From positions 29,183 through 93,182 of the forward strand of contig JAFZBK010000068.1 of the NCBI GenBank assembly GCA_017561825.1: a stretch of 64,000 bases of DNA, written 5' to 3'. Every line of letters begins with the position of its first letter. Position 1 is the stretch's first letter. The position numbers and the translations under genes are program-made. Of the stretch, positions 1-64,000 are shown piece by piece. The stretch is from Prevotella sp. GTDB lineage: Bacteria; Bacteroidota; Bacteroidia; Bacteroidales; Bacteroidaceae. A model generated the notes under the pieces. That model did no database searches. It was not told the DNA's origin and saw nothing but the letters and a program-made list of their open reading frames with translations.

Positions 1-1
1 G

Positions 2-640
2 TCGGCTCATTTCGTAGGGAACAAGAGTATTCCCATCATGGGTGTGAACATGGGGCGCTTGGGATTCCTTGCTGATGTGAGTCCGCAGGATATAGAAAGT
101 GCCATTGATGCGCTCTACCGTGGGGAGTATGATCTGGAGGACCATGCCGTGATTCAGGTGGAGCTGGAAGGACAGGAACTTCAGACCTGTCCGCGAGCAC
201 TGAACGATATTGCTGTGCTGAAGCGCGACAACGCCTCGATGATTTCTATCCGTACCTCAATAAACGGTGACTATCTGGTAACTTACCAAGCTGACGGTCT
301 GATTGTGAGTACACCCACGGGTAGTACTGCCTACTCGCTTTCGAACGGCGGACCGATTATCGTGCCGCAGGCAGGAATCCTTTGTCTGACACCTGTCGCC
401 CCGCATAGTCTGAATATCCGTCCTATCGTAGTCAAGGATGATAGTGAGATCACCATCACCGTGGAGAGTCGTTCCCATAACTTCCTGATTGCCATCGACG
501 GTCGTTCGGAGCGTTGTGAGGAAGGTACACGACTCACCATCCGTAAGGCACCGTATGGTATTCATATCGTGAAGCGGCGCGGACAGAAGTATTTCTCCAC
601 GCTACGTGAGAAGATGATGTGGGGGTTGGATCAAAGATAG
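2..640 (+). CDS. nadK: NAD kinase, C-terminal part (5' end outside window)
   Basis: ATP-dependent NAD kinase, a cytosolic enzyme making NADP from NAD. The reading frame is open from the first bases of the window, so the start and the GGDGT nucleotide-binding motif lie upstream. Visible family motifs are [10 protein letters not shown], the NDI segment (residues LNDIAVLKR), and the highly conserved [20 protein letters not shown] block followed by PHSL, which form the NAD site and the beta-rich C-terminal domain. The ATG at 38 is internal to the conserved domain and is not the true start. About 210 of the roughly 290 residues are present. A GC-rich hairpin repeat follows the stop directly. Identification is secure; only the N-terminus is missing. 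Confidence 0.95.
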
Positions 641-684
641 ATGGAGCCTCTCCCCAGCCCTCCCCAAGAGGGAGGGGGCTCCAT
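641..684. repeat. GC-rich palindromic repeat, probable terminator after nadK
   Basis: The segment begins ATGGAGCC and ends GGCTCCAT, with an inner CCCTCCC/GGGAGGG stem. It starts right after the nadK stop. The same family of CCCTCC...GGAGGG hairpins with a flanking GGGGCT word recurs at 12041, 12393, 29606 and inside a gene at 59606. It could end nadK transcription, but it lacks a clear T-run. Confidence 0.6.
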
Positions 685-842
685 AAAGTTCAATGTTCAA
701 CTTTTGGAGCAGCGAGTGCCAAAATGCTCGCATGATTGGCCGAGTCGCGACAAAAGTCAACGTAGTTAATTTTCAATTTTCAATTTTGAATATTCGGGAG
801 TATTTTAGCCGTAAGGAAAGCAAGTACAGCGCCAAGGTCATT

Positions 843-2459
843 ATGAAATGGCTGTGGCGTGCTTGGCGAGGCAATCAGTTGCAGGCTGTGCTGAATGCCT
901 CGTTAGGATTGCTGAGCGTGGTGGTGAGTCTGGCTCAGGTGTGGGCTATACAACACGCCATTGATGTGGCGTCTCATACGGTTGAAGGCTCTCTCTACTG
1001 GGCTGTTGCCTATATGGGAATGCTGATTCTGGCTAATTTCGCTATCAGCATCAGTAGCATCTGGGTACGGAACATCTTGGGTATTCGTGCGCAGAACCGT
1101 ATGCAGCAACGGATGCTCGACAGAATCCTCCGTTCTGAATGGCATGGAAAAGAAAGACTGCACAGCGGTGATGTGATCAACCGTCTGGAAGGAGATGTGG
1201 GTAATGTGGTGAGTTTCCTTACAGAGACCTTACCTGGAGCACTCTCCACATTGGCCATGTTCCTGGGTGCGTTCTTCTATCTGTTCTCCATGGACAAGTG
1301 GCTGGCTATCATCATCATTGCCATGCTTCCGCTGTTCATTGCCGTAAGTAAGGTTTATGTGCAGCAGATGCGGCACTTTACCCGTCAGGTGCGCGATAGT
1401 GATTCGAAGGTACAGAGCGTGTTGCAGGAAACGGTTCAGAACAGAATGCTCATCAAGACACTGGAGAGTGACACGATGATGGTTGACCGCCTGGAGAACA
1501 CGCAGAGCGAACTGCGTCAGAACGTGGTGAAACGCACGATGTTCTCCGTGTTCAGTAACCTTATCCTGAACTTCGGCTTCGCCTTAGGCTATCTGGTGGC
1601 TTTCCTGTGGTCAGCCCTCCGTATGTCGGCTGGCACGTTGACCTTCGGTGGAATGACTGCCTTCCTGCAGTTGGTGAACAGGATTCAGGGTCCGGCACGT
1701 GGACTGACCAAGCTGGTGCCTGCCTTTGTGAGTGTGTTTACGGCGGCTGAACGACTCATGGAACTGGAGGAGGATCCCATGGAGGAGCAAGGGGAGCCCA
1801 TCGAACTGGAAGGACCATGTGGCGTTCGCTTGGATCATATCTCTTATGAGTATGAGGCTGCTGATGGAAAGGTGATAGACGACCTGTCGTTCGATTTCTA
1901 TCCAGGTAGTTGCACAGCCATCTTAGGTGAGACGGGAGCAGGTAAGACCACCCTTGTGCGAATGCTCCTGGCCTTGTTGCGCCCGCAAAGCGGACAGGTT
2001 TCCATCTATGATCAGAAGGTGGAGAAGAGTATCTCTCCCCGCATGCGCTGTAACTTCGTCTATGTACCACAGGGAAACACCTTGATGAGTGGTACGATCC
2101 GTGAGAACCTTCGATTAGGGAAACTGAATGCTACGGATGAAGAGATGAAGGAGGTGCTGATGCAGGCTTGTGCCGGCTTTGTCTTTGATTTGCCCAAAGG
2201 ACTGGATACCTCATGTGCTGAGTCGGGTGGTGGACTGAGTGAGGGTCAGGCACAACGTATCGCTATTGCCCGTGCCTTGTTGCGCAACCGTTGTATCATG
2301 CTGTTTGATGAGGCTACCAGTGCGCTTGATCCAGACACAGAGCGTCAGCTTCTGCAGAATATCCTACAGAAGTGCGACAAGACCATCATCTTCATCACCC
2401 ACCGTCCTGCGGTAGTTGATTACTGTGATCAGACCTTGAAGATTGAGAAATTGGCTTAA
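843..2459 (+). CDS. ABC transporter, fused permease and ATPase (exporter type)
   Basis: Half-size ABC exporter of about 538 residues. The N-terminal half has the six-helix permease domain; the C-terminal ATPase has Walker A GETGAGKTT (about residue 362), Q-loop YVPQG, signature LSEGQAQRIAIARAL, Walker B IMLFDEAT and switch histidine ITHR. The start is placed at the ATG at 843: the frame is open back to 693, but that extension reads through AT-rich repeat sequence (CAATTTT words at 765-790) and looks non-coding. Half-size exporters of this type act as dimers and export lipids, peptides or drugs; the substrate cannot be told here. The stop overlaps the convergent peptidase gene by four bases. 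Confidence 0.88.
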   Translation: MKWLWRAWRGNQLQAVLNASLGLLSVVVSLAQVWAIQHAIDVASHTVEGSLYWAVAYMGMLILANFAISISSIWVRNILGIRAQNRMQQRMLDRILRSEWHGKERLHSGDVINRLEGDVGNVVSFLTETLPGALSTLAMFLGAFFYLFSMDKWLAIIIIAMLPLFIAVSKVYVQQMRHFTRQVRDSDSKVQSVLQETVQNRMLIKTLESDTMMVDRLENTQSELRQNVVKRTMFSVFSNLILNFGFALGYLVAFLWSALRMSAGTLTFGGMTAFLQLVNRIQGPARGLTKLVPAFVSVFTAAERLMELEEDPMEEQGEPIELEGPCGVRLDHISYEYEAADGKVIDDLSFDFYPGSCTAILGETGAGKTTLVRMLLALLRPQSGQVSIYDQKVEKSISPRMRCNFVYVPQGNTLMSGTIRENLRLGKLNATDEEMKEVLMQACAGFVFDLPKGLDTSCAESGGGLSEGQAQRIAIARALLRNRCIMLFDEATSALDPDTERQLLQNILQKCDKTIIFITHRPAVVDYCDQTLKIEKLA

Positions 2460-3469
2460 TCTGTTTTCCCTTCCGAATACAGCACTTGCACCAATGTTTG
2501 TCCTACGGCTTGGAGCGTATTCTTGTCGATATGCTGCATATCGTCGTTGATGGTATGCCATGTAGGACCGAACCCGCTCTGCTGACAATCGGGATAGAAA
2601 GGAATAATATCAATGGTGGGAATACGTGCCTGCGTATTGATGGGCGTATGATCGTCAGTGATATACTCCCCGCTGCTGTCAGGGAAATAACTACCAAAGC
2701 CAACCACCTTGGCTGCTGCCCATACCTTATTTATTATCGGCTGCGCATATTGCTTAGAGAAACGCTCTTGATAGAACTGTGCACCCTGTCCGCCTACCAT
2801 GTCCAAGAGAATTCCATAGCGAGGAGCATAGTTCATGACATGCGGATTACTTGCCCAATAGGCTGCTCCTAATGCCCACACATCCCCTGTGTTCTCGTAA
2901 GTATTGTTATCCCATTGCGGCGTACCCCAGTCTTCTGCATCAAAGCAGATGAAGTCAACCCCCACCTTCACTGAATCGGCAGCCTGTATCAGTCGGGCCA
3001 GTTCCAACATCACGGCAACGCCGCTGGCCCCGTCATTGGCTGCTAAGACAGGTGTCCGCCAGTTCTTTTCATCAGGGTCATTGTCAGCCCATGGACGACT
3101 GTCCCAATGGGCACAAAGCATCACCCTCGTGGTATTGTCGGGCTGTGTGGAGGCAATGATATTCGTGCTGTTGAGCGCGGTTCCTTCATAACCTTTGAGT
3201 ACTACTTTCTGGGTGGTTGTTTGACAACCGAACGACTGGAACTTCTTGATAATCCATTCCTCGCATTTGTCATGTGCCGTACTGTTCATGGTTCTCGGAC
3301 CGAAGTCACATTGTGCCTGACAATATGAATAGGCACTGTCGGCATTGAATGTGGGTCCTGTGGGTACACTGATTACCAGTGCATCCTGATTGGATTTGCT
3401 GCTTTTGCAAGCGATGAGCAAGAGTAGGAATAAAGGAAGAATTCTTTTCAGGTTCTTGATGGTCATCAT
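2456..3469 (-). CDS. M28-family zinc protein, probable glutaminyl-peptide cyclotransferase lipoprotein
   Basis: A 337-residue lipoprotein. The signal peptide ends in a lipobox LLLIAC with the acylated cysteine at 21. The M28 fold shows CAHWDSRPWADND (His121), AANDGASG (Asp146), FDAEDWG (Glu179/Asp180) and DDHTPIN near the C-terminus, the usual metal-site order. The HWDSR and AANDGASG pattern and the length resemble bacterial type II glutaminyl cyclases of oral Bacteroidetes, which convert N-terminal Gln of exported proteins to pyroglutamate. An M28 aminopeptidase is the alternative. It lies 22 bp downstream of the C26-M19 fusion gene and is the last gene of a probable lrp-led operon. MM at the start leaves a one-codon ambiguity. 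Confidence 0.85.
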   Translation of the reverse strand: MMTIKNLKRILPLFLLLLIACKSSKSNQDALVISVPTGPTFNADSAYSYCQAQCDFGPRTMNSTAHDKCEEWIIKKFQSFGCQTTTQKVVLKGYEGTALNSTNIIASTQPDNTTRVMLCAHWDSRPWADNDPDEKNWRTPVLAANDGASGVAVMLELARLIQAADSVKVGVDFICFDAEDWGTPQWDNNTYENTGDVWALGAAYWASNPHVMNYAPRYGILLDMVGGQGAQFYQERFSKQYAQPIINKVWAAAKVVGFGSYFPDSSGEYITDDHTPINTQARIPTIDIIPFYPDCQQSGFGPTWHTINDDMQHIDKNTLQAVGQTLVQVLYSEGKTD

Positions 3470-3491
3470 CGTATTCGTTGTTTATGGTTTA

Positions 3492-5237
3492 TTAATCACC
3501 GTGCTGCACCTGTGCCATCACGCGCAGCCAGTTACCGCCCCAGATCTTCTCGATGTCGCGCTCACTGTATTTGCGCTTCAGCAGGTGAAGGGTGAAATTA
3601 ATGGCCTCACTGCTGTTGGCCATACCTACCACACCGCCGTCGCCATCGAAATCCGTACCTAACCCCACATGGTCGATACCCATCACAGCAATGGCATGCT
3701 CAAGGTGAGCGATGGCATCAAGGATGGTTGCCTCTCCCTCTTTTCGCAGGAAACCGTGATAGAGGGTTGTATGAGCCACACCGCCCTTTGCTGCAAGTGC
3801 CCGCATCTGCTCATCGGTCAGGTTACGCGGATGGTCACAGAGGGCACGACTGCTGCTATGACTGCATACGATGGGGGTACGACTGATCTCCAGGGCATCA
3901 TAGAAACTCTTCTCATTGGCATGACTCAGATCCACCATCATTCCGTGGTCGTTCATGGCCTGAATCACTTTCTCGCCGAAGGCGCTCACCCCATTGTGGG
4001 TGTTGCAGCCCTTGGCAGAGTCGCAGATGTCGTTATCCCCATTATGACAAAGGGTGATATAGACCACGCCACGCTGAGCGAAATGCTTCACGTTGGCCAC
4101 ATCGTGGTTCAACGCCAGACCGTTCTCAATGCCGAACATGATGCTCTTACGACCCTTCCGCTTGTCTTCATACAGGTCGCTGGGTGTACGGGCAATGCTG
4201 ATGTAACGACTGTTGTTCCGCACAATCTCCTCGATCTTGTCGAAGATCAGGTCGGCATAGGCCATCGGACTGTTCACATCAAACGCTACCTTTTGCGAGA
4301 ACTGCTCACCGATCTTGGGTTGCGGCAGGTAGGCAGCCATGATGACAGCATCCTGTCGTCCTTCGGTCATCTTATGCAGATCCACGAGAATTCTTGGGTC
4401 GCGTTGCTCAAAGTGAATACCCTGAGGGAAGAACATCGGCGTATCACAGTGGGTGTCGAGGGTGAGGATGCGGTGGTGCAGTCGTTTGGCCACTTGGAAG
4501 TTCGTAGCTTGCTTGACCAGCCAACTGAACAAGGGCAGTCCACTTTCCAGCCATTCAGGATGCCACTGTACACCCAGGATGGGCTTGAACTCACTGCTCT
4601 CAATGGCCTCAATGGTGCCATCAGGAGCTGTGGCCACCACATGGAAGCGCGCACCCGGGTCGGATACCGCCTGGTGGTGGAACGAGTTGACAAAGATATT
4701 CTGCGTCTTGTACAGATCATACAAGACACTGTCCTTATGAATGGTCACACTATGGGTGAGTTCGTCGCGGTTTGCATCCTGCGAGTGCTTGATGGTGGTG
4801 GCTGTGATATCCTGTGCCACATGACCGTCGAGGGCCATCACGATGGTTTGGATTCCTCGGCAAATACCCAAGATAGGTATCTGACGGTTATAGGCCAGAC
4901 GGGTGATGAGCATCTCGGGAAGGTCGCGTTCGGCATTGATGCCGTGGAGCTTGGGCGACGGTTCCTCACCGCACCATAAAGGATTATAATCTGCGCCGCC
5001 GCTAAGTAACAGACCGTCGAGTTGGTCAACAGTATTGACCAATACGTTTTTATCTGCCACAGGTGGAATGATGACAGGCGTTCCACCTGACTTGATCACC
5101 TGCTTATAGTATCTGTCACGCAGAGAGGCATCACCATCCGTAAAGTTACTGGTAATGCCGATAAGAGGTCGATGGTCGCCCTCAGGGAATGTCGCATAGA
5201 TCTTACTAAGGTGCGACTGCAGATTAAAGTTCTCCAT
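3492..5237 (-). CDS. Fusion of class I glutamine amidotransferase-like peptidase (C26) and membrane dipeptidase (M19)
   Basis: A 581-residue two-domain protein without a signal peptide, so probably cytosolic. Residues about 20-245 form a peptidase C26 / gamma-glutamyl-GABA hydrolase domain with nucleophile Cys126 in GICRGIQ and the His226/Glu228 pair in QWHPEW. Residues about 255-581 form an M19 renal-dipeptidase-like domain with the zinc motif LDTHCDT (His263, Asp265), GIENG, VDLSHAN, CSHSSSRAL and GTDFDGDGG. One chain could cleave gamma-glutamyl bonds and then hydrolyse the dipeptide, for example in glutathione or gamma-glutamyl peptide salvage; that coupling is inference. It starts 5 bp after the Lrp gene, pointing to amino-acid-responsive control. 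Confidence 0.9.
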   Translation of the reverse strand: MENFNLQSHLSKIYATFPEGDHRPLIGITSNFTDGDASLRDRYYKQVIKSGGTPVIIPPVADKNVLVNTVDQLDGLLLSGGADYNPLWCGEEPSPKLHGINAERDLPEMLITRLAYNRQIPILGICRGIQTIVMALDGHVAQDITATTIKHSQDANRDELTHSVTIHKDSVLYDLYKTQNIFVNSFHHQAVSDPGARFHVVATAPDGTIEAIESSEFKPILGVQWHPEWLESGLPLFSWLVKQATNFQVAKRLHHRILTLDTHCDTPMFFPQGIHFEQRDPRILVDLHKMTEGRQDAVIMAAYLPQPKIGEQFSQKVAFDVNSPMAYADLIFDKIEEIVRNNSRYISIARTPSDLYEDKRKGRKSIMFGIENGLALNHDVANVKHFAQRGVVYITLCHNGDNDICDSAKGCNTHNGVSAFGEKVIQAMNDHGMMVDLSHANEKSFYDALEISRTPIVCSHSSSRALCDHPRNLTDEQMRALAAKGGVAHTTLYHGFLRKEGEATILDAIAHLEHAIAVMGIDHVGLGTDFDGDGGVVGMANSSEAINFTLHLLKRKYSERDIEKIWGGNWLRVMAQVQHGD

Positions 5238-5242
5238 CTTGA

Positions 5243-5704
5243 TTAGTCCAATGCAATGGGTATCTCTCTCTTCACGCTTTGCTCCAGAGAGATGAGCGTT
5301 TCAGTAGCCACCACGCCAGGGATGTCCTGCAGCTGGTTGTTGAGCAGGTCCATGAGCTGCTCGTTGTCGCGTGCATAGAGCTTGACGAGCATGGTGTAGG
5401 GACCCGTTGTGAAGTGACACTCCACAATCTCAGGGATGTGTACAAGGCGCTCCACGACTTGCTTATACATACTACCTCGTTCAAGGTTAATGCCTACATA
5501 GGTACATGTGCTATAGCCCAATGACTTGGGGTTCACATCGAAACCGCTACCAGTGATCACACCTTCTTCTGTCAGACGCTGAACGCGTTGGTGGATGGCT
5601 GCACGAGAGACATTACATTCAGCAGCCACGTCTTTGAAAGGAATCCTTGCGTTCTTAGAGAGAATGTTCAGGATTTTCTTGTCCAGACTGTCAATCTTTT
5701 CCAT
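5243..5704 (-). CDS. Lrp/AsnC family transcriptional regulator
   Basis: A 153-residue regulator of normal family length. The N-terminal winged helix (residues about 5-55) begins DSLDKKILNILSKNARIPFKDVAAECNVS and is followed by AIHQRVQRL, the recognition helix region. The C-terminal RAM ligand-binding domain includes the G-rich segment FTTGPYTMLVKLYARD. Such proteins form dimers to octamers and sense amino acids. It heads a tight operon with the C26-M19 fusion (5 bp gap) and the M28 protein. A TTG-N20-TATTTTTG promoter lies just upstream, and a 16-bp inverted repeat covers its -33 element, consistent with autoregulation. Confidence 0.93.
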   Translation of the reverse strand: MEKIDSLDKKILNILSKNARIPFKDVAAECNVSRAAIHQRVQRLTEEGVITGSGFDVNPKSLGYSTCTYVGINLERGSMYKQVVERLVHIPEIVECHFTTGPYTMLVKLYARDNEQLMDLLNNQLQDIPGVVATETLISLEQSVKREIPIALD

Positions 5705-5744
5705 GTTGATTGCCTTATTCTTGTTAAGTGATTAAAACTTTTAG

Positions 5745-5775
5745 CAAAAATAGGCATTAAAAATGAAATATGCAA
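5745..5775 (-). promoter_or_regulatory. Promoter of the lrp-led operon
   Basis: On the minus strand TTG (5773-5775) is followed after exactly 20 bp by TATTTTTG (5745-5752). This matches the Bacteroidetes primary-sigma pattern TTG-N19/20-TAnnTTTG. It sits 41 bp before the lrp start codon. Confidence 0.75.
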
Positions 5776-5820
5776 CATTTTGACATGAAAAATGCGCAAT
5801 CTCAGTCAAAATGTTGCATA
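5769..5820. promoter_or_regulatory. 16-bp inverted repeat over the lrp promoter, candidate operator
   Basis: The arms TATGCAACATTTTGAC (5769-5784) and GTCAAAATGTTGCATA (5805-5820) are perfect complements separated by 20 bp. The inner arm contains the predicted -33 element of the lrp operon. The arrangement suits a dimeric regulator such as the Lrp protein itself. It could also act as a terminator for the FKBP gene ending at 5842, though no T-run follows. Confidence 0.55.
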
Positions 5821-5841
5821 AATGTCGAAAACGAGGCAGTT

Positions 5842-6681
5842 TTATTTGTCAATGCCTACCAATTCCACGATAAAGATCAGGGTACTGTAAGCAGGGATGT
5901 CACCTGTTTGACGAGCACCGTAAGCCAATTCCTGTGGGATGTATAGCTCCCATTTGCTACCTACAGGCATCATGGTAAGCGCCTCTGTCCAGCCTTTGAT
6001 GACATCCGTAGGACGGAATTTATTGGTTTGATCCTCACGCTTGTAGCTGCTGTCGAACACCGTTCCGTCGATCAGACGACCCTCGTACTTCACGATCACC
6101 TGATCATCCTTGGTCGGGATAGGACCTTTTCCTTTTTCAAGGATCTTGTATTGCAGTCCGCTGGGTGTCACCTTCACACCTTTCTTCTGACTGTTCTCCT
6201 TCAGGAACTTCTCTCCAACCGCTTTCTTGGCAAGGACAACGGCTTCCATACTATGATTGAAGAACTCCTTGGCCTGTTCTTGGTTGAAGATCGTGCTGTC
6301 TTTCTTCAGTGCGGCAACGAATCCCTTTTGGAACAGGTCGTTCTGAAGAGAGTAGGCAGAACCATCCAAGTCGTTAGAAATAGAGGGTAGCATGCGATCC
6401 TTGACCATGGCAGCGATCTGGATACCGGCACTGTAGGCTTTCATTGGATCGTCAACACCACTTTTCAGTGCTTCCTCAAAGCCACGAACGAAATCATCGA
6501 TGAATGTTTCATCCACGCCATACTGCTGCTTCAGGAAGGGCAGCAGACCATCGGTCATGGTGGCTCCAGCAGCATAGCTGAGGGAGTCGGAAGGGGTGAC
6601 GAGGTTTACTTTCTGAGCAGATGCTGTATAGAAAGAAGCACTCACCATGACAGTGAGTGCTATAAGGATGAATCTCTTCAT
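5842..6681 (-). CDS. FKBP-type peptidyl-prolyl isomerase, exported
   Basis: A 279-residue FKBP with a signal peptide that probably ends SAQ, giving a mature N-terminal Gln. An alpha-helical FKBP N-terminal dimerisation region (about 30-165) precedes the FKBP catalytic domain (about 185-279), seen as VKYEGRLIDGTVFDSS, VIKGWTEAL, MPVGSKWELYIPQELAYG and STLIFIVELVGI. It should catalyse proline isomerisation or chaperone envelope proteins in the periplasm. It is the last of three adjacent FKBP genes, 11 bp behind the lipoprotein paralogue. Confidence 0.92.
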   Translation of the reverse strand: MKRFILIALTVMVSASFYTASAQKVNLVTPSDSLSYAAGATMTDGLLPFLKQQYGVDETFIDDFVRGFEEALKSGVDDPMKAYSAGIQIAAMVKDRMLPSISNDLDGSAYSLQNDLFQKGFVAALKKDSTIFNQEQAKEFFNHSMEAVVLAKKAVGEKFLKENSQKKGVKVTPSGLQYKILEKGKGPIPTKDDQVIVKYEGRLIDGTVFDSSYKREDQTNKFRPTDVIKGWTEALTMMPVGSKWELYIPQELAYGARQTGDIPAYSTLIFIVELVGIDK

Positions 6682-6692
6682 AACGAAAAGGA

Positions 6693-7565
6693 TTATTTCT
6701 CAATACCCAGTAACTCGATCTTGAAGATCAGTGCTGAGAAAGGCTTGATACCCTTCTGTGAGCGGTCGCCATAAGCCTGCTCCTGAGGAATCACAACCTC
6801 CCAAACAGAGCCTACAGGCATGTTGCTCAGAGCTGTGGTCCATCCGGGGATTACCTGGTTGGCAGCCAATGTTACAGGCTCACCACGCTTGTAAGAGCTG
6901 TCGAACACATTACCGTCGATAGTCTTACCTTCATAATGTACCTTTACCATAGATGTGTCGGTGGGGATAGCACCTGTACCAGCCTTGATGACCTTGTACA
7001 GCACACCGCCCTTGAGTGTCTTCACATCCTTGCCCTTAGCATAGTTAGCGATGTACTTCTCACCCTCAGCCTTATTCTCACTGTACTGCTTCTCTGTCTG
7101 TTCCTTCTTGTAGTCGGTCATCAGCTTCTGTGCCAGCTCGCCAGCCTGTTCGAGGGTCATCAAGCCCTTGGTTCCTGTTGTACCGCTGATAAAGCCAGCC
7201 ATGAAGTTCTTCTTAGAGATGGTCTTGGTAGAATCATCGCCGAAAATCTCGAGGTTGATACCTTTGATCATCTGGTTGCCTACCTGCTTACCAATCTCGA
7301 TACCTGCATAGTAAGCATTCTTCTTCTTGTCGTCACCAGCATTGGCACCTTCGTTCAGACCTTTGATAAAGTCGTCCATGTAGGCAGTGTCAACACCGAG
7401 GCGCTGTACGAGGTAGTCCTTCAGACCCTGTGTCTGTGCCATACCCATGGCATAGCTCATACTGTCGAGATCACTCTTCAGGTTTGCCTTCGGAGTGGGA
7501 TTGCCGCATGATGTGAAAGCAGCGGCTACGATAGCCATAGCGGCTACGATTGTTACTTTTTTCAT
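6693..7565 (-). CDS. FKBP-type peptidyl-prolyl isomerase, lipoprotein
   Basis: A 290-residue paralogue of its neighbours. The N-terminus MKKVTIVAAMAIVAAAFTSCGNPTP carries a lipobox (FTSC, cysteine at 20), so it is probably anchored in a membrane facing the periplasm. The helical FKBP N-domain (about 30-180) is followed by the catalytic domain with VHYEGKTIDGNVFDSS, VIPGWTTAL, MPVGSVWEVVIPQEQAYG and SALIFKIELLGI. It lies between a cytosolic and a secreted FKBP gene. A TTAGAA/GTGAGAA word array fills the spacer before its start. Confidence 0.92.
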   Translation of the reverse strand: MKKVTIVAAMAIVAAAFTSCGNPTPKANLKSDLDSMSYAMGMAQTQGLKDYLVQRLGVDTAYMDDFIKGLNEGANAGDDKKKNAYYAGIEIGKQVGNQMIKGINLEIFGDDSTKTISKKNFMAGFISGTTGTKGLMTLEQAGELAQKLMTDYKKEQTEKQYSENKAEGEKYIANYAKGKDVKTLKGGVLYKVIKAGTGAIPTDTSMVKVHYEGKTIDGNVFDSSYKRGEPVTLAANQVIPGWTTALSNMPVGSVWEVVIPQEQAYGDRSQKGIKPFSALIFKIELLGIEK

Positions 7566-7600
7566 TGTTTTTGTCGTTTTATATTTTTATGAATACTCTT

Positions 7601-7640
7601 TTCTAATTTCTAATTTCTCACTTCTCACCTCTAACTTCTA
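7601..7640 (-). repeat. Purine-rich word array before the second FKBP gene
   Basis: Read on the coding strand, the spacer between two FKBP genes repeats TTAGAAGTTAGAGG, GTGAGAA and AAATTAGAAATTAGAA. It begins at the stop of the upstream gene. Similar arrays of other words precede several genes in this window. Confidence 0.6.
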
Positions 7641-8249
7641 AAGAACCTCCAACAGTTCCACATCGAAGATCAGGGTTGCATATGGAGGAATGCTGTTGCC
7701 TGCGCCACTAGGACCGTAAGCCAGCAGGTAGGGGATGAAGAAGCGTGTCTTGCCGCCCTCTTTCATCAGCTGCAGACCTTCTGTCCAACCAGCGATGACA
7801 CCATCCAGAGGGAATACGGCAGGTTCACCACGCTGTACGCTACTGTCGAAAACCGTACCATCGGTCAGGAATCCTTCATAGTGACACTTTACTCTGTCAC
7901 TTGCTTTCGGACTCTTGCCCGTTCCTTCCTTCAGTACCAGGTATTGCAGACCGCTCTCGCGGGTAACCACACCCTCTTTCTTGGCGTTTGCTGCCAGATA
8001 TTTCTCGCCTTCTTCCTTGGCAATCTTGCCTTTAGCTTCTTTTTCGCGATTCAACTTCTCTTCCTGCTGTTGGAAATAGGTCTGTACAATGGTCTGTGCC
8101 TCACGGTGTCCAATCTGCGGATCCTTACCTTCCAGCACATCCTTGACGGCTGCTGCGAAATCGTTGACATTGAATTCGTCAATGCCCATCTGCAACAATT
8201 GCTGACCGATGCCAAGACCTAACGAATAACTCAGTTTGTTCATCTTCAA
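7638..8249 (-). CDS. FKBP-type peptidyl-prolyl isomerase, cytosolic
   Basis: A 203-residue FKBP without signal peptide (MKMNKLSYSLGLGIG). A short helical N-domain (about 1-90) is followed by a Lys/Glu-rich helix and the FKBP domain (about 105-203), with VKCHYEGFLTDGTVFDSS, VIAGWTEGL, MKEGGKTRFFIPYLLAYG and ATLIFDVELLEVL. It is the first gene of the three-FKBP cluster and probably serves the cytoplasm, while the other two are exported. A TAACTTTG -7 box lies 24 bp upstream. Confidence 0.92.
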   Translation of the reverse strand: MKMNKLSYSLGLGIGQQLLQMGIDEFNVNDFAAAVKDVLEGKDPQIGHREAQTIVQTYFQQQEEKLNREKEAKGKIAKEEGEKYLAANAKKEGVVTRESGLQYLVLKEGTGKSPKASDRVKCHYEGFLTDGTVFDSSVQRGEPAVFPLDGVIAGWTEGLQLMKEGGKTRFFIPYLLAYGPSGAGNSIPPYATLIFDVELLEVL

Positions 8250-8272
8250 CTATAAATATTATTAATAACGTG

Positions 8273-8280
8273 CAAAGTTA
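8273..8280 (-). promoter_or_regulatory. -7 box (TAACTTTG) for the FKBP cluster
   Basis: Minus-strand TAACTTTG fits the Bacteroidetes TAnnTTTG element. No TTG stands at the expected -33 position, so the promoter call is tentative. A plus-strand TAATTTTG at 8324-8331 faces the other way, towards the sirtuin gene. Confidence 0.45.
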
Positions 8281-8323
8281 CACATTTTCTTGAATTTCAT
8301 CGCCTTTATTGAAGAAAAATGTG

Positions 8324-8331
8324 TAATTTTG
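8324..8331 (+). promoter_or_regulatory. -7 box (TAATTTTG) for the sirtuin operon
   Basis: TAATTTTG matches the TAnnTTTG consensus 76 bp before the sirtuin start. The -33 element is not evident. Confidence 0.4.
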
Positions 8332-8406
8332 TGCATTCTTAAGATTCAACAACCCGTTTTTCCTGTTTATGGAGATAGCGGGAACTAATAGAAAGGAAAC
8401 TGAAAC

Positions 8407-9114
8407 ATGAAGAAAATCGTTGTATTGACAGGTGCGGGAATGTCTGTGGAAAGCGGACTGAGCACATTCCGTGATGCTGACGGTCTTTGGGAGAACTATC
8501 CCGTTAGTCGTGTGGCTACGCATGAGGCATGGGAAGACGATCCTGAATATGTGAATAATTTCTACAACATGCTGCGCAAGAAGCTGGTAGCAGCCAAGCC
8601 CAACGAAGGTCATCGGTTGGTAGCCAAGCTCGAGGAGCAGTATGAAGTGACGGTGATTACGCAGAATGTGGATAACCTCCATGAGATGGCTGGCTCCACG
8701 CATGTGATTCATCTGCATGGAGAACTGATGAAGGTGTGCTCCAGCAGGGATGTGGATAACCCCCGTTATCAGAAGACACTCGGCGGTGATGACCTTGAGG
8801 TAAAGCCAGGCGAACGTGCTGGAGATGGCTCGTTGCTGCGCCCCTTCATCGTGTTCTTCGGCGAGGGCGTGCCCATGATCAGTGCTGCTTCCGAGGAGGC
8901 TTCAAAGGCTGATATCTTCATCATCATCGGCACATCACTGGTGGTCTATCCCGCAGCAGGACTTGTGCAATATGTCTCACCCGACGTTCCTGTGTATCTC
9001 ATAGATCCTAACCCCGTCATGAAGACCGGCTATCGGGATATCAAGCATATTCAGAAAGGTGCTTCTGAGGGCATGAAGGAACTAACGGAATTACTACTGA
9101 ACACGAAACGATGA
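8407..9114 (+). CDS. Sir2-family NAD-dependent protein deacylase
   Basis: A 235-residue cytosolic sirtuin that removes acyl groups from lysine using NAD. Seen motifs are VLTGAGMSVESGLSTFRD (NAD binding), TQNVDNLHEMAG, catalytic His104 in HLHG, FGEGVP, IIGTSL and VYLIDPNP. The four zinc-ribbon cysteines found in most sirtuins between HLHG and FGE are absent; only one Cys (residue 111) is present and the segment is instead Asp/Lys rich. From memory this zinc-less form is common in Bacteroidetes. The stop overlaps the YitT start by ATGA, so the two are translationally coupled. Confidence 0.92.
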   Translation: MKKIVVLTGAGMSVESGLSTFRDADGLWENYPVSRVATHEAWEDDPEYVNNFYNMLRKKLVAAKPNEGHRLVAKLEEQYEVTVITQNVDNLHEMAGSTHVIHLHGELMKVCSSRDVDNPRYQKTLGGDDLEVKPGERAGDGSLLRPFIVFFGEGVPMISAASEEASKADIFIIIGTSLVVYPAAGLVQYVSPDVPVYLIDPNPVMKTGYRDIKHIQKGASEGMKELTELLLNTKR

Positions 9115-10037
9115 ATACACCTCGACTGGAGAAGAAAAAGATGTGGAAAGAGGTGCGCGACTACGTCTTCATTGCTGTCGCCATGCTCTCCTATTGTGTG
9201 GGTTGGTCAATCTTCCTGTTGCCCAACGGCATTCCTGCAGGTGGCGTGGCAGGTGTCTCCTCCATCCTTGAATGGAGTGCGCTTCATGTTCCCGCTCAGG
9301 TGTCTTACTTTGCCATCAACGCTGTTTTGCTGATCATTGCGCTGCGCGTTCTGGGATGGAAGTTCTGTGTGAAAACCGTCTATGCAGTGATGGTGCTGAC
9401 CATTGCGCTCACGTTTATCCGTGAACATACGGAAAACCTTCATTTGTTGCACGACCAGCCTTTCATGGCTGCCATCCTGGGTGCTGTGTTCTGTGGAAGT
9501 GGTGTAGGACTGGGACTTGGAGTGAATGGCAGTACAGGTGGTACGGACATCATTGCCGCCATCATCAACAAATACCGTGATATCTCCTTAGGAAGGGTGA
9601 TACTGATCTGCGATGTGGTCATCATTACTTGCAGCTACATCGTGCTGCGCGACTGGGAGAAAGTGATCTATGGTTATGTGGTGCTCTATGTAACGGCCTT
9701 CTGTATCGACCAGGTAGTGAACACCATGCGACGAAGTGTGCAGTTCTTCATTATCTCCGAGCAATATGAGGAGATCGGTCATCGCATCAATGCTGACCCG
9801 CATCGTGGTTGTACTGTCATCAACGGTCAGGGTTTCTATAGCGGACGGGAAGTGAAGATGCTGTTCGTGCTGGCCAAGAAAAGCGAGAGCGCGAAGATCT
9901 TCCAGCTCATTGATGAGATCGATCCCAACGCGTTTGTAAGCCAGAGTGCTGTCATCGGTGTTTATGGAGAGGGTTTCGACCGCTTCAAGGTGAGTCATAG
10001 ACACCCTAAAACCATTGCTAAACCAGAAGAAATGTAA
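9111..10037 (+). CDS. YitT family membrane protein (DUF161/DUF2179)
   Basis: A 308-residue inner-membrane protein. The first about 215 residues hold five to six hydrophobic segments with Gly-rich motifs NGIPAGGVAGVSSIL and GLGLGVNGSTGGTDIIA typical of the YitT family. The last about 80 residues are the soluble DUF2179 domain (HRGCTVINGQGFYSGREVKMLFVL). Function of the family is not firmly known; transport has been suggested. It overlaps the sirtuin by ATGA and ends 7 bp before the oligopeptide transporter start. Confidence 0.88.
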   Translation: MNTPRLEKKKMWKEVRDYVFIAVAMLSYCVGWSIFLLPNGIPAGGVAGVSSILEWSALHVPAQVSYFAINAVLLIIALRVLGWKFCVKTVYAVMVLTIALTFIREHTENLHLLHDQPFMAAILGAVFCGSGVGLGLGVNGSTGGTDIIAAIINKYRDISLGRVILICDVVIITCSYIVLRDWEKVIYGYVVLYVTAFCIDQVVNTMRRSVQFFIISEQYEEIGHRINADPHRGCTVINGQGFYSGREVKMLFVLAKKSESAKIFQLIDEIDPNAFVSQSAVIGVYGEGFDRFKVSHRHPKTIAKPEEM

Positions 10038-10044
10038 ATCATAT

Positions 10045-12027
10045 ATGGAAGAAAAGAACAACATCCAGCTCCCCGACAATGCGTTTCGTGAGCTGAAAGA
10101 AGGAGAACAGTATGAGCCGGTGATGTCGCCTCAGAAGCAATATGCTGAGGTGAACGGCTGGTCAGTAACATGGGGTATTCTGATGGCCGTGCTCTTCTCG
10201 GCCGCTGCCGCCTACCTGGGATTGAAGGTAGGACAGGTGTTCGAGGCTGCCATCCCCATTGCCATCATTGCCGTGGGCGTGTCAACAGCGGCACGTCGCA
10301 AGCAAGGACTTGGTGAGAATGTCATCATCCAGAGTATCGGTGCCTGCTCAGGTTCTGTGGTGGCAGGTGCTATCTTTACCTTGCCTGCCATCTATATCCT
10401 GCAGGCGAAATATCCTGAGATGACGGCCTCGTTCGTCAACATCTTCCTGAGTTCCTTGTTAGGTGGTATCTTGGGTATTCTGTTTATGATACCGTTCCGT
10501 AAGTACTTCGTGAGCGATATGCACGGCAAGTATCCTTTCCCAGAGGCCACAGCCACCACGCAGGTGCTGGTAAGCGGTGAGAAAGGTGGTTCTCAGGCTA
10601 AGCCCCTGCTCATTGCAGGTATCGTGGGTGGATTATACGACTTCTTCGTGGCTACCTTCGGCTGGTGGAACGAGAATGTCACTACGCGGATGATGTCATG
10701 GGGTGTTGATCTCGCTGACCGTGCCAAGCTGGTGCTGAAGGTGAATACCGGTGCTGCTGTATTGGGATTGGGGTATATCATCGGACTGAAATATGCGTTC
10801 ATCATCTGCTTAGGCTCTCTTGCCGTATGGTGGATCATCGTGCCTGGCATGGCACTCTTGTTCCCCCATGATATATTAAACATGTGGGATCCCAGCATTA
10901 CCACGGCTGTGGGTGACATGACTCCCGAACAGATCTTCAAGCTGTATGCCAAGTCGATAGGTATCGGTGGCATCGCCATGGCAGGTATCATCGGTATCGT
11001 GAAGAGCTGGGGCATCATCAAGAGTGCGGTGAGTCTGGCCACCAAGGAGATGAAAGGCGGTAGTAATGTCAGCAAAGACATGCTTAGAACACAGCGCGAC
11101 ATCGCCTTTAAGATTATCGCCATCGGCTGCATTGTCACCATCCTCATCACTTTCCTCTTCTTCTGGTTCGGTGTGATGGATAACCTGCTCTATGCGGTGG
11201 TGGCCATCCTGCTCGTTACCGTCATCGCCTTTCTGTTCACCACAGTAGCGGCCAACGCCATTGCCATCGTGGGCAGTAATCCTGTTAGCGGAATGACGCT
11301 GATGACGCTGATTCTTGCCTCTGTGGTGATGGTGGCTGTAGGACTGAAGGGTACTGGTGGTATGCTGGCTGCCTTGATCATGGGTGGTGTGGTATGTACG
11401 GCTTTGTCTGTGGCAGGCTCGTTCATTACCGACCTCAAGATCGGTTACTGGCTAGGTACTTCTCCGAAGAAACAGGAGCAGTGGAAATTCCTCGGCGTAC
11501 TTGTCAGTGCGGCCACCGTGGGCGGTGTGATGCTTCTGCTGAACAAGACATACGACTTTGCCAGCGGCGAGCTGGCTGCGCCGCAGGCTAATGCCATGGC
11601 GGCAGTGATCGAACCGCTGATGAGTGGCGTGGGAGCCCCGTGGCTGCTCTATGCCATTGGTGCAGCAATCGCCCTTATCCTCACCTTTATCAAAGTACCT
11701 GCCCTGCCTTTCGCCTTGGGTATGTTCATCCCCTTGGAACTGAATATCCCGCTGTTGGTGGGCGGTGCCGTCAACTGGTATGTTACTACTCGCAGTAAGG
11801 ATGAGAAAGTAAATAAGGATCGGGGAGAAAAAGGAACCCTGATTGCCAGCGGTTTCATTGCCGGTGGTGCACTTATGGGCGTTGTTTCCGCCCTCCTCCG
11901 CTTCGTGGGCTTCAATCCCATCAACGAGACGTGGTTGGCCAACCCCCTTTCCGAGCTCTGCTCCCTCATCGCCTACATCCTCCTGATTGTTTACTTCATT
12001 CAGGCAACGAAAAAGAAAGCAAGCTAA
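10045..12027 (+). CDS. OPT family oligopeptide transporter
   Basis: About 660 residues with some 14-16 hydrophobic segments across the chain. The N-terminal PLKVGQ-like region (AAAYLGLKVGQVFEAAIPIAI) and the GKYPFPEATATTQVLVSGE motif identify the OPT superfamily, which imports peptides or metal chelates with protons. The start at the ATG at 10045 (MEEKNN) is preferred over 10015, which lies inside the YitT gene. A CCTCCC/GGGAGG hairpin follows the stop. The last gene of the sirtuin-YitT-OPT operon. Confidence 0.93.
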   Translation: MEEKNNIQLPDNAFRELKEGEQYEPVMSPQKQYAEVNGWSVTWGILMAVLFSAAAAYLGLKVGQVFEAAIPIAIIAVGVSTAARRKQGLGENVIIQSIGACSGSVVAGAIFTLPAIYILQAKYPEMTASFVNIFLSSLLGGILGILFMIPFRKYFVSDMHGKYPFPEATATTQVLVSGEKGGSQAKPLLIAGIVGGLYDFFVATFGWWNENVTTRMMSWGVDLADRAKLVLKVNTGAAVLGLGYIIGLKYAFIICLGSLAVWWIIVPGMALLFPHDILNMWDPSITTAVGDMTPEQIFKLYAKSIGIGGIAMAGIIGIVKSWGIIKSAVSLATKEMKGGSNVSKDMLRTQRDIAFKIIAIGCIVTILITFLFFWFGVMDNLLYAVVAILLVTVIAFLFTTVAANAIAIVGSNPVSGMTLMTLILASVVMVAVGLKGTGGMLAALIMGGVVCTALSVAGSFITDLKIGYWLGTSPKKQEQWKFLGVLVSAATVGGVMLLLNKTYDFASGELAAPQANAMAAVIEPLMSGVGAPWLLYAIGAAIALILTFIKVPALPFALGMFIPLELNIPLLVGGAVNWYVTTRSKDEKVNKDRGEKGTLIASGFIAGGALMGVVSALLRFVGFNPINETWLANPLSELCSLIAYILLIVYFIQATKKKAS

Positions 12028-12040
12028 TTTTGAAATCTAT

Positions 12041-12069
12041 CCTCCCATCATAGGGGAGGGGCTGGTGGT
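12041..12069. repeat. GC-rich palindromic repeat, possible terminator after the OPT gene
   Basis: CCTCCC and GGGAGG arms around ATCATA are followed by GGCTGGTGG. It is a member of the same repeat family as 641-684 and lies 14 bp after the OPT stop. Confidence 0.5.
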
Positions 12070-12085
12070 TAATATAAAAGGTAAC

Positions 12086-12101
12086 GGTAACAGCTGTTAC
12101 C
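12086..12101. repeat. 16-bp palindrome, copy 1
   Basis: GGTAACAGCTGTTACC is a perfect palindrome. The same 16-mer is the core of the longer palindrome at 12175-12212, 89 bp downstream. Confidence 0.8.
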
Positions 12102-12174
12102 ATGTCCACACTCACTATAAATCAATCACTTATAATCATAATACACTTTCTCTGTTACTTTTTAGCCAATTTTG

Positions 12175-12212
12175 AAAGGTAACATGGTAACAGCTGTTAC
12201 CATGTTACCTTT
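12175..12212. repeat. 38-bp perfect palindrome, copy 2
   Basis: A continuous 38-bp palindrome with no spacer, centred between 12193 and 12194. The left half begins AAAGGTAACATGGTAACAG. The centre is GGTAACAGCTGTTACC, shared with copy 1. It can be an extruded cruciform, a protein site or the trace of a mobile palindromic element. Confidence 0.85.
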
Positions 12213-12299
12213 TGTATGGTATTGGAGGGCATTATCTTAGGACTTACTAGGGTAATTCCATAAAGAATAAGGGATGAAAGTGCCGTTTTTCCATCGTTT

Positions 12300-12365
12300 G
12301 CCTATACTCAAACGATCGTGCGCCTATAGCCAAACGATCTGTCGCCTATACCCAAATTGAAACGG
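12300..12365. repeat. Three tandem 22-bp units
   Basis: Units start at 12300, 12322 and 12344, each opening GCCTATA and continuing CCAAACGATC or a variant; the third diverges to CCAAATTGAAAC. The array is enclosed by TGCCGTTT (12281-12288) and AAACGGCA (12360-12367), an 8-bp inverted repeat. There are no spacers, so it is not a CRISPR. Confidence 0.7.
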
Positions 12366-12392
12366 CATTTTGAAATCACTTTTCTATTCTCC

Positions 12393-12435
12393 CCTCCCAT
12401 CACAGGGTAGGGGTCTGGGTGGGGCCTCCTTTACT
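12393..12435. repeat. GC-rich palindromic repeat copy
   Basis: CCCCTCCC ATCACA GGGTAGGGG followed by TCTGGGTGGGGCCTCC. It is related to the copies at 641, 12041, 29606 and 59606. Confidence 0.5.
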
Positions 12436-12546
12436 GACTCGTGATGAGTTGGTGCGGTTTTGTTTCTATATTAATTTATTTAATAAGGTGTAAGTGTAAA
12501 CGAAAGTTAAATATTGCGTTTGCACGAAAAAAAGTTGCTGAAATAT

Positions 12547-12577
12547 TTGGAGCGTATTTGTAAAAGTCATACCTTTG
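12547..12577 (+). promoter_or_regulatory. Promoter of the DUF3836/ABC/GntR operon
   Basis: TTG (12547-12549), 20 bp, then TACCTTTG (12570-12577) matches the Bacteroidetes promoter pattern. The predicted transcription start is within a few bases of 12584, inside the palindrome at 12580-12601. Confidence 0.75.
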
Positions 12578-12579
12578 CA

Positions 12580-12601
12580 GTGTACTATTGAAGTAGTACA
12601 C
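12580..12601. promoter_or_regulatory. Palindrome at the predicted transcription start, candidate GntR operator
   Basis: GTGTACTA (12580-12587) and TAGTACAC (12594-12601) are perfect complements around TTGAAG. The site lies 3 bp after the -7 box, where a bound repressor would block initiation. The operon downstream ends with a GntR/YtrA-type regulator, the natural candidate to bind it. Confidence 0.6.
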
Positions 12602-12662
12602 CACAACACTCAATCAAACGGGTGTCAAAAACAAGAAAGTTGAACATTAAAAATAGAAGATT

Positions 12663-13148
12663 ATGGAGACTATTATTACAGCTGCAACGATTCTCAGTAT
12701 GTATCTGAGTTCTGCAATGAATGGAAGTGAAACGTATTGCTACAATGCCGACATTGAAAACGGTCGTGTAAACACCATGTACGTCTATGACAAAGACGGA
12801 AACTATCTGACAGCCAAGTTGGCCTATAACTATGAATATGATGATCTGGATCGTCTGGTGAAGAAGGAAGTGCTGCGTTGGAATGAGCGTCGCAACGAGT
12901 GGGTAAAGGATCATTGCTTGGAGCTTACCTACAACACGGAGGGTTACGAGGTATCGAAGCATAACTGGAACCGCAAGGAACAGACCTACGATACCGCCAT
13001 GGAGAAGGCTGTATATCATTATGAGTTCAGTCAGGTGATGTCAGTAAACTACCTGCGCCGCCATAAGGCTGCAAGCGGATTCGAGACGATTGACAGTATG
13101 CTGGTGATGAATCCTACGGATGACATCCTGTTGGCAACGGCACTTTAG
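12663..13148 (+). CDS. DUF3836-like small exported protein
   Basis: A 161-residue protein resembling the DUF3836 family of Bacteroides and Prevotella, whose members combine a secretion signal with a motif such as YNYEYDDLDRLVKKEVLRWN, then KDHCLELTYNTEG and HNWNRKEQTYD. The first about 22 residues are hydrophobic and may be a signal peptide; the rest looks like a small beta-rich fold of YD-repeat style. Function unknown. It is the first gene after the promoter at 12547 and leads into the ABC transporter and GntR genes, suggesting it is co-induced with them. Confidence 0.72.
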   Translation: METIITAATILSMYLSSAMNGSETYCYNADIENGRVNTMYVYDKDGNYLTAKLAYNYEYDDLDRLVKKEVLRWNERRNEWVKDHCLELTYNTEGYEVSKHNWNRKEQTYDTAMEKAVYHYEFSQVMSVNYLRRHKAASGFETIDSMLVMNPTDDILLATAL

Positions 13149-13149
13149 A

Positions 13150-13184
13150 TAATTGATAATTGATAATTGAAAATTGAAAATTAA
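13150..13184 (+). repeat. ATTGATA/ATTGAAA word array
   Basis: The spacer before the ABC ATPase gene consists of three ATAATTG words and two AAAATTG words, ending 10 bp before the ATG at 13195. Confidence 0.65.
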
Positions 13185-13194
13185 GAATAGTGTT

Positions 13195-14016
13195 ATGATA
13201 GAGGTTAAGAATATCAGTTTCAAATATGCAGGCTCGAAGGAGCAGGTGTTTAGCAACTTCAGCCTGCAGATGCCAGAAAATAATATCTATGGCTTGTTAG
13301 GTAAGAACGGAACGGGCAAGAGCACCTTGCTCTATTTGATCAGCGGACTGCTTCATGCCCAGCAGGGTACCATCACCTTCGACGGGGTGGAGACTAAGAA
13401 GCGTCGCCCGGAAGTTCTTCAGGAGATGTTCATCGTGCCTGAGGAGTTTGACCTTCCGCCAGTGTCTCTCGACCAGTATGTTAAGATCAACATGCCGTTC
13501 TACCCCCGTTTCAGTCGCGAGGTGCTTGAAAGCTGTCTGAAGGATTTCGACCTGTCCACCACCCTACAGTTAAATAGCCTCTCGATGGGACAGAAGAAAA
13601 AGGTCTTCATGAGCTTTGCCCTCGCCGCTGGAACGAAGCTGCTGCTGATGGATGAGCCCACCAACGGTCTCGATATTCCTTCAAAGGCAGAGTTCAGAAG
13701 AGTGGTGGCGAACCACATGACAGAAGACCGCACGTTGATCATCAGTACGCACCAGGTGCATGATGTTGAGCAGCTGCTCGATCATATCCTGATCCTCGAC
13801 CGCAGTCATCTGCTCCTCGATGCCAGCGTAAGCGACATCTGCGACAAGTATGTGTTTGAGTATCGTCAGCCCAGTGAGATGGGTGATGATGTGATCTATG
13901 CCGAGCCTTCATTGCAGGGTAACGCCGTGATCGTTCCCCGTAAGGAAGGTGATGCCGAGACACAGATGAATCTCGAACTGCTCTTCGATGCAGTGACCAA
14001 AGGACTGATCAAGTAA
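13195..14016 (+). CDS. ABC transporter ATP-binding protein
   Basis: A 273-residue ATPase of the ABC-2 export type. Walker A is GLLGKNGTGKSTLL (about residue 35-48), the signature is LSMGQKKKVFMSFAL, Walker B is LLLMDEPTNGLD and the switch is ISTHQ. The start at 13195 (MIEVKNISF) is chosen because the seven codons before it are repeat sequence. It is followed by two membrane proteins that should be its permease partners and a YtrA-type GntR regulator, a layout known for ABC exporters induced by envelope stress or antibiotics. Confidence 0.9.
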   Translation: MIEVKNISFKYAGSKEQVFSNFSLQMPENNIYGLLGKNGTGKSTLLYLISGLLHAQQGTITFDGVETKKRRPEVLQEMFIVPEEFDLPPVSLDQYVKINMPFYPRFSREVLESCLKDFDLSTTLQLNSLSMGQKKKVFMSFALAAGTKLLLMDEPTNGLDIPSKAEFRRVVANHMTEDRTLIISTHQVHDVEQLLDHILILDRSHLLLDASVSDICDKYVFEYRQPSEMGDDVIYAEPSLQGNAVIVPRKEGDAETQMNLELLFDAVTKGLIK

Positions 14017-14028
14017 AGGAGGTGATGT

Positions 14029-14805
14029 ATGAGTACGTTTAATATGACTCGTTTCGGCAAGGTGATGAAATGGTCATTGTGGCATGATAAGTCAACTATC
14101 AGTAAGATATTCCTGAGAACGCTGGCTACATTGGCACTCATCGTCCTGTTCTTCATGCTGATTGAAAGATCTGCAGGAAACCAGTATGGCATGAACTTAG
14201 GAGCTTTTTCGGCCATCATCGTTTGCTCCTTCCTGTTCATGGGAACTTATTTGTACTATGGTTTTCAGACACAGAGCGACTGGCAGCAGTTCCTGACACT
14301 GCCTGGCAGTAACCTGGAGAAGTTCCTCTCACGCTATGGTGTGTCCCTGATCATCATGCTGGGGATGTGGCTGTCGGTGGTCATCGTGGATGGGGTTCAG
14401 TATGTGATATCCATGATCGTTCGTCCTGGTGAAGGCAAGCTGATCGTCAGTGAACTATGTCGTTCGATCAATGTTTCAGGAATGTTCGAAGAAAGTCCTA
14501 AGGTATTCTTCTTTTTCATGGGACAGTTGGTATTCATCCATTCGCTCTATCTGTTAGGAGCTTCGTTCTTCCGTTCCCGCAAGCACTCATGGGTGCTCAC
14601 GACATTGATTATCATCGTGGTGGGAACAGTGTTGGGAGTAACCATCGCTCATCAGGTTCCCAATATCGAGATGACAGAATCACTCCTGGATAAAATCGGA
14701 TTTTCGATAACCGCTGTGTACTGGATTCTGGCGATTTTCAATATATGGCTCTCCTACCGTTTGTTTACACGTAGGCAGCTGATCGGTCGTTTCATTAATT
14801 GTTAG
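14029..14805 (+). CDS. ABC transporter membrane subunit (putative), copy 1
   Basis: 258 residues with about six hydrophobic segments (around 32-50, 60-80, 105-130, 160-180, 190-210, 225-245). No sequence family was recognised beyond ABC-2-like permease. The N-terminus FNMTRFGKVMKWSLWHDKS resembles that of the following gene (FSFNRMGKVLAWYLKVNWK), so the two are paralogues or partners. It begins 12 bp after the ATPase gene, with GGAGGTGAT just before its ATG, an unusually good Shine-Dalgarno match for this phylum. Confidence 0.75.
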   Translation: MSTFNMTRFGKVMKWSLWHDKSTISKIFLRTLATLALIVLFFMLIERSAGNQYGMNLGAFSAIIVCSFLFMGTYLYYGFQTQSDWQQFLTLPGSNLEKFLSRYGVSLIIMLGMWLSVVIVDGVQYVISMIVRPGEGKLIVSELCRSINVSGMFEESPKVFFFFMGQLVFIHSLYLLGASFFRSRKHSWVLTTLIIIVVGTVLGVTIAHQVPNIEMTESLLDKIGFSITAVYWILAIFNIWLSYRLFTRRQLIGRFINC

Positions 14806-14810
14806 ATGTT

Positions 14811-15620
14811 ATGAAAGAGTTTAGTTTCAATAGAATGGGAAAGGTGCTGGCATGGTACCTGAAGGTGAACTGGAAATGGCTTGCCATATGGACACTGGGG
14901 GCACTCTTGGGTATTTACCTGCTTCAGATGTTCTTTGCGGCAACCTTCGCTACCCAAATGAAAACAGCCTTCATCCTGGAGATGCTGGTGGCCATCAGCA
15001 GCTTTGCCATCATGGTGGTGTTGTTCGTCATGTTCGCTCAGATCTTCGAGCGTATCAAGACGAAACAGAAGGCCATCTCCTTCCTGATGCTGCCAGCCAC
15101 GAATGCTGAGAAATATACCGTACTGATGCTTGTCATTACAGTGGTGTTCCCCCTTTGCATGCTCCTGGCGTTTATGCTGGGTGACACACTGAGAGGTCTG
15201 AGCATAACCTTGTTCACAGGTGAGGAGTTCTTGTCGGGTATCCCCGTCCTTCCACGGGTCTATGGCAACGGTATCCTTGAAAGCATACATCATTTCAAAG
15301 GTTTGATGATGGCTTGTTTCGTTGTCATATCCTTTATATGGCTGCACTCTCTGTATGTATGGGGCGGTTCCGTGTTCCGCAAGAACGCCTTTGGTATTAT
15401 TACACTATTCTTTCTCCTGTTGGAGGCCTTGGTGAAATATTCCTATAAGTACTTCTGGGGCGACCTGCTCGTCATCAATCAGGATGGCGGCGCAACGTTC
15501 TCCATTACAGGTTATCTTCTCATGGTGATTATGATCGTGTGGGCTTGTTACAATTACCGTAGCAGCTACCGTATCTTTACGCGTTTGCAGGTCATTAACA
15601 ATAAAAGAACGAATCTATGA
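14811..15620 (+). CDS. ABC transporter membrane subunit (putative), copy 2
   Basis: 269 residues, about six hydrophobic segments. The ATG at 14811 is preferred over an in-frame TTG at 14799 that overlaps the previous stop. It shares the N-terminal R-x-GKV-x-x-W pattern with copy 1 and probably forms the heterodimeric membrane channel with it. The stop overlaps the GntR start by ATGA. Function is inferred from context. Confidence 0.73.
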   Translation: MKEFSFNRMGKVLAWYLKVNWKWLAIWTLGALLGIYLLQMFFAATFATQMKTAFILEMLVAISSFAIMVVLFVMFAQIFERIKTKQKAISFLMLPATNAEKYTVLMLVITVVFPLCMLLAFMLGDTLRGLSITLFTGEEFLSGIPVLPRVYGNGILESIHHFKGLMMACFVVISFIWLHSLYVWGGSVFRKNAFGIITLFFLLLEALVKYSYKYFWGDLLVINQDGGATFSITGYLLMVIMIVWACYNYRSSYRIFTRLQVINNKRTNL

Positions 15621-16009
15621 TTTTCAATAACGATAAAGCAATATATATACAGATAGCCGATCGCCTCTGCGATGAGATCCTGGCGGGGAACTATCAGGAC
15701 GATGAGCGCATCCCCAGCGTACGTGAATATGCCGTACTGCTGCAGGTGAACACCAACACGGCTGTGAAGGCGTATGATGAGCTTGCCCGCAGTGAGATCA
15801 TCTACAACAAGCGCGGACTGGGCTACTTCGTGACCAAAGGGGCGAAGAAGAAGATCCTGAAGGAGCGCAAACAGTTGTTCATGAAGGAGAAGCTGCCCGA
15901 GCTGTTCCGCCAGATGCAGTTACTTGACATCTCAATGGAGGATATTGTGAATGCTTGGCAGAAAAATAATTGCTCACATTGCAACCTTTCCGCAGACAGA
16001 TGCGTCTAA
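15617..16009 (+). CDS. GntR family regulator, YtrA-like
   Basis: A 130-residue protein with the GntR winged helix at residues about 8-75 (YIQIADRLCDEILAGNYQDDERIPSVREYAVLLQVNTNTAVKAYDELA region, with PSVRE and NTAVKAYDEL as landmarks). The tail is a short helical dimerisation arm of about 55 residues rather than a ligand domain, as in the YtrA subfamily that represses linked ABC transporter genes. The tail ends with CSHCNLSADRC, three cysteines of unclear role. The palindrome at 12580-12601 is the likely operator. Confidence 0.88.
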   Translation: MIFNNDKAIYIQIADRLCDEILAGNYQDDERIPSVREYAVLLQVNTNTAVKAYDELARSEIIYNKRGLGYFVTKGAKKKILKERKQLFMKEKLPELFRQMQLLDISMEDIVNAWQKNNCSHCNLSADRCV

Positions 16010-16050
16010 CGGGTATAGTTTTAAGGTAAAAAGATTTAAATATACATGTC

Positions 16051-16770
16051 GTGATTCATTTACAAGACATCAACAAAACCTACTTCGGCGCCCAGCCGCT
16101 GCATGTGCTCAAGGGCATCAACCTCGACATTGACAAGGGGGAGTTCGTGAGCATCATGGGAGCCAGCGGCTCTGGGAAGTCCACTTTATTGAATATCTTA
16201 GGAATCCTCGACAACTATGACTCAGGGGAATATACCCTTGCAGGTACGTTGATCAAGGACCTCAGTGAGCGGCGGGCAGCGGAGTACCGCAACAAGATGA
16301 TTGGTTTTATCTTCCAGAGCTTCAACCTCATCTCGTTCAAGACCGCCGTGGAGAATGTAGAGTTGCCATTATTTTATCAGGGGGTGTCCAGAAAGAAGCG
16401 CCATGCGCTTGCCATGGATTACTTGGATCGGCTTGGACTGTTGGACTGGGCCGATCATTACCCCAATGAGTTGTCGGGAGGACAGAAGCAACGTGTAGCC
16501 ATAGCCAGAGCACTCATCACCCATCCGCAGATCATCCTGGCTGATGAGCCTACAGGCGCACTCGACTCGAAGACGTCTGTGGAGGTGATGCAGCTGCTCA
16601 AACAACTGAACAAAGAGGAGGGTATGACCATCGTTGTGGTGACTCACGAGAGTGGCGTGGCGAACGAAACGAACAAGATCGTTCATATCAAGGACGGCAT
16701 CATCGGACAGATCGAGGAGAACCTGAACCATGATGCTTCACCCTTTGGCGTTAACGGCATGATGAAATAA
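16051..16770 (+). CDS. MacB/LolD-type ABC transporter ATPase
   Basis: A 239-residue ATPase: Walker A MGASGSGKSTLLNIL, signature LSGGQKQRVAIARAL, Walker B ILADEPTGALDSKT, and switch His in VVVTHE. This pattern is typical of ATPases that drive MacB-type efflux. It begins with GTG at 16051; no ATG is available in frame before the Walker A region, and an in-frame stop lies at 16027. It is separated by 41 bp from the GntR gene and followed 4 bp later by the first FtsX-type permease. Confidence 0.93.
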   Translation: MIHLQDINKTYFGAQPLHVLKGINLDIDKGEFVSIMGASGSGKSTLLNILGILDNYDSGEYTLAGTLIKDLSERRAAEYRNKMIGFIFQSFNLISFKTAVENVELPLFYQGVSRKKRHALAMDYLDRLGLLDWADHYPNELSGGQKQRVAIARALITHPQIILADEPTGALDSKTSVEVMQLLKQLNKEEGMTIVVVTHESGVANETNKIVHIKDGIIGQIEENLNHDASPFGVNGMMK

Positions 16771-16774
16771 CAAG

Positions 16775-18031
16775 ATGCACGATATAATCACAGAAATATG
16801 GTCAACGGCACGGAGGAACAAACTCCGCACCACGCTAACCGGCTTCGCCGTGGCGTGGGGAATCTTTATGCTCATCGTGCTGTTAGGTGCAGGTAACGGC
16901 CTTATCAATGCCACGATAAAGCAGAACAACGACTTCCTGTCAAACTCGATGGAGGCGTATGGCGGACAGACCTCAAAGCCCTATAATGGACTGAGCGAAG
17001 GACGCTATATCAATCTGGATGAAAAAGACCTTACCACTACCAATGCTGAATTCAAGGATAACGTCGATGAGGTGGGGGCGGTTTACTATATGAATGCCAC
17101 CGTTACCCATGGCGAGAACTATATGAGTATGCAGATAGCGGGTGTGTTTCCCGTTCATACGAAGATCGACAAGCAGACGTTGCTCTATGGTAGGTTCATC
17201 AACGATATTGACCTACGAGAGAAACGCAAGGTGTTGGTCATCAACGACAAGCAAGCCAAGGAACTGGAGCCGAAGGACTACAAGACGCTCATCGGTAAGT
17301 ATGTGAAGGTGGGTAACTTCGCCTTCAAGGTGGTGGGTATTTTTAAGAGTCGTGAAGATGGCTCGAATAATGCCTACTCAGCTTATTCCACCATCAAGAG
17401 CATCTATGGTGCCAACACAGATGCTGTGGGTAATATTGAGTTCACCTTCCATGGATTGAGTACAAAGAAACAGAATGAGGACTTCGAAAAAACTTACCGT
17501 CGTAGATTGAACGCCAACCACCAGGCTCATCCAGACGATGAGCGCAGTATATGGATATGGAACGGCTATACCCAAAACATGCAGATGGAACAGGGTATCG
17601 CCGTCATCAGAACCTTCCTCTGGGTGGTAGGACTCTTTACACTGCTGAGCGGCATCGTAGGTGTTTCGAACATCATGCTCATCACGGTGAAGGAACGTAC
17701 GCATGAGTTTGGCATCCGTAAGGCGATTGGTGCCAAACCCTGGAGTATCCTCAAACTGATTATCATCGAGAGTGTCATCATCACTACCTTCTTCGGTTAT
17801 ATAGGTATGGTATTGGGCGTGGCGGCCAATGAGTATATGGATGCCACACTGGGGCACGATGTCACGGATCTGGGCGTAGTCAAGCTGACGCTCTTTGTGG
17901 ATCCCACAGTAGGAATCGACGTCTGTCTTGAGGCGACAATGGTAATGATTATCGCTGGAACCATTGCAGGACTAATTCCTGCCTTCAAGGCCTCGCGCAT
18001 CCGCCCCATCGAAGCCCTCCGAGCAGATTAA
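16775..18031 (+). CDS. MacB/FtsX-type ABC permease, first
   Basis: A 418-residue permease. One membrane helix near residue 20-45 is followed by a large periplasmic MacB-PCD domain (about 50-270) and three helices in the C-terminal FtsX domain (about 285-410), with the hallmark VGVSNIMLITVKERTHEFGIRKAIGA. It probably pairs with the next permease as a heterodimer powered by the ATPase at 16051, extruding a substrate from the periplasm through the adaptor and TolC protein. Confidence 0.92.
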   Translation: MHDIITEIWSTARRNKLRTTLTGFAVAWGIFMLIVLLGAGNGLINATIKQNNDFLSNSMEAYGGQTSKPYNGLSEGRYINLDEKDLTTTNAEFKDNVDEVGAVYYMNATVTHGENYMSMQIAGVFPVHTKIDKQTLLYGRFINDIDLREKRKVLVINDKQAKELEPKDYKTLIGKYVKVGNFAFKVVGIFKSREDGSNNAYSAYSTIKSIYGANTDAVGNIEFTFHGLSTKKQNEDFEKTYRRRLNANHQAHPDDERSIWIWNGYTQNMQMEQGIAVIRTFLWVVGLFTLLSGIVGVSNIMLITVKERTHEFGIRKAIGAKPWSILKLIIIESVIITTFFGYIGMVLGVAANEYMDATLGHDVTDLGVVKLTLFVDPTVGIDVCLEATMVMIIAGTIAGLIPAFKASRIRPIEALRAD

Positions 18032-18064
18032 TTATGCATTATGAATTATGCATTATGAATTATA
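18030..18064 (+). repeat. ATTATGCATTATGA word array
   Basis: Two copies of ATTATGCATTATGA in tandem fill the spacer between the two permease genes, ending 13 bp before the second start. Confidence 0.65.
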
Positions 18065-18077
18065 AATTTGCATTGAA

Positions 18078-19334
18078 ATGAGAATAGATTTAGATTCATA
18101 TAGAGAAATCCTCGATACACTGACACGCAACAAGGCGCGTTCGTTCCTTACGGGATTTGGCGTCTTCTGGGGTGTGTTCATGCTCATAGGACTGATGGGA
18201 GGCGGAAAAGGACTGAGGGAACAACTCGACAAGACCTTCGAGGGCTTCGCACAGAACACCGTCATCATCGGTGCTCAACAAACCACGAAACCTTACAAGG
18301 GATTCCGTAAGGGGCGTTGGTGGAGCATGGACTATAAGGATATCGACCGTTTGAAGCAGCGGGTGCCGGAACTTGATGTGGTGGTACCTATGCTCTTCTC
18401 GCAATGGGGTGGTAGCAACACGGCTTACTATGGCGACCAGAAGACATCCCCACGAATCCAAGGCACACTTCCCGAACAGGCGAAGGTCATAGGACCCAAG
18501 ATGTACTATGGTCGTTATCTCAATGATATGGACATCCGAGAACATCGTAAGGTGTGTGTGATCGGTAAGAAGATTTATAAGGATCTCTTTAAGGAGGGTG
18601 GCGACCCTTGTGGTAAGAAGATACGTGTTGACTCAACCTACTTTGAGGTGATAGGTGTGGATTACAGTTCAAGTAATAATGTGTCCTTTAACGGACGAGC
18701 TGAAGAGCAGATCACCATGCCGATTACACTGATGCAGGCGTTGTTTAATCGTGGTAACGAGGTTGACTTGATTGCGGCTACTGGTCGTGAGGGGGTGGTG
18801 ATGAGTAAGATCACTGACCGTATCCGTGAGACCATCGCCAGAGCACATTATGTGGATCCTACAGACGAGCAGGGAGCGTTAGTGTTTAATACGGAGCTGA
18901 TATTCCAGATGATAGATAATATGTTCAAGGGGGTTAACTTCCTGATATGGCTGGTGGGCTTGGGAACCTTGCTCGCAGGTGCCATCGGCGTGTCGAACAT
19001 CATGATGGTGACTGTGCGTGAGCGTACCACCGAGATAGGTATTCGCAGAGCCATTGGTGCTACACCCAAGATGATTCTCAGTCAGATTATCTCTGAGAGT
19101 ATCGTACTGACCTTGGTGGCAGGAATGAGTGGCATCCTCTTCGGCGTGATGATTCTGCAGATGCTGGAGTTGGCCAATACCGAGGATGGTATCGTGAACA
19201 CCCACTTCCAAGTGAACTTCTGGACCGCCATCTTTGCTGCCCTTGTGGTGGCTACAGTGGGGGTGCTGGCAGGCTTGGCTCCTGCAGCCCGCGCCATGAG
19301 CATCAAACCGGTAGATGCCATGAGAGATGAATAG
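18078..19334 (+). CDS. MacB/FtsX-type ABC permease, second
   Basis: A 418-residue paralogue of the preceding permease with the same layout: an N-terminal helix (TGFGVFWGVFMLIGLMGGG), a periplasmic domain, and an FtsX domain with IGVSNIMMVTVRERTTEIGIRRAIGA. The equal lengths and adjacency suggest a heterodimer. Divergence in the periplasmic domain probably reflects different contacts with the adaptor. Confidence 0.92.
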   Translation: MRIDLDSYREILDTLTRNKARSFLTGFGVFWGVFMLIGLMGGGKGLREQLDKTFEGFAQNTVIIGAQQTTKPYKGFRKGRWWSMDYKDIDRLKQRVPELDVVVPMLFSQWGGSNTAYYGDQKTSPRIQGTLPEQAKVIGPKMYYGRYLNDMDIREHRKVCVIGKKIYKDLFKEGGDPCGKKIRVDSTYFEVIGVDYSSSNNVSFNGRAEEQITMPITLMQALFNRGNEVDLIAATGREGVVMSKITDRIRETIARAHYVDPTDEQGALVFNTELIFQMIDNMFKGVNFLIWLVGLGTLLAGAIGVSNIMMVTVRERTTEIGIRRAIGATPKMILSQIISESIVLTLVAGMSGILFGVMILQMLELANTEDGIVNTHFQVNFWTAIFAALVVATVGVLAGLAPAARAMSIKPVDAMRDE

Positions 19335-19358
19335 AATAAAATAAAAAATGATATAGTT

Positions 19359-20474
19359 ATGAAGAAGTACAGCAAATTGATTATCGCAGCGATTGTCGCA
19401 CTGATTTTCATTGGAACTTTCGTGTTTCTTTGGCAGAAATCTCAGCCGAAGCCCGTTGTCTATGACGAGTTTACACCCACCACGGCAGATATCGCCAAAA
19501 CAACCATCATTACAGGAAAGATCGAACCCCGTAATGAGGTGAACGTTAAACCGCAGATCTCAGGTATCATCACTGAACTGCTGAAGGAGGCTGGTGACTA
19601 TGTCACAGCAGGGGAGGTGATAGCCAAGGTAAAGGTGATTCCAGACATGAGTCAGCTGAGCAGTGCAGAAATGCGTGTGCGCTTGGCTGTGATTAACCTG
19701 AAACAGGCCCAGACCGACTTCCAGCGCGAGGAGAGTCTCTACAACCAGAAACTGGTATCTGCTGATGAGTATGATAAGGCCAAGCTGGCATTGAACCAAG
19801 CCAAGCAAGAGAAGCTTGCCGCTGATGATGCCTTGGCTGTTGTTCGCGATGGCGTTTCCAAGAGTAATGCCAAGGCCAGTTCCACATTGGTGCGTTCCAC
19901 CATCTCTGGTGTCATCCTGGATATTCCTGTCAAGGTGGGAAACAGTGTGATTCTGAGCAATACATTCAATGATGGTACGACCATTGCCAGCGTGGCAAAC
20001 ATGAACGACCTGATTTTCCGTGGTAATATCGACGAGACGGAGGTAGGACAGCTGGTATCGGGAATGCCGATGAAGATCACGATTGGTGCGCTTCAGGACC
20101 TTACCTTTGATGCTTCCTTGGAATATGTCTCACCCAAGGCGGTGGAGAGTAACGGTGCCAACCAGTTTGAGATCAAGGCTGCTGTACGTGTTCTGAAGGG
20201 AAGTAAGATTCGCTCTGGCTACAGTGCCACGGCAGAGATTGAGCTGGCTCGTGCCACCAAGGCTCTTTCTGTTCCTGAAAGTGCCATTGAGTTTAGTGGT
20301 GACTCTACCTTTGTGTATGTCATCAAGGAGAATGGAAAAGAGAAGACCTACGAGCGCAAGCAAGTGGTAACGGGTTTGAGTGATGGCGTGAACATCGAGA
20401 TCAAGTCGGGCATCACCCTAAAGGATAAGGTGCGCGGTCCGAAGGTGGTGACAGATGAAATCGATAATGAATAA
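19359..20474 (+). CDS. Efflux periplasmic adaptor (MacA/HlyD type)
   Basis: A 371-residue membrane-fusion protein. The N-terminal anchor or signal is residues about 7-25. A biotinyl-lipoyl-like half motif (NVKPQISGIITELLKEAGDYVTAGEVIAKV) precedes a coiled-coil hairpin (about 88-155), then the second lipoyl half and beta-barrel domains (GVILDIPVKVGNSV, MKITIGALQDLTFDASLEYVSP). It should bridge the inner-membrane permeases and the TolC-like channel. It begins 24 bp after the second permease and ends 11 bp before the TolC gene. Confidence 0.92.
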   Translation: MKKYSKLIIAAIVALIFIGTFVFLWQKSQPKPVVYDEFTPTTADIAKTTIITGKIEPRNEVNVKPQISGIITELLKEAGDYVTAGEVIAKVKVIPDMSQLSSAEMRVRLAVINLKQAQTDFQREESLYNQKLVSADEYDKAKLALNQAKQEKLAADDALAVVRDGVSKSNAKASSTLVRSTISGVILDIPVKVGNSVILSNTFNDGTTIASVANMNDLIFRGNIDETEVGQLVSGMPMKITIGALQDLTFDASLEYVSPKAVESNGANQFEIKAAVRVLKGSKIRSGYSATAEIELARATKALSVPESAIEFSGDSTFVYVIKENGKEKTYERKQVVTGLSDGVNIEIKSGITLKDKVRGPKVVTDEIDNE

Positions 20475-20485
20475 TAATCATTAAG

Positions 20486-21835
20486 ATGAAGAAGATGAAT
20501 ACCTTGATCAATAGGTTGATGTGCAGTGCCGTATTACTGCCCTTCACCGTCTTCGCTTCGGCGCAGCAGCCGTGGACACTTCGGCAATGTATCGACTATG
20601 CCTTGGAGCATAATATCCAGGTAAAGCAGCAGGATGTAAACCGTCTGCAGCGCGAACTGGATGTAAGCACGGCAAAGAACAGTCGTTTGCCCGACTTATC
20701 CGCCTCTGCCTCCGAGAATTTCTCGTTCGGTCGTGGACTGACTGCCCAGAACACCTATACAAATACGAACACCAGTAGTACCTCGTTCGGTCTGAACACC
20801 AGTGTACCCTTGTTTACTGGATACCGCATCCCAAGAACCTTGGAACTGCAGAAGCTGAACCTTGAAGCAGCCACTGCTGATTTAGAGAAAGCAAAGAACG
20901 ATATCCGCATGCAGGTGGCACAGGCTTATGTGCAGATCCTCTATAACATGGAACTGTGCGATGTGGCCAAACGGCAGATCAGTATCGATTCCATGCATGT
21001 GCACCGTCTTACGGAGATGATGCGAAACGGGAAGGCGAGTGGTACGGAAGTGGCTCAGCAAGAGGCTTCGCTGGCACAAAGTCGTCTTACGGCCACACAG
21101 GCAGACAACGACTACCGCTTGTCGCTGCTTACGCTCAGTCAGTTGCTTGAACTCCCCTCACCTGAGTCCTTCACGATTTCAAGGGATGTGGCAGTACCCG
21201 AGATCCTTCCTTCCATGGATCTCATCTCTCCTGATGCCATCTATCAGGAGGCTTTGATGATCAAGCCTGAGATCCAGGCCGAGCAGTATCGCTTGGAAGG
21301 AACGTTGAAGAGTATCGATATTGCCAAGAGTGCTAAGTTGCCCAACCTCTCTTTTCAGGCAGGACTCGGTTCCAACTACTATAAGACGAGTGGTTATCCC
21401 AGTGATGGCTTCTTCAAGCAGTTGAACAACAACTTCAGTCAGTATATCGGTCTGAGCCTGAGTGTTCCCATCTTCAATCGTTATGAGACCCGTAACAATA
21501 TCAAAAGTGCGCAGCTGAACCGGTATAACCAGCAGTTGCAACTGGATAATGTGAAGAAGGGATTGTACAAGGAGATCCAGCAGGCATATTATAATGCGGT
21601 AGCTGCGCAGGCCAAATACGAGAGCAGTGCTGAGGCCAAGCGCAGTCAGGATGAGGCTTTTCGTCTGATGTCAGCCAAGTATGAGTATGGCAAGGCGAAC
21701 ATCACGGAGTTCAACGAGGCGAAAAACAACCTGATGAAAGCGGAGAGCGACTTGGTGCGGGCTAAATATGAATACCTGTACCAACGTGCGCTGACCGATT
21801 TCTACAGGGGTAGGGAACTGAGTTTCAATGACTGA
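20486..21835 (+). CDS. TolC-family outer-membrane efflux protein
   Basis: A 449-residue outer-membrane channel. The signal peptide probably ends FASA, leaving mature N-terminal QQPWTLRQCIDYALEHNIQ. Two OEP repeats of long helices and beta-strands follow (about 25-225 and 240-445), with landmarks LNTSVPLFTGYR and LSVPIFNRYETRNNIKSAQL. It completes the ATPase, two-permease, adaptor and TolC efflux set. Its 3' end overlaps the convergent GH53 gene by 11 bp. Confidence 0.92.
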   Translation: MKKMNTLINRLMCSAVLLPFTVFASAQQPWTLRQCIDYALEHNIQVKQQDVNRLQRELDVSTAKNSRLPDLSASASENFSFGRGLTAQNTYTNTNTSSTSFGLNTSVPLFTGYRIPRTLELQKLNLEAATADLEKAKNDIRMQVAQAYVQILYNMELCDVAKRQISIDSMHVHRLTEMMRNGKASGTEVAQQEASLAQSRLTATQADNDYRLSLLTLSQLLELPSPESFTISRDVAVPEILPSMDLISPDAIYQEALMIKPEIQAEQYRLEGTLKSIDIAKSAKLPNLSFQAGLGSNYYKTSGYPSDGFFKQLNNNFSQYIGLSLSVPIFNRYETRNNIKSAQLNRYNQQLQLDNVKKGLYKEIQQAYYNAVAAQAKYESSAEAKRSQDEAFRLMSAKYEYGKANITEFNEAKNNLMKAESDLVRAKYEYLYQRALTDFYRGRELSFND

Positions 21836-23081
21836 TTGTCTTTCGCTTCCCTATGATGTACATCCCTTTGGGTAGCGATGCTGTACTTCCGTTGTTGCTG
21901 ACCAGCATCCCCTCCATGGAATAGACATTGTTCAAGGCGGCAATAGCAGGTGTCTCAATCATAGACACACTGGTATTGTCGCCTAAAAAGTTCTTTAACT
22001 CATAGAAGGCGGCATAGGGCTTGCCTGTCTCGTGGTTATACAAGGCGGCATTCCACCAGCCGTAGGTCACGTTCTTGTTCCCATTATCTTCGGGCCACCA
22101 CCAGAACAATCCTTTCACAGACTCGTGCTTGTTGAGCAACGTGATGAGATCAGCGGTGAATTGCCGTTGTCCTTCTTCCGTATAGGGGTATGTCTTGGTA
22201 TAGTCGAACGAGTTCCCGATGGGCCATGCGTAACTATAGCCTGCCTCCACAATCATGATCTCTTTGCCGTACTGCTTCCCCTCAATGGTGTTCAGTGCCG
22301 TTTCAAGGGATTTCATATCACCGTGGTAGTCGGGGTAATAACTCAGTCCGATGATGTCATAGTCAACAGCGGCATTCTTCATCCTGTCAAAGAAATCCGT
22401 CAGGACACTGGGTTTAGGGGTTTGTTCGCTGTGAAGGATAATCCGAGCTTGCGGACATTCCTCGCGACACGCTTTCCCTGCTTGCTTGAGGAGGGTGATG
22501 AAACGGGTCCAGTTAGCCTCAGGGGAATTTATGTAGCAGCGGTTTGCCTGGTTGTTCTTAGCCTCGGCTTCTGTTCCCCAAAGCATACCAAAGGAAATCT
22601 CATTACCCGTCTGAATCATGTCAGGTGTGGCTCCTGCCTCTTTCATCTGTCGAAGACACTCTTTGGTGTATTCGTAGATCTTCACGTATAGCTCCTCGTT
22701 GGAGAGGGCTTTCCACGCATCGGGTGTCCACTGCTTGGCAGGATCTGCCCAGGTGTCGCTGTAGTGGAAGTCGAGCATCAGTTGCATTCCCGCATCCTTG
22801 ATACGCTTGCCAAACTGCTTCACATACTCGAGATCCTGACACACGGCCTTGTCTTTGTCTTTGGATGGATCGACAAACAAACGGACACGCATGGCATTCA
22901 GTCCTTCCTGCTTGAAGAAGGCGAGCACATCGCTGACAGCATTACCCGCAGCATCTCTATAAACTACCCCCGCCTCCTCGTATTTCGGGAGCATGGAGAT
23001 GTCACCCCCCACGTATTTCTGTGCCTGCAGACTAATGCTGCAGGTCAGCAGAATACCTAAACAGAATCCTCTCCACTTCAT
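21825..23081 (-). CDS. Arabinogalactan endo-beta-1,4-galactanase (GH53)
   Basis: A 418-residue secreted glycosidase cutting beta-1,4-galactan. The signal peptide ends LQA with Gln21 next. GH53 landmarks are AMRVRLFVDP, LMLDFHYSDTWADP, the acid/base Glu161 in TGNEISFG and the nucleophile Glu279 in IMIVEAGYSY, then GLFWWWPEDNG. The last about 35 residues (VYSMEGMLVS..., SLPKGMYIIGKR) are a tail shared in style with the two upstream amylases. It is the last gene of the amylase operon, 28 bp behind the second gene, a pairing of pectic galactan and starch enzymes. Confidence 0.93.
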   Translation of the reverse strand: MKWRGFCLGILLTCSISLQAQKYVGGDISMLPKYEEAGVVYRDAAGNAVSDVLAFFKQEGLNAMRVRLFVDPSKDKDKAVCQDLEYVKQFGKRIKDAGMQLMLDFHYSDTWADPAKQWTPDAWKALSNEELYVKIYEYTKECLRQMKEAGATPDMIQTGNEISFGMLWGTEAEAKNNQANRCYINSPEANWTRFITLLKQAGKACREECPQARIILHSEQTPKPSVLTDFFDRMKNAAVDYDIIGLSYYPDYHGDMKSLETALNTIEGKQYGKEIMIVEAGYSYAWPIGNSFDYTKTYPYTEEGQRQFTADLITLLNKHESVKGLFWWWPEDNGNKNVTYGWWNAALYNHETGKPYAAFYELKNFLGDNTSVSMIETPAIAALNNVYSMEGMLVSNNGSTASLPKGMYIIGKRKTISH

Positions 23082-23115
23082 ATATCTCTCATCTTTAATC
23101 TCTCATCTCTCATCT
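23082..23115 (-). repeat. GATGAGA word array before the GH53 gene
   Basis: On the coding strand GATGAGA, GATGAGA and GATGAGAGA words (with ATTAAA between) run from the preceding amylase stop to within 3 bp of the GH53 ATG. Confidence 0.65.
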
Positions 23116-25701
23116 AACCACTTTCTTGCCATTCACGATATAGATGCCCTTGGGCAGATTGGATGGAAGGTCCGTGGAAACACGACGACCATCAATGGTG
23201 TAGATAGCGATGGTGGGACGTTCTGCAACGTTTGACACAATCTCGACAGATGTGGCCACACCCTCGTAGTCGAACAAGGCACCTTTGAGTGTGGCACTCG
23301 ATGTGGCATTCTTGGTGAAGAATCCACGGTAAGGTGCTATCTGCACACCTTCATCCTTTCCAACCTCCACGAACTGGTTGTTGTAATCATAGCAGATGGT
23401 AGCATCGTTACTTATGATAGTCTGATCTTTATCACAGCCGATGAATGAGAAATCACCAACGGTGGCAGTCTGCGCCTCACCTTCTTGCAAGCCTTTCTGA
23501 GCAAATTTGTAGAATGATTTGCCTGTCTCGTCAGCGATAAAGATATAGGGCTTGAAGGCCTCCACTTGGTCAACAGAGCTAAAATGCAGGTAGCCGTTCA
23601 TGTAACCGCTCAGTTCGTACATGCGACCGCTGAGTGATTCTGTTTCTTCCTCGTTGAGGCTGAACGGCAGACAAACGGTGGTGCGTACTCCTGCAGTGAA
23701 ATCACGGTTGAACAGCTGTGCATAACGGGCATTCGCTTCGCTTTGGGTAATAGTCTCTACAGGACCGTCAGCATTGTAATAGGTAGCATTCACGAACTCT
23801 AAATCTTCTGTCTGTTTCCCATTGTTGCCACTGTTGAAGATGATGGTTGTCGGGGTGCTTGCATTTGCTGTAGCCTTCCAGCGATAAACATCATGGCCAC
23901 TGTCCGACTGACCAACCTTTTCAATTATTACACCTGGCCAATCGCCTGTTACGCTAATACTGTTGTCATTATCTATTTTAATAAAAGCATAAGCATACAC
24001 GTTGTCCCAGTTACCTGTATTCTCAAAGTAAGCATAGGTTCCTTCCTGAGGCGTAGCACATGCAGGCAGGTCTTGATAGACATAGTCGATATACTCACTG
24101 GTAACGTTCGTATAATTCCCTCCGCCAGTATAAGTGAAGAACTGGTCACCCACAAGATCCATGATGTCTTCCGTCTGATTACCATCACCTCCGTTTCCGT
24201 TATTCAGAATGGCATTGAGTTTGATGGCATCGTAGGTACGGTAGTACCATGTCTTGCCGTTCACGATCTTGGTTTTGAAGTTGCTTACTTTATCACCAGG
24301 CCATGCAGTGGTCAACGGGTCACCACCTTTCCAGGTATAGAGGTGGGCATTGGTCTGTGCAGGGTCAGTATCCACATAGATGGTAATACCACCGCCAGTC
24401 ACATCTGTCTCGATGAGGTCATCGGGTAGGGTGAGCCCCTTACTCATGTAGAAAGCGAAGTTGGGGTTGGCAGCATCACCACTTACCACCAACTGATAGT
24501 TCTCTTCGAGATGCTTGTCCAGATACTCATTGCCAACTACATATCCACAAATAACGAGGACTTTCCCTTTGGTGCCTTCAGTCTCGATGACGCGGCCACC
24601 ATTCACATTCTCCCAGTCCCAAGTGTTACTCTGGTTGGTGATGCCGGCAGCCTTGCGTGCCAGAATCATTTTCTTCAGTTGGGGTTTGTAGTGCTTCCAA
24701 TGGGTAAGGAAGATGCAGGGAGTACCTGGTAAGCCCAGAATGAGTGCATTGGCCGCCAGAACATTACTGCTGAGACGGTTGGCATCGCGGTAGGTGTCAT
24801 GGTTGTCAACAAAGGTTACCGACCAGCGACGATAATCTTCCACGCCAATGAGTCCTTTATCGGCCAATCCGTTCCAGTTGCCATTGCCGAACACATCGTT
24901 GATGATGAATTTCAGAGGGAAATCGAAGGCGGCTGACTTACCATTACCATAGTCGTATTCAGCTGTCTTGTTGATCCATGCACTTGTATTACCGTAGCCA
25001 TCCCAAAACTCGCCTACAGAGAACTTTGGCTTGGCCGTAGCGTTGTACAATCCTGTATAGTAGCCATTGTATCCTTTCACCATGTCATAGCGGAACCCGG
25101 CATAGCCCAAGTCGTTGAGCAGGAAGTCGAGATACCATTCCACGTTCTGCTGAACGTTCTCACTGGTATGGTCCAGATCGCGGGTACCGTCGAAGTTATC
25201 TCCCGTATCCAAGTTACCTGTGGGCGCATAGCCGTTGTTGGCGGCCTCGTCGTTACTGCAGATATCAGCTAACGACCAGGTGAGCGTATGTCCATCCCAT
25301 GTTTCCTCAGCGAAATCGCACCAGTCTTCAACACCTGCTTTGTGATTGATGACCACGTCTTCGATGATGCCCACATTCTTACTCTTGAACGTGTTGATCA
25401 TGCTGCGCAGTTCATCCTCGGTTCCAAACGTACCGTTATGGTCGAACCACCAGATAGGCATGTAGCCCATCCCTCTACCTGGTCCGCAGTTACCCGAATT
25501 GGGCACCCAGATCAGGTCGAATATCTGTGCCAGCTCATCAGCCTGCTGTTCAAGCTTGGTCCATTTCGTATCAGAGTAAGAGTCCCAGTAAAACCCTTGC
25601 AGCATCACGCCGCCATAGTTTGCAGGCCAACAGCCCTGTGCCATGCTTAGCATGGAGAACAACAGGGCTGCTATTGTAGTAAACAGTTTCTTTATATCCA
25701 T
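23110..25701 (-). CDS. Secreted alpha-amylase (GH13) with two starch-binding-like modules
   Basis: 863 residues. The signal peptide ends at about 21 (SMA before Gln22). The GH13 barrel spans about 28-430 with nucleophile Asp206 (GFRYDMVKG), acid/base Glu231 (SVGEFWDG) and Asp302 (FVDNHDT). Two modules of CBM26 type follow (about 438-533 and 553-645), with ITIYVDTD, WYYRTYD and TIIFNSGNNGKQTEDL. A C-terminal beta domain leads to the tail TIDGRRVSTDL...LPKGIYIVNGKKVV. It should hydrolyse starch outside the cell. It follows the first amylase gene by 10 bp and precedes GH53 by 28 bp. Confidence 0.93.
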   Translation of the reverse strand: MDIKKLFTTIAALLFSMLSMAQGCWPANYGGVMLQGFYWDSYSDTKWTKLEQQADELAQIFDLIWVPNSGNCGPGRGMGYMPIWWFDHNGTFGTEDELRSMINTFKSKNVGIIEDVVINHKAGVEDWCDFAEETWDGHTLTWSLADICSNDEAANNGYAPTGNLDTGDNFDGTRDLDHTSENVQQNVEWYLDFLLNDLGYAGFRYDMVKGYNGYYTGLYNATAKPKFSVGEFWDGYGNTSAWINKTAEYDYGNGKSAAFDFPLKFIINDVFGNGNWNGLADKGLIGVEDYRRWSVTFVDNHDTYRDANRLSSNVLAANALILGLPGTPCIFLTHWKHYKPQLKKMILARKAAGITNQSNTWDWENVNGGRVIETEGTKGKVLVICGYVVGNEYLDKHLEENYQLVVSGDAANPNFAFYMSKGLTLPDDLIETDVTGGGITIYVDTDPAQTNAHLYTWKGGDPLTTAWPGDKVSNFKTKIVNGKTWYYRTYDAIKLNAILNNGNGGDGNQTEDIMDLVGDQFFTYTGGGNYTNVTSEYIDYVYQDLPACATPQEGTYAYFENTGNWDNVYAYAFIKIDNDNSISVTGDWPGVIIEKVGQSDSGHDVYRWKATANASTPTTIIFNSGNNGKQTEDLEFVNATYYNADGPVETITQSEANARYAQLFNRDFTAGVRTTVCLPFSLNEEETESLSGRMYELSGYMNGYLHFSSVDQVEAFKPYIFIADETGKSFYKFAQKGLQEGEAQTATVGDFSFIGCDKDQTIISNDATICYDYNNQFVEVGKDEGVQIAPYRGFFTKNATSSATLKGALFDYEGVATSVEIVSNVAERPTIAIYTIDGRRVSTDLPSNLPKGIYIVNGKKVVR

Positions 25702-25711
25702 TCTTTCCCTA

Positions 25712-27796
25712 CTAATTTACCACCTTCTTGCCATTCACGATATAGACGCCCTTTGGCAGATTCTTGAGTGAAACGCCATTGGGCAGACGTACGCCTTGGA
25801 TAGTGTAGATAAGTGTAGAAGAATTGCGGTTGATGTTGATATCCTCGATGCCCGTAGTTACCACACCCTTCAGTCCGTCCTTATCATAGTAGCCACCATT
25901 CTGGAAGGGGAAGTCGGCCGTCTGTGGTGATCCTGCACTACTGAAGATAATGAATGCAGGTTGTGTGGCTGATGAGTTCTTCTCCTTCGTGCCGTCCCAT
26001 GACCATTTCCACACATCGTTGCCATTGTCGGCCGTCCAGATCTTCACGCAGTCCACACCCGGCCAGTTCTGGCGCTGTGAGAAAGTGAAGTTGTCGGATG
26101 GCGTGTTGGTCCATGCCCAGCAGGCAATCGTTGATGTCCAGTTGACGGGAGCCTCAAAGAAGGCGCACACTTCGTTCTCGCCCATGGTACAGAAAGCAGG
26201 GATGACGAACTGCTCAGGATGATCCTCTTTCAGCGTATAGGAACGACTAATCACGCTTGTTACGCTTCCGTTCACCAGTAATCCCACCTTCAGGATATAG
26301 TTACCTTCCTCAGAGAACGAAAGTGATGTGCCACTGTCAACCTTCGTATTTGCAGCCGTTGGCTCGGAACCATCGAGCGTATAAACCAGCTGTGCGTTTT
26401 CGTTCTCAGATACCGCGATGAGACGTACATTGAAAGCCTCCTTATAAGTACCCGACATCTTATCTGTCCATGCCACCTCGGCCTTCTTGGTAAGGTAGTA
26501 TTTATAATGATAGCCCGAGAGGATCTCCTGCCACTGACTGTTGGGTTGGTAGCCGTCGGTATTACTTCCCACCACTACGATCAGTCGGTTCTCATCGTTC
26601 GTTTTGATCAGGTTGGCATAATACTCCTTCGCGCTGCGCATATTCGAGTAACTGCTCGTATTGGTGATGCCTGCCACCTTACGCGCTTCGATCATTGCCT
26701 TAATCTCAGGCTTGTAGGCCTGCCAGTGCTTGAGGAACACACAGGGTGTACCCGGCATGGCCAGCAGGAAGGCATTGGCGGCCAGCGTATCCTTCCTGAT
26801 GGGATCCTGTTCGGCATTGGAACGTTTCTCTGTGTCGTGGTTCTCAATGAAGGTCACGGCATACTGACGGTAGGAAGCATCAGCCATCACACTGGTGTTC
26901 GCTAGTTTTTTCCAGTCGTTGCCATTGGCAGCATCACGCACGGTATAGCGGAAGGGGAAGTCGAAGACGGCACTCTGAATCTTCCCATCGTACTTAGTGG
27001 CATCTACCCATTTCTTGCAATTGGTGGCATTACCATCCCAGAACTCTCCCACAGAGTAGGTGGGGTTACTGGCGTTGTTGTATATGCCGAAATACTTGGC
27101 GGGGAAGCCCTTTGCCACATCGTAGCGGAAGCCAGAATAGCCGAACTCATCACTAAGGAGCATGTTCAGGTAAGCCTTGACGTTGGTCTGAACGTTCTCG
27201 CTGGCATGGTCAAGGTCGCGCATGCCACCCCAGCCCTCGCACTTACCGCCATACACCTCACTGATTCCTTCAGTGTTGGAGCTAAGACTATAGCCGTTCT
27301 TGTCGGCCCACTCTTTCGTCTTCCCGTCATCATCGTCAGCCACGATGTCGGTAGATTTCAGTTCGTAGGTCACGCCATTATAGGTCTCTCTGGGGAAGTC
27401 CACCCAGTTGCTGACATTACTACGATGGTTGATGACGATATCCGCAATGGTTCCCAATCCCTTCCCCTTGAAGGTCTTTATCATCGAAACGAGTTGTTCC
27501 TTCGTTCCAAAAGAAGAATTGTAGTTGGAAAACCAGTAAAGGGGATCATAACCCATCGAGGTGGAATTGGCAGCTTTGGCACTCTGCGGAATCCATATAA
27601 GGCTGAAACTGCCAGCCAGCTCATCAGCCTGACTCTCCAGCAGTGCCCACTGGGTATCGTCGAAAGAATCCCAGTAGAACCCCTGCAGCATCACGCCACC
27701 GTAGTTCTGTGGCCAACCCTGTGCAGAAGCACTATTTGTGCTACCCCATGTTACCAATACGGCAACCATGCTGAAAAAGTACAATAGTTTTTTCAT
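25712..27796 (-). CDS. Secreted alpha-amylase (GH13) with one starch-binding-like module
   Basis: 694 residues from the ATG at 27796 (MKKLLYFF); an in-frame ATG 33 bp further out lies in leader sequence. The signal peptide ends SASA before Gln26. The GH13 barrel runs about 30-435, with Asp226 (GFRYDVAKG), Glu251 (SVGEFWDG) and Asp321 (FIENHDT). A chitobiase-C-like beta domain (VYTLDGSEPTAANT) follows, then one CBM26-like module (about 545-645) and the tail IYTIQGVRLPNG...LPKGVYIVNGKKVV. First gene of a three-gene operon. Two TATCTTTG boxes and a LacI-type site lie upstream. Confidence 0.93.
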   Translation of the reverse strand: MKKLLYFFSMVAVLVTWGSTNSASAQGWPQNYGGVMLQGFYWDSFDDTQWALLESQADELAGSFSLIWIPQSAKAANSTSMGYDPLYWFSNYNSSFGTKEQLVSMIKTFKGKGLGTIADIVINHRSNVSNWVDFPRETYNGVTYELKSTDIVADDDDGKTKEWADKNGYSLSSNTEGISEVYGGKCEGWGGMRDLDHASENVQTNVKAYLNMLLSDEFGYSGFRYDVAKGFPAKYFGIYNNASNPTYSVGEFWDGNATNCKKWVDATKYDGKIQSAVFDFPFRYTVRDAANGNDWKKLANTSVMADASYRQYAVTFIENHDTEKRSNAEQDPIRKDTLAANAFLLAMPGTPCVFLKHWQAYKPEIKAMIEARKVAGITNTSSYSNMRSAKEYYANLIKTNDENRLIVVVGSNTDGYQPNSQWQEILSGYHYKYYLTKKAEVAWTDKMSGTYKEAFNVRLIAVSENENAQLVYTLDGSEPTAANTKVDSGTSLSFSEEGNYILKVGLLVNGSVTSVISRSYTLKEDHPEQFVIPAFCTMGENEVCAFFEAPVNWTSTIACWAWTNTPSDNFTFSQRQNWPGVDCVKIWTADNGNDVWKWSWDGTKEKNSSATQPAFIIFSSAGSPQTADFPFQNGGYYDKDGLKGVVTTGIEDININRNSSTLIYTIQGVRLPNGVSLKNLPKGVYIVNGKKVVN

Positions 27797-27826
27797 GAAG
27801 ATAATAATTGTTATAGGTTTACTTTG

Positions 27827-27834
27827 CAAAGATA
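27827..27834 (-). promoter_or_regulatory. Alternative -7 box (TATCTTTG) before the amylase operon
   Basis: Minus-strand TATCTTTGCAAAG occurs twice, 21 bp apart. This inner copy is 31 bp from the start codon. It has no TTG at the right distance, and the outer copy shares its spacing with the sus promoter, so the outer one is favoured. Confidence 0.4.
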
Positions 27835-27847
27835 ATCATTCTCTTTG

Positions 27848-27879
27848 CAAAGATAAGTATTTTTTGCATGGGTTGTATG
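27848..27879 (-). promoter_or_regulatory. Regulated promoter of the amylase operon
   Basis: On the minus strand CATACA (27874-27879) is followed after 18 bp by TATCTTTG (27848-27855). There is no TTG at -33. The same CATACA-N18-TAnnTTTG layout stands before susC (51226-51257). Confidence 0.6.
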
Positions 27880-27908
27880 CCTTGTCACTATTTTTCTTTG
27901 CGTGAATG

Positions 27909-27924
27909 ATGCAAACGGTTGCAT
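27909..27924. promoter_or_regulatory. LacI-type operator upstream of the amylase operon
   Basis: ATGCAAACGGTTGCAT is a 16-bp near-palindrome with central CG, as LacI-family operators have. Its core GCAAACGGTTGC differs by one base from GCAAACGTTTGC at 51288-51303, the site between susC and the LacI gene. Confidence 0.65.
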
Positions 27925-28435
27925 TTTTATCAAAACCACCCCAAACTAATACCACTATTTTCCCTCCATCTTACTTCTTCCTCGGCATTTCACATCCTAC
28001 TTCGTCATTCCAAACTCCGAATTGAACTAAATGAAGGCAGGTGCCATACCCCTTGGCAACTGAAGAGCACCCAATTGTACATTTGGTAATTGCCCAGTCA
28101 ATAGAACCCGCCAAGCCCCTCGACGTTGCTCAAATGTGCGGGTCGTTTTATCTATATTTATTTGTTTATCTGCCCTTTTATCTGCCCTTTCAAAGAACCT
28201 TATATCTCACCCTTTTCTTTGAGTTCTTGTAGTCCAATGGATAGTCCTTTGCAATTCTCTTCATTCATTTCAAACAGCAGTTTCTTAGGTTTCTTTTTGA
28301 GGTTTTGTCTGTTTGTAATTTATTGTTTTACCTCCTCAATAATCACCAATGCTGTATATCAGCTGTATAGAATAAGTAACCAATCATACATAACCAGGCT
28401 CTTAGTTGTTCGTATTTCAGGATTATCTTCTTATC

Positions 28436-28654
28436 TTACTTACTCTCTTGGAATTCTCGCCAAATCTCGCCTGCCAAATATTTGTCACTACGACAATGCA
28501 AATCGGCTATTCCGTCCTCAATCAGATTGGCGGTTTCCGAATTGTAATAAATGTCGGTAGCCATATCGAGAGGTACATTGAACATCTCGCTTATGCAGAC
28601 AATAATTCTTGCACATTGAGAACTCCTGATAATTTGCTTGCTTTCTTCACTCAT
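28436..28654 (-). CDS. DUF3791-like small protein, third gene of the putative ART toxin cassette
   Basis: 72 residues from the ATG at 28654 (MSEESKQ); an upstream in-frame ATG lies inside the preceding gene. The start overlaps the DUF3990 stop by ATGA. The residues YNSETANLIEDGIADLHCRSDKYLAGEIW resemble the second half of DUF3791 proteins that accompany DUF3990 genes. Small, acidic to neutral and helical, it could be an antitoxin or accessory subunit. Assignment to DUF3791 is weaker than for the first gene. Confidence 0.65.
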   Translation of the reverse strand: MSEESKQIIRSSQCARIIVCISEMFNVPLDMATDIYYNSETANLIEDGIADLHCRSDKYLAGEIWREFQESK

Positions 28655-29121
28655 AGTTGTTCGCTTTCGATAAATGTAAGACATTCCTGAAGCATCCTAT
28701 TTGTACGTATGCAGTACTGGATATTAGGCTTTTCAAATATCAGTTGTCCGAGAGCCTCTTCTTGAGAGATCTCACCTGCGAAATATCTGTCGAGAGTGAT
28801 AATGACTCTATCATTGGCTATACCACCTATGATCATATCATAGTCGCTCGTGTCTATTCCCTCACGACATTGTGCTACAAAATCAAGCCATTCCTTGTCA
28901 TAAGATTCAAAACGTTTGATGTTCCAAAGTGTTTCGTCGCAGGCAAATTCATAAGTATTAAGCCATGCAGACTGTCCTCTTCTTTTAAAACGTTGGGCAT
29001 ATCTCACAGCCTGATCATACAGCGATGTTAGATAGAACCCACGTCCAAAATCAAGATATGAACGTGAATGATCTGTATCGGGACGTTCAATACTTATGTT
29101 TGATGAATGATATAGTTTCAT
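28651..29121 (-). CDS. DUF3990 protein, putative ADP-ribosyltransferase-like toxin
   Basis: 156 residues. The N-terminus KLYHSSN (His5) followed by LDFGRGFYLT (Tyr30) and, near the C-terminus, PNIQYCIRT (Gln135) match the DUF3990 family, which I recall as belonging to the ADP-ribosyltransferase fold clan; His, Tyr and a late acidic or Gln residue would form the NAD site. YDMIIGGIANDRV is a further family segment. No signal peptide, so it acts in the cytoplasm. Both neighbours are DUF3791-type small proteins joined by ATGA overlaps, the arrangement of a toxin-antitoxin locus. Catalysis and target are unproven. Confidence 0.82.
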   Translation of the reverse strand: MKLYHSSNISIERPDTDHSRSYLDFGRGFYLTSLYDQAVRYAQRFKRRGQSAWLNTYEFACDETLWNIKRFESYDKEWLDFVAQCREGIDTSDYDMIIGGIANDRVIITLDRYFAGEISQEEALGQLIFEKPNIQYCIRTNRMLQECLTFIESEQL

Positions 29122-29336
29122 ACGGGTAATACTCCTTTCTCCTTCATATATTCAGTAAGATCTTCCATCAAGTATCGAGAGCTGAATGTGTGCAGTACAT
29201 CGTATGATGGTACGATGTAGTCATACAGGATACCTGATGCCTTTAAACGTTTATATATCTCTTTTTGTGGCAGTTTTAGCAGCACGGATAGCTTTCCGAT
29301 GCAATATGTCACGAATTCCAATGTTTTTTTATCCAT
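29118..29336 (-). CDS. DUF3791 small protein, putative antitoxin
   Basis: 72 residues (MDKKTLEFVTYCIGKLS...). The pattern of an N-terminal helix, KEIYKRLKASGILYDYIVP and SYDVLHTFSSRYLMEDL is typical of DUF3791, a family usually next to DUF3990 genes. The stop overlaps the DUF3990 start by ATGA, giving translational coupling. A truncated HTH reading frame ends just upstream, and a TAAATTTG box lies 109 bp before the start. Confidence 0.8.
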   Translation of the reverse strand: MDKKTLEFVTYCIGKLSVLLKLPQKEIYKRLKASGILYDYIVPSYDVLHTFSSRYLMEDLTEYMKEKGVLPV

Positions 29337-29339
29337 AAG

Positions 29340-29420
29340 CTATTGCATATTTGTTGTTAAAAGATAACGGACATCTACATTTAGTAACTCCGCTATTTCA
29401 TTCAGTTGCTGTATGAATGA
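29340..29420 (-). pseudogene. Remnant of an XRE-type HTH gene
   Basis: A 26-codon minus-strand frame ends 3 bp before the DUF3791 start and reads QQLNEIAELLNVDVRYLLTT, which looks like the end of an XRE helix-turn-helix domain (xLxEIAxLLxVDVRxLL). A stop at 29421-29423 cuts it off and no start codon precedes it. It suggests that the cassette once had, or was captured beside, an HTH regulator gene. Confidence 0.55.
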
Positions 29421-29444
29421 TTAGGCTCTATGATTATTCTGCTA

Positions 29445-29452
29445 CAAATTTA
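29445..29452 (-). promoter_or_regulatory. -7 box (TAAATTTG) for the DUF3791/DUF3990 cassette
   Basis: Minus-strand TAAATTTG matches TAnnTTTG. The -33 TTG is not present at 20 bp. It would transcribe the HTH remnant and then the three genes. Confidence 0.4.
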
Positions 29453-29605
29453 CAAAATAAAAATGATATGTTGGGCGTTTTTCTCCGTTTTTCATTAGAA
29501 AATATCAAAAAAGGCTATACACACACAATAATCTTCCACATGGACAACCTCAGTACGATGCGATAAAACTGGTATTATGCAACTCTACGAATTAGACAAA
29601 TTAAG

Positions 29606-29640
29606 GAGCCATCCCCAGTCCCTCCAAAGGGATGGGTGAA
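29606..29640. repeat. GC-rich palindromic repeat copy, degraded
   Basis: GGAGCCATCCCCAGTCCCTCC, AAAG, then GGATGGG. It shares the words of the copies at 641 and 59606 but its stem is imperfect. Confidence 0.45.
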
Positions 29641-29647
29641 TAGTTTA

Positions 29648-29805
29648 CTCCGCTAAGTTCCTTAACTATCTATATATCAGAAATATGATGGCGGAGGAAT
29701 TCTTTCATCCAGAGGTGAATAAAGACTCCAAGCGTGTCGAATGTAAGCCCCAATTTCTCCGCCATCATCTTTTTAGTTTACAGATAATTAGAGAGTTTAG
29801 CGGAG
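29648..29805. repeat. Long imperfect inverted repeat, possible MITE or hairpin RNA
   Basis: A left arm (29648-29701) starting CTCCGCTAAG and ending ATGATGGCGGAGGAATT-like, and a right arm (29752-29805) that reverses to CTCCGCTAAACTCTCTAATT... and GATGGCGGAGAAATT. The outer about 25 and inner 17 bases pair well, the middle less so. The spacer is 50 bp. No transposase is nearby. Confidence 0.65.
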
Positions 29806-29833
29806 AAATATTGCACATAAACTTCATATAAAG

Positions 29834-29909
29834 AAACTAGGCTACTTTCTCATAGTAACTAGGCTGATTACCACCTCAAACTAGGCCACTTTCTCATAGC
29901 AACTAGGCT
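29834..29909. repeat. Pair of 32-bp direct repeats
   Basis: Units at 29834-29865 and 29878-29909 begin AAACTAGGC and end AACTAGGCT with ACTTTCTCATAG between; they differ at two positions. Each unit also contains AACTAGGC twice. A weaker echo (AAACTATGGCACTTT) stands near 29967. Confidence 0.7.
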
Positions 29910-30186
29910 TCTTACTCGATATTCCCACGTTGGGAACAAAAACTCGTTTATGCTACTTTCCGGCACAAACTATGGCACTTTAGATTATTAACGATTAACC
30001 CTGGTTTTTGTTGACACAATTTCGTTTCTTGCAAATGACGATGGGAGTCGAGAAAGAACATAGCTTTTTTGGAGGTGCCAATACATTCAGGAGGGTATTT
30101 GATACATCACGGATGGTAAAAGTTAAAAATGATTATAGGGTTATCAAATAAAATGCATTGACAAAATGTGAAGCCACTTTTTTCAT

Positions 30187-30194
30187 TACCTTTG
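30187..30194 (+). promoter_or_regulatory. -7 box (TACCTTTG) for the hybrid regulator gene
   Basis: TACCTTTG stands 20 bp before the ATG at 30214. A clear -33 TTG at 20 bp is absent, so strength is uncertain. Confidence 0.5.
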
Positions 30195-30213
30195 TAAGGC
30201 AAACCAATGAGAT

Positions 30214-33200
30214 ATGATGAAGTTACGTACCATACTTATTTGGGTGATCTTGTCACCTCTTCTTTCTTGCTCCACTTGGGGATATTTCTTCCGTACCGTT
30301 GATGTAAAAGACGGTTTGGCGGATAATTTTGTGAGGGATATAGTGCGTGACAGTTACGGCTATATCTGGTTTTCCAGCATCAATGGACTCAGTCGTTACG
30401 ATGGTTATCGGTTCAACAAATATATGCCGCAGCAGTTCGGTGGTCGTAACAACGATGTGACCATGGTGAGAGAGACTGCCGACAAGACCCTTTGGATGGT
30501 CTGCTCAGGCGATTTATATACGTATGTGCAAAGTGAGGATTCGTGGAAGAAAGACGGTAACGACCAACTGTCTGCCCTCGGGGTGAAAGGAACGATGAAG
30601 GTGTTCTATGTGGATGAAAAACATAACCTGTGGGTGGCAACCGATGCAGGGTTGTTCTATTACGACTATTCCATAAAGAAACTCTATGATATGGCCAGTT
30701 TCAGTAAGTCGCCTGTCTCGCATATCGTTTCGAAGAACGGTACCACGGTGGTGGTTACTGCCGACCATAAGATCTACGAGGTGGCAGAGAACAAGGACCG
30801 CCTTACCTTTGTCACCCAGGCACCATCGGTGACATACAGTCGTGACAGTCGTGTGTTCCTCGATAGCAAGATGAACATCTGGTTTTACGACTCGCACTCG
30901 CTGGCTGGTACGCAAGGACTCTTTTCGTTGAAAACCAGACAGTGGCAGCAGTTGTCGGAACTGGCACAGATAGGTAATGTGTTCGTGAATGCTATCACAG
31001 AGGATAACGAAGGAAACTTGTGGGTGGGAACGGATAATGCCGGTGTTCATATCTTTGCCTACCAAGACAAAGCGCTTGGATTAAACAAGGTGATGAGCAT
31101 GAATGCGTTCATGACACGAAGCAGTCATGTGTTCTGTTTCTACCTTGATGACAACAACACGATGTGGGTAGGCTCGGCCAAGTTAGGTGCGGCCTTTGCC
31201 GATTTGTGCAATCCAACCTTTAATCTTGTTTCCACAGGCGATCATGAAGACGTGAGTGCTTTGGTGCAAGACAGCAAGGGTAATCTGTGGATTGGTTTCG
31301 ACGGAGAAGGCATCGTGTCAAAGACGGCAGCCGGTGGGGTAACCCATTTCTCGGCCTTACGAGGACAGTTGCCCTCGAACATCATCACTTCCCTTCTTCT
31401 TCGTGCTGACGGTTCGTTGTTGACAGGTACCTATGGAAGTGGTATTGCCAAGTACAACGGATCGGCCTTCACACCTATTTATACAGATTATCCCACCCTG
31501 AAATACGTGAAGGCGATGGCAGCAGACATCCATGATAACCTTTGGGTGGCAACGGTTGACAGGGGCGTGGTGCGAATCACTCCGCAGGGGAAGACCGTGA
31601 ACTTCACTACCGAGAACTCATCGCTGCTATCCAACGGTACGCTCTGTCTGGCCTGCGACTCGCTGCGGGGTATGCTGTATATAGGAACATCGATGGGCGT
31701 GTCGGTATATGACTGTAACAAAGAGCAGTTCGTCCAACCGGAGCAGTTTGCCAAGCTGAAAGGTTCTTATGTGTCGTCGCTGATGGTTGACCATCGCAGT
31801 GTCTTATGGATTGGCTGCAGAGACGGTCTTCGGGTGTATAGTCCCCATAGCGATGCCATGTATCACCTGACCACCGAAAACGGTATGTCGCACAATGCCG
31901 TCAGGGCCATGACGATGGCTACCGATAAGATTACCGGAGTGGATGGGGGAAGATGTGTGTGGGCCAGTACGGATAACGGTCTGACATGCATCACCATCCA
32001 CATTGACGAGAATAGAAAGGCTACCTATAAGTGTTATCCGTTCCTGGATTCCGACGGTCTGCAAAACGTAGTGTTCTCTAACAATGCCGCCCTGACCACC
32101 GCTGATGGGACGGTCTTGCTGGGCTGTTTCACGGGTTATGTCAGCATTCCGCAGGAGGGCATCACCATACACTATCCCCGACTGATGACGCAGTTTACGG
32201 AATGTAGGGTGAACAGGAAAGAGGTCCCGTTGTCGCAAACCGACTTCACTGTTCATTACAACGACCCGTTCAACATCTCCGTGTCGGCCATGGTTCCGGC
32301 ACTGAATCAGAAGATCAAGTACCTCTATCGTTTCGAGGGTGAAGAGGAATGGACAAGAGCACCGGGAAGTACGCTCTACTTCGTATCGCTAAGACCAGGA
32401 AAGCATGTGTTGCAGGTGAAGGCGGTGCTACCCGATATGACGGAAAGTGAAATTGCCGAACTGCCCATTAAGGTGTTGCCGCCCTTCTGGCAGTCGAAAC
32501 CCGCCCTGCTCTTCTACCTGTTACTCCTGTTGGGTGCCGTCTATTTGATATATAGAGCCTTGTCGTACAGACAACGACGAGAGATCGCCATGAAGCAGAT
32601 GGAGATCAACCTGAAGAAGTATGATATGGAGGAACAGAAGATCCGGTTCTTTACCAATATCAGTCACGACCTCAAGACACCGTTGACGCTGGTGGTTGCC
32701 CCGTTAGAGAAGATACGCGAAGCCAGTCTGCCGGCACCCATCCGCACGGAGCTGGATGTGGCTTGGCGGAATGCGCGTCAGCTCTATGATTTGGTGTTGG
32801 AACTGTTGGATTTCCGTCGTCTGGATGTGGGCATGGAGAAGCTGAACCTCAAGCATGGGGATATCGTGGGCTTTGTCAGACAGACCGTTCAGGGCTTTGC
32901 CTATTATGTGATGCGCAAGCAGATCAAGCTGCAGATGCTGTTGCCGCAGGAGTCGGTGGAGATTGATTTCGACGAAAACAAGATGCGACGCATCATCACC
33001 AACCTGCTGTCGAACGCGTATAAGTATAATGTGGATAACGGCTCTGTAACCGTTACGCTCACCACCAATGCTGGTCCCAATCCTACACTGGTGCTCAGTG
33101 TGGCCGATACTGGAATCGGTGTGAACGATAAACGACATATCTTCGACCGCTTCATCCAGGAGACACACGGACAGGAGCAGGAAGGTAGCGGACTGGGTCT

Positions 33201-34143
33201 GCATATCGTGAAGCAATATGTGGATATGATGGGAGGCAGCATCGACGTGACGGATAACAAACCTCAGGGAACCATCTTCACGGTAACCTTACCCATCACG
33301 GAATCCAGCGAGGCGGTGATAGAGGATATCACCGACACGGATACTTCGTTCCTGACGGAGCCTGTCAAAACCGAAAAGACTACTACGAAGCCCATCATCC
33401 TGGTGGTTGATGACAATGAGGATGCCCGGTTGTTCCTGCAACGCAGTCTGGATGATGAATACCATGTGCTCATCGCCGCAAACGGTAAGGAGGCATTGGA
33501 TCAGCTGGCCATGACGGATGATGTGAGCATCGTGATCTGTGATGTGATGATGCCTGTGATGGATGGTATCACGTTCTTCCGTAAAGTGAAGAGCGACTTC
33601 CGCTATTCGCACATCCCTGTGGTGTTGCTGACAGCCAAGAGCAATGAGGAGAACATTGTTGCCGGACTGGAAGAGGGTGTTGCCGATTATATCACCAAGC
33701 CTTTCAGCTTAGCAGTGCTGCGGTTACGTATCCGCAAAATCCTGGAGTGGACACAAAACGTACACAGTAAGGTGGCTACAGGAATAGAGATCAAGCCCAG
33801 CGAGATTACTGTGAGCTCATTGGACGAGGAACTGATCAGTCATATCATTTCCCTGATCGAAGAGAACATACAGGATACAGAGTATTCGGTTTCGCAGTTG
33901 AGTGCTGCGGTGGGCATGACTCGCGGTCATCTGTACAAGAAGCTCATGGCCATCACCGGTAAGTCGCCCGTGGAGTTCATCCGAATCATCAAGATGAAAC
34001 GCGGAAAGAGTCTGCTCGACCAGGGTAAGACCAATATCTCTGAGGTGGCCGACATGGTGGGCTTCTCTGCCAAGATGTTCGCCCATTACTTCAAGATGAT
34101 GTATGGCACCACACCATCAGAGTACTTAAGGAAACGCAAATAA
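30214..34143 (+). CDS. Hybrid two-component system regulator (sensor kinase, receiver and AraC DNA-binding in one chain)
   Basis: 1309 residues. Signal or anchor at 1-20, then a periplasmic two-bladed propeller region of reg_prop repeats (to about 680) rich in (L/I)WxGT(D/A)xGL motifs, a Y_Y_Y domain (about 690-755) and one membrane helix (about 764-785). Cytoplasmic parts are HisKA with His818 (NISHDLKTPLTL), HATPase (NLLSNAYKYN, DTGIGV, GSGLGLHIVKQ), a receiver with Asp1110 (ICDVMMPVMDG) and a C-terminal AraC HTH (about 1200-1309). Such proteins bind oligosaccharides in the periplasm and activate the adjacent polysaccharide locus, here GH3, GH9 and an OMP gene. Confidence 0.95.
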   Translation: MMKLRTILIWVILSPLLSCSTWGYFFRTVDVKDGLADNFVRDIVRDSYGYIWFSSINGLSRYDGYRFNKYMPQQFGGRNNDVTMVRETADKTLWMVCSGDLYTYVQSEDSWKKDGNDQLSALGVKGTMKVFYVDEKHNLWVATDAGLFYYDYSIKKLYDMASFSKSPVSHIVSKNGTTVVVTADHKIYEVAENKDRLTFVTQAPSVTYSRDSRVFLDSKMNIWFYDSHSLAGTQGLFSLKTRQWQQLSELAQIGNVFVNAITEDNEGNLWVGTDNAGVHIFAYQDKALGLNKVMSMNAFMTRSSHVFCFYLDDNNTMWVGSAKLGAAFADLCNPTFNLVSTGDHEDVSALVQDSKGNLWIGFDGEGIVSKTAAGGVTHFSALRGQLPSNIITSLLLRADGSLLTGTYGSGIAKYNGSAFTPIYTDYPTLKYVKAMAADIHDNLWVATVDRGVVRITPQGKTVNFTTENSSLLSNGTLCLACDSLRGMLYIGTSMGVSVYDCNKEQFVQPEQFAKLKGSYVSSLMVDHRSVLWIGCRDGLRVYSPHSDAMYHLTTENGMSHNAVRAMTMATDKITGVDGGRCVWASTDNGLTCITIHIDENRKATYKCYPFLDSDGLQNVVFSNNAALTTADGTVLLGCFTGYVSIPQEGITIHYPRLMTQFTECRVNRKEVPLSQTDFTVHYNDPFNISVSAMVPALNQKIKYLYRFEGEEEWTRAPGSTLYFVSLRPGKHVLQVKAVLPDMTESEIAELPIKVLPPFWQSKPALLFYLLLLLGAVYLIYRALSYRQRREIAMKQMEINLKKYDMEEQKIRFFTNISHDLKTPLTLVVAPLEKIREASLPAPIRTELDVAWRNARQLYDLVLELLDFRRLDVGMEKLNLKHGDIVGFVRQTVQGFAYYVMRKQIKLQMLLPQESVEIDFDENKMRRIITNLLSNAYKYNVDNGSVTVTLTTNAGPNPTLVLSVADTGIGVNDKRHIFDRFIQETHGQEQEGSGLGLHIVKQYVDMMGGSIDVTDNKPQGTIFTVTLPITESSEAVIEDITDTDTSFLTEPVKTEKTTTKPIILVVDDNEDARLFLQRSLDDEYHVLIAANGKEALDQLAMTDDVSIVICDVMMPVMDGITFFRKVKSDFRYSHIPVVLLTAKSNEENIVAGLEEGVADYITKPFSLAVLRLRIRKILEWTQNVHSKVATGIEIKPSEITVSSLDEELISHIISLIEENIQDTEYSVSQLSAAVGMTRGHLYKKLMAITGKSPVEFIRIIKMKRGKSLLDQGKTNISEVADMVGFSAKMFAHYFKMMYGTTPSEYLRKRK

Positions 34144-34146
34144 TAG

Positions 34147-34185
34147 AATTGAAAAATTGAAGAATTGAAAAGTTGAAAAATTAAA
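34147..34185 (+). repeat. AATTGAAAA/GAATTGAAG word array
   Basis: Four GAA(A/G)AATTGAA-type words fill the spacer between the hybrid regulator stop and the GH3 start at 34197. The same word is used at 60625-60680. Confidence 0.65.
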
Positions 34186-34196
34186 GAATAACATAT

Positions 34197-36431
34197 ATGA
34201 CAAACAAGAAACAAAAAATCCTGTTAACGACAGTCGTTGCGCTCACTGTCGTCATACAGGTAGTAGCCCAACCCTCGGCTGTGGGGAAGTATTCCACACG
34301 CCTGTTGGGAAACGAGCAGCAGATTGAGTCCATCATCAAGAGCATGACCCTCGAAGAGAAGATAGACATGCTTCACGGCAAGAATATGTTCTCCTCGGCA
34401 GGCATCCCGCGATTAAACATTGCGGATGTGGAATATGCCGACGGTCCTTTCGGTATTCGTGAGGAGATGGAGCCGCACTCATGGAACTCCGCCCACCTCA
34501 CTACCGACTCTGCCACATTCTTCCCCACAGGCTCTGCCTTGGCGGCCACATGGAGCACCGAATGGGCTTATGCCTACGGACGAGGAATGAGTCGTGAGGC
34601 CCGACTGCGTGGAAAGGATATGATTCTCGGTCCTGCCATCAACATACAGCGTGTTCCTACTGGAGGACGAACCTATGAGTACCTGAGCGAGGATCCTCTG
34701 CTCAGTGGTGCCTTGGCCGTAGCCTATACCCGAGGAGCGCAGGAGGATGGAACAGCGGTGTGTCTGAAGCACTATGCCCTGAACAACCAGGAGGATTACC
34801 GCGGTTTCGTGGATGTGCATATCTCTGACAGGGCCATGCACGAGATCTATCTACGACCCTTTGAGATGGCTGTGCGCGAGGCAGATGCCTGGGGTGTGAT
34901 GGCTGCCTATAACAAGGTGAACGGGCGGTGGTGCTCTGAGAACGAGAAACTGCTCAATACCATCCTCCGTCAGCAGTGGGGATTCCCGGGAATGGTGATC
35001 AGCGACTGGGGCGGCGTACATTCTACAGTGGATGCTGTTACGTCGGGTATGAACGTGGAGATGCCTGGCAGTCGTTTCATGGGTAAGGCCCTGCTCGATT
35101 CCGTGATGGCGGGTAAGGTGAGCGAGGAGGTGATCAACCAGCGTGTCAGGGAGATTCTCCGTGTAAGATTCACCGTAAAACCCATCGCAAAGGAAGAGGC
35201 CAACCGTCGTCCGGTAGGTAATGCCGAGGAGATGCAGGTAGCCTTAGAGGTGGCCCGACGCTCCATCGTGCTGTTGAAGAATGAGAACTTATTACCCATC
35301 AATACTAAACGTACCAAGACGATTGCCGTTATCGGTGAGAATGCGGTTACCAAGATGGCCTTGGGTGGTGTGGGCGCTGGTGTGAAAACCCGCAAGGAGA
35401 TCACTCCGCTGGAAGGCTTGCAGGAAGCACTGGGTAACAACGTGAAGATTACCTATGCGCCTGGTTACAAGGGCTTCAGTCGTGGGGGGCGTGGTAGAAG
35501 TCAGGCTCCTCAGCAGGAAGTGGATCAGGAACTGCTTGCTCAGGCTGTGGAAGTAGCCCAACAAGCCGACCTCGTCATCTTCTTCGCAGGTAACAACCGT
35601 AAGGTGGAGACGGAGGGTTCTGACCGCAAGACTATCACCTTGCCCTCAGCACAGGATGAGGTGGCTTCGGCGTTGGCCAAAGCGAACAAACGAATGATCA
35701 CTGTTATCGTATCTGGTTGTCCGGTGGATGTGAGTACGATAAGCACTGTGTCTGGTGCATTGGTGGCATCATGGTTCAATGGCTCCATGGGCGGACAGGC
35801 ATTGGCAGAGGTGCTTACAGGGAAGGTGTCGCCTTCTGGTAAGCTTCCCATGACATGGCCGAAGCGGTTGGAGGATGTGCCGGCATACGCTACGGGTAGT
35901 TTCCCGCAGACTGTTGAGAATAACAACCAGGGCGATATCTTCGTCGATATCACCCGCAACCGCAGCAACCAGCGTAACCAACAGCTGGTGGCTAACTATT
36001 CTGAGGAAGGGATGGTGGGCTATCGTTGGTATGATGACAAGCAGGTTGCTGTGGCCTATCCTTTCGGATTCGGACTCTCCTATGCGAAGTTCAAGTATAG
36101 TAACCTCAAGGTGGTGCCGACAAAGGAAGGATTTGATGTGCAGTTCGTGCTCACCAATAAGTCGAAGACCGCTGCCGAGGAGGTGGCACAAGTGTATGTG
36201 TCGCGCCCTTCTTCTCAACTGGAGCGACCAGTGAAGGAGCTGAAGGGCTTCCTGCGAGTGGCGATGAAAGCTGGCGAGCGGAAGACCGTTACTGTTCCGA
36301 TTCGTCGTGCCGATCTCTGTCACTGGGATGAGGCGTCACAGTCGTGGGCGTTGGAGCCAGGAAGTCTTACCATTCTTGTTGGCGGCTCATCGGATAACCT
36401 GCCATTGACACAAAGTACAGAAATCAAATAA
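34197..36431 (+). CDS. Secreted beta-glucosidase-like glycoside hydrolase (GH3)
   Basis: 744 residues. The signal peptide ends VVA before Gln25. The GH3 N-domain (about 45-340) contains the nucleophile Asp270 in VISDWGGVHS and KHYALNNQE (substrate-binding KH); the GH3 C-domain (about 375-600) follows, then an FN3-like domain (about 650-740). It should release terminal beta-linked glucose or xylose. Two basic, Gln-rich insertions occur (GGRGRSQAPQQ near residue 428 and NRSNQRNQQ near 588). The next gene, a GH9 enzyme, begins 8 bp later, so the two probably degrade one beta-glucan. Confidence 0.93.
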   Translation: MTNKKQKILLTTVVALTVVIQVVAQPSAVGKYSTRLLGNEQQIESIIKSMTLEEKIDMLHGKNMFSSAGIPRLNIADVEYADGPFGIREEMEPHSWNSAHLTTDSATFFPTGSALAATWSTEWAYAYGRGMSREARLRGKDMILGPAINIQRVPTGGRTYEYLSEDPLLSGALAVAYTRGAQEDGTAVCLKHYALNNQEDYRGFVDVHISDRAMHEIYLRPFEMAVREADAWGVMAAYNKVNGRWCSENEKLLNTILRQQWGFPGMVISDWGGVHSTVDAVTSGMNVEMPGSRFMGKALLDSVMAGKVSEEVINQRVREILRVRFTVKPIAKEEANRRPVGNAEEMQVALEVARRSIVLLKNENLLPINTKRTKTIAVIGENAVTKMALGGVGAGVKTRKEITPLEGLQEALGNNVKITYAPGYKGFSRGGRGRSQAPQQEVDQELLAQAVEVAQQADLVIFFAGNNRKVETEGSDRKTITLPSAQDEVASALAKANKRMITVIVSGCPVDVSTISTVSGALVASWFNGSMGGQALAEVLTGKVSPSGKLPMTWPKRLEDVPAYATGSFPQTVENNNQGDIFVDITRNRSNQRNQQLVANYSEEGMVGYRWYDDKQVAVAYPFGFGLSYAKFKYSNLKVVPTKEGFDVQFVLTNKSKTAAEEVAQVYVSRPSSQLERPVKELKGFLRVAMKAGERKTVTVPIRRADLCHWDEASQSWALEPGSLTILVGGSSDNLPLTQSTEIK

Positions 36432-36439
36432 TTACAATC

Positions 36440-39043
36440 ATGAGATACTTATTATCACTATTTACGGTGCTGCTGACAGGAATTACTGTTGGTCATGCAC
36501 AGGATTTGAAGTTGAACGACCGTGAATACTTCGAACGTCAGGGAGTGAATATCCTGGTGTTCAGCAACAGTTTCAACGGTGGTTTCAATGATGAGAAGAA
36601 CTCGGGTATTGAGATTATTCAGCATGGTGTACGATCCATTCAAGGTGGTGCCGTACGACTGAACAATACGCCTGAACAGTGGGACCTTGTGCCGAAGATG
36701 ACCAGCAGGAAGGTGAATCGCGAGGATGGGAGTATTGAGGTTGCCATGCGTTATGATGATTACGACTTCGACAGTCGGGCCGTGGTAACCGCAAAGGGTA
36801 TGGCGGTGGAGATAGCCGTATGGTTGGACAAGCCCGTGCCTGATGCTTTGGCTGGTGAGGCTGGTTTCAACCTGGAGTTCCTGCCCTCGAAGTATTGGCT
36901 GAAGACCTTCATCATGGACGGTCGTCTGAACCGTTTCCCGCGCTATGCAACGAGTCAGACCATCACCCGCCCCAACAGTGAGAAGCCTCGTCAGTTCAAG
37001 GGGTTCAAGACCTACGATGATCGTGGTACGGATCGCTTTGTAGATCCCCTGCCTCTTGAGACGGGTCATCGCATCGTGATGGCTTCTGATGATCCTGAAC
37101 ACATGATCACCATCAGTTGCGACGATGCAGAACTGAAACTCTTCGATGGAAGAATGCTGGCACAGAACGGCTGGTTCGTGTTGCGCAGTGTGCTGCCGAA
37201 GGGAAAGACGGGTAAGGTGATTACTTGGACAGTGGAACCTCATGCCATTCCTAACTGGATTCGTGAGCCGAATATCGGTTTCTCACAGGTGGGCTATATT
37301 CCCGATCAGCCGAAGGTAGCCGTCATCGAGCTCGACAAGAATGATCAGCCACAGACAACCGCCTCGCTGATGCGTATCAACCCTGATGGTACCACGGAGC
37401 AGGCTTTCACAGGGAATATCCAGAACTGGGGTCCTTACTTCAAATATAATTATGTGAAGTTCGACTTCTCTACAGTCAAGCAGCCGGGTGTCTATTATAT
37501 CCAATATGGTAAGACGCGTACCAATGATTTCCTGATTGATGAGCATGTGTATGACAAGATCACTGATGCCACCACGGATGTATGGGTGCCCATCCACATG
37601 AACCACATGTATGTGACAGAGGGTTATCGTACCTGGCATGGTGAACCGTTCAAGGAGGGTTACCTGCAGGCACCGCCCAGTGATCATTTCGACCTGCACA
37701 GACAGGGGCCGACCACGGATACCAAGTACAAGCCTTATGAACTGATTCCAGGACTGAATATCGGTGGTTTCTTTGATGCAGGTGACTTTGACATCGAGAC
37801 GGGCTCGAACATCAGTGTGGTACAGAACTTCATCCGTACATGGGAACTGTTCAAGCCGCAGCGCGACGAGACCTTCGTGAGTCAGCAGCAGCGTTATGTT
37901 GACCTGCACCGTCCTGATGGTGTGCCTGATATCCTTCAGTTCATCGAGCATGGCACCCTGAACCTCGTGGCACAGGCTGAGCAGATCGGACACATGGCCT
38001 CGACACTCTCCAACTCCATCCTCGACAACTATCATCACCTGGGCGACGCAGCCAGCATCACCGACGGTCTGCATTACGATCCGAGTCTGAAGCCTTACGA
38101 GGTGTCGGCTGACGGTAAGCGCAGCGGTACACCAGATGATATGTGGGCATTCACTACCCGTAATCCGAGTCTTGACTTCCAGGCTGCCACGATGTTTGCA
38201 GCTGCCAATCGTGCGCTCACAGGCTATAACAACGATCTGGCCGCCCGTGCCTTGACACAGTCGAAACGACTGATGCAAGAGGCTACCGAGCTGATGAACC
38301 AGCGCAGAAACCAAACGTTCGAAGGTCAGGGGAACTGGGACGGCAATTTCTATAACAATGCGAATAACGGTAACAACGCGAATCGTCGTCAGAACCGCGG
38401 TCGTAACAACCGTGGTGACCTGGCCACCAATCTGCAGCTCTATGCGGCCACGAAGGAGAAGCAGTATCTGGAGAGTTTCCAGCAACAGATCTGGCAGGCC
38501 CTCGATCGTAATGTCTCCAATACCATGCAGACTGCCCTGGATGCCATTCCTTATATGGATGAGGCTTACAAGCAACAGCTGCGCCCCTACGTGGAGAAGT
38601 ACGAGGAGTATATCTCACGCTTTGATGAGCAGAACCCCTATGGTGTGCCCATTGGATTGGGTAACTGGGCTGGTGGCAATGCTGTACTAAGTTTTGGTAC
38701 AACGGTGTGCTTTGCGCATCTCTACTTCCCGGAGATCGTTCCGAAGAAAGAGGTGTATCGCGTGGCCAACTGGCTCTATGGCTGTCATCCTTACCACAAC
38801 TACTCGTTTGTGGCTGTAGTAGGCGCTACTCGTCCTAAGCAGGTGTTCTATGGAAATAACCGTGCCGACTTTTCGTTCATTCCAGGTAATGTGGCGCCAG
38901 GACTGCTGTTCCGTCAGCCCGACCATTTCGAGAACTTCGACGACTGGCCATTCCTCTGGGGACAGAACGAGGGAACGATTGCAGGTAATACACAGTATAT
39001 CATTTTTGGCTCCGCACTGAAGGATGCTGTAAATAAAAGATAA
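36440..39043 (+). CDS. GH9 family endoglucanase-like protein
   Basis: 867 residues with a signal peptide ending GHA before Gln21. Residues about 20-265 form an all-beta domain I do not recognise. A CelD_N immunoglobulin-like domain (about 272-370, NIGFSQVGYIPDQPKVAVIE) leads to the GH9 catalytic domain with the GGFFDAGDFD motif (about 443-452), GATRPKQVFYG region and the acidic NEGTIAGN near the end. An Asn/Arg-rich insertion (NNANNGNNANRRQNRGRNNR, residues about 638-658) interrupts the catalytic domain. Probable role: endo-cleavage of cellulose-like or mixed-linkage beta-glucan feeding the GH3 enzyme. The gene is followed 3 bp later by an OMP gene. Confidence 0.88.
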   Translation: MRYLLSLFTVLLTGITVGHAQDLKLNDREYFERQGVNILVFSNSFNGGFNDEKNSGIEIIQHGVRSIQGGAVRLNNTPEQWDLVPKMTSRKVNREDGSIEVAMRYDDYDFDSRAVVTAKGMAVEIAVWLDKPVPDALAGEAGFNLEFLPSKYWLKTFIMDGRLNRFPRYATSQTITRPNSEKPRQFKGFKTYDDRGTDRFVDPLPLETGHRIVMASDDPEHMITISCDDAELKLFDGRMLAQNGWFVLRSVLPKGKTGKVITWTVEPHAIPNWIREPNIGFSQVGYIPDQPKVAVIELDKNDQPQTTASLMRINPDGTTEQAFTGNIQNWGPYFKYNYVKFDFSTVKQPGVYYIQYGKTRTNDFLIDEHVYDKITDATTDVWVPIHMNHMYVTEGYRTWHGEPFKEGYLQAPPSDHFDLHRQGPTTDTKYKPYELIPGLNIGGFFDAGDFDIETGSNISVVQNFIRTWELFKPQRDETFVSQQQRYVDLHRPDGVPDILQFIEHGTLNLVAQAEQIGHMASTLSNSILDNYHHLGDAASITDGLHYDPSLKPYEVSADGKRSGTPDDMWAFTTRNPSLDFQAATMFAAANRALTGYNNDLAARALTQSKRLMQEATELMNQRRNQTFEGQGNWDGNFYNNANNGNNANRRQNRGRNNRGDLATNLQLYAATKEKQYLESFQQQIWQALDRNVSNTMQTALDAIPYMDEAYKQQLRPYVEKYEEYISRFDEQNPYGVPIGLGNWAGGNAVLSFGTTVCFAHLYFPEIVPKKEVYRVANWLYGCHPYHNYSFVAVVGATRPKQVFYGNNRADFSFIPGNVAPGLLFRQPDHFENFDDWPFLWGQNEGTIAGNTQYIIFGSALKDAVNKR

Positions 39044-39046
39044 GAG

Positions 39047-41980
39047 ATGAAATTCAAGACATTATTGATTATATTATTGGGGGTGCTGATGCCCTGCGTA
39101 GTGCATGGGCAGACAGAATACCAACGGTTAACCATCAGCGGACAGTTGTTGGATGCTGATGAGAAGGAACCGATTCTCCAGGCCACGGTACAGCTGTTCA
39201 CCGCTAACGACAGCACGTTCGTGGGTGGAACAGTGAGTGATAACAAGGGTAATTTCTCCATCGAGGCGCCATCGAACGGAACATACCGTCTGAGGATTTC
39301 CTCTATTGGTTACCAGACTATCGAGCGCGAGGTGACGTTGAGGCGTGACCAGAACCAGGAACTGGGTGATCTGCGGATGTCGCCTGAGAGTGTGATCCTG
39401 AAAGAAACGGTGGTCACGGCACAGGCTCCGCAGGTGGTGGTGAAGAAGGACACGCTGGTGTATAACCCAGATGCCTTCCGTACTCCTGAAGGCTCCGCCA
39501 TTGAGGAGCTCATCAAGCGTATGCCTGGTGCCGAGGTGGATGAAGACGGTAATATCACCGTGAATGGTAAGGAGGTGAAGAAGATTCTGCTCGACGGTAA
39601 GGAGTTCATGCTCGGTGATGTAGAGACGGCACTGAAGAACTTACCTGTCTCCATCATCCAGAATGTGAAGTTCTACGACCAGCAGAGCGACCAGGCTCGT
39701 ATCACGGGTATTGAGGATGGGGAGAAGGAGACCGTGCTCGACTTCACCATCAAGAAGGGTATGAATCGCGGATACATGACTAACCTCGACTTGGCCGGCG
39801 GTACCAAGCACCGCTATGCTTCTCGTGCTATGGGTAGCAGTTTCACCGACAAGATGCGCTTTGTGCTGATGGGGAACCTGAACAACAAGGAGGATAATGC
39901 GGGCTGGTGGAACCGTCGCGGTCTGAACGCACGGAAGATGTTAGGTATGAACCTGAACTACGACGATGGACAGAAGCTGAAGATGGATCTGAGCATCCGC
40001 TGGAACCATCGTGATGGTGACAACCAGAACGAGAATACGAGTGAGAACTTCTACAGTCAGGACTACCGTACCTTCTCGAACAACAACTCGAAGAGCATGT
40101 CGCGCAGCGATAACTGGAACGGGAATGTCCGCGTGGAGTGGAAACCGGATACGCTGACTACCATCCTAGTTCGTGCCAACGGCAGTAAGGGTAAGAACGA
40201 TGGCACACAGTCATCCCTTTCAGCCACCTTCTCGGATGATCCTTATCTCTATGTGGATGATCCGCTGGCCGAGTCATCGCTCTTCAATCCGCAGTCGCCG
40301 TTGTATCCTTATCTGGTGAACCGCAACGTGCAGTCGAGTCTCTCCTATGGCGAGAGCAAGAACGCCTGGGGAATGTTGCAGCTGTTCCGCCGACTGAATG
40401 CCAAGGGTAGGAACATCACCTTCCGTGTGGAGGGAAGCGCAGGAGATAATCAGCAGGAGAGTGCTTCGAACAATGAGGTGCATCTGTTCCGCATCAAGAA
40501 TATCGCTGGTGAGGACTCTACATACTACACAGCCCGCTACAACAGTACCCCCAGTGACAATAGTGGTTATGTGCTCAACGTGACCTACAGCGAACCGCTA
40601 TGGAAAGGGGCGCACCTGCAGACAAGCTATGAGCTGCGGTACAACCAGAACAAGAGCGACCGCCAGACCTATGATTTCAGTCATGAGCCACTGAACATAT
40701 TCTCGGGTATCGTTCCTCATTACCGTGACTGGGACGCATGGCTCTCGCCAGTATATGGAACACTGGATGGCTTCCTCGACAAGAGCCTGAGTCGTTACTC
40801 TGAGTACAAGAACTACACGCAGAACATCAGGATGATGCTACGCTACTATCAGGAGAAATACGAATATAACGTGGGATTCCTGGTTCAGCCACAGCACTCG
40901 AATTACATTCAGGACTACCGCGGAATCTATGTGGATACGGTCAGGAACGTCACGAACCTGACACCCACGCTCGACTTCCGTTATAAGTTCACTGACCAGA
41001 GCAGTCTGCGCGTCCAGTACCGTGGCGATACCCGTCAGCCGGATATCACGCAGTTGTTGGATATCACCGACGACTCAAACCCGCTCTACATCACACAGGG
41101 TAATCCAGGATTGAAACCGCAGTTCACCAACTCGCTGAATCTGTATTATAATAACTATATCAGTAAGTACAAGCGGTCCATCGTGGTGTATGCCAACTAC
41201 CGCAATACGCGGAACAGCATCTCGAACCTGGTGCGCTATAATGCCGAGACGGGTGGAAGCATCTCACGACCGGAGAACATCAACGGTAACTGGAATGTGA
41301 ACAGCGGCTTAACCTTTAACACCGCTATAGACACGACCGCCCATTGGAACATTGGTACGGACACGAGGGTGCGCTACAACAACTATGTGAGCTATGTGGC
41401 GCAGCAGAAAGCGGATGCACAGAAGAATACGACACGCTCGACAAATCTCTCTGAGCGTCTGAATGTCAGCTACCGTAACGACTGGCTGGAAATCACGCTC
41501 GACGGATGGTGTAACTATCAGCACTCCCGTAATGAGCTGCAGCCCACGGCAAATCTCGATACCTGGCAGTTCAACTACGGAGGACGGTTCTTGTTACGAC
41601 TCCCACTTGACATCGAGGTGAGCAGTGATCTGCATGAGCGTAGCAGACGAGGCTATAACGATCCGTCGTCGAACACCAACGAACTGATATGGAACGGTCA
41701 GATATCTAAGACCTTCCTGAAGAGCAAGTCGTTGATTGTGGCACTGAACTTCTACGACCTGCTGGCTCAGCAGAGCAACTACGAACGATGGGTAAGTGCC
41801 ACAGGGCGTAGTGATACCCGATACAATAGCATCAACTCGTACGCCATGTTGCATGTGCGCTACCGCCTGAATATGTTTGGCGGTAAGGTTGATACTGAAG
41901 GACGGTATGATAAGAAGTGGGGAAACAATGATCAGCGCGGTGGACAACGCGGTGGCGGTGGTCAGCGTAGAAGATTCTGA
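39047..41980 (+). CDS. Outer-membrane beta-barrel protein with carboxypeptidase-like N-domain (TonB-receptor-like)
   Basis: 977 residues. The signal peptide ends VHG before Gln23. A CarboxypepD_reg-like domain (about 28-115, ISGQLLDADEKEPILQATVQLF) is followed by a plug-like region (about 120-235, with DTLVYNPDAFRTPEGSAIEELIKRMPG) and a large barrel typical of the OMP_b-brl_3 family. A TonB box is not evident. The tail after the barrel is NDQRGGQRGGGGQRRRF. It may import products of the GH3/GH9 enzymes, standing in for a SusC/SusD pair, which this locus lacks. The final gene of the hybrid-regulator operon. Confidence 0.87.
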   Translation: MKFKTLLIILLGVLMPCVVHGQTEYQRLTISGQLLDADEKEPILQATVQLFTANDSTFVGGTVSDNKGNFSIEAPSNGTYRLRISSIGYQTIEREVTLRRDQNQELGDLRMSPESVILKETVVTAQAPQVVVKKDTLVYNPDAFRTPEGSAIEELIKRMPGAEVDEDGNITVNGKEVKKILLDGKEFMLGDVETALKNLPVSIIQNVKFYDQQSDQARITGIEDGEKETVLDFTIKKGMNRGYMTNLDLAGGTKHRYASRAMGSSFTDKMRFVLMGNLNNKEDNAGWWNRRGLNARKMLGMNLNYDDGQKLKMDLSIRWNHRDGDNQNENTSENFYSQDYRTFSNNNSKSMSRSDNWNGNVRVEWKPDTLTTILVRANGSKGKNDGTQSSLSATFSDDPYLYVDDPLAESSLFNPQSPLYPYLVNRNVQSSLSYGESKNAWGMLQLFRRLNAKGRNITFRVEGSAGDNQQESASNNEVHLFRIKNIAGEDSTYYTARYNSTPSDNSGYVLNVTYSEPLWKGAHLQTSYELRYNQNKSDRQTYDFSHEPLNIFSGIVPHYRDWDAWLSPVYGTLDGFLDKSLSRYSEYKNYTQNIRMMLRYYQEKYEYNVGFLVQPQHSNYIQDYRGIYVDTVRNVTNLTPTLDFRYKFTDQSSLRVQYRGDTRQPDITQLLDITDDSNPLYITQGNPGLKPQFTNSLNLYYNNYISKYKRSIVVYANYRNTRNSISNLVRYNAETGGSISRPENINGNWNVNSGLTFNTAIDTTAHWNIGTDTRVRYNNYVSYVAQQKADAQKNTTRSTNLSERLNVSYRNDWLEITLDGWCNYQHSRNELQPTANLDTWQFNYGGRFLLRLPLDIEVSSDLHERSRRGYNDPSSNTNELIWNGQISKTFLKSKSLIVALNFYDLLAQQSNYERWVSATGRSDTRYNSINSYAMLHVRYRLNMFGGKVDTEGRYDKKWGNNDQRGGQRGGGGQRRRF

Positions 41981-42017
41981 GGTATAACGAACAGCTTTAC
42001 TACAGTCCGTAACGTAA

Positions 42018-42076
42018 CAAACTCCCAGTCCGAACGCTTCGGACTGGGAGTTTGTAGCTTTCGGACTAGGAGTCCG
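42018..42076. terminator. Bidirectional terminator between convergent genes
   Basis: A perfect 17-bp stem with arms CAAACTCCCAGTCCGAA (42018-42034) and TTCGGACTGGGAGTTTG (42038-42054) around a CGC loop. A second hairpin CGGACT-AGG-AGTCCG (42062-42076) reuses the same words. It lies between the OMP gene and the convergent OmpA gene, a site expected for transcription termination in both directions. Confidence 0.85.
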
Positions 42077-42092
42077 CTTGTTGCGAACTGCC

Positions 42093-43166
42093 TTATTCGC
42101 CCACAACGATGACGCAACGGTTCAGGTCGTTCTCCGTGAACGGCTGTACGGTGTCACCGTAAGAGCTGACAGTCATGCGGTCAGCAGAGAGTCCTTTCTC
42201 CTGCAAAGCCTTGGCTACCTTCTCAGCACGTGCCTTGGCGTAGCCCACATTGATCTGCGGATTACCTGTACCACGGTCGGCATAACCCTTGATGGTGATG
42301 CCCTTCTCGGGATACTTCTTACACCATGCTATAATCCTGTTGAGCTTAGCCTCGGGATCAGGATCAGAGAGACGGATGTTGTAGAAGAAGGTTTCCTCCA
42401 ACGGCTCAGGCTTCACTACGGGCTTGGGCTCTGGCTTAGGCTCTGGTCGTACCACAGGCTGTGGTGCCGGAGCGGGAGCAGGAGCCGGCTCCTCATAGAC
42501 AATAGGAGCAGGAGCTGCCTTCTTCTTGCCGAGCTTGAAGGTCAGACCGATCAGGGCGGTCAGCTGCCAGTCGGGATTGTAGTTGCGCTTGAGGTTGAAC
42601 TCATCGTTCTTGTAGTTGGCATCAACTTCAAGACCTAAGGCCAGCTTCTCTGAGAGGTTCAGGTTGAACTGCGTACCAAAGCGTCCGTTATAGGTACTGT
42701 GCTTCGTACCACAGAGCTCAGGATTCTGAACAAAGTAGGTAGCGCGGTTCTGTGCGTTGAACTCATCGAAGTCCCATCCGTAGTTCACACCGAATCCAGC
42801 CAACAATACCCAGTCGAACTTATCGCTGATGCGGTTCGGGTTGATGATGTTGCTCATGTTCATCAACAGGTCGAGATCACCAGTAACGGCATTGAACTTA
42901 TAGGTGTCAGTGATGGCACCTTTCTTCTGCCAGCCTTGGAAATGGGCGCGGGCACCTACCTTCGAGTTAAAGTAACGACCGAAGGAAACAGCAGCCTGCG
43001 GGGTGATGAGTTTGGTGAAGTCGTAGTTGGTGAACGTCCCTTGTGCTCCACCCTGAACCGTGATGAAGTTATAAGGGTAGTTGTCCTCTACACTCTGTGC
43101 CTGCGCTGCGGTGGACACTCCAAGAAGGAGTGCCACAGCTGCGAGAATATTGATGAATCTTTTCAT
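42093..43166 (-). CDS. OmpA-family outer-membrane protein
   Basis: 357 residues. The signal peptide ends AQA before Gln24. A beta-barrel of about 200 residues (TVQGGAQGTFTNYDF, AAVSFGRYF, LLAGFGVNYGWDFDEF, LSEKLALGLEVDANY) is joined by a Pro/Glu/Lys-rich linker (about 205-255, repeated APAPA and PEPKP) to an OmpA-like C-domain (about 258-357, ITIKGYADRGTGNPQINVGYAKARA) that binds peptidoglycan. It lies 38 bp downstream of the SusF-like gene and may be transcribed with the sus genes, ending at the terminator at 42018. Confidence 0.93.
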   Translation of the reverse strand: MKRFINILAAVALLLGVSTAAQAQSVEDNYPYNFITVQGGAQGTFTNYDFTKLITPQAAVSFGRYFNSKVGARAHFQGWQKKGAITDTYKFNAVTGDLDLLMNMSNIINPNRISDKFDWVLLAGFGVNYGWDFDEFNAQNRATYFVQNPELCGTKHSTYNGRFGTQFNLNLSEKLALGLEVDANYKNDEFNLKRNYNPDWQLTALIGLTFKLGKKKAAPAPIVYEEPAPAPAPAPQPVVRPEPKPEPKPVVKPEPLEETFFYNIRLSDPDPEAKLNRIIAWCKKYPEKGITIKGYADRGTGNPQINVGYAKARAEKVAKALQEKGLSADRMTVSSYGDTVQPFTENDLNRCVIVVGE

Positions 43167-43204
43167 AACTTTGAAATTTGATTGTTGAATTGTGAAGTTT
43201 AAGA

Positions 43205-45124
43205 TTACTGCTTGGTAATCACAACTTTGTTATTCCCAGTGTAGCTGATGTAGAGCTGGAACTTGTAGGTTCCTGCCTCGATCTTCAGGTTGGCACCGTC
43301 CTGTGACAGGTCATTCTCTGAGCCACCCCAGTTGATGGCCCAGTCGTGGTTGGCGCGGAACTTATATTCACCCGATACCTTATCGGTGGTCACTTCCCAG
43401 CATCCAGCGTCTTTGTTGTAGGTCATCTCGAGGTCTGCGCTCCAATCGTTGAATCCACCAATCATGCTGATGCTTTCAATCTTCAGCAGACTGTAGTACA
43501 TGTTGGCAAAGTCGAGGTTGATCTGGTAGAAGCCTGCACCCGGGTCGGGGCAGTTCGGACCACCACCGTCGGTCAGGGAGCCGCTCGTGGCGTCGCCGCT
43601 GACATACTCCAGGTCATCGTTCCAGTTGTCGGCATTGGGCTTGAACTTGAACTCACCGTCCAGGTAGTAGAAACCTGTGTACTGGCCGTTTCCGTTGCCC
43701 AGCAGTAGATGACTGGTGTTCCAGCTACCTTCGTTGCCGATCTCATAGAAGTTGTCGGGATAGCCGTTGTCTTCCTTCACCGTGCAGTGGGCGGGAGCCT
43801 CATCGCTGAGGAAGAGACGGATGACGTATGCACCGTCGGCAGCGAGCTGCAGGTTGGCACCGTCCTGAGTGAGGTCGTCGATGGTACCACCCCAGTTGAT
43901 GCCCCAGTCGTGGTTGAGACGGAACTTGAACTCACCAGCGTTGAGTGTCTCGCGAGCCTCCCAGCACTTCATGATCTCATTGTATGTCATGTCTATGTCG
44001 GTGTCCCAGGCGCCACGGACAGAGCCGATGATACTGATGGTGGTGACCGGTGTGACCTTGTAGGTCATCTCCTTCAGGTCAACCTGGACAAAGTAGAAGC
44101 CTGCCTCGACACCATCCATGTTAGGACCACCGTCAGTGGTCAGCGTACCACTGGTAGCATTGCCGGAAACTTTCTCCCAGTCACCGTCCCAGTTGTCCTT
44201 GTTCGGCTTGAACTTGAACTCACCGTTCAGGTAGATGACTGCGCTATACTGGCCAAGACCATTACCGTGTAACGGATGATTCTCGCTCCAGCTACTCTCG
44301 TTACCGATCTCATAGATGAATTCGTTGAAACCAACGGGCTTTGCTGTCCACGTCTGGTCGAGCATGTTGAAGGTGAGGTCGTAGAAGAGAGCATCCGGGT
44401 CAGCAGTGATGACGAGGTTGCCACCGTCGTTATTGTAGTTGAACTTACCTTCCTCACTGCCTGCTGCCAGACAGCCGCTCCAGTCACCGCCGATGCCACT
44501 CTCAGGTGTCATCTTGAATTCGATGTTGCTACCGTCTTCTGAGGCAGGGATGCGGACCTTGTACGTGGGGTTATCATAGGGATCGCTACCATCGTTGGTG
44601 AGCTTGTAGGTCATGTCCGTATTGTCCCAACCATTGATGGAGCCTGTCAGATAGTAGGCGGCCTCGATGACGGGAGCCTGCGGGATGGCCCAAATGTGGA
44701 AGATGTCCGATGTAGCCGTCTTCACGGTGGTAGAGCCGTCGCTCATCCACATGCTGACGGTGGCAGGAAGATCGCGTTCCACCGGACGACAGTTTCCATA
44801 TTGGGCGACAATACTTTCCTGTAAGTCGGCAGCTGACATAGTTCCGTCGGCAGCGATGTCATAGGTGGCATCGCCGATGGTGAGGGAATAGGAGGGCTCA
44901 AAGCCTTCCTTAGAGGCTGTCGGCGCTGTAATGGAACAAACCTTCACAATGTCATCGGTGATGCTGTTGAGGTCGATGACGCCAAGGGTGGTGATGCTTC
45001 CGTCACCGAAGGAGACGGTTTCCGGCTGGTGTACGACCTGAGGGCTTGCCCAGTCTTTGTAGTCGTCGGTGCAGGCTGCTACCAACGCTACAAATGCTAT
45101 TAATGATAATATTTTTTTAGTCAT
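43205..45124 (-). CDS. SusE/SusF-like surface lipoprotein with duplicated starch-binding modules
   Basis: 639 residues. The lipobox LVAAC (Cys18) marks a lipoprotein, presumably exposed on the outer surface. A SusE-type N-domain (about 20-150) and a first module (YYLTGSINGWDN...) precede two closely similar modules starting EIGNESSW (residue 272) and EIGNEGSW (residue 461), each containing GEFKFKPNxDNW, GGPN, a SI(I/M)GxxxxW motif and FRxNHDWxINWGG. The modules resemble carbohydrate-binding repeats of SusF. It probably holds starch at the cell surface for SusC/D. Last of four sus-type genes. Confidence 0.88.
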   Translation of the reverse strand: MTKKILSLIAFVALVAACTDDYKDWASPQVVHQPETVSFGDGSITTLGVIDLNSITDDIVKVCSITAPTASKEGFEPSYSLTIGDATYDIAADGTMSAADLQESIVAQYGNCRPVERDLPATVSMWMSDGSTTVKTATSDIFHIWAIPQAPVIEAAYYLTGSINGWDNTDMTYKLTNDGSDPYDNPTYKVRIPASEDGSNIEFKMTPESGIGGDWSGCLAAGSEEGKFNYNNDGGNLVITADPDALFYDLTFNMLDQTWTAKPVGFNEFIYEIGNESSWSENHPLHGNGLGQYSAVIYLNGEFKFKPNKDNWDGDWEKVSGNATSGTLTTDGGPNMDGVEAGFYFVQVDLKEMTYKVTPVTTISIIGSVRGAWDTDIDMTYNEIMKCWEARETLNAGEFKFRLNHDWGINWGGTIDDLTQDGANLQLAADGAYVIRLFLSDEAPAHCTVKEDNGYPDNFYEIGNEGSWNTSHLLLGNGNGQYTGFYYLDGEFKFKPNADNWNDDLEYVSGDATSGSLTDGGGPNCPDPGAGFYQINLDFANMYYSLLKIESISMIGGFNDWSADLEMTYNKDAGCWEVTTDKVSGEYKFRANHDWAINWGGSENDLSQDGANLKIEAGTYKFQLYISYTGNNKVVITKQ

Positions 45125-45144
45125 AATCGTAAACGCTTAATTAG

Positions 45145-46380
45145 TTATTGTTTGATGAAACGGATGTAACCCGTGATATCGTTGAAGATAATCAGGTAGG
45201 TACCTGCCTCGGCAATCACCAGGTTTGGACCGTTGCTTTCACCATAGACGTACATGCCTTGGCTGTAGGTGACGAATGAACCACCCTTGTTGTAATCCCA
45301 ACTGTCAGCCTGCTTCACTTTCACCTCATCGCTTGCTGCGAAGGTGTAGCTGATGTACCAGTCGTGGTTCTCCCAGCCTGAAGAGCATGGGGTCATCGGG
45401 GTGTCGCTCCATCCGTTGAACGAACCGGAGATAGCCATTCCATCGAAGACAGGAGCCGAACTTTCGTACTTCTCAATCTTCAGGGCTGTGGTGTTCTCAC
45501 CGTCCTTAGCCTTAGCCAACTCAGCAGTGTTCAGCGTTATCTTATAGAGACCTGCCTCACCGACAGTGATGTTTCCGGAGCCACCGTCGTTCTTTACATA
45601 GCCACCATCGTTTTGGCCAATCTGTACTGCCCAACCATCGTCGAGCGCACCACGCAGTTTGAAGCCGTTACCACCGAGGTAGCCAATCCACTGGATCTCG
45701 CCATCACCGGTCTTTTTGTCATACTCTGCTCCGTCGACGGTCTGCAGCGGTATGACGCACTTCGCCATGTCACCGCCCCAAGAGCCGTCAGCAATGTCGG
45801 CACCGATGAGCCACCAGATGGCAGGATCGGCAGGCTTTAACTCAATATAATAAGGAATGGTCTTCATGGTCACTACGTTCGAGTAGATAGGATTGTACTC
45901 TCTGAACGAAGCATCACGAATCGCTGCCTTCACACGGAAGGAAAGGTCGATGAGAGAAGGAACCTTACTGGGTTCGTTCCATCCGTTGAGCTGAATCAGC
46001 ATACGGTCGAGGGTCTCAGCGTTCAGTTCTACGTTATTTCCGCTGCTATAGGTCTCTTCCAAGGCGAAGAAGTCAGCACCGGTGTTGTCCTCGGCGTTCA
46101 CATCAAAAGCCTTGTTGAAAGATCCTGTAGGTGATACCTCTACTGTATAGGTGGGCACCACGGGAGCGTTGAAGTCGTTGTATGGAGTAGGTTGTGACCA
46201 GGTGAGCGCCACGGTAGATGACTTCTCCAGGTCGATGTTTCCATTGACGGCCGGCTGGTTGAGCACGAACGTCGTAGGCTGCGCAATGGTGGGATTCGAC
46301 TCGTTGTCATCCTCACATGAGGTGAGAACGAAGAGTCCTGCAGCGGCCATCAGTATTGTTGATTTGAATATTGTTTTCAT
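45145..46380 (-). CDS. SusE-like surface lipoprotein
   Basis: About 411 residues. The start at 46380 (MKTIFKS) is chosen; the longer frame uses a TTG. The lipobox LTSC gives an acylated cysteine near residue 22. The SusE N-domain (IAQPTTFVLNQPAVNGNIDLEKSSTVALTWSQP region) is followed by C-terminal binding modules (WWLIGADIADGSWGG, GMAISGSFNGWSDTPM, WENHDWYISYTF). It sits between the SusD-like and SusF-like genes and should help bind starch on the cell surface. Confidence 0.88.
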   Translation of the reverse strand: MKTIFKSTILMAAAGLFVLTSCEDDNESNPTIAQPTTFVLNQPAVNGNIDLEKSSTVALTWSQPTPYNDFNAPVVPTYTVEVSPTGSFNKAFDVNAEDNTGADFFALEETYSSGNNVELNAETLDRMLIQLNGWNEPSKVPSLIDLSFRVKAAIRDASFREYNPIYSNVVTMKTIPYYIELKPADPAIWWLIGADIADGSWGGDMAKCVIPLQTVDGAEYDKKTGDGEIQWIGYLGGNGFKLRGALDDGWAVQIGQNDGGYVKNDGGSGNITVGEAGLYKITLNTAELAKAKDGENTTALKIEKYESSAPVFDGMAISGSFNGWSDTPMTPCSSGWENHDWYISYTFAASDEVKVKQADSWDYNKGGSFVTYSQGMYVYGESNGPNLVIAEAGTYLIIFNDITGYIRFIKQ

Positions 46381-46383
46381 AAC

Positions 46384-46413
46384 CAATTGTCAATTATCAA
46401 TTATCAATTATCA
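46384..46413 (-). repeat. ATTGATA word array before the SusE-like gene
   Basis: On the coding strand TGATAATTGATAATTGATAA and TTGACAATTGG fill the spacer between the SusD-like stop and the SusE-like start. Confidence 0.65.
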
Positions 46414-46418
46414 TTAGA

Positions 46419-48026
46419 TCAATACCCCTCGTTCTGAACCAGGTTGGGGTTCGCATTGATATCCTCTGCAGGAATAGCGAAGAGGTTACGGAATGCTGGC
46501 AGACTGGCACCATTCTGTGAGCCACCCTTCCATTCCCAGAGATACTGTCCGCTATTGTTTCCACCGAAGTATCCGTAACGGATCAGGTCAGTGCGGCGGA
46601 AGCCTTCAAAGTAGAGCTCACGAGAGCGCTCGTCGAGAATTTGCTGTAGGCTGTAGCTGCTCACGGTGTTGGTGTGTGCACGCTGGCGCAGAGCGTTGAT
46701 ATAGCTGGCACCATTGCTGCTGGTGGTTCCGCCGTTGAGACGAGCGTCAGCCTCAGCTGCAATCAGATAAGCTTCTGCAGAACGCATCAGGAAGAAGTCG
46801 GCATCGATAAACTGTGAGTTGTGAGGACTGCCACTTCCTGCATAGGTGTTACGATATTTACCTACTGAGTAGCCAGAGGTGAACTCTGTCGGTGTGCTGA
46901 TATTCAGCTCACGGTCGATACCGAAGAATAGGGCACGATCATCACCGGCAGCTGTTGCCATATCCTTGATGCTTACCTGTGGGGCGTCGTTGTTGGGGAA
47001 GAACTTAGCAACCAACTGTGGACGGGCGCGGTTACCTGCCCAGAACTCACTGGTGCTGTAGTTGCTTTCCGTATCCATGTCAGCCTTCCAGGTGGAAGCC
47101 ATGAGGAACAGGGTGGTACACCATGCGGTGGTCTTCACACCGTCTTGTAATATCGGGAGGATAGCCTCTTGTGAAGCACCGTTGCTACCATTGTCACCCA
47201 TGAAGAGCATCTGGTAGGCACTGAAGCCGTTCGTGCCGCTGGTCCAAAGTTTGTGCGGGCCGTTGATCACCTTCTCGGCATACTCCTTGGCATCGCTCCA
47301 ACGGGCAGTGCCTGTGTAAACCTCAGCGTTCAGGTACATACGAGCCAACAGCAGGTTGGCAGCATCCTGATCCGCACGACCATAACCATTGTCGGTATCC
47401 TTGCGAGCAGCAGGAGCCATCATCTGACCCTTTACCTCCAACAGCTCACTCTCAATCCACTTGAAGAGTTCAGCACGCTGGATCTGGGGAGGAGGTGTTG
47501 ACATCAATGTGGTAGCAAACGGCACATTGCCGAAAGCATCCATCAGATGATAATAGTAGAGGGCACGGAGGAAACGAACCTCGGCCTCGTGGGTAGCATC
47601 CTGTCCGGCACATACTTCCAGATAGTGGTTACAGAAAGCGATACCTGTATAGAGTCGATAGTAGAAACCCTGCAACATCGGATGGGAAGCATCCCACTGG
47701 TTGTAGTTGAAGGCAGGAATACCCGGGTCACCCCAGGCGCAGATAGCCTCGTCTGTGGTTAACTCATTACTGTTCCAAAGCTGACGGACGAAGCCGGCAG
47801 TACCACCGTCCAGACCGTCGATGTCACAGTCACCATTAGCACCTGTCTGACCTTGCAGTGCCATGTTGGAATAGCATTTTGTAAAGAGCGAAGCCTCATC
47901 AGGAACCATGGTCTTACTGGGATCAATCGGCGTCACGTCCAGATCACCCGTGCAAGAACTCAGTCCTGCTGCAGCAAAAAGGACTGCTGCTGCGGGAATT
48001 ATGTTTTTGAAATATCTTAAGTTCAT
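46419..48026 (-). CDS. SusD/RagB-family surface glycan-binding lipoprotein
   Basis: About 535 residues from the ATG at 48026 (MNLRYFKNII); an outer in-frame ATG lies 42 bp upstream in spacer. The lipobox LSSC (near residue 24) marks a lipoprotein. The family is seen from the TPR-like helical N-half (FLRALYYYHLMDAFGNVPF, LLLARMYLNAEVYTG) and the C-half ending RSAEAYLIAAEADARLNGG, DERSRELYFEGFRRTDLIRYG and AIPAEDINANPNLVQNEGY. It forms a lid over the SusC channel and binds starch oligosaccharides. Confidence 0.95.
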   Translation of the reverse strand: MNLRYFKNIIPAAAVLFAAAGLSSCTGDLDVTPIDPSKTMVPDEASLFTKCYSNMALQGQTGANGDCDIDGLDGGTAGFVRQLWNSNELTTDEAICAWGDPGIPAFNYNQWDASHPMLQGFYYRLYTGIAFCNHYLEVCAGQDATHEAEVRFLRALYYYHLMDAFGNVPFATTLMSTPPPQIQRAELFKWIESELLEVKGQMMAPAARKDTDNGYGRADQDAANLLLARMYLNAEVYTGTARWSDAKEYAEKVINGPHKLWTSGTNGFSAYQMLFMGDNGSNGASQEAILPILQDGVKTTAWCTTLFLMASTWKADMDTESNYSTSEFWAGNRARPQLVAKFFPNNDAPQVSIKDMATAAGDDRALFFGIDRELNISTPTEFTSGYSVGKYRNTYAGSGSPHNSQFIDADFFLMRSAEAYLIAAEADARLNGGTTSSNGASYINALRQRAHTNTVSSYSLQQILDERSRELYFEGFRRTDLIRYGYFGGNNSGQYLWEWKGGSQNGASLPAFRNLFAIPAEDINANPNLVQNEGY

Positions 48027-48086
48027 AATCTTCGTTGTTTTATTGTTTCCAAGAACTACTTTCTTCAATTATCAATACATCCATTC

Positions 48087-51000
48087 TTAGAAGTTGAGGT
48101 TCAGACCCACCTGTACAGTGAAGGGACGGGGATACATGTTGTTGTCGATACCGCCGAACACTTCAGGATCGATACCCTCGTACTTGGTAATGGTGAACAC
48201 GTTTGTAGCAGATGCATAGATTCGTCCGGAGAGACCACTGTAGTTACCTCCCTTGAAGAGGTTATCGAAGGAATAACCCAGTGTAATATTGTCGCACTTC
48301 AGGAATGAAGCATTGTGTACGAAGTAGTCGGACAAGGCGTGGTCGTAGGTTGACCAGTTGCGCTGTACGGCACCTGGAATCACATTCTGCAGGTAGCCGA
48401 ATGAAGAATCGAAGCGCTTTGATACATTGGAGTATCCTGCCTCCTTATCCCAATAAACGTAGTTGTCGAAACTTGCACGCAGACCGAAACCGAAGTCCCA
48501 GTTCTTGAACTGAACACGTGAGCTCAAGCCTGCGGTGTAAGGTGCATCAGGACTCTTGTAGAAGTAACGGTCAGAGTCGTTGATGATACCATCGGCATTG
48601 CGGTCAACATAAACACCTTCGAGCGGCAGACCGTTCTGGTCGTAAACCTGCTGGAATACATAGAAGGAGTTATGCGGATAACCTACGGAGTGTGCCTGGC
48701 ACTGGTTACCTGTACCTGCAGAGATACCACCAGTCATCACGAGGGATGATTCTCCAGTGAGCTCCGTAATCTTATTCTTATTATAGGTGAAGTTGGCTGT
48801 CAACTCCCACTGCCAGTCTGCTGTCTGAATAGGACGAACAGTCAAGGCTGCCTCAATACCTCTGTTCTCCAATGAACCGATGTTTGAACGAACCATGTTT
48901 CTGAAGTTAGAACCTGCAGAAACAGAAGCGTCGTTGATCAGATCGGTGGTCTTGCGATAATAGTAGTCAACACTACCGCTAACACGGTTGTTGAACAGGA
49001 TGAAGTCAAGACCGATATTCGATGTAGTAGTGGTCTCCCATTTCAAGTCGGGGTTGTATGCATCGGGACGGTAGAGCAAACCGCTGTCGTTAACACCGAT
49101 AAGTGGATAACGTCCGTTGACATTGGTTGTGTTAACGTTATAGGTAGCGAAGTAGTTATAGTCGCCGATACCATCCTGCTGACCAGTCTTACCCCAACCG
49201 AGACGGAGTTTCAGTTCATCCATCCATTTCACGTTCTTCAGGAACGCTTCCTCGTTGATCTTCCAACCGAGAGCTACAGATGGGAAGGTTGCCCAGTGTT
49301 CCTTGAAACGACTGGAACCGTCGCGACGAACAGTAGCGGTGATCATGTAGCGGTCGAAAGCGATATAGTTGGCACGACCGAAGAAGCTGACGAGATAGTT
49401 CTCAGACTTCCAGATACCAGTGCTTCCGTTATAGAGCTTACCTGCGGCAGGCTCGGTGGTTCCGTCATCAAGGGTAATCACCTGACCGGTGGTTCTTGGA
49501 TAAAGACCAGCATAGAAGGAATCACCCCAATACTTGGTGTGGCTCCATTCGTAACCTGCCATGATATCGAAGTGCTGTGTCTCTAGGAAGTCCTTGTAAT
49601 ACTGAGCATAAGCAGAGAAGGTCAGGTTGTATTTCTTCTCATAGGTGTAACCGCTGTTGCCGTAGTAGAAGTTTGACGGACCCCAGTTAGCATAATCAGT
49701 ATGCTGTGTACCGTTGGCCCAGTCGCCACTGGCATTGGCATGCAGTCGCAAGTCCTCGAAGCCATGGATCTTATAGTCGGCCTCCACATTACCCATATAG
49801 TCGTATGAGTTGGCGCGGTCGTTCTTTTCCATCAGACGTGACATCGGGTTGGCAACAGTATTGCGGTTCCACATGGTAGCATAATTGTCATCCTTCAGTG
49901 AAGCACCGCTGTCGAGCCACTGCCAGTAGCCGTGGTAGTTCTTGTACTTCGGATCTGAAGAATAGATCGGCTGTGTGGGATCCATGCGGGTTGCATCACC
50001 GATAGCATCCTGGTTGGCATAACGATTATGAGCATACATGAACTTACCGTTGATGTTGAATGTCAGATGATCCTGGAAGAAAGATGGGTTCAGGGTCATG
50101 CTGGCCGTTGTACGCTGGAAGTTAGAAGTCTTCAGGATACCGTTCTGGTCGGTGTAACCTACGCTGAGTCGGTAAGGCATATTGCTGATACCACCCTGAA
50201 CGGTTACGTTATGGTCGCTGGATACAGCGGCATGGAAGATCTCATCCTGCCAGTTGGTGTTCTCGTTACCTAAGAGAGCGGCTGCCTCAGAGTCGGCACC
50301 GTAGTACGACTTGATGAATGCGCGATACTCATCGCCATCCAGCACGTCAAGGGTCTTTTTCTTCACTGAGTAAGAAACATTGCCGTTGTAGCTCACCTTG
50401 GGAGCCATTCCCTTACGACCTTTCTTGGTGGTGATGATGATGACACCGTTAGAACCACGACTACCATAAATAGCAGTAGCCGAAGCATCCTTCAGCACCG
50501 TGAAGCTCTCAATGTCATTCGGGTTCACCATTGTCAACGGGTTAGCAGCACCCTTAATACCTTGGTTGTCCATAGCCAGACCGTCGATCACGATCAGCGG
50601 GTCGTTAGATGCATTCAGTGACGAACCGCCACGAATACGGATGGTTGCTCCACCACCAGGGGTACCACCACCCGAGGTGACGTTCACACCGGCAATCTTA
50701 CCTTGCATCATGTCCTGAGCATTGGTAATCATACCGTGGTTCTTCTCATCCGGCTTAATGGCTGTCACAGAACCGGTCAAGTCGTTTTTCTTGGCGACAC
50801 CGTAACCGATGACCACCACTTCGTTGAGTGACTGTGCAGCATCGTCTTGTAATAAGACCTCTACTTGTGGTGCGGCTGCTACGATAGCATCCTGATAGCC
50901 AATGAAGGAAACGGAAATCTGGTCGCCTTGATTAGCTTTGATCGTAAAGTTACCATCAAAGTCGGTCACCGTACCCGCTTGTGTTCCGACAACGCGGACC

Positions 51001-51146
51001 GTAGCGCCGATGACATCTTCGCCGGTAGCATCTTTCACATGGCCGTTCACAGTAATTTGCTGTGCGAAGGCCGTAGCAGAAAGGATCAGCCCACATACGA
51101 GTGCGAGCATCCTTAAAGGCATTCTGAATTTTACCTGCTTCATCAT
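48087..51146 (-). CDS. SusC/RagA-family TonB-linked outer-membrane transporter
   Basis: About 1019 residues from the ATG at 51146 (MMKQVKF). The signal peptide ends AFA before Gln. A CarboxypepD_reg-like domain (QITVNGHVKDATGEDVIGATV), the TonB-box-like LNEVVVIGYG, the plug (IRIRGGSSLNASNDPLIVIDGL, AIYGSRGSNGVIIITTKKG) and a 22-strand barrel follow, ending in an aromatic-terminated strand (QVGLNLNF). It imports oligosaccharides with the SusD-like lipoprotein. First gene of the sus-type operon, under the CATACA promoter and LacI-type site. Confidence 0.95.
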   Translation of the reverse strand: MMKQVKFRMPLRMLALVCGLILSATAFAQQITVNGHVKDATGEDVIGATVRVVGTQAGTVTDFDGNFTIKANQGDQISVSFIGYQDAIVAAAPQVEVLLQDDAAQSLNEVVVIGYGVAKKNDLTGSVTAIKPDEKNHGMITNAQDMMQGKIAGVNVTSGGGTPGGGATIRIRGGSSLNASNDPLIVIDGLAMDNQGIKGAANPLTMVNPNDIESFTVLKDASATAIYGSRGSNGVIIITTKKGRKGMAPKVSYNGNVSYSVKKKTLDVLDGDEYRAFIKSYYGADSEAAALLGNENTNWQDEIFHAAVSSDHNVTVQGGISNMPYRLSVGYTDQNGILKTSNFQRTTASMTLNPSFFQDHLTFNINGKFMYAHNRYANQDAIGDATRMDPTQPIYSSDPKYKNYHGYWQWLDSGASLKDDNYATMWNRNTVANPMSRLMEKNDRANSYDYMGNVEADYKIHGFEDLRLHANASGDWANGTQHTDYANWGPSNFYYGNSGYTYEKKYNLTFSAYAQYYKDFLETQHFDIMAGYEWSHTKYWGDSFYAGLYPRTTGQVITLDDGTTEPAAGKLYNGSTGIWKSENYLVSFFGRANYIAFDRYMITATVRRDGSSRFKEHWATFPSVALGWKINEEAFLKNVKWMDELKLRLGWGKTGQQDGIGDYNYFATYNVNTTNVNGRYPLIGVNDSGLLYRPDAYNPDLKWETTTTSNIGLDFILFNNRVSGSVDYYYRKTTDLINDASVSAGSNFRNMVRSNIGSLENRGIEAALTVRPIQTADWQWELTANFTYNKNKITELTGESSLVMTGGISAGTGNQCQAHSVGYPHNSFYVFQQVYDQNGLPLEGVYVDRNADGIINDSDRYFYKSPDAPYTAGLSSRVQFKNWDFGFGLRASFDNYVYWDKEAGYSNVSKRFDSSFGYLQNVIPGAVQRNWSTYDHALSDYFVHNASFLKCDNITLGYSFDNLFKGGNYSGLSGRIYASATNVFTITKYEGIDPEVFGGIDNNMYPRPFTVQVGLNLNF

Positions 51147-51225
51147 TCTATTGTTTAAAGTTAGTGTATAAAAAATCCTTATCACGTTAGTTAAAAGAAA
51201 TCAAGTAGTATAGACTTTCCGATTG

Positions 51226-51257
51226 CAAATTTAGTATTACTTTCGTTAAGGTGTATG
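51226..51257 (-). promoter_or_regulatory. Regulated promoter of the sus-type operon
   Basis: On the minus strand CATACA (51252-51257), 18 bp, then TAAATTTG (51226-51233). No TTG at -33, which fits dependence on an activator. The spacing is identical to the amylase promoter at 27848-27879. Confidence 0.65.
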
Positions 51258-51287
51258 AAAAAATGATATAAATCAAGTAAATACATT

Positions 51288-51303
51288 GCGCAAACGTTTG
51301 CGC
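51288..51303. promoter_or_regulatory. LacI-type operator between susC and the LacI gene
   Basis: GCGCAAACGTTTGCGC is a perfect 16-bp palindrome with a central CG, as LacI-family operators have. It is 54 bp upstream of the sus -7 box and overlaps the -33 element of the divergent LacI gene promoter. Confidence 0.8.
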
Positions 51304-51328
51304 GTTTGAATCTTTATTATTATTTTTG
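51298..51328 (+). promoter_or_regulatory. Promoter of the LacI-family regulator gene
   Basis: TTG (51298-51300), 20 bp, TATTTTTG (51321-51328). Its -33 lies inside the palindrome, so the regulator would shut off its own gene. Another TATCTTTG at 51358-51365 is near the ATG and has no partner at -33. Confidence 0.75.
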
Positions 51329-51381
51329 CAGACGAACTACTGAAACAATCTTTTGCATATCTTTGCAAAGAGAAATAGCCT

Positions 51382-52407
51382 ATGAACGAGAACTCAAACA
51401 TAACGATGAAAGATATTGCACGGGAACTGGGTGTTTCCGTAGCTACTGTTTCACGGGCCCTAAAAGACAGTCCTCGTATCAGTCTCCAGCAGCGTGAGCG
51501 AATCAAGTCGTACGCCCGCGAACATAATTTCTATCCGAATATTCTGGCGGAGTCGCTCCGACATAGTAAGGTTTCTTCACCGAAGGTTATCGGGGTGATC
51601 GTACCGCAGATTGCCCACTACTATTTCTCCACCATCTTGTCGGGAATAGAGGAGCAGGCACGGGTGCGGGGCTATCGTATCATGGTGGCACAGAGTGAGG
51701 AGCGTTACGACCGTGAGGTGCGCATCTGCGAATCGTTCATGGAGAACCGTGTTTGTGGAATCATCGTCTCACAGGCAAAGGACACCGTAGTGTACGATCA
51801 TTTCAAGAAGTTGATCAACAGTCATGTACCTTTGGTATTCTACGACCGTATCTGTACGGCCATCAATACCAACCGCGTGGTGGTGGATGATTACATGGGT
51901 GCTTTTACGGCTGTTACCCATCTCATACAAACAGGTTGTAAGCGCATTGCTTTCTATGGCTCGCCGATGCAGCTGGAGATCTCGAAGAACCGCTATAACG
52001 GCTATGTGGATGCGCTGCTGAAGAACGGGATGCGGCCCGATGACAGTCTGCGCCTTTTCTGTGATAACCGTATGGAGGCAGAGAAGATCACTCCTGAAAT
52101 CCTATCGCGTGAAGACCGTCCCGATGCTTTCTTTGCCGTGAATGATGATACGGCTATAGGTATTCTCTATACAGCGAAACGTATGGGATTTCATGTTCCT
52201 AATGATATCAGTATCTGCGGATTTACCAATGGTGAGCGTGCTATTGCCTGTGAACCGATGCTGACTACGGTAGAACAGCGGGGACACATGGTAGGCGAGG
52301 AGGCAGTGGATATTCTGGTGAATCTTGTGGAGGGTGTTACCCCGATTGACAAGGTAGTCAAGAAAGTTGTCCGTACCCGTTTGGTGGTACGAGGTACAAC
52401 GAGGTAG
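51382..52407 (+). CDS. LacI-family transcriptional regulator
   Basis: 341 residues. The HTH at about 7-30 (TMKDIARELGVSVATVSRAL) and hinge (about 31-60) precede a periplasmic-binding-like ligand domain (PKVIGVIVPQIAHYYFSTIL, GIIVSQAKD, AVTHLIQTGCKRIAFYG, DAFFAVNDDTAIGIL, VEQRGHMVGEEAVDIL). It lies between the sus-type operon and the MFS transporter gene and should sense a maltose-type sugar. The sites at 51288 and 27909 are its probable operators. Confidence 0.93.
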   Translation: MNENSNITMKDIARELGVSVATVSRALKDSPRISLQQRERIKSYAREHNFYPNILAESLRHSKVSSPKVIGVIVPQIAHYYFSTILSGIEEQARVRGYRIMVAQSEERYDREVRICESFMENRVCGIIVSQAKDTVVYDHFKKLINSHVPLVFYDRICTAINTNRVVVDDYMGAFTAVTHLIQTGCKRIAFYGSPMQLEISKNRYNGYVDALLKNGMRPDDSLRLFCDNRMEAEKITPEILSREDRPDAFFAVNDDTAIGILYTAKRMGFHVPNDISICGFTNGERAIACEPMLTTVEQRGHMVGEEAVDILVNLVEGVTPIDKVVKKVVRTRLVVRGTTR

Positions 52408-52452
52408 ATGTGGAATGAGGAATGTGGAATGAGGAATGTGGAATGTGGAATG
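52407..52452 (+). repeat. GGAATGTGGAATGA word array
   Basis: Six GGAATG words, alternating GTGGAATG and AGGAATG, follow the LacI stop and end 30 bp before the MFS start. Confidence 0.65.
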
Positions 52453-52481
52453 ATTATTAATTATACTAAAAACGAGATATT

Positions 52482-53789
52482 ATGAAAGTAAAACCAGATT
52501 TAGGCTTTTGGCCATTATGGAACCTGAGCTTTGGATTCTTTGGTGTGCAGATTGCGTATGCACTGCAGAGTGCGAACATTTCGCGAATCTTCAGGACATT
52601 GGGTGCTGATCCCCATTCACTGAGTTTCTTCTGGATCCTCCCGCCGCTGATGGGAATACTTGTGCAACCGATTGTCGGAACGCTGTCTGACAAGACCTGG
52701 TGCCGTTGGGGCCGTCGTATACCTTATTTATTTATAGGTGCTGCCGTGGCCGTGGCCGTGATGTGTCTTTTACCGAATTCGGGATCATTAGGACTGAGCA
52801 TCTCGGCAGTGATGATCTTCGGCTTGTTGATGTTGATGCTGTTGGATACCAGTATCAACATGGCCATGCAACCGTTCAAGATGCTGGTGGGTGACATGGT
52901 GAACGAGAAGCAGAAGGCAAAGGCTTACTCCATCCAGTCGTTCCTGTGCAATGCCGGCTCGGTAGTAGGCTTCCTTTTCCCGTTTGTCTTTACCTGGCTC
53001 GGACTGAAGAACGTGGCTCCAGAAGGTATCGTACCCGATTCTGTGATCTGGTCGTTCTATGTCGGGGCAGCCATCCTTATTCTTTGTGTGATCTATACCA
53101 CGCTGAAAGTGAAGGAGTGGCCACCGCAAGAGTATGCGATGTACAACGGAGAACTGAAGAAAGAGAAAGGTGGTAACTGGATTACCCTGTTGAAGAATGC
53201 TCCCTCCACTTTCTGGAAGGTTGGTCTTGTACAGTTCTTCTGCTGGGCTGCACTGCTGTACATGTGGACGTATGTTGTTGATGCCGTTTCCGAGACCGTA
53301 TGGGGAACCACTGATTCTGCCTCGGCTGCTTATCAGGAAGCAGGAAACTGGACGGGTGTGCTCTACGCCATCCAGGCTATGGGTAGTGTGGTGTGGGCCA
53401 CCATCCTACCGCGATTCAAGAACACGAAGGTTGCCTATGCCGTGAGCTTGCTCATTGGCGGTATCGGCTTCGCGCTGATCCCGTTTGTGCCGAACCAGTA
53501 CGGACAGATCATCCCGTTCCTGCTCATCGGCTGTGCTTGGGCTGCCATGCTGGCTATGCCGTTCACCTTTGTCACGAATGCCCTTCAGGGTTACGGTCAT
53601 ATGGGTGCCTATCTGGGCTTGTTCAACGGCACGATTTGTCTGCCGCAGATCGTTGCAGCCCTGTGTGGCGGAATGGTGTTCAGATTGGTTGGCGGTCATC
53701 AGAGCACGATGATGATCGTGTCGGGTGTACTGTTGATTATCGGCGCACTTTGTGTGACAGGTATCAAACCGACGAACAAGGAGAGTTGA
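52482..53789 (+). CDS. MFS sugar transporter, SLC45/GPH-like
   Basis: 435 residues with 12 predicted membrane helices. Landmarks are GFFGVQIAYALQSANISRIFRTLG, LPPLMGILVQPIVGTLSDKTWCRWGRRIPYL (MFS loop 2-3 signature DxxxxRxGRR) and a similar region in the second half. Proteins of this type next to sus-like genes carry maltose or maltooligosaccharides across the inner membrane. Being downstream of LacI suggests co-regulation. The stop codon lies in the stem of a terminator-like hairpin. Confidence 0.9.
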   Translation: MKVKPDLGFWPLWNLSFGFFGVQIAYALQSANISRIFRTLGADPHSLSFFWILPPLMGILVQPIVGTLSDKTWCRWGRRIPYLFIGAAVAVAVMCLLPNSGSLGLSISAVMIFGLLMLMLLDTSINMAMQPFKMLVGDMVNEKQKAKAYSIQSFLCNAGSVVGFLFPFVFTWLGLKNVAPEGIVPDSVIWSFYVGAAILILCVIYTTLKVKEWPPQEYAMYNGELKKEKGGNWITLLKNAPSTFWKVGLVQFFCWAALLYMWTYVVDAVSETVWGTTDSASAAYQEAGNWTGVLYAIQAMGSVVWATILPRFKNTKVAYAVSLLIGGIGFALIPFVPNQYGQIIPFLLIGCAWAAMLAMPFTFVTNALQGYGHMGAYLGLFNGTICLPQIVAALCGGMVFRLVGGHQSTMMIVSGVLLIIGALCVTGIKPTNKES

Positions 53790-53815
53790 AAAACTTCAAC
53801 TTTTTAATTTTTCAA
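53784..53815. terminator. Terminator-like hairpin after the MFS gene
   Basis: AGTTGAA (53784-53790), loop AAAC, TTCAACT (53795-53801), then TTTTAATTTTTC. The MFS stop TGA is part of the left arm. A T-rich tract with CAATTT/CAACTT words follows to 53832, where the convergent chromate transporter gene ends. Confidence 0.6.
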
Positions 53816-53827
53816 TTTCTCAACTTT

Positions 53828-54403
53828 TCAATATAGTAAAATTAGTCCTGCTACTGCGCAATAAGCAATCATCCTGATAGGATTGATCTTGAAGAACTTG
53901 GTACCGATAAACGTGGCAACGAACAGGAAACAACTGATCCAGAACTGCCACGGATTGGTGCTGGGAGTAGAGAAGTTCTCGGGAGTCATCAGCATCAGGG
54001 TGGCTGCAGCCAGCAGACCAACCACAGCAGGACGCAATCCCATGAAGACGCTGTTCACCAACGGCGTCTTCATGTATTTCATGAACATCTTACTGATCAG
54101 GATCATCAGGATCAGCGAGGGCAGTACCAACGCAAAAGTGGCGGTCACACTGCCCAGGATGGCCATGGGGGTACTGTATCCAGCGTTCATCACTGCCGTA
54201 TAGCCGCAGTAGGTGGCGGAGTTGATGCCCACCGGACCTGGGGTCATCTGACTGATAGCCACGATATCGGTGAATTCAGCGGTGTTCATCCAATGCCAAT
54301 GATATACCACCTCGTTCTGGATAAGCGAGAGCATGCCGTAGCCGCCACCGAAACCAAAGAGTCCGATCTCGAAGAAGGTGATGAACAGATACAGGTAAAT
54401 CAT
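53828..54403 (-). CDS. chrA: Chromate transporter, half-size ChrA, second
   Basis: 191 residues, about five to six hydrophobic segments, with the ChrA motif FFEIGLFGFGGGYGMLSLIQNEVV at the N-terminus and ISQMTPGPVGINSATYCGY (PGPxGxN). It is a short-chain ChrA that needs its partner (54416-54958) to form one transporter. Gap between the two genes is 12 bp. The substrate may be chromate or sulfate; in Bacteroidetes the physiological substrate is uncertain. Confidence 0.92.
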   Translation of the reverse strand: MIYLYLFITFFEIGLFGFGGGYGMLSLIQNEVVYHWHWMNTAEFTDIVAISQMTPGPVGINSATYCGYTAVMNAGYSTPMAILGSVTATFALVLPSLILMILISKMFMKYMKTPLVNSVFMGLRPAVVGLLAAATLMLMTPENFSTPSTNPWQFWISCFLFVATFIGTKFFKINPIRMIAYCAVAGLILLY

Positions 54404-54415
54404 AGGCCGCTTCGT

Positions 54416-54958
54416 TTATTCTGTAGGTTGCACGTATTGACCATAGACATATCCACCCAGTCCGGCTATCAGGATGATAAGGATCGGTGAGACCCCTAGT
54501 GCCCAGATAGCCAAGGCACCAACAATAGGAATCCAGCAGTTCGACAGGTTGATCTTCGCACTCTTGGCGAGGTTAAAGGTGGGAACGGCTATAAGGGCCA
54601 CCACGGCAGGACGGATCCCGCGGAAGATGGCTGCCACCACCTTGTTGTCTTGGAACTGATGGAAGAACATCGCAATGAGAAGGATGATGAAGAATGAGGG
54701 CAGTGCTGTGGCAAGTGCCGCACACATTGCCCCGTTTTTCTTCCTTAACTTATAGCCGATGAAGGTACTGATGTTGATGGCGAAGACGCCAGGACAACTC
54801 TGCGCAACAGCAATGAGGTCGAGCAGTTCTTCCTTCTTCAACCATCCGTGTTTATCGACCACCTCTGTCTCAATAATAGGAATCATGGCATAGCCACCTC
54901 CGAAGGTGACCAAGCCGATCTTGAAGAATGTTTGAAACAGATCTCGATAAAGGTTCAT
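54416..54958 (-). CDS. chrA: Chromate transporter, half-size ChrA, first
   Basis: 180 residues with FFKIGLVTFGGGYAMIPIIETEVVDKHGWL and VAQSCPGVFAINISTFIGYKL, matching the N-terminal half of ChrA. It pairs with the following 191-residue gene, probably in antiparallel orientation, as split ChrA pairs do. It lies 23 bp downstream of purL on the same strand and may be read from the purL promoter. Confidence 0.92.
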   Translation of the reverse strand: MNLYRDLFQTFFKIGLVTFGGGYAMIPIIETEVVDKHGWLKKEELLDLIAVAQSCPGVFAINISTFIGYKLRKKNGAMCAALATALPSFFIILLIAMFFHQFQDNKVVAAIFRGIRPAVVALIAVPTFNLAKSAKINLSNCWIPIVGALAIWALGVSPILIILIAGLGGYVYGQYVQPTE

Positions 54959-54981
54959 GCAGCGATGATATTATCTGAGTA

Positions 54982-57900
54982 TTATTTGCCTTGATGAGCT
55001 TCCACCCAACGACGGGCATTGATGAAGGCCTCGATCCATGGCGTTACCTCATCCTGAAGACGGTCGGCAGGATACCAAGCATTCTGCCAGGGGAAGATAG
55101 CGCGTTCCAGGTGGGGCATCATGGCCAGATGACGACCGTCGGCTGAGCAGATGCCAGCTACGTTATAGTCGGATCCGTTAGGATTGCCGGGATAGCCATC
55201 GTAACTATACTTCGCAATGATATTATACTCGCTTTCCGCCTTTGGCAGATGGAACTTTCCTTCTCCGTGAGCTACCCACAAGCCCAGTTTGTTACCGCTC
55301 AGACTGCCGAACATCACACTGTTGTTCTGCGGAATGTCCAAAGTGAGGAATGCGCTCTCGAACTTATGTGAGTCGTTGTGCAGCATCTTCGCATCTGTAT
55401 TACCTGTGAGACCCAGTTCCACCATCAGCTGACAACCGTTGCAGATACCCAGCGAAAGGGTATCCTCGCGGGCATAGAACTTATCCAGTGCTTCCTTGGC
55501 CTTCGGGTTGAACAGGAAGGCACCGGCCCATCCCTTGGCAGAGCCGAGCACATCACTGTTGGAGAAGCCGCCGCAGAACACGATCATATTAATCTCTTCC
55601 AGTGTCTCACGACCGCTGATGAGGTCGGTCATCATCACGTCTTTCACGTCGAAGCCAGCCAGATACAGACTATAGGCCATCTCGCGCTCACCATTGGTTC
55701 CCTTCTCGCGGATGATGGCGGCCTTAGGACGCACAGCGGGAATCTCGCCGTATTGTGACAGATTGCCGGTGAAATCCTTGTTGAACTTCATCTCTATCGG
55801 CTGGTGCTTGTAGTTCTTGAAACGTTCGGCAGCACAGCCATGGAAGCTCTGCTTGCGGTCAAGCAGGTAGGAGGTCTTGTACCACACATCGCGCAGTGTG
55901 TCGATATCGAAGGTATGCTCCTGTTCATCCTTCTTGATGACGAGCGTACGGTTGTCGGGAGTGGGATAACCGATCTTGGCGAAGCCGATGCCAGCATCCT
56001 CCAGGAACTCCTTCAGTTCGAACTTATGCTCATCTGACACCTGAATGATCACACCAGGATTCTCAGCGAAGAGGTTCTTGATGATATCACCTCCCGCTAA
56101 GTTATGCAGGTTGATATGCATACCACCCTGGGTATTGGCGAAGCACATCTCCAACAAGGTGGTGATCATACCACCAGCAGAGATGTCATGACCTGCCATG
56201 ATCCAACCGCGATTGATCAGTTCCTGAATAGCCTCGAAGCAGTCGGCGAAATACTCTGCGTTCTTCACCGTCGGCACATCACTGCCTACCTTCCCTAAGC
56301 TCTGTGCGAAGGCACTACCGCCTAATCGCTGTTCATCAAAGGAGAAGTCGATATGGTAAAGCGAGCTGTTCTTGTCGTTCACAACCACTGGCGATACCAC
56401 CTTACGGATATCACTAACCTCACCGCCAGCACTAACGATAACTGTTCCCGGAGAGATGATCTTCTCGCCGTTGGGATATTGCTGACTCAGTGAGAGGGAG
56501 TCCTTACCGGTAGGCACATTCACATGCAGGGCGCAGCAGAAATCACTCAATGCCTCCACGGCAGCATACAGACGGGCATCCTCGCCCTCCTGAGAACGAC
56601 AAGGCCACATCCAGTTAGCGCTCAGTGAGATGCTTTCCAATCCTTCGTCAAGGGGAGCCCAAACGATGTTCGTCAGAGCCTCGGCAACAGAAAGCACACT
56701 ACCAGCCTCAGGCGAAGCGAGTCCTACCTGTGGGGCGTGTCCCAATGCCGTGGCAATACCTTTCTTTCCTTTATAATCCAGCGCCACCACACCACAGTCG
56801 GATAACGGCAACTGGATCTCACCCTGACACTGCTGACGGGCAATCTTTCCCGTCACGGAGCGGTCAACCTTGTTGGTGAGCCAGTCCTTGCAGGCCACAG
56901 CCTCCAACTGAAGCACCCGCTCAAGGTATTCATCCAGTTTTTCTTGAGCGTATTCCACATCTTGGTATTTGCGCTCCACGGTCTTGTCAACCATCACCGT
57001 CTTGGGCGAATGACCGAACATCTGTGCCACATCCAGGTCGAAGGGCTTCACACCATCACCCTGAACAAACGAGAAATGCGCATCACCAGTGGTCTCACCG
57101 ACAACATACAGCGGAGCACGTTCACGCTCAGCGATGCGTCTTACATGGTCGATATGCTGTTCGTCGATGAGCAGTCCCATACGCTCCTGACTCTCATTGG
57201 CAATGATCTCCTTGGCCGAGAGGGTCTTGTCGCCGATGGGCAGCTTGGTCATGTCAATACGTCCACCGCACTCTTCCACGAGCTCCGAGAGACAGTTCAG
57301 ATGACCGGCGCTGCCATGGTCGTGGATGCTCACCACGGGGTTGTTATCCTCTTCCACCAAGGCACGTACCAGGTTATAGGCACGTTTCTGCATCTCGGGG
57401 TTCGCACGCTGCACGGCATTCAGCTCAATACCGTTGCTGTAACGACCCGTATCTACAGATGACACACTACCACCACCGAGTCCGATGCGGTAGTTATCAC
57501 CACCTACTACGACTACCTTATTCCCTTTCTGCGGTTCCTTCTTCAAGCAGTCGCGCTTGGTACCATAGCCTACACCGCCTGCAAGCATGATCACCTTGTC
57601 GTAAGCGTACTTGGTGGGAGCGGGGGAATTAGTTGTGGGAGTTTCCTGATGCTCGAAGGTAAGCACCGATCCGCAGATCAGTGGCTGACCGAACTTATTA
57701 CCGAAGTCGCTGGCACCGTTCGAGGCCTTGATCAGAATCTGCTCGGGAGTCTGATACAACCACTCGCGAACAGGCAGGATATCTTCCCAGTCGCGTTTTA
57801 ACCCGGTTTTTCCGGAATTTCCAGAATCTCCAGATTCTTTTAGACGAGGATAAGCTGTCATATAAACGGCTGTTCCTGCAATCGGCCAGGATCCTACACC

Positions 57901-58725
57901 ACCGCCCATACGGTCGCGGATCTCACCGCCCGTACCCGTTGAAGCACCGTTGAACGGCTCCACGGTGGTGGGGAAGTTGTGCGTTTCGGCCTTCAGGGAG
58001 ATCACACTCTCAATCTCCTTAACGCGGAACCAGTCGGCTGTGCTCTGATCAGCAGGGGCAAACTGCTCTACAACAGGTCCTTCAGAGAATGCCACATTAT
58101 CCTTATAAGCAGATAAGATCTTGTGCGGATTCTCTGCGGTGGTCTTCTTGATCATGGCGAAAAGGCTCGATTCCTTCTCAACGCCGTCGATGATGAAGGT
58201 GCCACCGAAGATCTTATGACGACAGTGCTCAGAGTTAATCTGGGCGAAGCCGAAGATCTCACTGTCGGTAAGCGGTCGCTTCAGTTCCTTCTCAATCTTA
58301 TGCAGGTATTCAATCTCCTCCGGACTCAGTGCCAGACCTTCTGTCTCGTTGTATTCCTCCAGGTTCTCAACATGCTTGATGGGCTGCGGCTCGATGTTCA
58401 CAGTGAAGATGCGCTGGTTCAAACCCTCGTACATGCGCTGCAGCATCGGATCATGGTCGGCATCCTTGCTCTCCACAGGGAAATACTCCTCGATGCGTGA
58501 GATCCCTTTCAGGTTCATGTTCTGTGTAATCTCCACGGCATTGGTACTCCACGGGGTGATCATCTCACGGCGCGGTCCCACAAAGAAACCCTGCAGTTCA
58601 CTGCCCTCAAGCAGTTCCGCATCTCCATAAAGCCAACATAACTCATTGATTTCCTGTTGATCCAGCTGATGATCAACCTCAGTTGCTATCACACTCTCTG
58701 ACGGAGTCTTAAAGAAAAGAATCAT
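54982..58725 (-). CDS. purL: Phosphoribosylformylglycinamidine synthase
   Basis: 1247 residues, the large single-chain form that converts FGAR to FGAM with glutamine and ATP, fourth step of purine synthesis, in the cytosol. Landmarks are the AIRS-type domains (FGFAQINSEHCRHKIF, KAETHNFPTTVEPFNGASTGTGGEIRD, GGGVGSWP), and a C-terminal class I glutaminase with Cys1095 (LGICNGCQLMVELG) and the His1205/Glu1207 pair (MMPHLERAIFP). A good promoter (58756-58786) stands just upstream. Confidence 0.97.
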   Translation of the reverse strand: MILFFKTPSESVIATEVDHQLDQQEINELCWLYGDAELLEGSELQGFFVGPRREMITPWSTNAVEITQNMNLKGISRIEEYFPVESKDADHDPMLQRMYEGLNQRIFTVNIEPQPIKHVENLEEYNETEGLALSPEEIEYLHKIEKELKRPLTDSEIFGFAQINSEHCRHKIFGGTFIIDGVEKESSLFAMIKKTTAENPHKILSAYKDNVAFSEGPVVEQFAPADQSTADWFRVKEIESVISLKAETHNFPTTVEPFNGASTGTGGEIRDRMGGGVGSWPIAGTAVYMTAYPRLKESGDSGNSGKTGLKRDWEDILPVREWLYQTPEQILIKASNGASDFGNKFGQPLICGSVLTFEHQETPTTNSPAPTKYAYDKVIMLAGGVGYGTKRDCLKKEPQKGNKVVVVGGDNYRIGLGGGSVSSVDTGRYSNGIELNAVQRANPEMQKRAYNLVRALVEEDNNPVVSIHDHGSAGHLNCLSELVEECGGRIDMTKLPIGDKTLSAKEIIANESQERMGLLIDEQHIDHVRRIAERERAPLYVVGETTGDAHFSFVQGDGVKPFDLDVAQMFGHSPKTVMVDKTVERKYQDVEYAQEKLDEYLERVLQLEAVACKDWLTNKVDRSVTGKIARQQCQGEIQLPLSDCGVVALDYKGKKGIATALGHAPQVGLASPEAGSVLSVAEALTNIVWAPLDEGLESISLSANWMWPCRSQEGEDARLYAAVEALSDFCCALHVNVPTGKDSLSLSQQYPNGEKIISPGTVIVSAGGEVSDIRKVVSPVVVNDKNSSLYHIDFSFDEQRLGGSAFAQSLGKVGSDVPTVKNAEYFADCFEAIQELINRGWIMAGHDISAGGMITTLLEMCFANTQGGMHINLHNLAGGDIIKNLFAENPGVIIQVSDEHKFELKEFLEDAGIGFAKIGYPTPDNRTLVIKKDEQEHTFDIDTLRDVWYKTSYLLDRKQSFHGCAAERFKNYKHQPIEMKFNKDFTGNLSQYGEIPAVRPKAAIIREKGTNGEREMAYSLYLAGFDVKDVMMTDLISGRETLEEINMIVFCGGFSNSDVLGSAKGWAGAFLFNPKAKEALDKFYAREDTLSLGICNGCQLMVELGLTGNTDAKMLHNDSHKFESAFLTLDIPQNNSVMFGSLSGNKLGLWVAHGEGKFHLPKAESEYNIIAKYSYDGYPGNPNGSDYNVAGICSADGRHLAMMPHLERAIFPWQNAWYPADRLQDEVTPWIEAFINARRWVEAHQGK

Positions 58726-58755
58726 TGTAATACCTTATTATTATAATTTGGGTGA

Positions 58756-58786
58756 CAAAGTTACGAATAAGTGAGTGAAAAACCAA
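58756..58786 (-). promoter_or_regulatory. Promoter of purL (and probably both chrA genes)
   Basis: Minus-strand TTG (58784-58786), 20 bp, TAACTTTG (58756-58763). The spacer, CACTCACTTATTCG on the coding strand, is duplicated at 58940-58960. Confidence 0.8.
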
Positions 58787-58891
58787 ATTTTGTAGCATCA
58801 AAACAAAGAAAAGCTTGCATTTCATTTGTTGGGATGCTGCAAAATAGGACCGATGGTCCAAATGTATTTGGGTTTTTCCGAGCGGGAGTAA

Positions 58892-58984
58892 GTTCGGCGT
58901 AGCCAAAGTTCGTGAGAAACTTTCGGCGAAGCCAAAGTGCGAATAAGTGAGTGAAAAACGAAATAAGTTCGGCAAAGCCAACAT
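58892..58984. repeat. Promoter-derived and GTTCGGC..GCC repeat units
   Basis: Three units of 18 bp start at 58892 (GTTCGGCGTAGCCAAAGT), 58921 (TTTCGGCGAAGCCAAAGT) and 58967 (GTTCGGCAAAGCCAACAT). Between the second and third lies CGAATAAGTGAGTGAAAAAC (58940-58959), a copy of the purL promoter spacer at 58764-58783. Confidence 0.7.
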
Positions 58985-59111
58985 CCCCAAATCACATTTC
59001 CATAGGTGCCCCATTCTTCCATTATATAACCAACTGATTTGCAACATCTTCTCTTTTTACTGCTTTGTATATTTTCCATAGGTAACTGATACAACTTATC
59101 AAAAATTGCCT

Positions 59112-59119
59112 TATCTTTG
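59112..59119 (+). promoter_or_regulatory. -7 box (TATCTTTG) for the TPR-HTH gene
   Basis: TATCTTTG stands 48 bp before the ATG at 59168. No TTG lies at the expected -33. Confidence 0.45.
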
Positions 59120-59167
59120 TACCCGGATAGTAATAGTTCACGAGAAATCGTGATACGAGCAACAACG

Positions 59168-60634
59168 ATGTTAAAGAGAGCATTGTACATATTTATTATA
59201 AGTGTTCTTCTGATTGCATGTAGTTGGTCACGGCAGAACTCAGATCCCCAGACGGCAGTAGGTTGTCTGGAGCAAGCTGAGACTGCCTTGGCCAATGACA
59301 GTATCCGCTTGGGTGAGACCTTACTGCGTAAGACCATTCGTTTGTCGGAAGAGACTGAAGATTGGCACACCAACTATATTGCCTACCAGCGCTTGGCGGA
59401 AGCCTTGTCGCAGAGCAACCCAGAGGAGGCTTTGCAACTGATGAAGAAAGCCCTGACAGTCTATGAGCAGCATCCTGATGGCGAACGCAATCATGTCATT
59501 CTACTCGACTATGCTGGTACTTACTCCGCACAAGTGGCTTACACTAAAGAGGGTTCATACGACGAGGCACTTGATTTCATCCAACGTGCCTACGACATTG
59601 CAGTGACCCTTCTCCCTCCTTCGGAGGGAAATCGAGAGGGGGGCTCCGATCTGATCTGTCAGACACTTACCAGTATGGCGAATATCGCTTGGGCAAAAGA
59701 AGACTATCGTCAGGCTCTCGACTATGCCCATCAGGCAGAGGCCGCAGCAACAGCAGAACTGAAACCTGGCACCTTACAGGTGCTCGCCCGCAGTTACTTC
59801 GACCTCAACATGCTTGATTCGGCAGAAACCGTCTATCGACAGATTGAGCCAGGAGAAGATGTTCATCTGGCTTATATCGTACAGAGCAACCTCGCCAAGA
59901 TTGCACTTCGACGGATGGGAGCCTTAAAGGTGGAGGATGACATCGATGATGCTTTCGAGCAAATAGAAAGTTTCTACTACAAGGCGCTTGAACAAAAGGA
60001 TCAGTACTATCAGGAGTCGTTGCGCCAGGAAATGGAGAATCAGCAACTCGATTACCAGTCAAAGATGTACGCACGTACACTCCTTCTTACACTGATTGCA
60101 TCGCTCATCGTTATCTCAGCCATCGTGTTAGTGGTTCGTTACAGGATGCGGGCACAACGTCAGAAGCGTGAATTGGAGCAATCGAAACTGGAGAACGAAC
60201 TGCTCATGCAGGAACAGGAGAAACGTCAGCTCCAGCAGGAGGCAGCGCATCAGAAGACCCAGTTGCACCAGGCAAACGAGGTGGTGGCTTTCTTGCAAGA
60301 CTATATCCTTGAACGTTCAGAGGTGATGAAGAAGCTCAGCCAAGGTGGCGATTCGCTCATTAACCTTAGTGAGCACGAATGGAGTGAGATAGAGCGTACG
60401 CTCAACGCCATCGACAACAACCGCTTTGCCAACCTCCGTGAGCAGTATCCCGAGATGCAGGAAGATGACATCCGTCTGTGTATCCTCACCCGTTTGGGAC
60501 TCAGCAACCGCACCATCGGCAACATCTACTGCATCACTATCTCAGCTGTCCAGCATCGCAAGCTGAAGCTGAAGAAGGACGTGTTTGGAGAGAGTAATCC
60601 AGACATCACGCTGGAACAAATACTGAAGAATTGA
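59168..60634 (+). CDS. TPR, transmembrane and HTH sensor-regulator
   Basis: 488 residues from the ATG at 59168 (MLKRALYIF); the longer frame from 59117 is leader. The N-terminus has a lipobox-like LLIAC (Cys18). Periplasmic TPR helices (about 35-290) are followed by a membrane helix (about 303-324), a Gln/Glu-rich coiled coil (about 325-390) and a C-terminal LuxR-like HTH (about 430-488, DDIRLCILTRLGLSNRTIGNIYCITISAVQHRKLKLKKDV). The layout suggests a one-component sensor that carries a signal through the membrane to DNA. Residues LLPPSEGNREGGSDL (about 147-161) derive from a GC-rich palindromic repeat inserted in frame. Confidence 0.78.
   Translation: MLKRALYIFIISVLLIACSWSRQNSDPQTAVGCLEQAETALANDSIRLGETLLRKTIRLSEETEDWHTNYIAYQRLAEALSQSNPEEALQLMKKALTVYEQHPDGERNHVILLDYAGTYSAQVAYTKEGSYDEALDFIQRAYDIAVTLLPPSEGNREGGSDLICQTLTSMANIAWAKEDYRQALDYAHQAEAAATAELKPGTLQVLARSYFDLNMLDSAETVYRQIEPGEDVHLAYIVQSNLAKIALRRMGALKVEDDIDDAFEQIESFYYKALEQKDQYYQESLRQEMENQQLDYQSKMYARTLLLTLIASLIVISAIVLVVRYRMRAQRQKRELEQSKLENELLMQEQEKRQLQQEAAHQKTQLHQANEVVAFLQDYILERSEVMKKLSQGGDSLINLSEHEWSEIERTLNAIDNNRFANLREQYPEMQEDDIRLCILTRLGLSNRTIGNIYCITISAVQHRKLKLKKDVFGESNPDITLEQILKN
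59606..59648 (+). repeat. GC-rich palindromic repeat inside the TPR gene
   Basis: TCCCTCC (59613-59619), loop TTC, GGAGGGA (59623-59629), then AATCGAGAGGGGGGCTCC. It belongs to the family of copies at 641, 12041, 12393 and 29606. Here it lies within a reading frame without disrupting it and codes for the segment PPSEGNREGGSD. Confidence 0.65.
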
Positions 60635-60680
60635 AGAATTGAAGGATTGAAGAATTGAAGAATTGAAAAATTGAAAAATA
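60625..60680 (+). repeat. GAAGAATTGAA word array before the LRR gene
   Basis: Five to six GAA(G/A)AATTGA words start in the last codons of the TPR gene, whose stop TGA is part of the array, and end 15 bp before the LRR start. Confidence 0.7.
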
Positions 60681-60694
60681 AAAAACAGACAGAT

Positions 60695-63600
60695 ATGAAA
60701 CGGACATTACTATTTCTGGCATGTGTGCTGACATCCATTACGATGTTGGCCCAAGATGATTTGACCGTTGGGGATATGCAGAACAGCGGCTGCCTTTTGA
60801 GGGCGAGAGGAGAAAATGAACCATTACCCACGATTGTCCTGACGAAAGAAGGTAATATCTTGTCGGTGCAGTTGCTCAACTATGAAAGTAACTGCGCTAC
60901 GTCCGACTTCAACGTGACATCTACTGTGAGCGGCGGCAGCGACAGTGAGCCCTATTCTGTGAACATCAATGTGGTTCCCTATCTTCCTGATGGTGAGGCC
61001 ATGGACTGTATCTGTCCTTATAACGTGTCTTTCACTGTGCGCGAGGTGGAGGCCAGTTCTTTCCACTTGTCGTGCTGGTGGTATGAAGGGCAGGTAACTC
61101 TGGAGGAAGGAAAGCCATTAGTGTTGGAGGACATTTGGGAAGAAGTTACCATTGACGGCATGAAATACACGCTACGTAAGGCCATGGACAGAGCAATGCT
61201 AGTAGATGGAAGCAGTCAAAAGGGTGAGGTGCGCATACCTTCGGAACTTAATTATGAAGGTAAGGATTACTCCGTGACAAGCCTTGGTAAATCGGCTTTC
61301 ACTGAGAATATGAATTTGACCAAGGTCTTCATCCCACAAACCATTATGAACATGGACCTTAGCAATGATGTCGGCTTTTACTCCAACCCATTCTACGGAT
61401 GCACAGCCCTGCAATCGATAGAGGTAGATGAAGGCAACCCTGCAGTATGCTCTGTCGATGGCGTGTTGTTCAACAAGGAGAAAACTAAGCTCCTAAGTTA
61501 TCCTGCCGGTGTACCACAATCTTCCTATACAGTGCCAGAGAGCGTAACCTGGATAGAACCGCTTGCTTTTTCTTATAGCCAGCATCTTAGGAAAGTCACG
61601 CTTACCGATAATGTTACAGCGCTGGGCTATAGTGCTTTTTACGATTGCAAAAGTTTGGAAGAGGTGAGGCTGCCATCAGGGCTTGAGATCTTAGCAGACC
61701 ACCTGTTTGAGAATTGTCTGCGTCTGAAGTCGGTAACGATACCTCAGGGTGTCACTTATATCGGTTTGAAGACATTTTATGGTTGTACAAGCCTTACTTC
61801 TGTAACTATGCCAGAAAGCGTCACATCGACAAATTATTCTGTCTTTGAGGGGTGTACGTCGTTAGAAAGTGTGACGCTGTCACCAAATTTGGAGCGAATC
61901 ATGAATAATATGTTTACTAACTGCTCCAGCCTGAAAGAGATCATCATTCCTAACTGTGTCACCATGGTCGGATCAGATGCTTTCAAAAACTGTTCGGCCT
62001 TAACATCGCTAGATTTGCCTAAAAACATCAATCGTTTAGGAAGTTCTATCTTTGCTGGATGTAAGCTGAAGAGCCTCTACATTAGAGGAGTCATCGATTC
62101 TCATTGGATGAGTCCTAGCATATTCACAGATATGGATACGCAAACTATGCTCTATGTTCAGCCTTCTGAAGTTGAGAAGTTTCAGACCATCTATAAAGGC
62201 CCGGTCTATCCATTGTCGCAGATGTCTAATGATGTAATGATTAACGAGACGATATTTCCTGATGAGCTTTTCCGTAAATGGTTGAGCAGGCAGGAGTATG
62301 GCAAGGACGGAATATTGACTGAAGAGGAGATTGCTGGTGTCACTTTTATGAACCTATTCCCACAAAATCTTATAGCAGTAGGTCACATTAAGAGTCTGAA
62401 GGGAATAGAGTACTTCACCGCTGTGACAAAGATAGTCTGCTCAATGAACGAATTGACGGAACTTGACCTGTCGAAGAACACCGCTCTGACTTGGTTGGAG
62501 TGCTACGGGAACCATTTGACAAAACTCGATCTGTCTAAGAACACAGAACTGACAATTCTTGATTGCAGTGGAAACGAGTTGACTGCACTTAATGTGTCGT
62601 GTTGTAACAAACTGACAGAGTTAAATTGCATCATGAACGAATTGACGGAACTTGACTTGTCGAAGAACAACGCACTGACTCGGTTGGAGTGCTCCGGGAA
62701 CCATTTGACAGAACTCGATTTGTCGAAGAACACCGCACTGACAACTCTTGATTGCAATGGAAATGAGTTGACTGCACTTAATGTGTTGGACTGCGCCTCG
62801 CTATCATCACTAAGGTGCGACAACAACCGACTGACACAACTAGATATGTCGGAAAATACGGAGTTGTCATCTTTGGTGTGTAACAACAACCAACTGACAC
62901 AACTCGATGTGTCAAAAAATACGGAACTGACAGAATTACGTTGTCATGAGAACCAATTGACAGCACTGGATTTATCAAAGAACAAAAAACTGAAAACGCT
63001 GCGGACTTACCACAACCCCATCAATGGAGTGGCGATGGATGCTCTTATAGAGAGCCTGCCGAAGGTGAGCCGCGGAGGATGGAGCTGTGTTTTGAACAAA
63101 GACGAGGAAGGCGCACCTACCACCACTCAGGTTGCAGCTGCCAAGAAAAAGGGATGGACTTCTTATTATTGGGACGAAGCCGCCAAGAGCTGGAAGGAAT
63201 ATGCTGGTACCGAGGCACCACAGATGACTTACCGCCCAATGATCGAAGACGATAAGGTGTGGACGGTAAGGCTCATTCCTTCTTGGGCTGATCCTGATGA
63301 GGAGCAAACAGAAAAATATTTCGAATACTATTATTTCGATGGTGATACTATCATAAATGGACAGACTGCCAAACGAATGCTGTATGATAGAATAGGTTCG
63401 AACTGGGATAAAAGTGGAGAATATATTGGAGCCTGGTATGAACAGGACAAGAAAGTGTATTATGCAAGCAAAGGAAAACAGCAATTTGAACTGCTCTACG
63501 ACTTCACACTTTCCACAGGCGATATCATACAAAGTGAAGATCGTGTTTTGCAAGTGACCAAAATGTCAAGCGGCATCCCAGGCTTCAAAGGAACGTATTA

Positions 63601-64000
63601 TGATCTGAAGTATGAATATCAAACATCAATTGTGGAACGTTGGCTCGAAGGTGTTGGAAGCCAGTATTATCCATGGCTTAATCTATGTACAAGATGGGCA
63701 GGGGCACCAGTCGCTCTCCTTGCATGTAAAGCAGGTGATGAAATCATCTATTACAACAGCGAAGAGGACGATCCATTCAGCATGGGAGCCAAGAAACGCT
63801 TCGACTTCACCCATACGATTAAGGAAAAACCACGAACACGGAGTGAGGCAGAAGAGCAACCGCTATATGGTGAGTACAACGACCAGCAGTTAGGCATCAA
63901 TCTCGACCCACTCGATGAGGCCTACATGGTGCGCATTACTGACAAATCAGACAACGTAGTTTACGAGAAAGCCATCAACGCAGGTAACATCGTAGGTCTC
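60695..64000 (+). CDS. BspA-like leucine-rich-repeat surface protein (3' end outside window)
   Basis: At least 1102 residues, open to the window edge. The signal peptide (MKRTLLFLACVLTSITMLAQ) leaves a mature N-terminal Gln. A beta domain (about 25-150) precedes BspA-type LRRs (about 165-500; SAFTENMNLTKVFIPQTIMN, IEPLAFSYSQHLRKVTLTDNVTALGYSAFYDCKSLEEV). About ten 21-residue LRRs of form LTELDLSKNTALTxLECxGNH follow (about 560-775), then a beta-rich C-region (MTYRPMIEDDKVWTVRLIP) leading towards a tail. Such proteins are surface adhesins or host-interaction factors. The start at 60695 follows a GAAGAATTGAA word array. Confidence 0.9.
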   Translation, partial: MKRTLLFLACVLTSITMLAQDDLTVGDMQNSGCLLRARGENEPLPTIVLTKEGNILSVQLLNYESNCATSDFNVTSTVSGGSDSEPYSVNINVVPYLPDGEAMDCICPYNVSFTVREVEASSFHLSCWWYEGQVTLEEGKPLVLEDIWEEVTIDGMKYTLRKAMDRAMLVDGSSQKGEVRIPSELNYEGKDYSVTSLGKSAFTENMNLTKVFIPQTIMNMDLSNDVGFYSNPFYGCTALQSIEVDEGNPAVCSVDGVLFNKEKTKLLSYPAGVPQSSYTVPESVTWIEPLAFSYSQHLRKVTLTDNVTALGYSAFYDCKSLEEVRLPSGLEILADHLFENCLRLKSVTIPQGVTYIGLKTFYGCTSLTSVTMPESVTSTNYSVFEGCTSLESVTLSPNLERIMNNMFTNCSSLKEIIIPNCVTMVGSDAFKNCSALTSLDLPKNINRLGSSIFAGCKLKSLYIRGVIDSHWMSPSIFTDMDTQTMLYVQPSEVEKFQTIYKGPVYPLSQMSNDVMINETIFPDELFRKWLSRQEYGKDGILTEEEIAGVTFMNLFPQNLIAVGHIKSLKGIEYFTAVTKIVCSMNELTELDLSKNTALTWLECYGNHLTKLDLSKNTELTILDCSGNELTALNVSCCNKLTELNCIMNELTELDLSKNNALTRLECSGNHLTELDLSKNTALTTLDCNGNELTALNVLDCASLSSLRCDNNRLTQLDMSENTELSSLVCNNNQLTQLDVSKNTELTELRCHENQLTALDLSKNKKLKTLRTYHNPINGVAMDALIESLPKVSRGGWSCVLNKDEEGAPTTTQVAAAKKKGWTSYYWDEAAKSWKEYAGTEAPQMTYRPMIEDDKVWTVRLIPSWADPDEEQTEKYFEYYYFDGDTIINGQTAKRMLYDRIGSNWDKSGEYIGAWYEQDKKVYYASKGKQQFELLYDFTLSTGDIIQSEDRVLQVTKMSSGIPGFKGTYYDLKYEYQTSIVERWLEGVGSQYYPWLNLCTRWAGAPVALLACKAGDEIIYYNSEEDDPFSMGAKKRFDFTHTIKEKPRTRSEAEEQPLYGEYNDQQLGINLDPLDEAYMVRITDKSDNVVYEKAINAGNIVGL

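Follow-up and report, generated by a model that had tools for sequence, protein, structure and literature searches.

A LacI-family protein as probable activator of a Prevotella starch regulon, from an operator at a near-constant distance upstream of its promoters

We propose that the LacI-family protein encoded at 51382–52407 (plus strand) of a 64,000-nucleotide stretch of Prevotella DNA (hereafter, the window) activates a starch regulon from a palindrome lying upstream of the promoters, a reading to which we assign a probability of about 0.8. The co-regulation of genes for starch cutting and starch uptake that this would entail is strongly supported by the positions of predicted sites and genes, whereas we infer from the sequence that the protein binds there, that it activates, which effector it senses and that it contacts RNA polymerase. 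Of the features common to the promoters concerned, the most important is how far the −7 box stands from a 12-base operator core (55 and 56 bp) and not the hexamer CATACA that two of them share.

Read on the minus strand from position 27924, the promoter of the amylase operon comprises a candidate LacI-family operator, ATGCAACCGTTTGCAT (27909–27924; core at 27911–27922), 29 bp, CATACA at the place of a −33 element (27874–27879), 18 bp and the −7 element TATCTTTG (27848–27855), 55 bp from the operator core. The susC promoter, on the same strand, runs from the candidate operator GCGCAAACGTTTGCGC (51303–51288) through 30 bp, CATACA at the corresponding place (51252–51257) and 18 bp to the −7 element TAAATTTG (51226–51233), 56 bp from the core. 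Here the operator (51288–51303, unstranded, with a perfectly palindromic core at 51290–51301) is common to susC and the divergent lacI gene, the −7 element of which (TATCTTTG, 51358–51365, plus strand) stands on the side opposite to susC, 56 bp away from this core. An earlier, sequence-only reading had described the amylase and susC promoters as built to one plan, and on re-reading the sequence we found its elements, spacings and coordinates exact, the amylase operator having been given in its plus-strand form. The amylase promoter also contains TTATCTTTGCAAAG twice, 21 bp apart (27827–27855), and so offers two possible −7 boxes, the second TATCTTTG lying 21 bp further down (27827–27834, minus strand).

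The genes behind these promoters encode a recognizable starch system. The amylase operon (minus strand) begins with a GH13 alpha-amylase (25712–27796, start codon at 27796 by hand reading) and continues with a second GH13 alpha-amylase that carries a CBM26 (23110–25701); the third gene in the run, for which co-transcription is assumed, encodes a GH53 protein (21825–23081), an odd companion for two amylases in a starch operon. The sus operon (minus strand) encodes a SusC-type TonB-dependent receptor (48087–51146, start codon at 51146 by hand reading), a SusD-type protein (46419–48068) and SusE/SusF-type proteins (43205–46386) assigned through Pfam domains (that is, SusE and SusF_SusE in 45145–46386, and SusF_N slightly below the cut-off in 43205–45124). 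On gene content only, a Sus-type starch utilization set (susC, susD, susE/F and amylases) is thus present, and divergent from susC lie lacI and, behind it, a gene for a major facilitator superfamily (MFS) sugar transporter (52482–53789, plus strand). The products encoded between the two starch operons (30214–41980) include a hybrid two-component regulator and an outer-membrane barrel protein, together with a GH3 protein and one that has a cellulase N-terminal domain.

The resemblance between these promoters goes beyond chance, in agreement with the sequence-only reading. In the source genome (a 2.98 Mb draft, 88% complete), GCAAACGNTTGC occurs at four places (that is, before the amylase operon, between susC and lacI, on contig C35 and, on contig C23, within the closing part of a coding region), and the one on contig C35 precedes a GH77 4-alpha-glucanotransferase with a CBM20, that is, malQ, so that three of the four exact places precede starch genes. 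A genome-wide scan for CATACA-N18-TAnnTTTG, the promoter part of the pattern that the same reading had proposed to scan for, returned three places, two of which are the promoters described here, against one for a reversed-pattern control. Within the window, the CATACA promoter plan with one mismatch permitted matched three times (shuffled sequences: mean 0.38, largest 2), whereas the operator core alone, with up to two mismatches, is not rare (24 matches against a shuffled mean of 15). A one-mismatch version of the plan, GATACA-N18-TATCTTTG, stands at 59088–59119, and no operator core with up to two mismatches was found near it.

At malQ, ATTCCA occupies the place of CATACA, and the −7 box TAATTTCG, which has one mismatch, is 56 bp away from the operator core when counted by hand. 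Since malQ keeps the same distance without CATACA and the −7 box of lacI also stands at 56 bp, what stays constant is the spacing between operator and −7 box. The shared three-element plan therefore stands in so far as it concerns an operator and a −7 box at fixed distance, and fails in so far as CATACA is not generally part of it. CATACA alone could have arisen by chance, and a recent copying of one promoter might produce the same likeness; yet the spacers outside the named elements are unlike each other by eye, leaving no copying visible, and the rarity of the pattern across the genome together with the conservation of sites upstream of the same genes throughout the genus makes either origin exceedingly improbable.

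The spacing was then compared across genomes, with loci chosen both through the pattern and independently of it. Allowing gaps of 42–66 bp between operator and −7 box, the pattern was matched in 126 of 150 genomes of the genus, against 3 matches in all for the reversed-pattern control, and among 30 loci kept from this search, one per genome, 28 had a gap of 55–57 bp, with one at 54 and one at 50. On the assumption of 25 equally likely gaps and of independent loci, the odds of such a concentration would be approximately 6e-24, a figure to be read with the caveat that related genomes are not independent. Gaps of 67–97 bp were matched in only 19 of the same 150 genomes (21 rows), and some of these rows are further −7 boxes at sites already counted. 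The 238 operator promoters considered further below were collected with the gap limited to 53–58 bp, and their gap counts are thus no test of spacing.

Loci chosen through the LacI protein, with the pattern unused, gave the same picture. The search returned 69 loci, of which a distant one from Acetatifactor was excluded, leaving 68 from Prevotella, Segatella, Hoylesella and unnamed Prevotellaceae, Bacteroidaceae and Bacteroidales records. The exact operator core GCAANCGNTTGC lies within 400 bp before lacI in 57 of these; the other 11 comprise six with one mismatch, two cut by a contig end and three with no operator. From the exact operator, a −7 box is found at 55–57 bp on the lacI side in all 57 (17, 33 and 7 at 55, 56 and 57 bp) and on the susC side in 53 (21, 29 and 3, respectively). 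Both the distance and the helix face are therefore held (57/57 and 53/57 here, 28/30 in the pattern-chosen loci), which is what an activator acting from a fixed upstream position, that is, one of class I type, would require, and such near-constancy indicates that the distance matters. For the amylase genes, 30 loci were chosen through the protein from 80 genomes (the source genome included), with up to one mismatch permitted in the operator and in the −7 box; 22 have an operator with a −7 box at 55–57 bp (four of them with a one-mismatch −7 box) and 8 have none, whereas shuffled upstream regions yielded such a site in 0 of 600 cases.

In a wider family sample, LacI matches at 1e-40 or better were present in 26 of 121 genomes, and the 30 loci kept divide into 22 (L200–L221) with proteins 51–100% identical and 8 less similar (31–38%). 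An operator with at most one mismatch precedes lacI in 22 of the 22, and in 21 a −7 box (TAnnTTTG or TAnnTTCG) lies 54–57 bp from it toward lacI, L218 having a −7 box at this spacing solely on the side away from the gene. Two loci (L209 and L214) carry two operators each, every divergent promoter having its −7 box 55–56 bp from its own copy. None of the 8 less similar loci shows the 54–57 bp spacing, and four of them (L222, L223, L224 and L227) have instead an operator-like site at 18–19 bp from a −7 box, a position that would suit a repressor. A plan common to the whole phylum is not supported: 29 of 296 phylum genomes matched with gaps of 42–70 bp, and gaps of 55–57 bp were read only in the source genome and in one other genome of the same family (G387), in a sample that held three genomes of the family.

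The genes that follow the site were examined in 76 site rows, drawn from the window and from 40 regions (17 other genomes and the source genome), regions that, those of the source genome apart, had been picked for pattern matches and so show which genes follow rather than how frequent the site is at starch genes. The rows comprise 18 before susC, 18 before lacI, 11 before malQ, 13 before an amylase and 16 before another gene or no called gene; one of these 16 (G045) precedes a GH97 protein of the susB type, and in another genome (G042) a protein with nearly the same beginning occupies a like place. That the genes behind the site (that is, amylases, susC, malQ and lacI) make up a starch regulon is strongly supported by this gene content. 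The suggestion that a single LacI regulator governs both the cutting and the uptake of starch accordingly gains support from the following genes, from the 22 of 30 amylase loci and from the co-occurrence with lacI described below; the extent of the regulon, correct for the amylase and sus operons, had been drawn too narrowly, as lacI itself and malQ also belong. In three genomes (L131, L138 and L151), an identical operator promoter with a spacing of 57 bp precedes a 321-amino-acid protein with the same beginning, which in L131 is a beta-lactamase according to Pfam and which we take to be CfxA; the three probably represent a single mobile copy.

The −33 region differs between promoters with and without the operator. 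We compared 238 unique operator promoters with 86 generic promoters lacking the operator, the latter chosen mechanically from the same DNA and not through mapped transcription starts. TTG at −33, which the earlier reading had found missing from the amylase and susC promoters of the window, is indeed absent there and, in the wider set, occurs in 0/85 susC and 0/29 amylase promoters, against 29/86 generic ones; it is present in 3/89 lacI and 4/17 malQ promoters, so that three of the four promoter kinds (susC, amylase and lacI) have a weak −33/−35 element and malQ keeps TTG in part. ACA at −29 to −27 is found in 38/85 susC, 7/29 amylase, 15/89 lacI, 1/17 malQ and 6/86 generic promoters. With like sequences removed, TTG stands at 0/61 for susC and 0/27 for amylase promoters, and ACA at 22/61 and 7/27, respectively; Fisher tests on the counts for this region used all sequences, de-duplicated counts being available for part of them. 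We accordingly reject CATACA as a general third element, since only ACA is enriched, at susC, weakly at amylase and not at malQ promoters; judged from these counts, CATACA is the form taken locally by a weaker ACA element that is clearest at susC. In the spacer on the lacI side, GTACGCG recurs at nine loci (L045, L046, L049, L051, L052, L053, L057, L059 and L106).

The protein at 51382–52407 has the domains of the LacI/GalR family, with an N-terminal LacI helix–turn–helix (PF00356, residues 8–53) and a periplasmic-binding-protein-like sensor domain over the rest (PF13377 and PF00532), all above the Pfam cut-off, and the palindrome before its gene, GCAAACGTTTGC, has the central CG that is typical of operators of this family. 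Its closest named relatives, with 97% identity, are from Prevotella sp. records. Its best matches of solved structure include CcpA proteins, the first two being named glucose-resistance amylase regulator, but it falls far short of the NCBIfam equivalog cut-off for CcpA (TIGR01481, 156.6 bits against 442.35). An identity with SusR, a membrane protein with a periplasmic sensor domain, is not supported, as Pfam gives LacI-type domains alone, over residues 8–340 of 341.

That another protein occupies the operators (that is, one of the LacI-type proteins encoded on contigs C38 and C49, or an unrelated one) would be conceivable, given that the genome encodes three LacI-type proteins and that, among the 150 genomes of the genus, 9 have the pattern with no lacI orthologue at the cut-off used. 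However, 117 of these genomes have both lacI and pattern, 21 have neither and 3 have lacI only (58, 7 and 1, respectively, with 2 pattern only, among the 68 genomes that are at least 90% complete), 57 of the 68 lacI loci have the operator ahead of lacI itself and the 8 less similar LacI loci lack the distance, so that we hold a different binder to be quite improbable.

On the preferred reading, the LacI-family protein would be a cytoplasmic sensor, probably of maltose or a short maltooligosaccharide imported by the adjoining MFS transporter. A dimer would sit on the palindrome, on one helix face and centred approximately 73 bp upstream of the transcription start (near −73 by arithmetic, provided that −7 is the centre of the −7 box, as described in passages of PMC7366714), and would recruit RNA polymerase to promoters with a good TAnnTTTG −7 box and mostly no TTG at −33. 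The targets activated in this manner would be the amylase operon, the susCDEF operon, malQ and the protein's own lacI–mfs operon, a single central operator serving both divergent promoters between susC and lacI. Activation through contact with RNA polymerase is suggested by a promoter that the dimer would leave uncovered, by the near-constant distance, by the general lack of TTG at −33 and by the doubled operators; the proposal of an activator-type regulator made in the sequence-only reading is in this way supported indirectly, by the upstream position, the near-invariant spacing, the missing TTG and the doubling at L209 and L214. Weighing against it are the 8 amylase loci with no such site and the 4 with an imperfect −7 box, the 11 lacI loci lacking an exact operator, the genomes in which pattern and lacI occur apart (9 and 3), the 16 site rows with no starch gene called behind them and the TTG kept by 4 of 17 malQ promoters.

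Most known LacI-family proteins are repressors, and the same protein might instead repress all of these promoters, through looping or by hindering an activator, until released by sugar. Sites of repressors usually vary in place, whereas the spacing here is nearly fixed across genera; moreover, promoters of which most have no TTG at −33 ought to be weak unless assisted. For looping, no second exact operator lies near the three sites of the source genome, the nearest weak one being a two-mismatch site at 51345–51356 of a kind that is common by chance. Hindrance of an activator has a precedent in the lev cre site, which represses from upstream of its promoter (PMC3463425, in the passages available), and a second palindrome does lie between operator and promoter in 17 of 85 susC promoters, yet it is absent from most of them. 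At lacI, a possible second −7 element (TATTTTTG, 51321–51328, plus strand) stands 19 bp from the core, where the operator would cover its −33 region, and a second TAnnTTTG at 18–21 bp from the core on the lacI side recurs in 14 of the 68 lacI loci (some of them near-identical relatives); in these 14 loci the second promoter, if used, would be blocked by a bound operator, and there may be repression there. As an account of the whole regulon, repression seems to us improbable.

The second palindrome is TTGA-N6-TCAA, which we take to be CRP/FNR-like. In the window it appears with one mismatch as TTGATTTATATCAT (51263–51276, minus strand), on the susC side of the operator core and 13 bp beyond it. 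Exact copies are present in 17 of 85 susC promoters, against a shuffled mean of 0.1, at −43 (15) or −44 (2) from the −7 box, and with like sequences removed in 12 of 61, all 13 bp after the core. A composite activation at susC, in which a CRP/FNR-family protein at this palindrome acts together with LacI, and LacI alone is insufficient, would explain these numbers as well as the near copy at the source genome's own susC and the exact copies in 12 of 89 lacI promoters, including three Segatella copri loci in which it lies on the lacI side, 11 bp beyond the core. Most susC promoters, 27 of 29 amylase promoters (the other 2 having it) and all 17 malQ promoters nevertheless lack the exact palindrome, its place on the lacI side varies (11, 23 and 24 bp), and it is unlike the motif printed for the Crp-like protein BT4338 of Bacteroides (wwwTATGTTnTAnAACATAwww; passages of PMC3878776 and PMC6989115). 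We therefore regard a requirement for both proteins at susC as possible but doubtful, and activation by the LacI-family protein as the better account of the regulon as a whole. A carbohydrate regulon defined by the palindrome in the source genome is not supported; TTGATTTANNTCAW occurs there at three places, and the two others (L231 and L232) lie before a 120-amino-acid protein and before what is presumably a GreA-like gene.

CcpA recognizes a palindrome of the same type as the operator described here. It is a LacI/GalR-family protein that in Bacillus subtilis (for example, at ackA, pta and ilvB) activates from sites upstream of −35 in a helix-face-dependent manner, as is proposed here, although its role is global catabolite control, mostly by repression (PMC3463425, in part), rather than activation of a local starch regulon, and the phylum of the present host uses a different sigma factor and type of promoter (PMC7366714, in part). 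In Bacteroides thetaiotaomicron, starch genes are controlled by SusR, a maltose-responsive activator of susA and susBCDEFG; according to the passages of PMC3878776 that describe it, SusR is a membrane protein that senses in the periplasm and binds direct-repeat sites, in contrast to a LacI-type protein with a palindromic site. A further parallel is offered by the sus loci of Bacteroides fragilis and Bacteroides uniformis, which are said to have predicted LacI-type regulators and MFS transporters and no SusR, and which we liken to the present locus by description and not by orthology; the relevant passages of PMC11633381 give no operator, spacing or mode of action for these regulators. The LacI-family regulons tabulated for the related genus Bacteroides (KdgR, UxaR, UxmR and UxuR) serve uronic acid pathways, with none for starch in Table 2 of PMC3878776, and a large study of LacI-family regulons had one Bacteroides group, its accessible sections naming no starch regulator (PMC4052901). 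We found no paper describing the operator or its spacing in the open literature, outside which most subscription journals lie. Segatella copri DSM18205 grows on maltose and not on starch (PMC11784079, in part), which suggests that the regulon may serve maltooligosaccharides in that organism.

In summary, the comparison of sequences points to a LacI-family regulator, probably an activator, with a rigid two-sided promoter geometry, that probably fills the role that SusR has in Bacteroides thetaiotaomicron. More tentatively, and at somewhat less than even odds, we envision that Prevotella and its sister genera use a soluble LacI-family activator in that role and so control starch use from inside the cell, that one mirror-placed dimer activates susC and lacI at once (in some species with a CRP/FNR-type protein 13 bp away) and that the operator was doubled where the two promoters drifted apart, which would preserve its distance from each of them. 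The literature that we found treats the control of starch use in Bacteroidales through SusR (passages of PMC3878776 and PMC11633381). For the starch-using Prevotella of the rumen and gut, the present analysis yields a regulon and a promoter rule that are open to direct test, the fixed two-sided geometry offers a way to study how sigma-ABfr promoters can be activated by a protein of the LacI family, and the same geometry could guide, for laboratory strains, the design of sugar-inducible expression tools.
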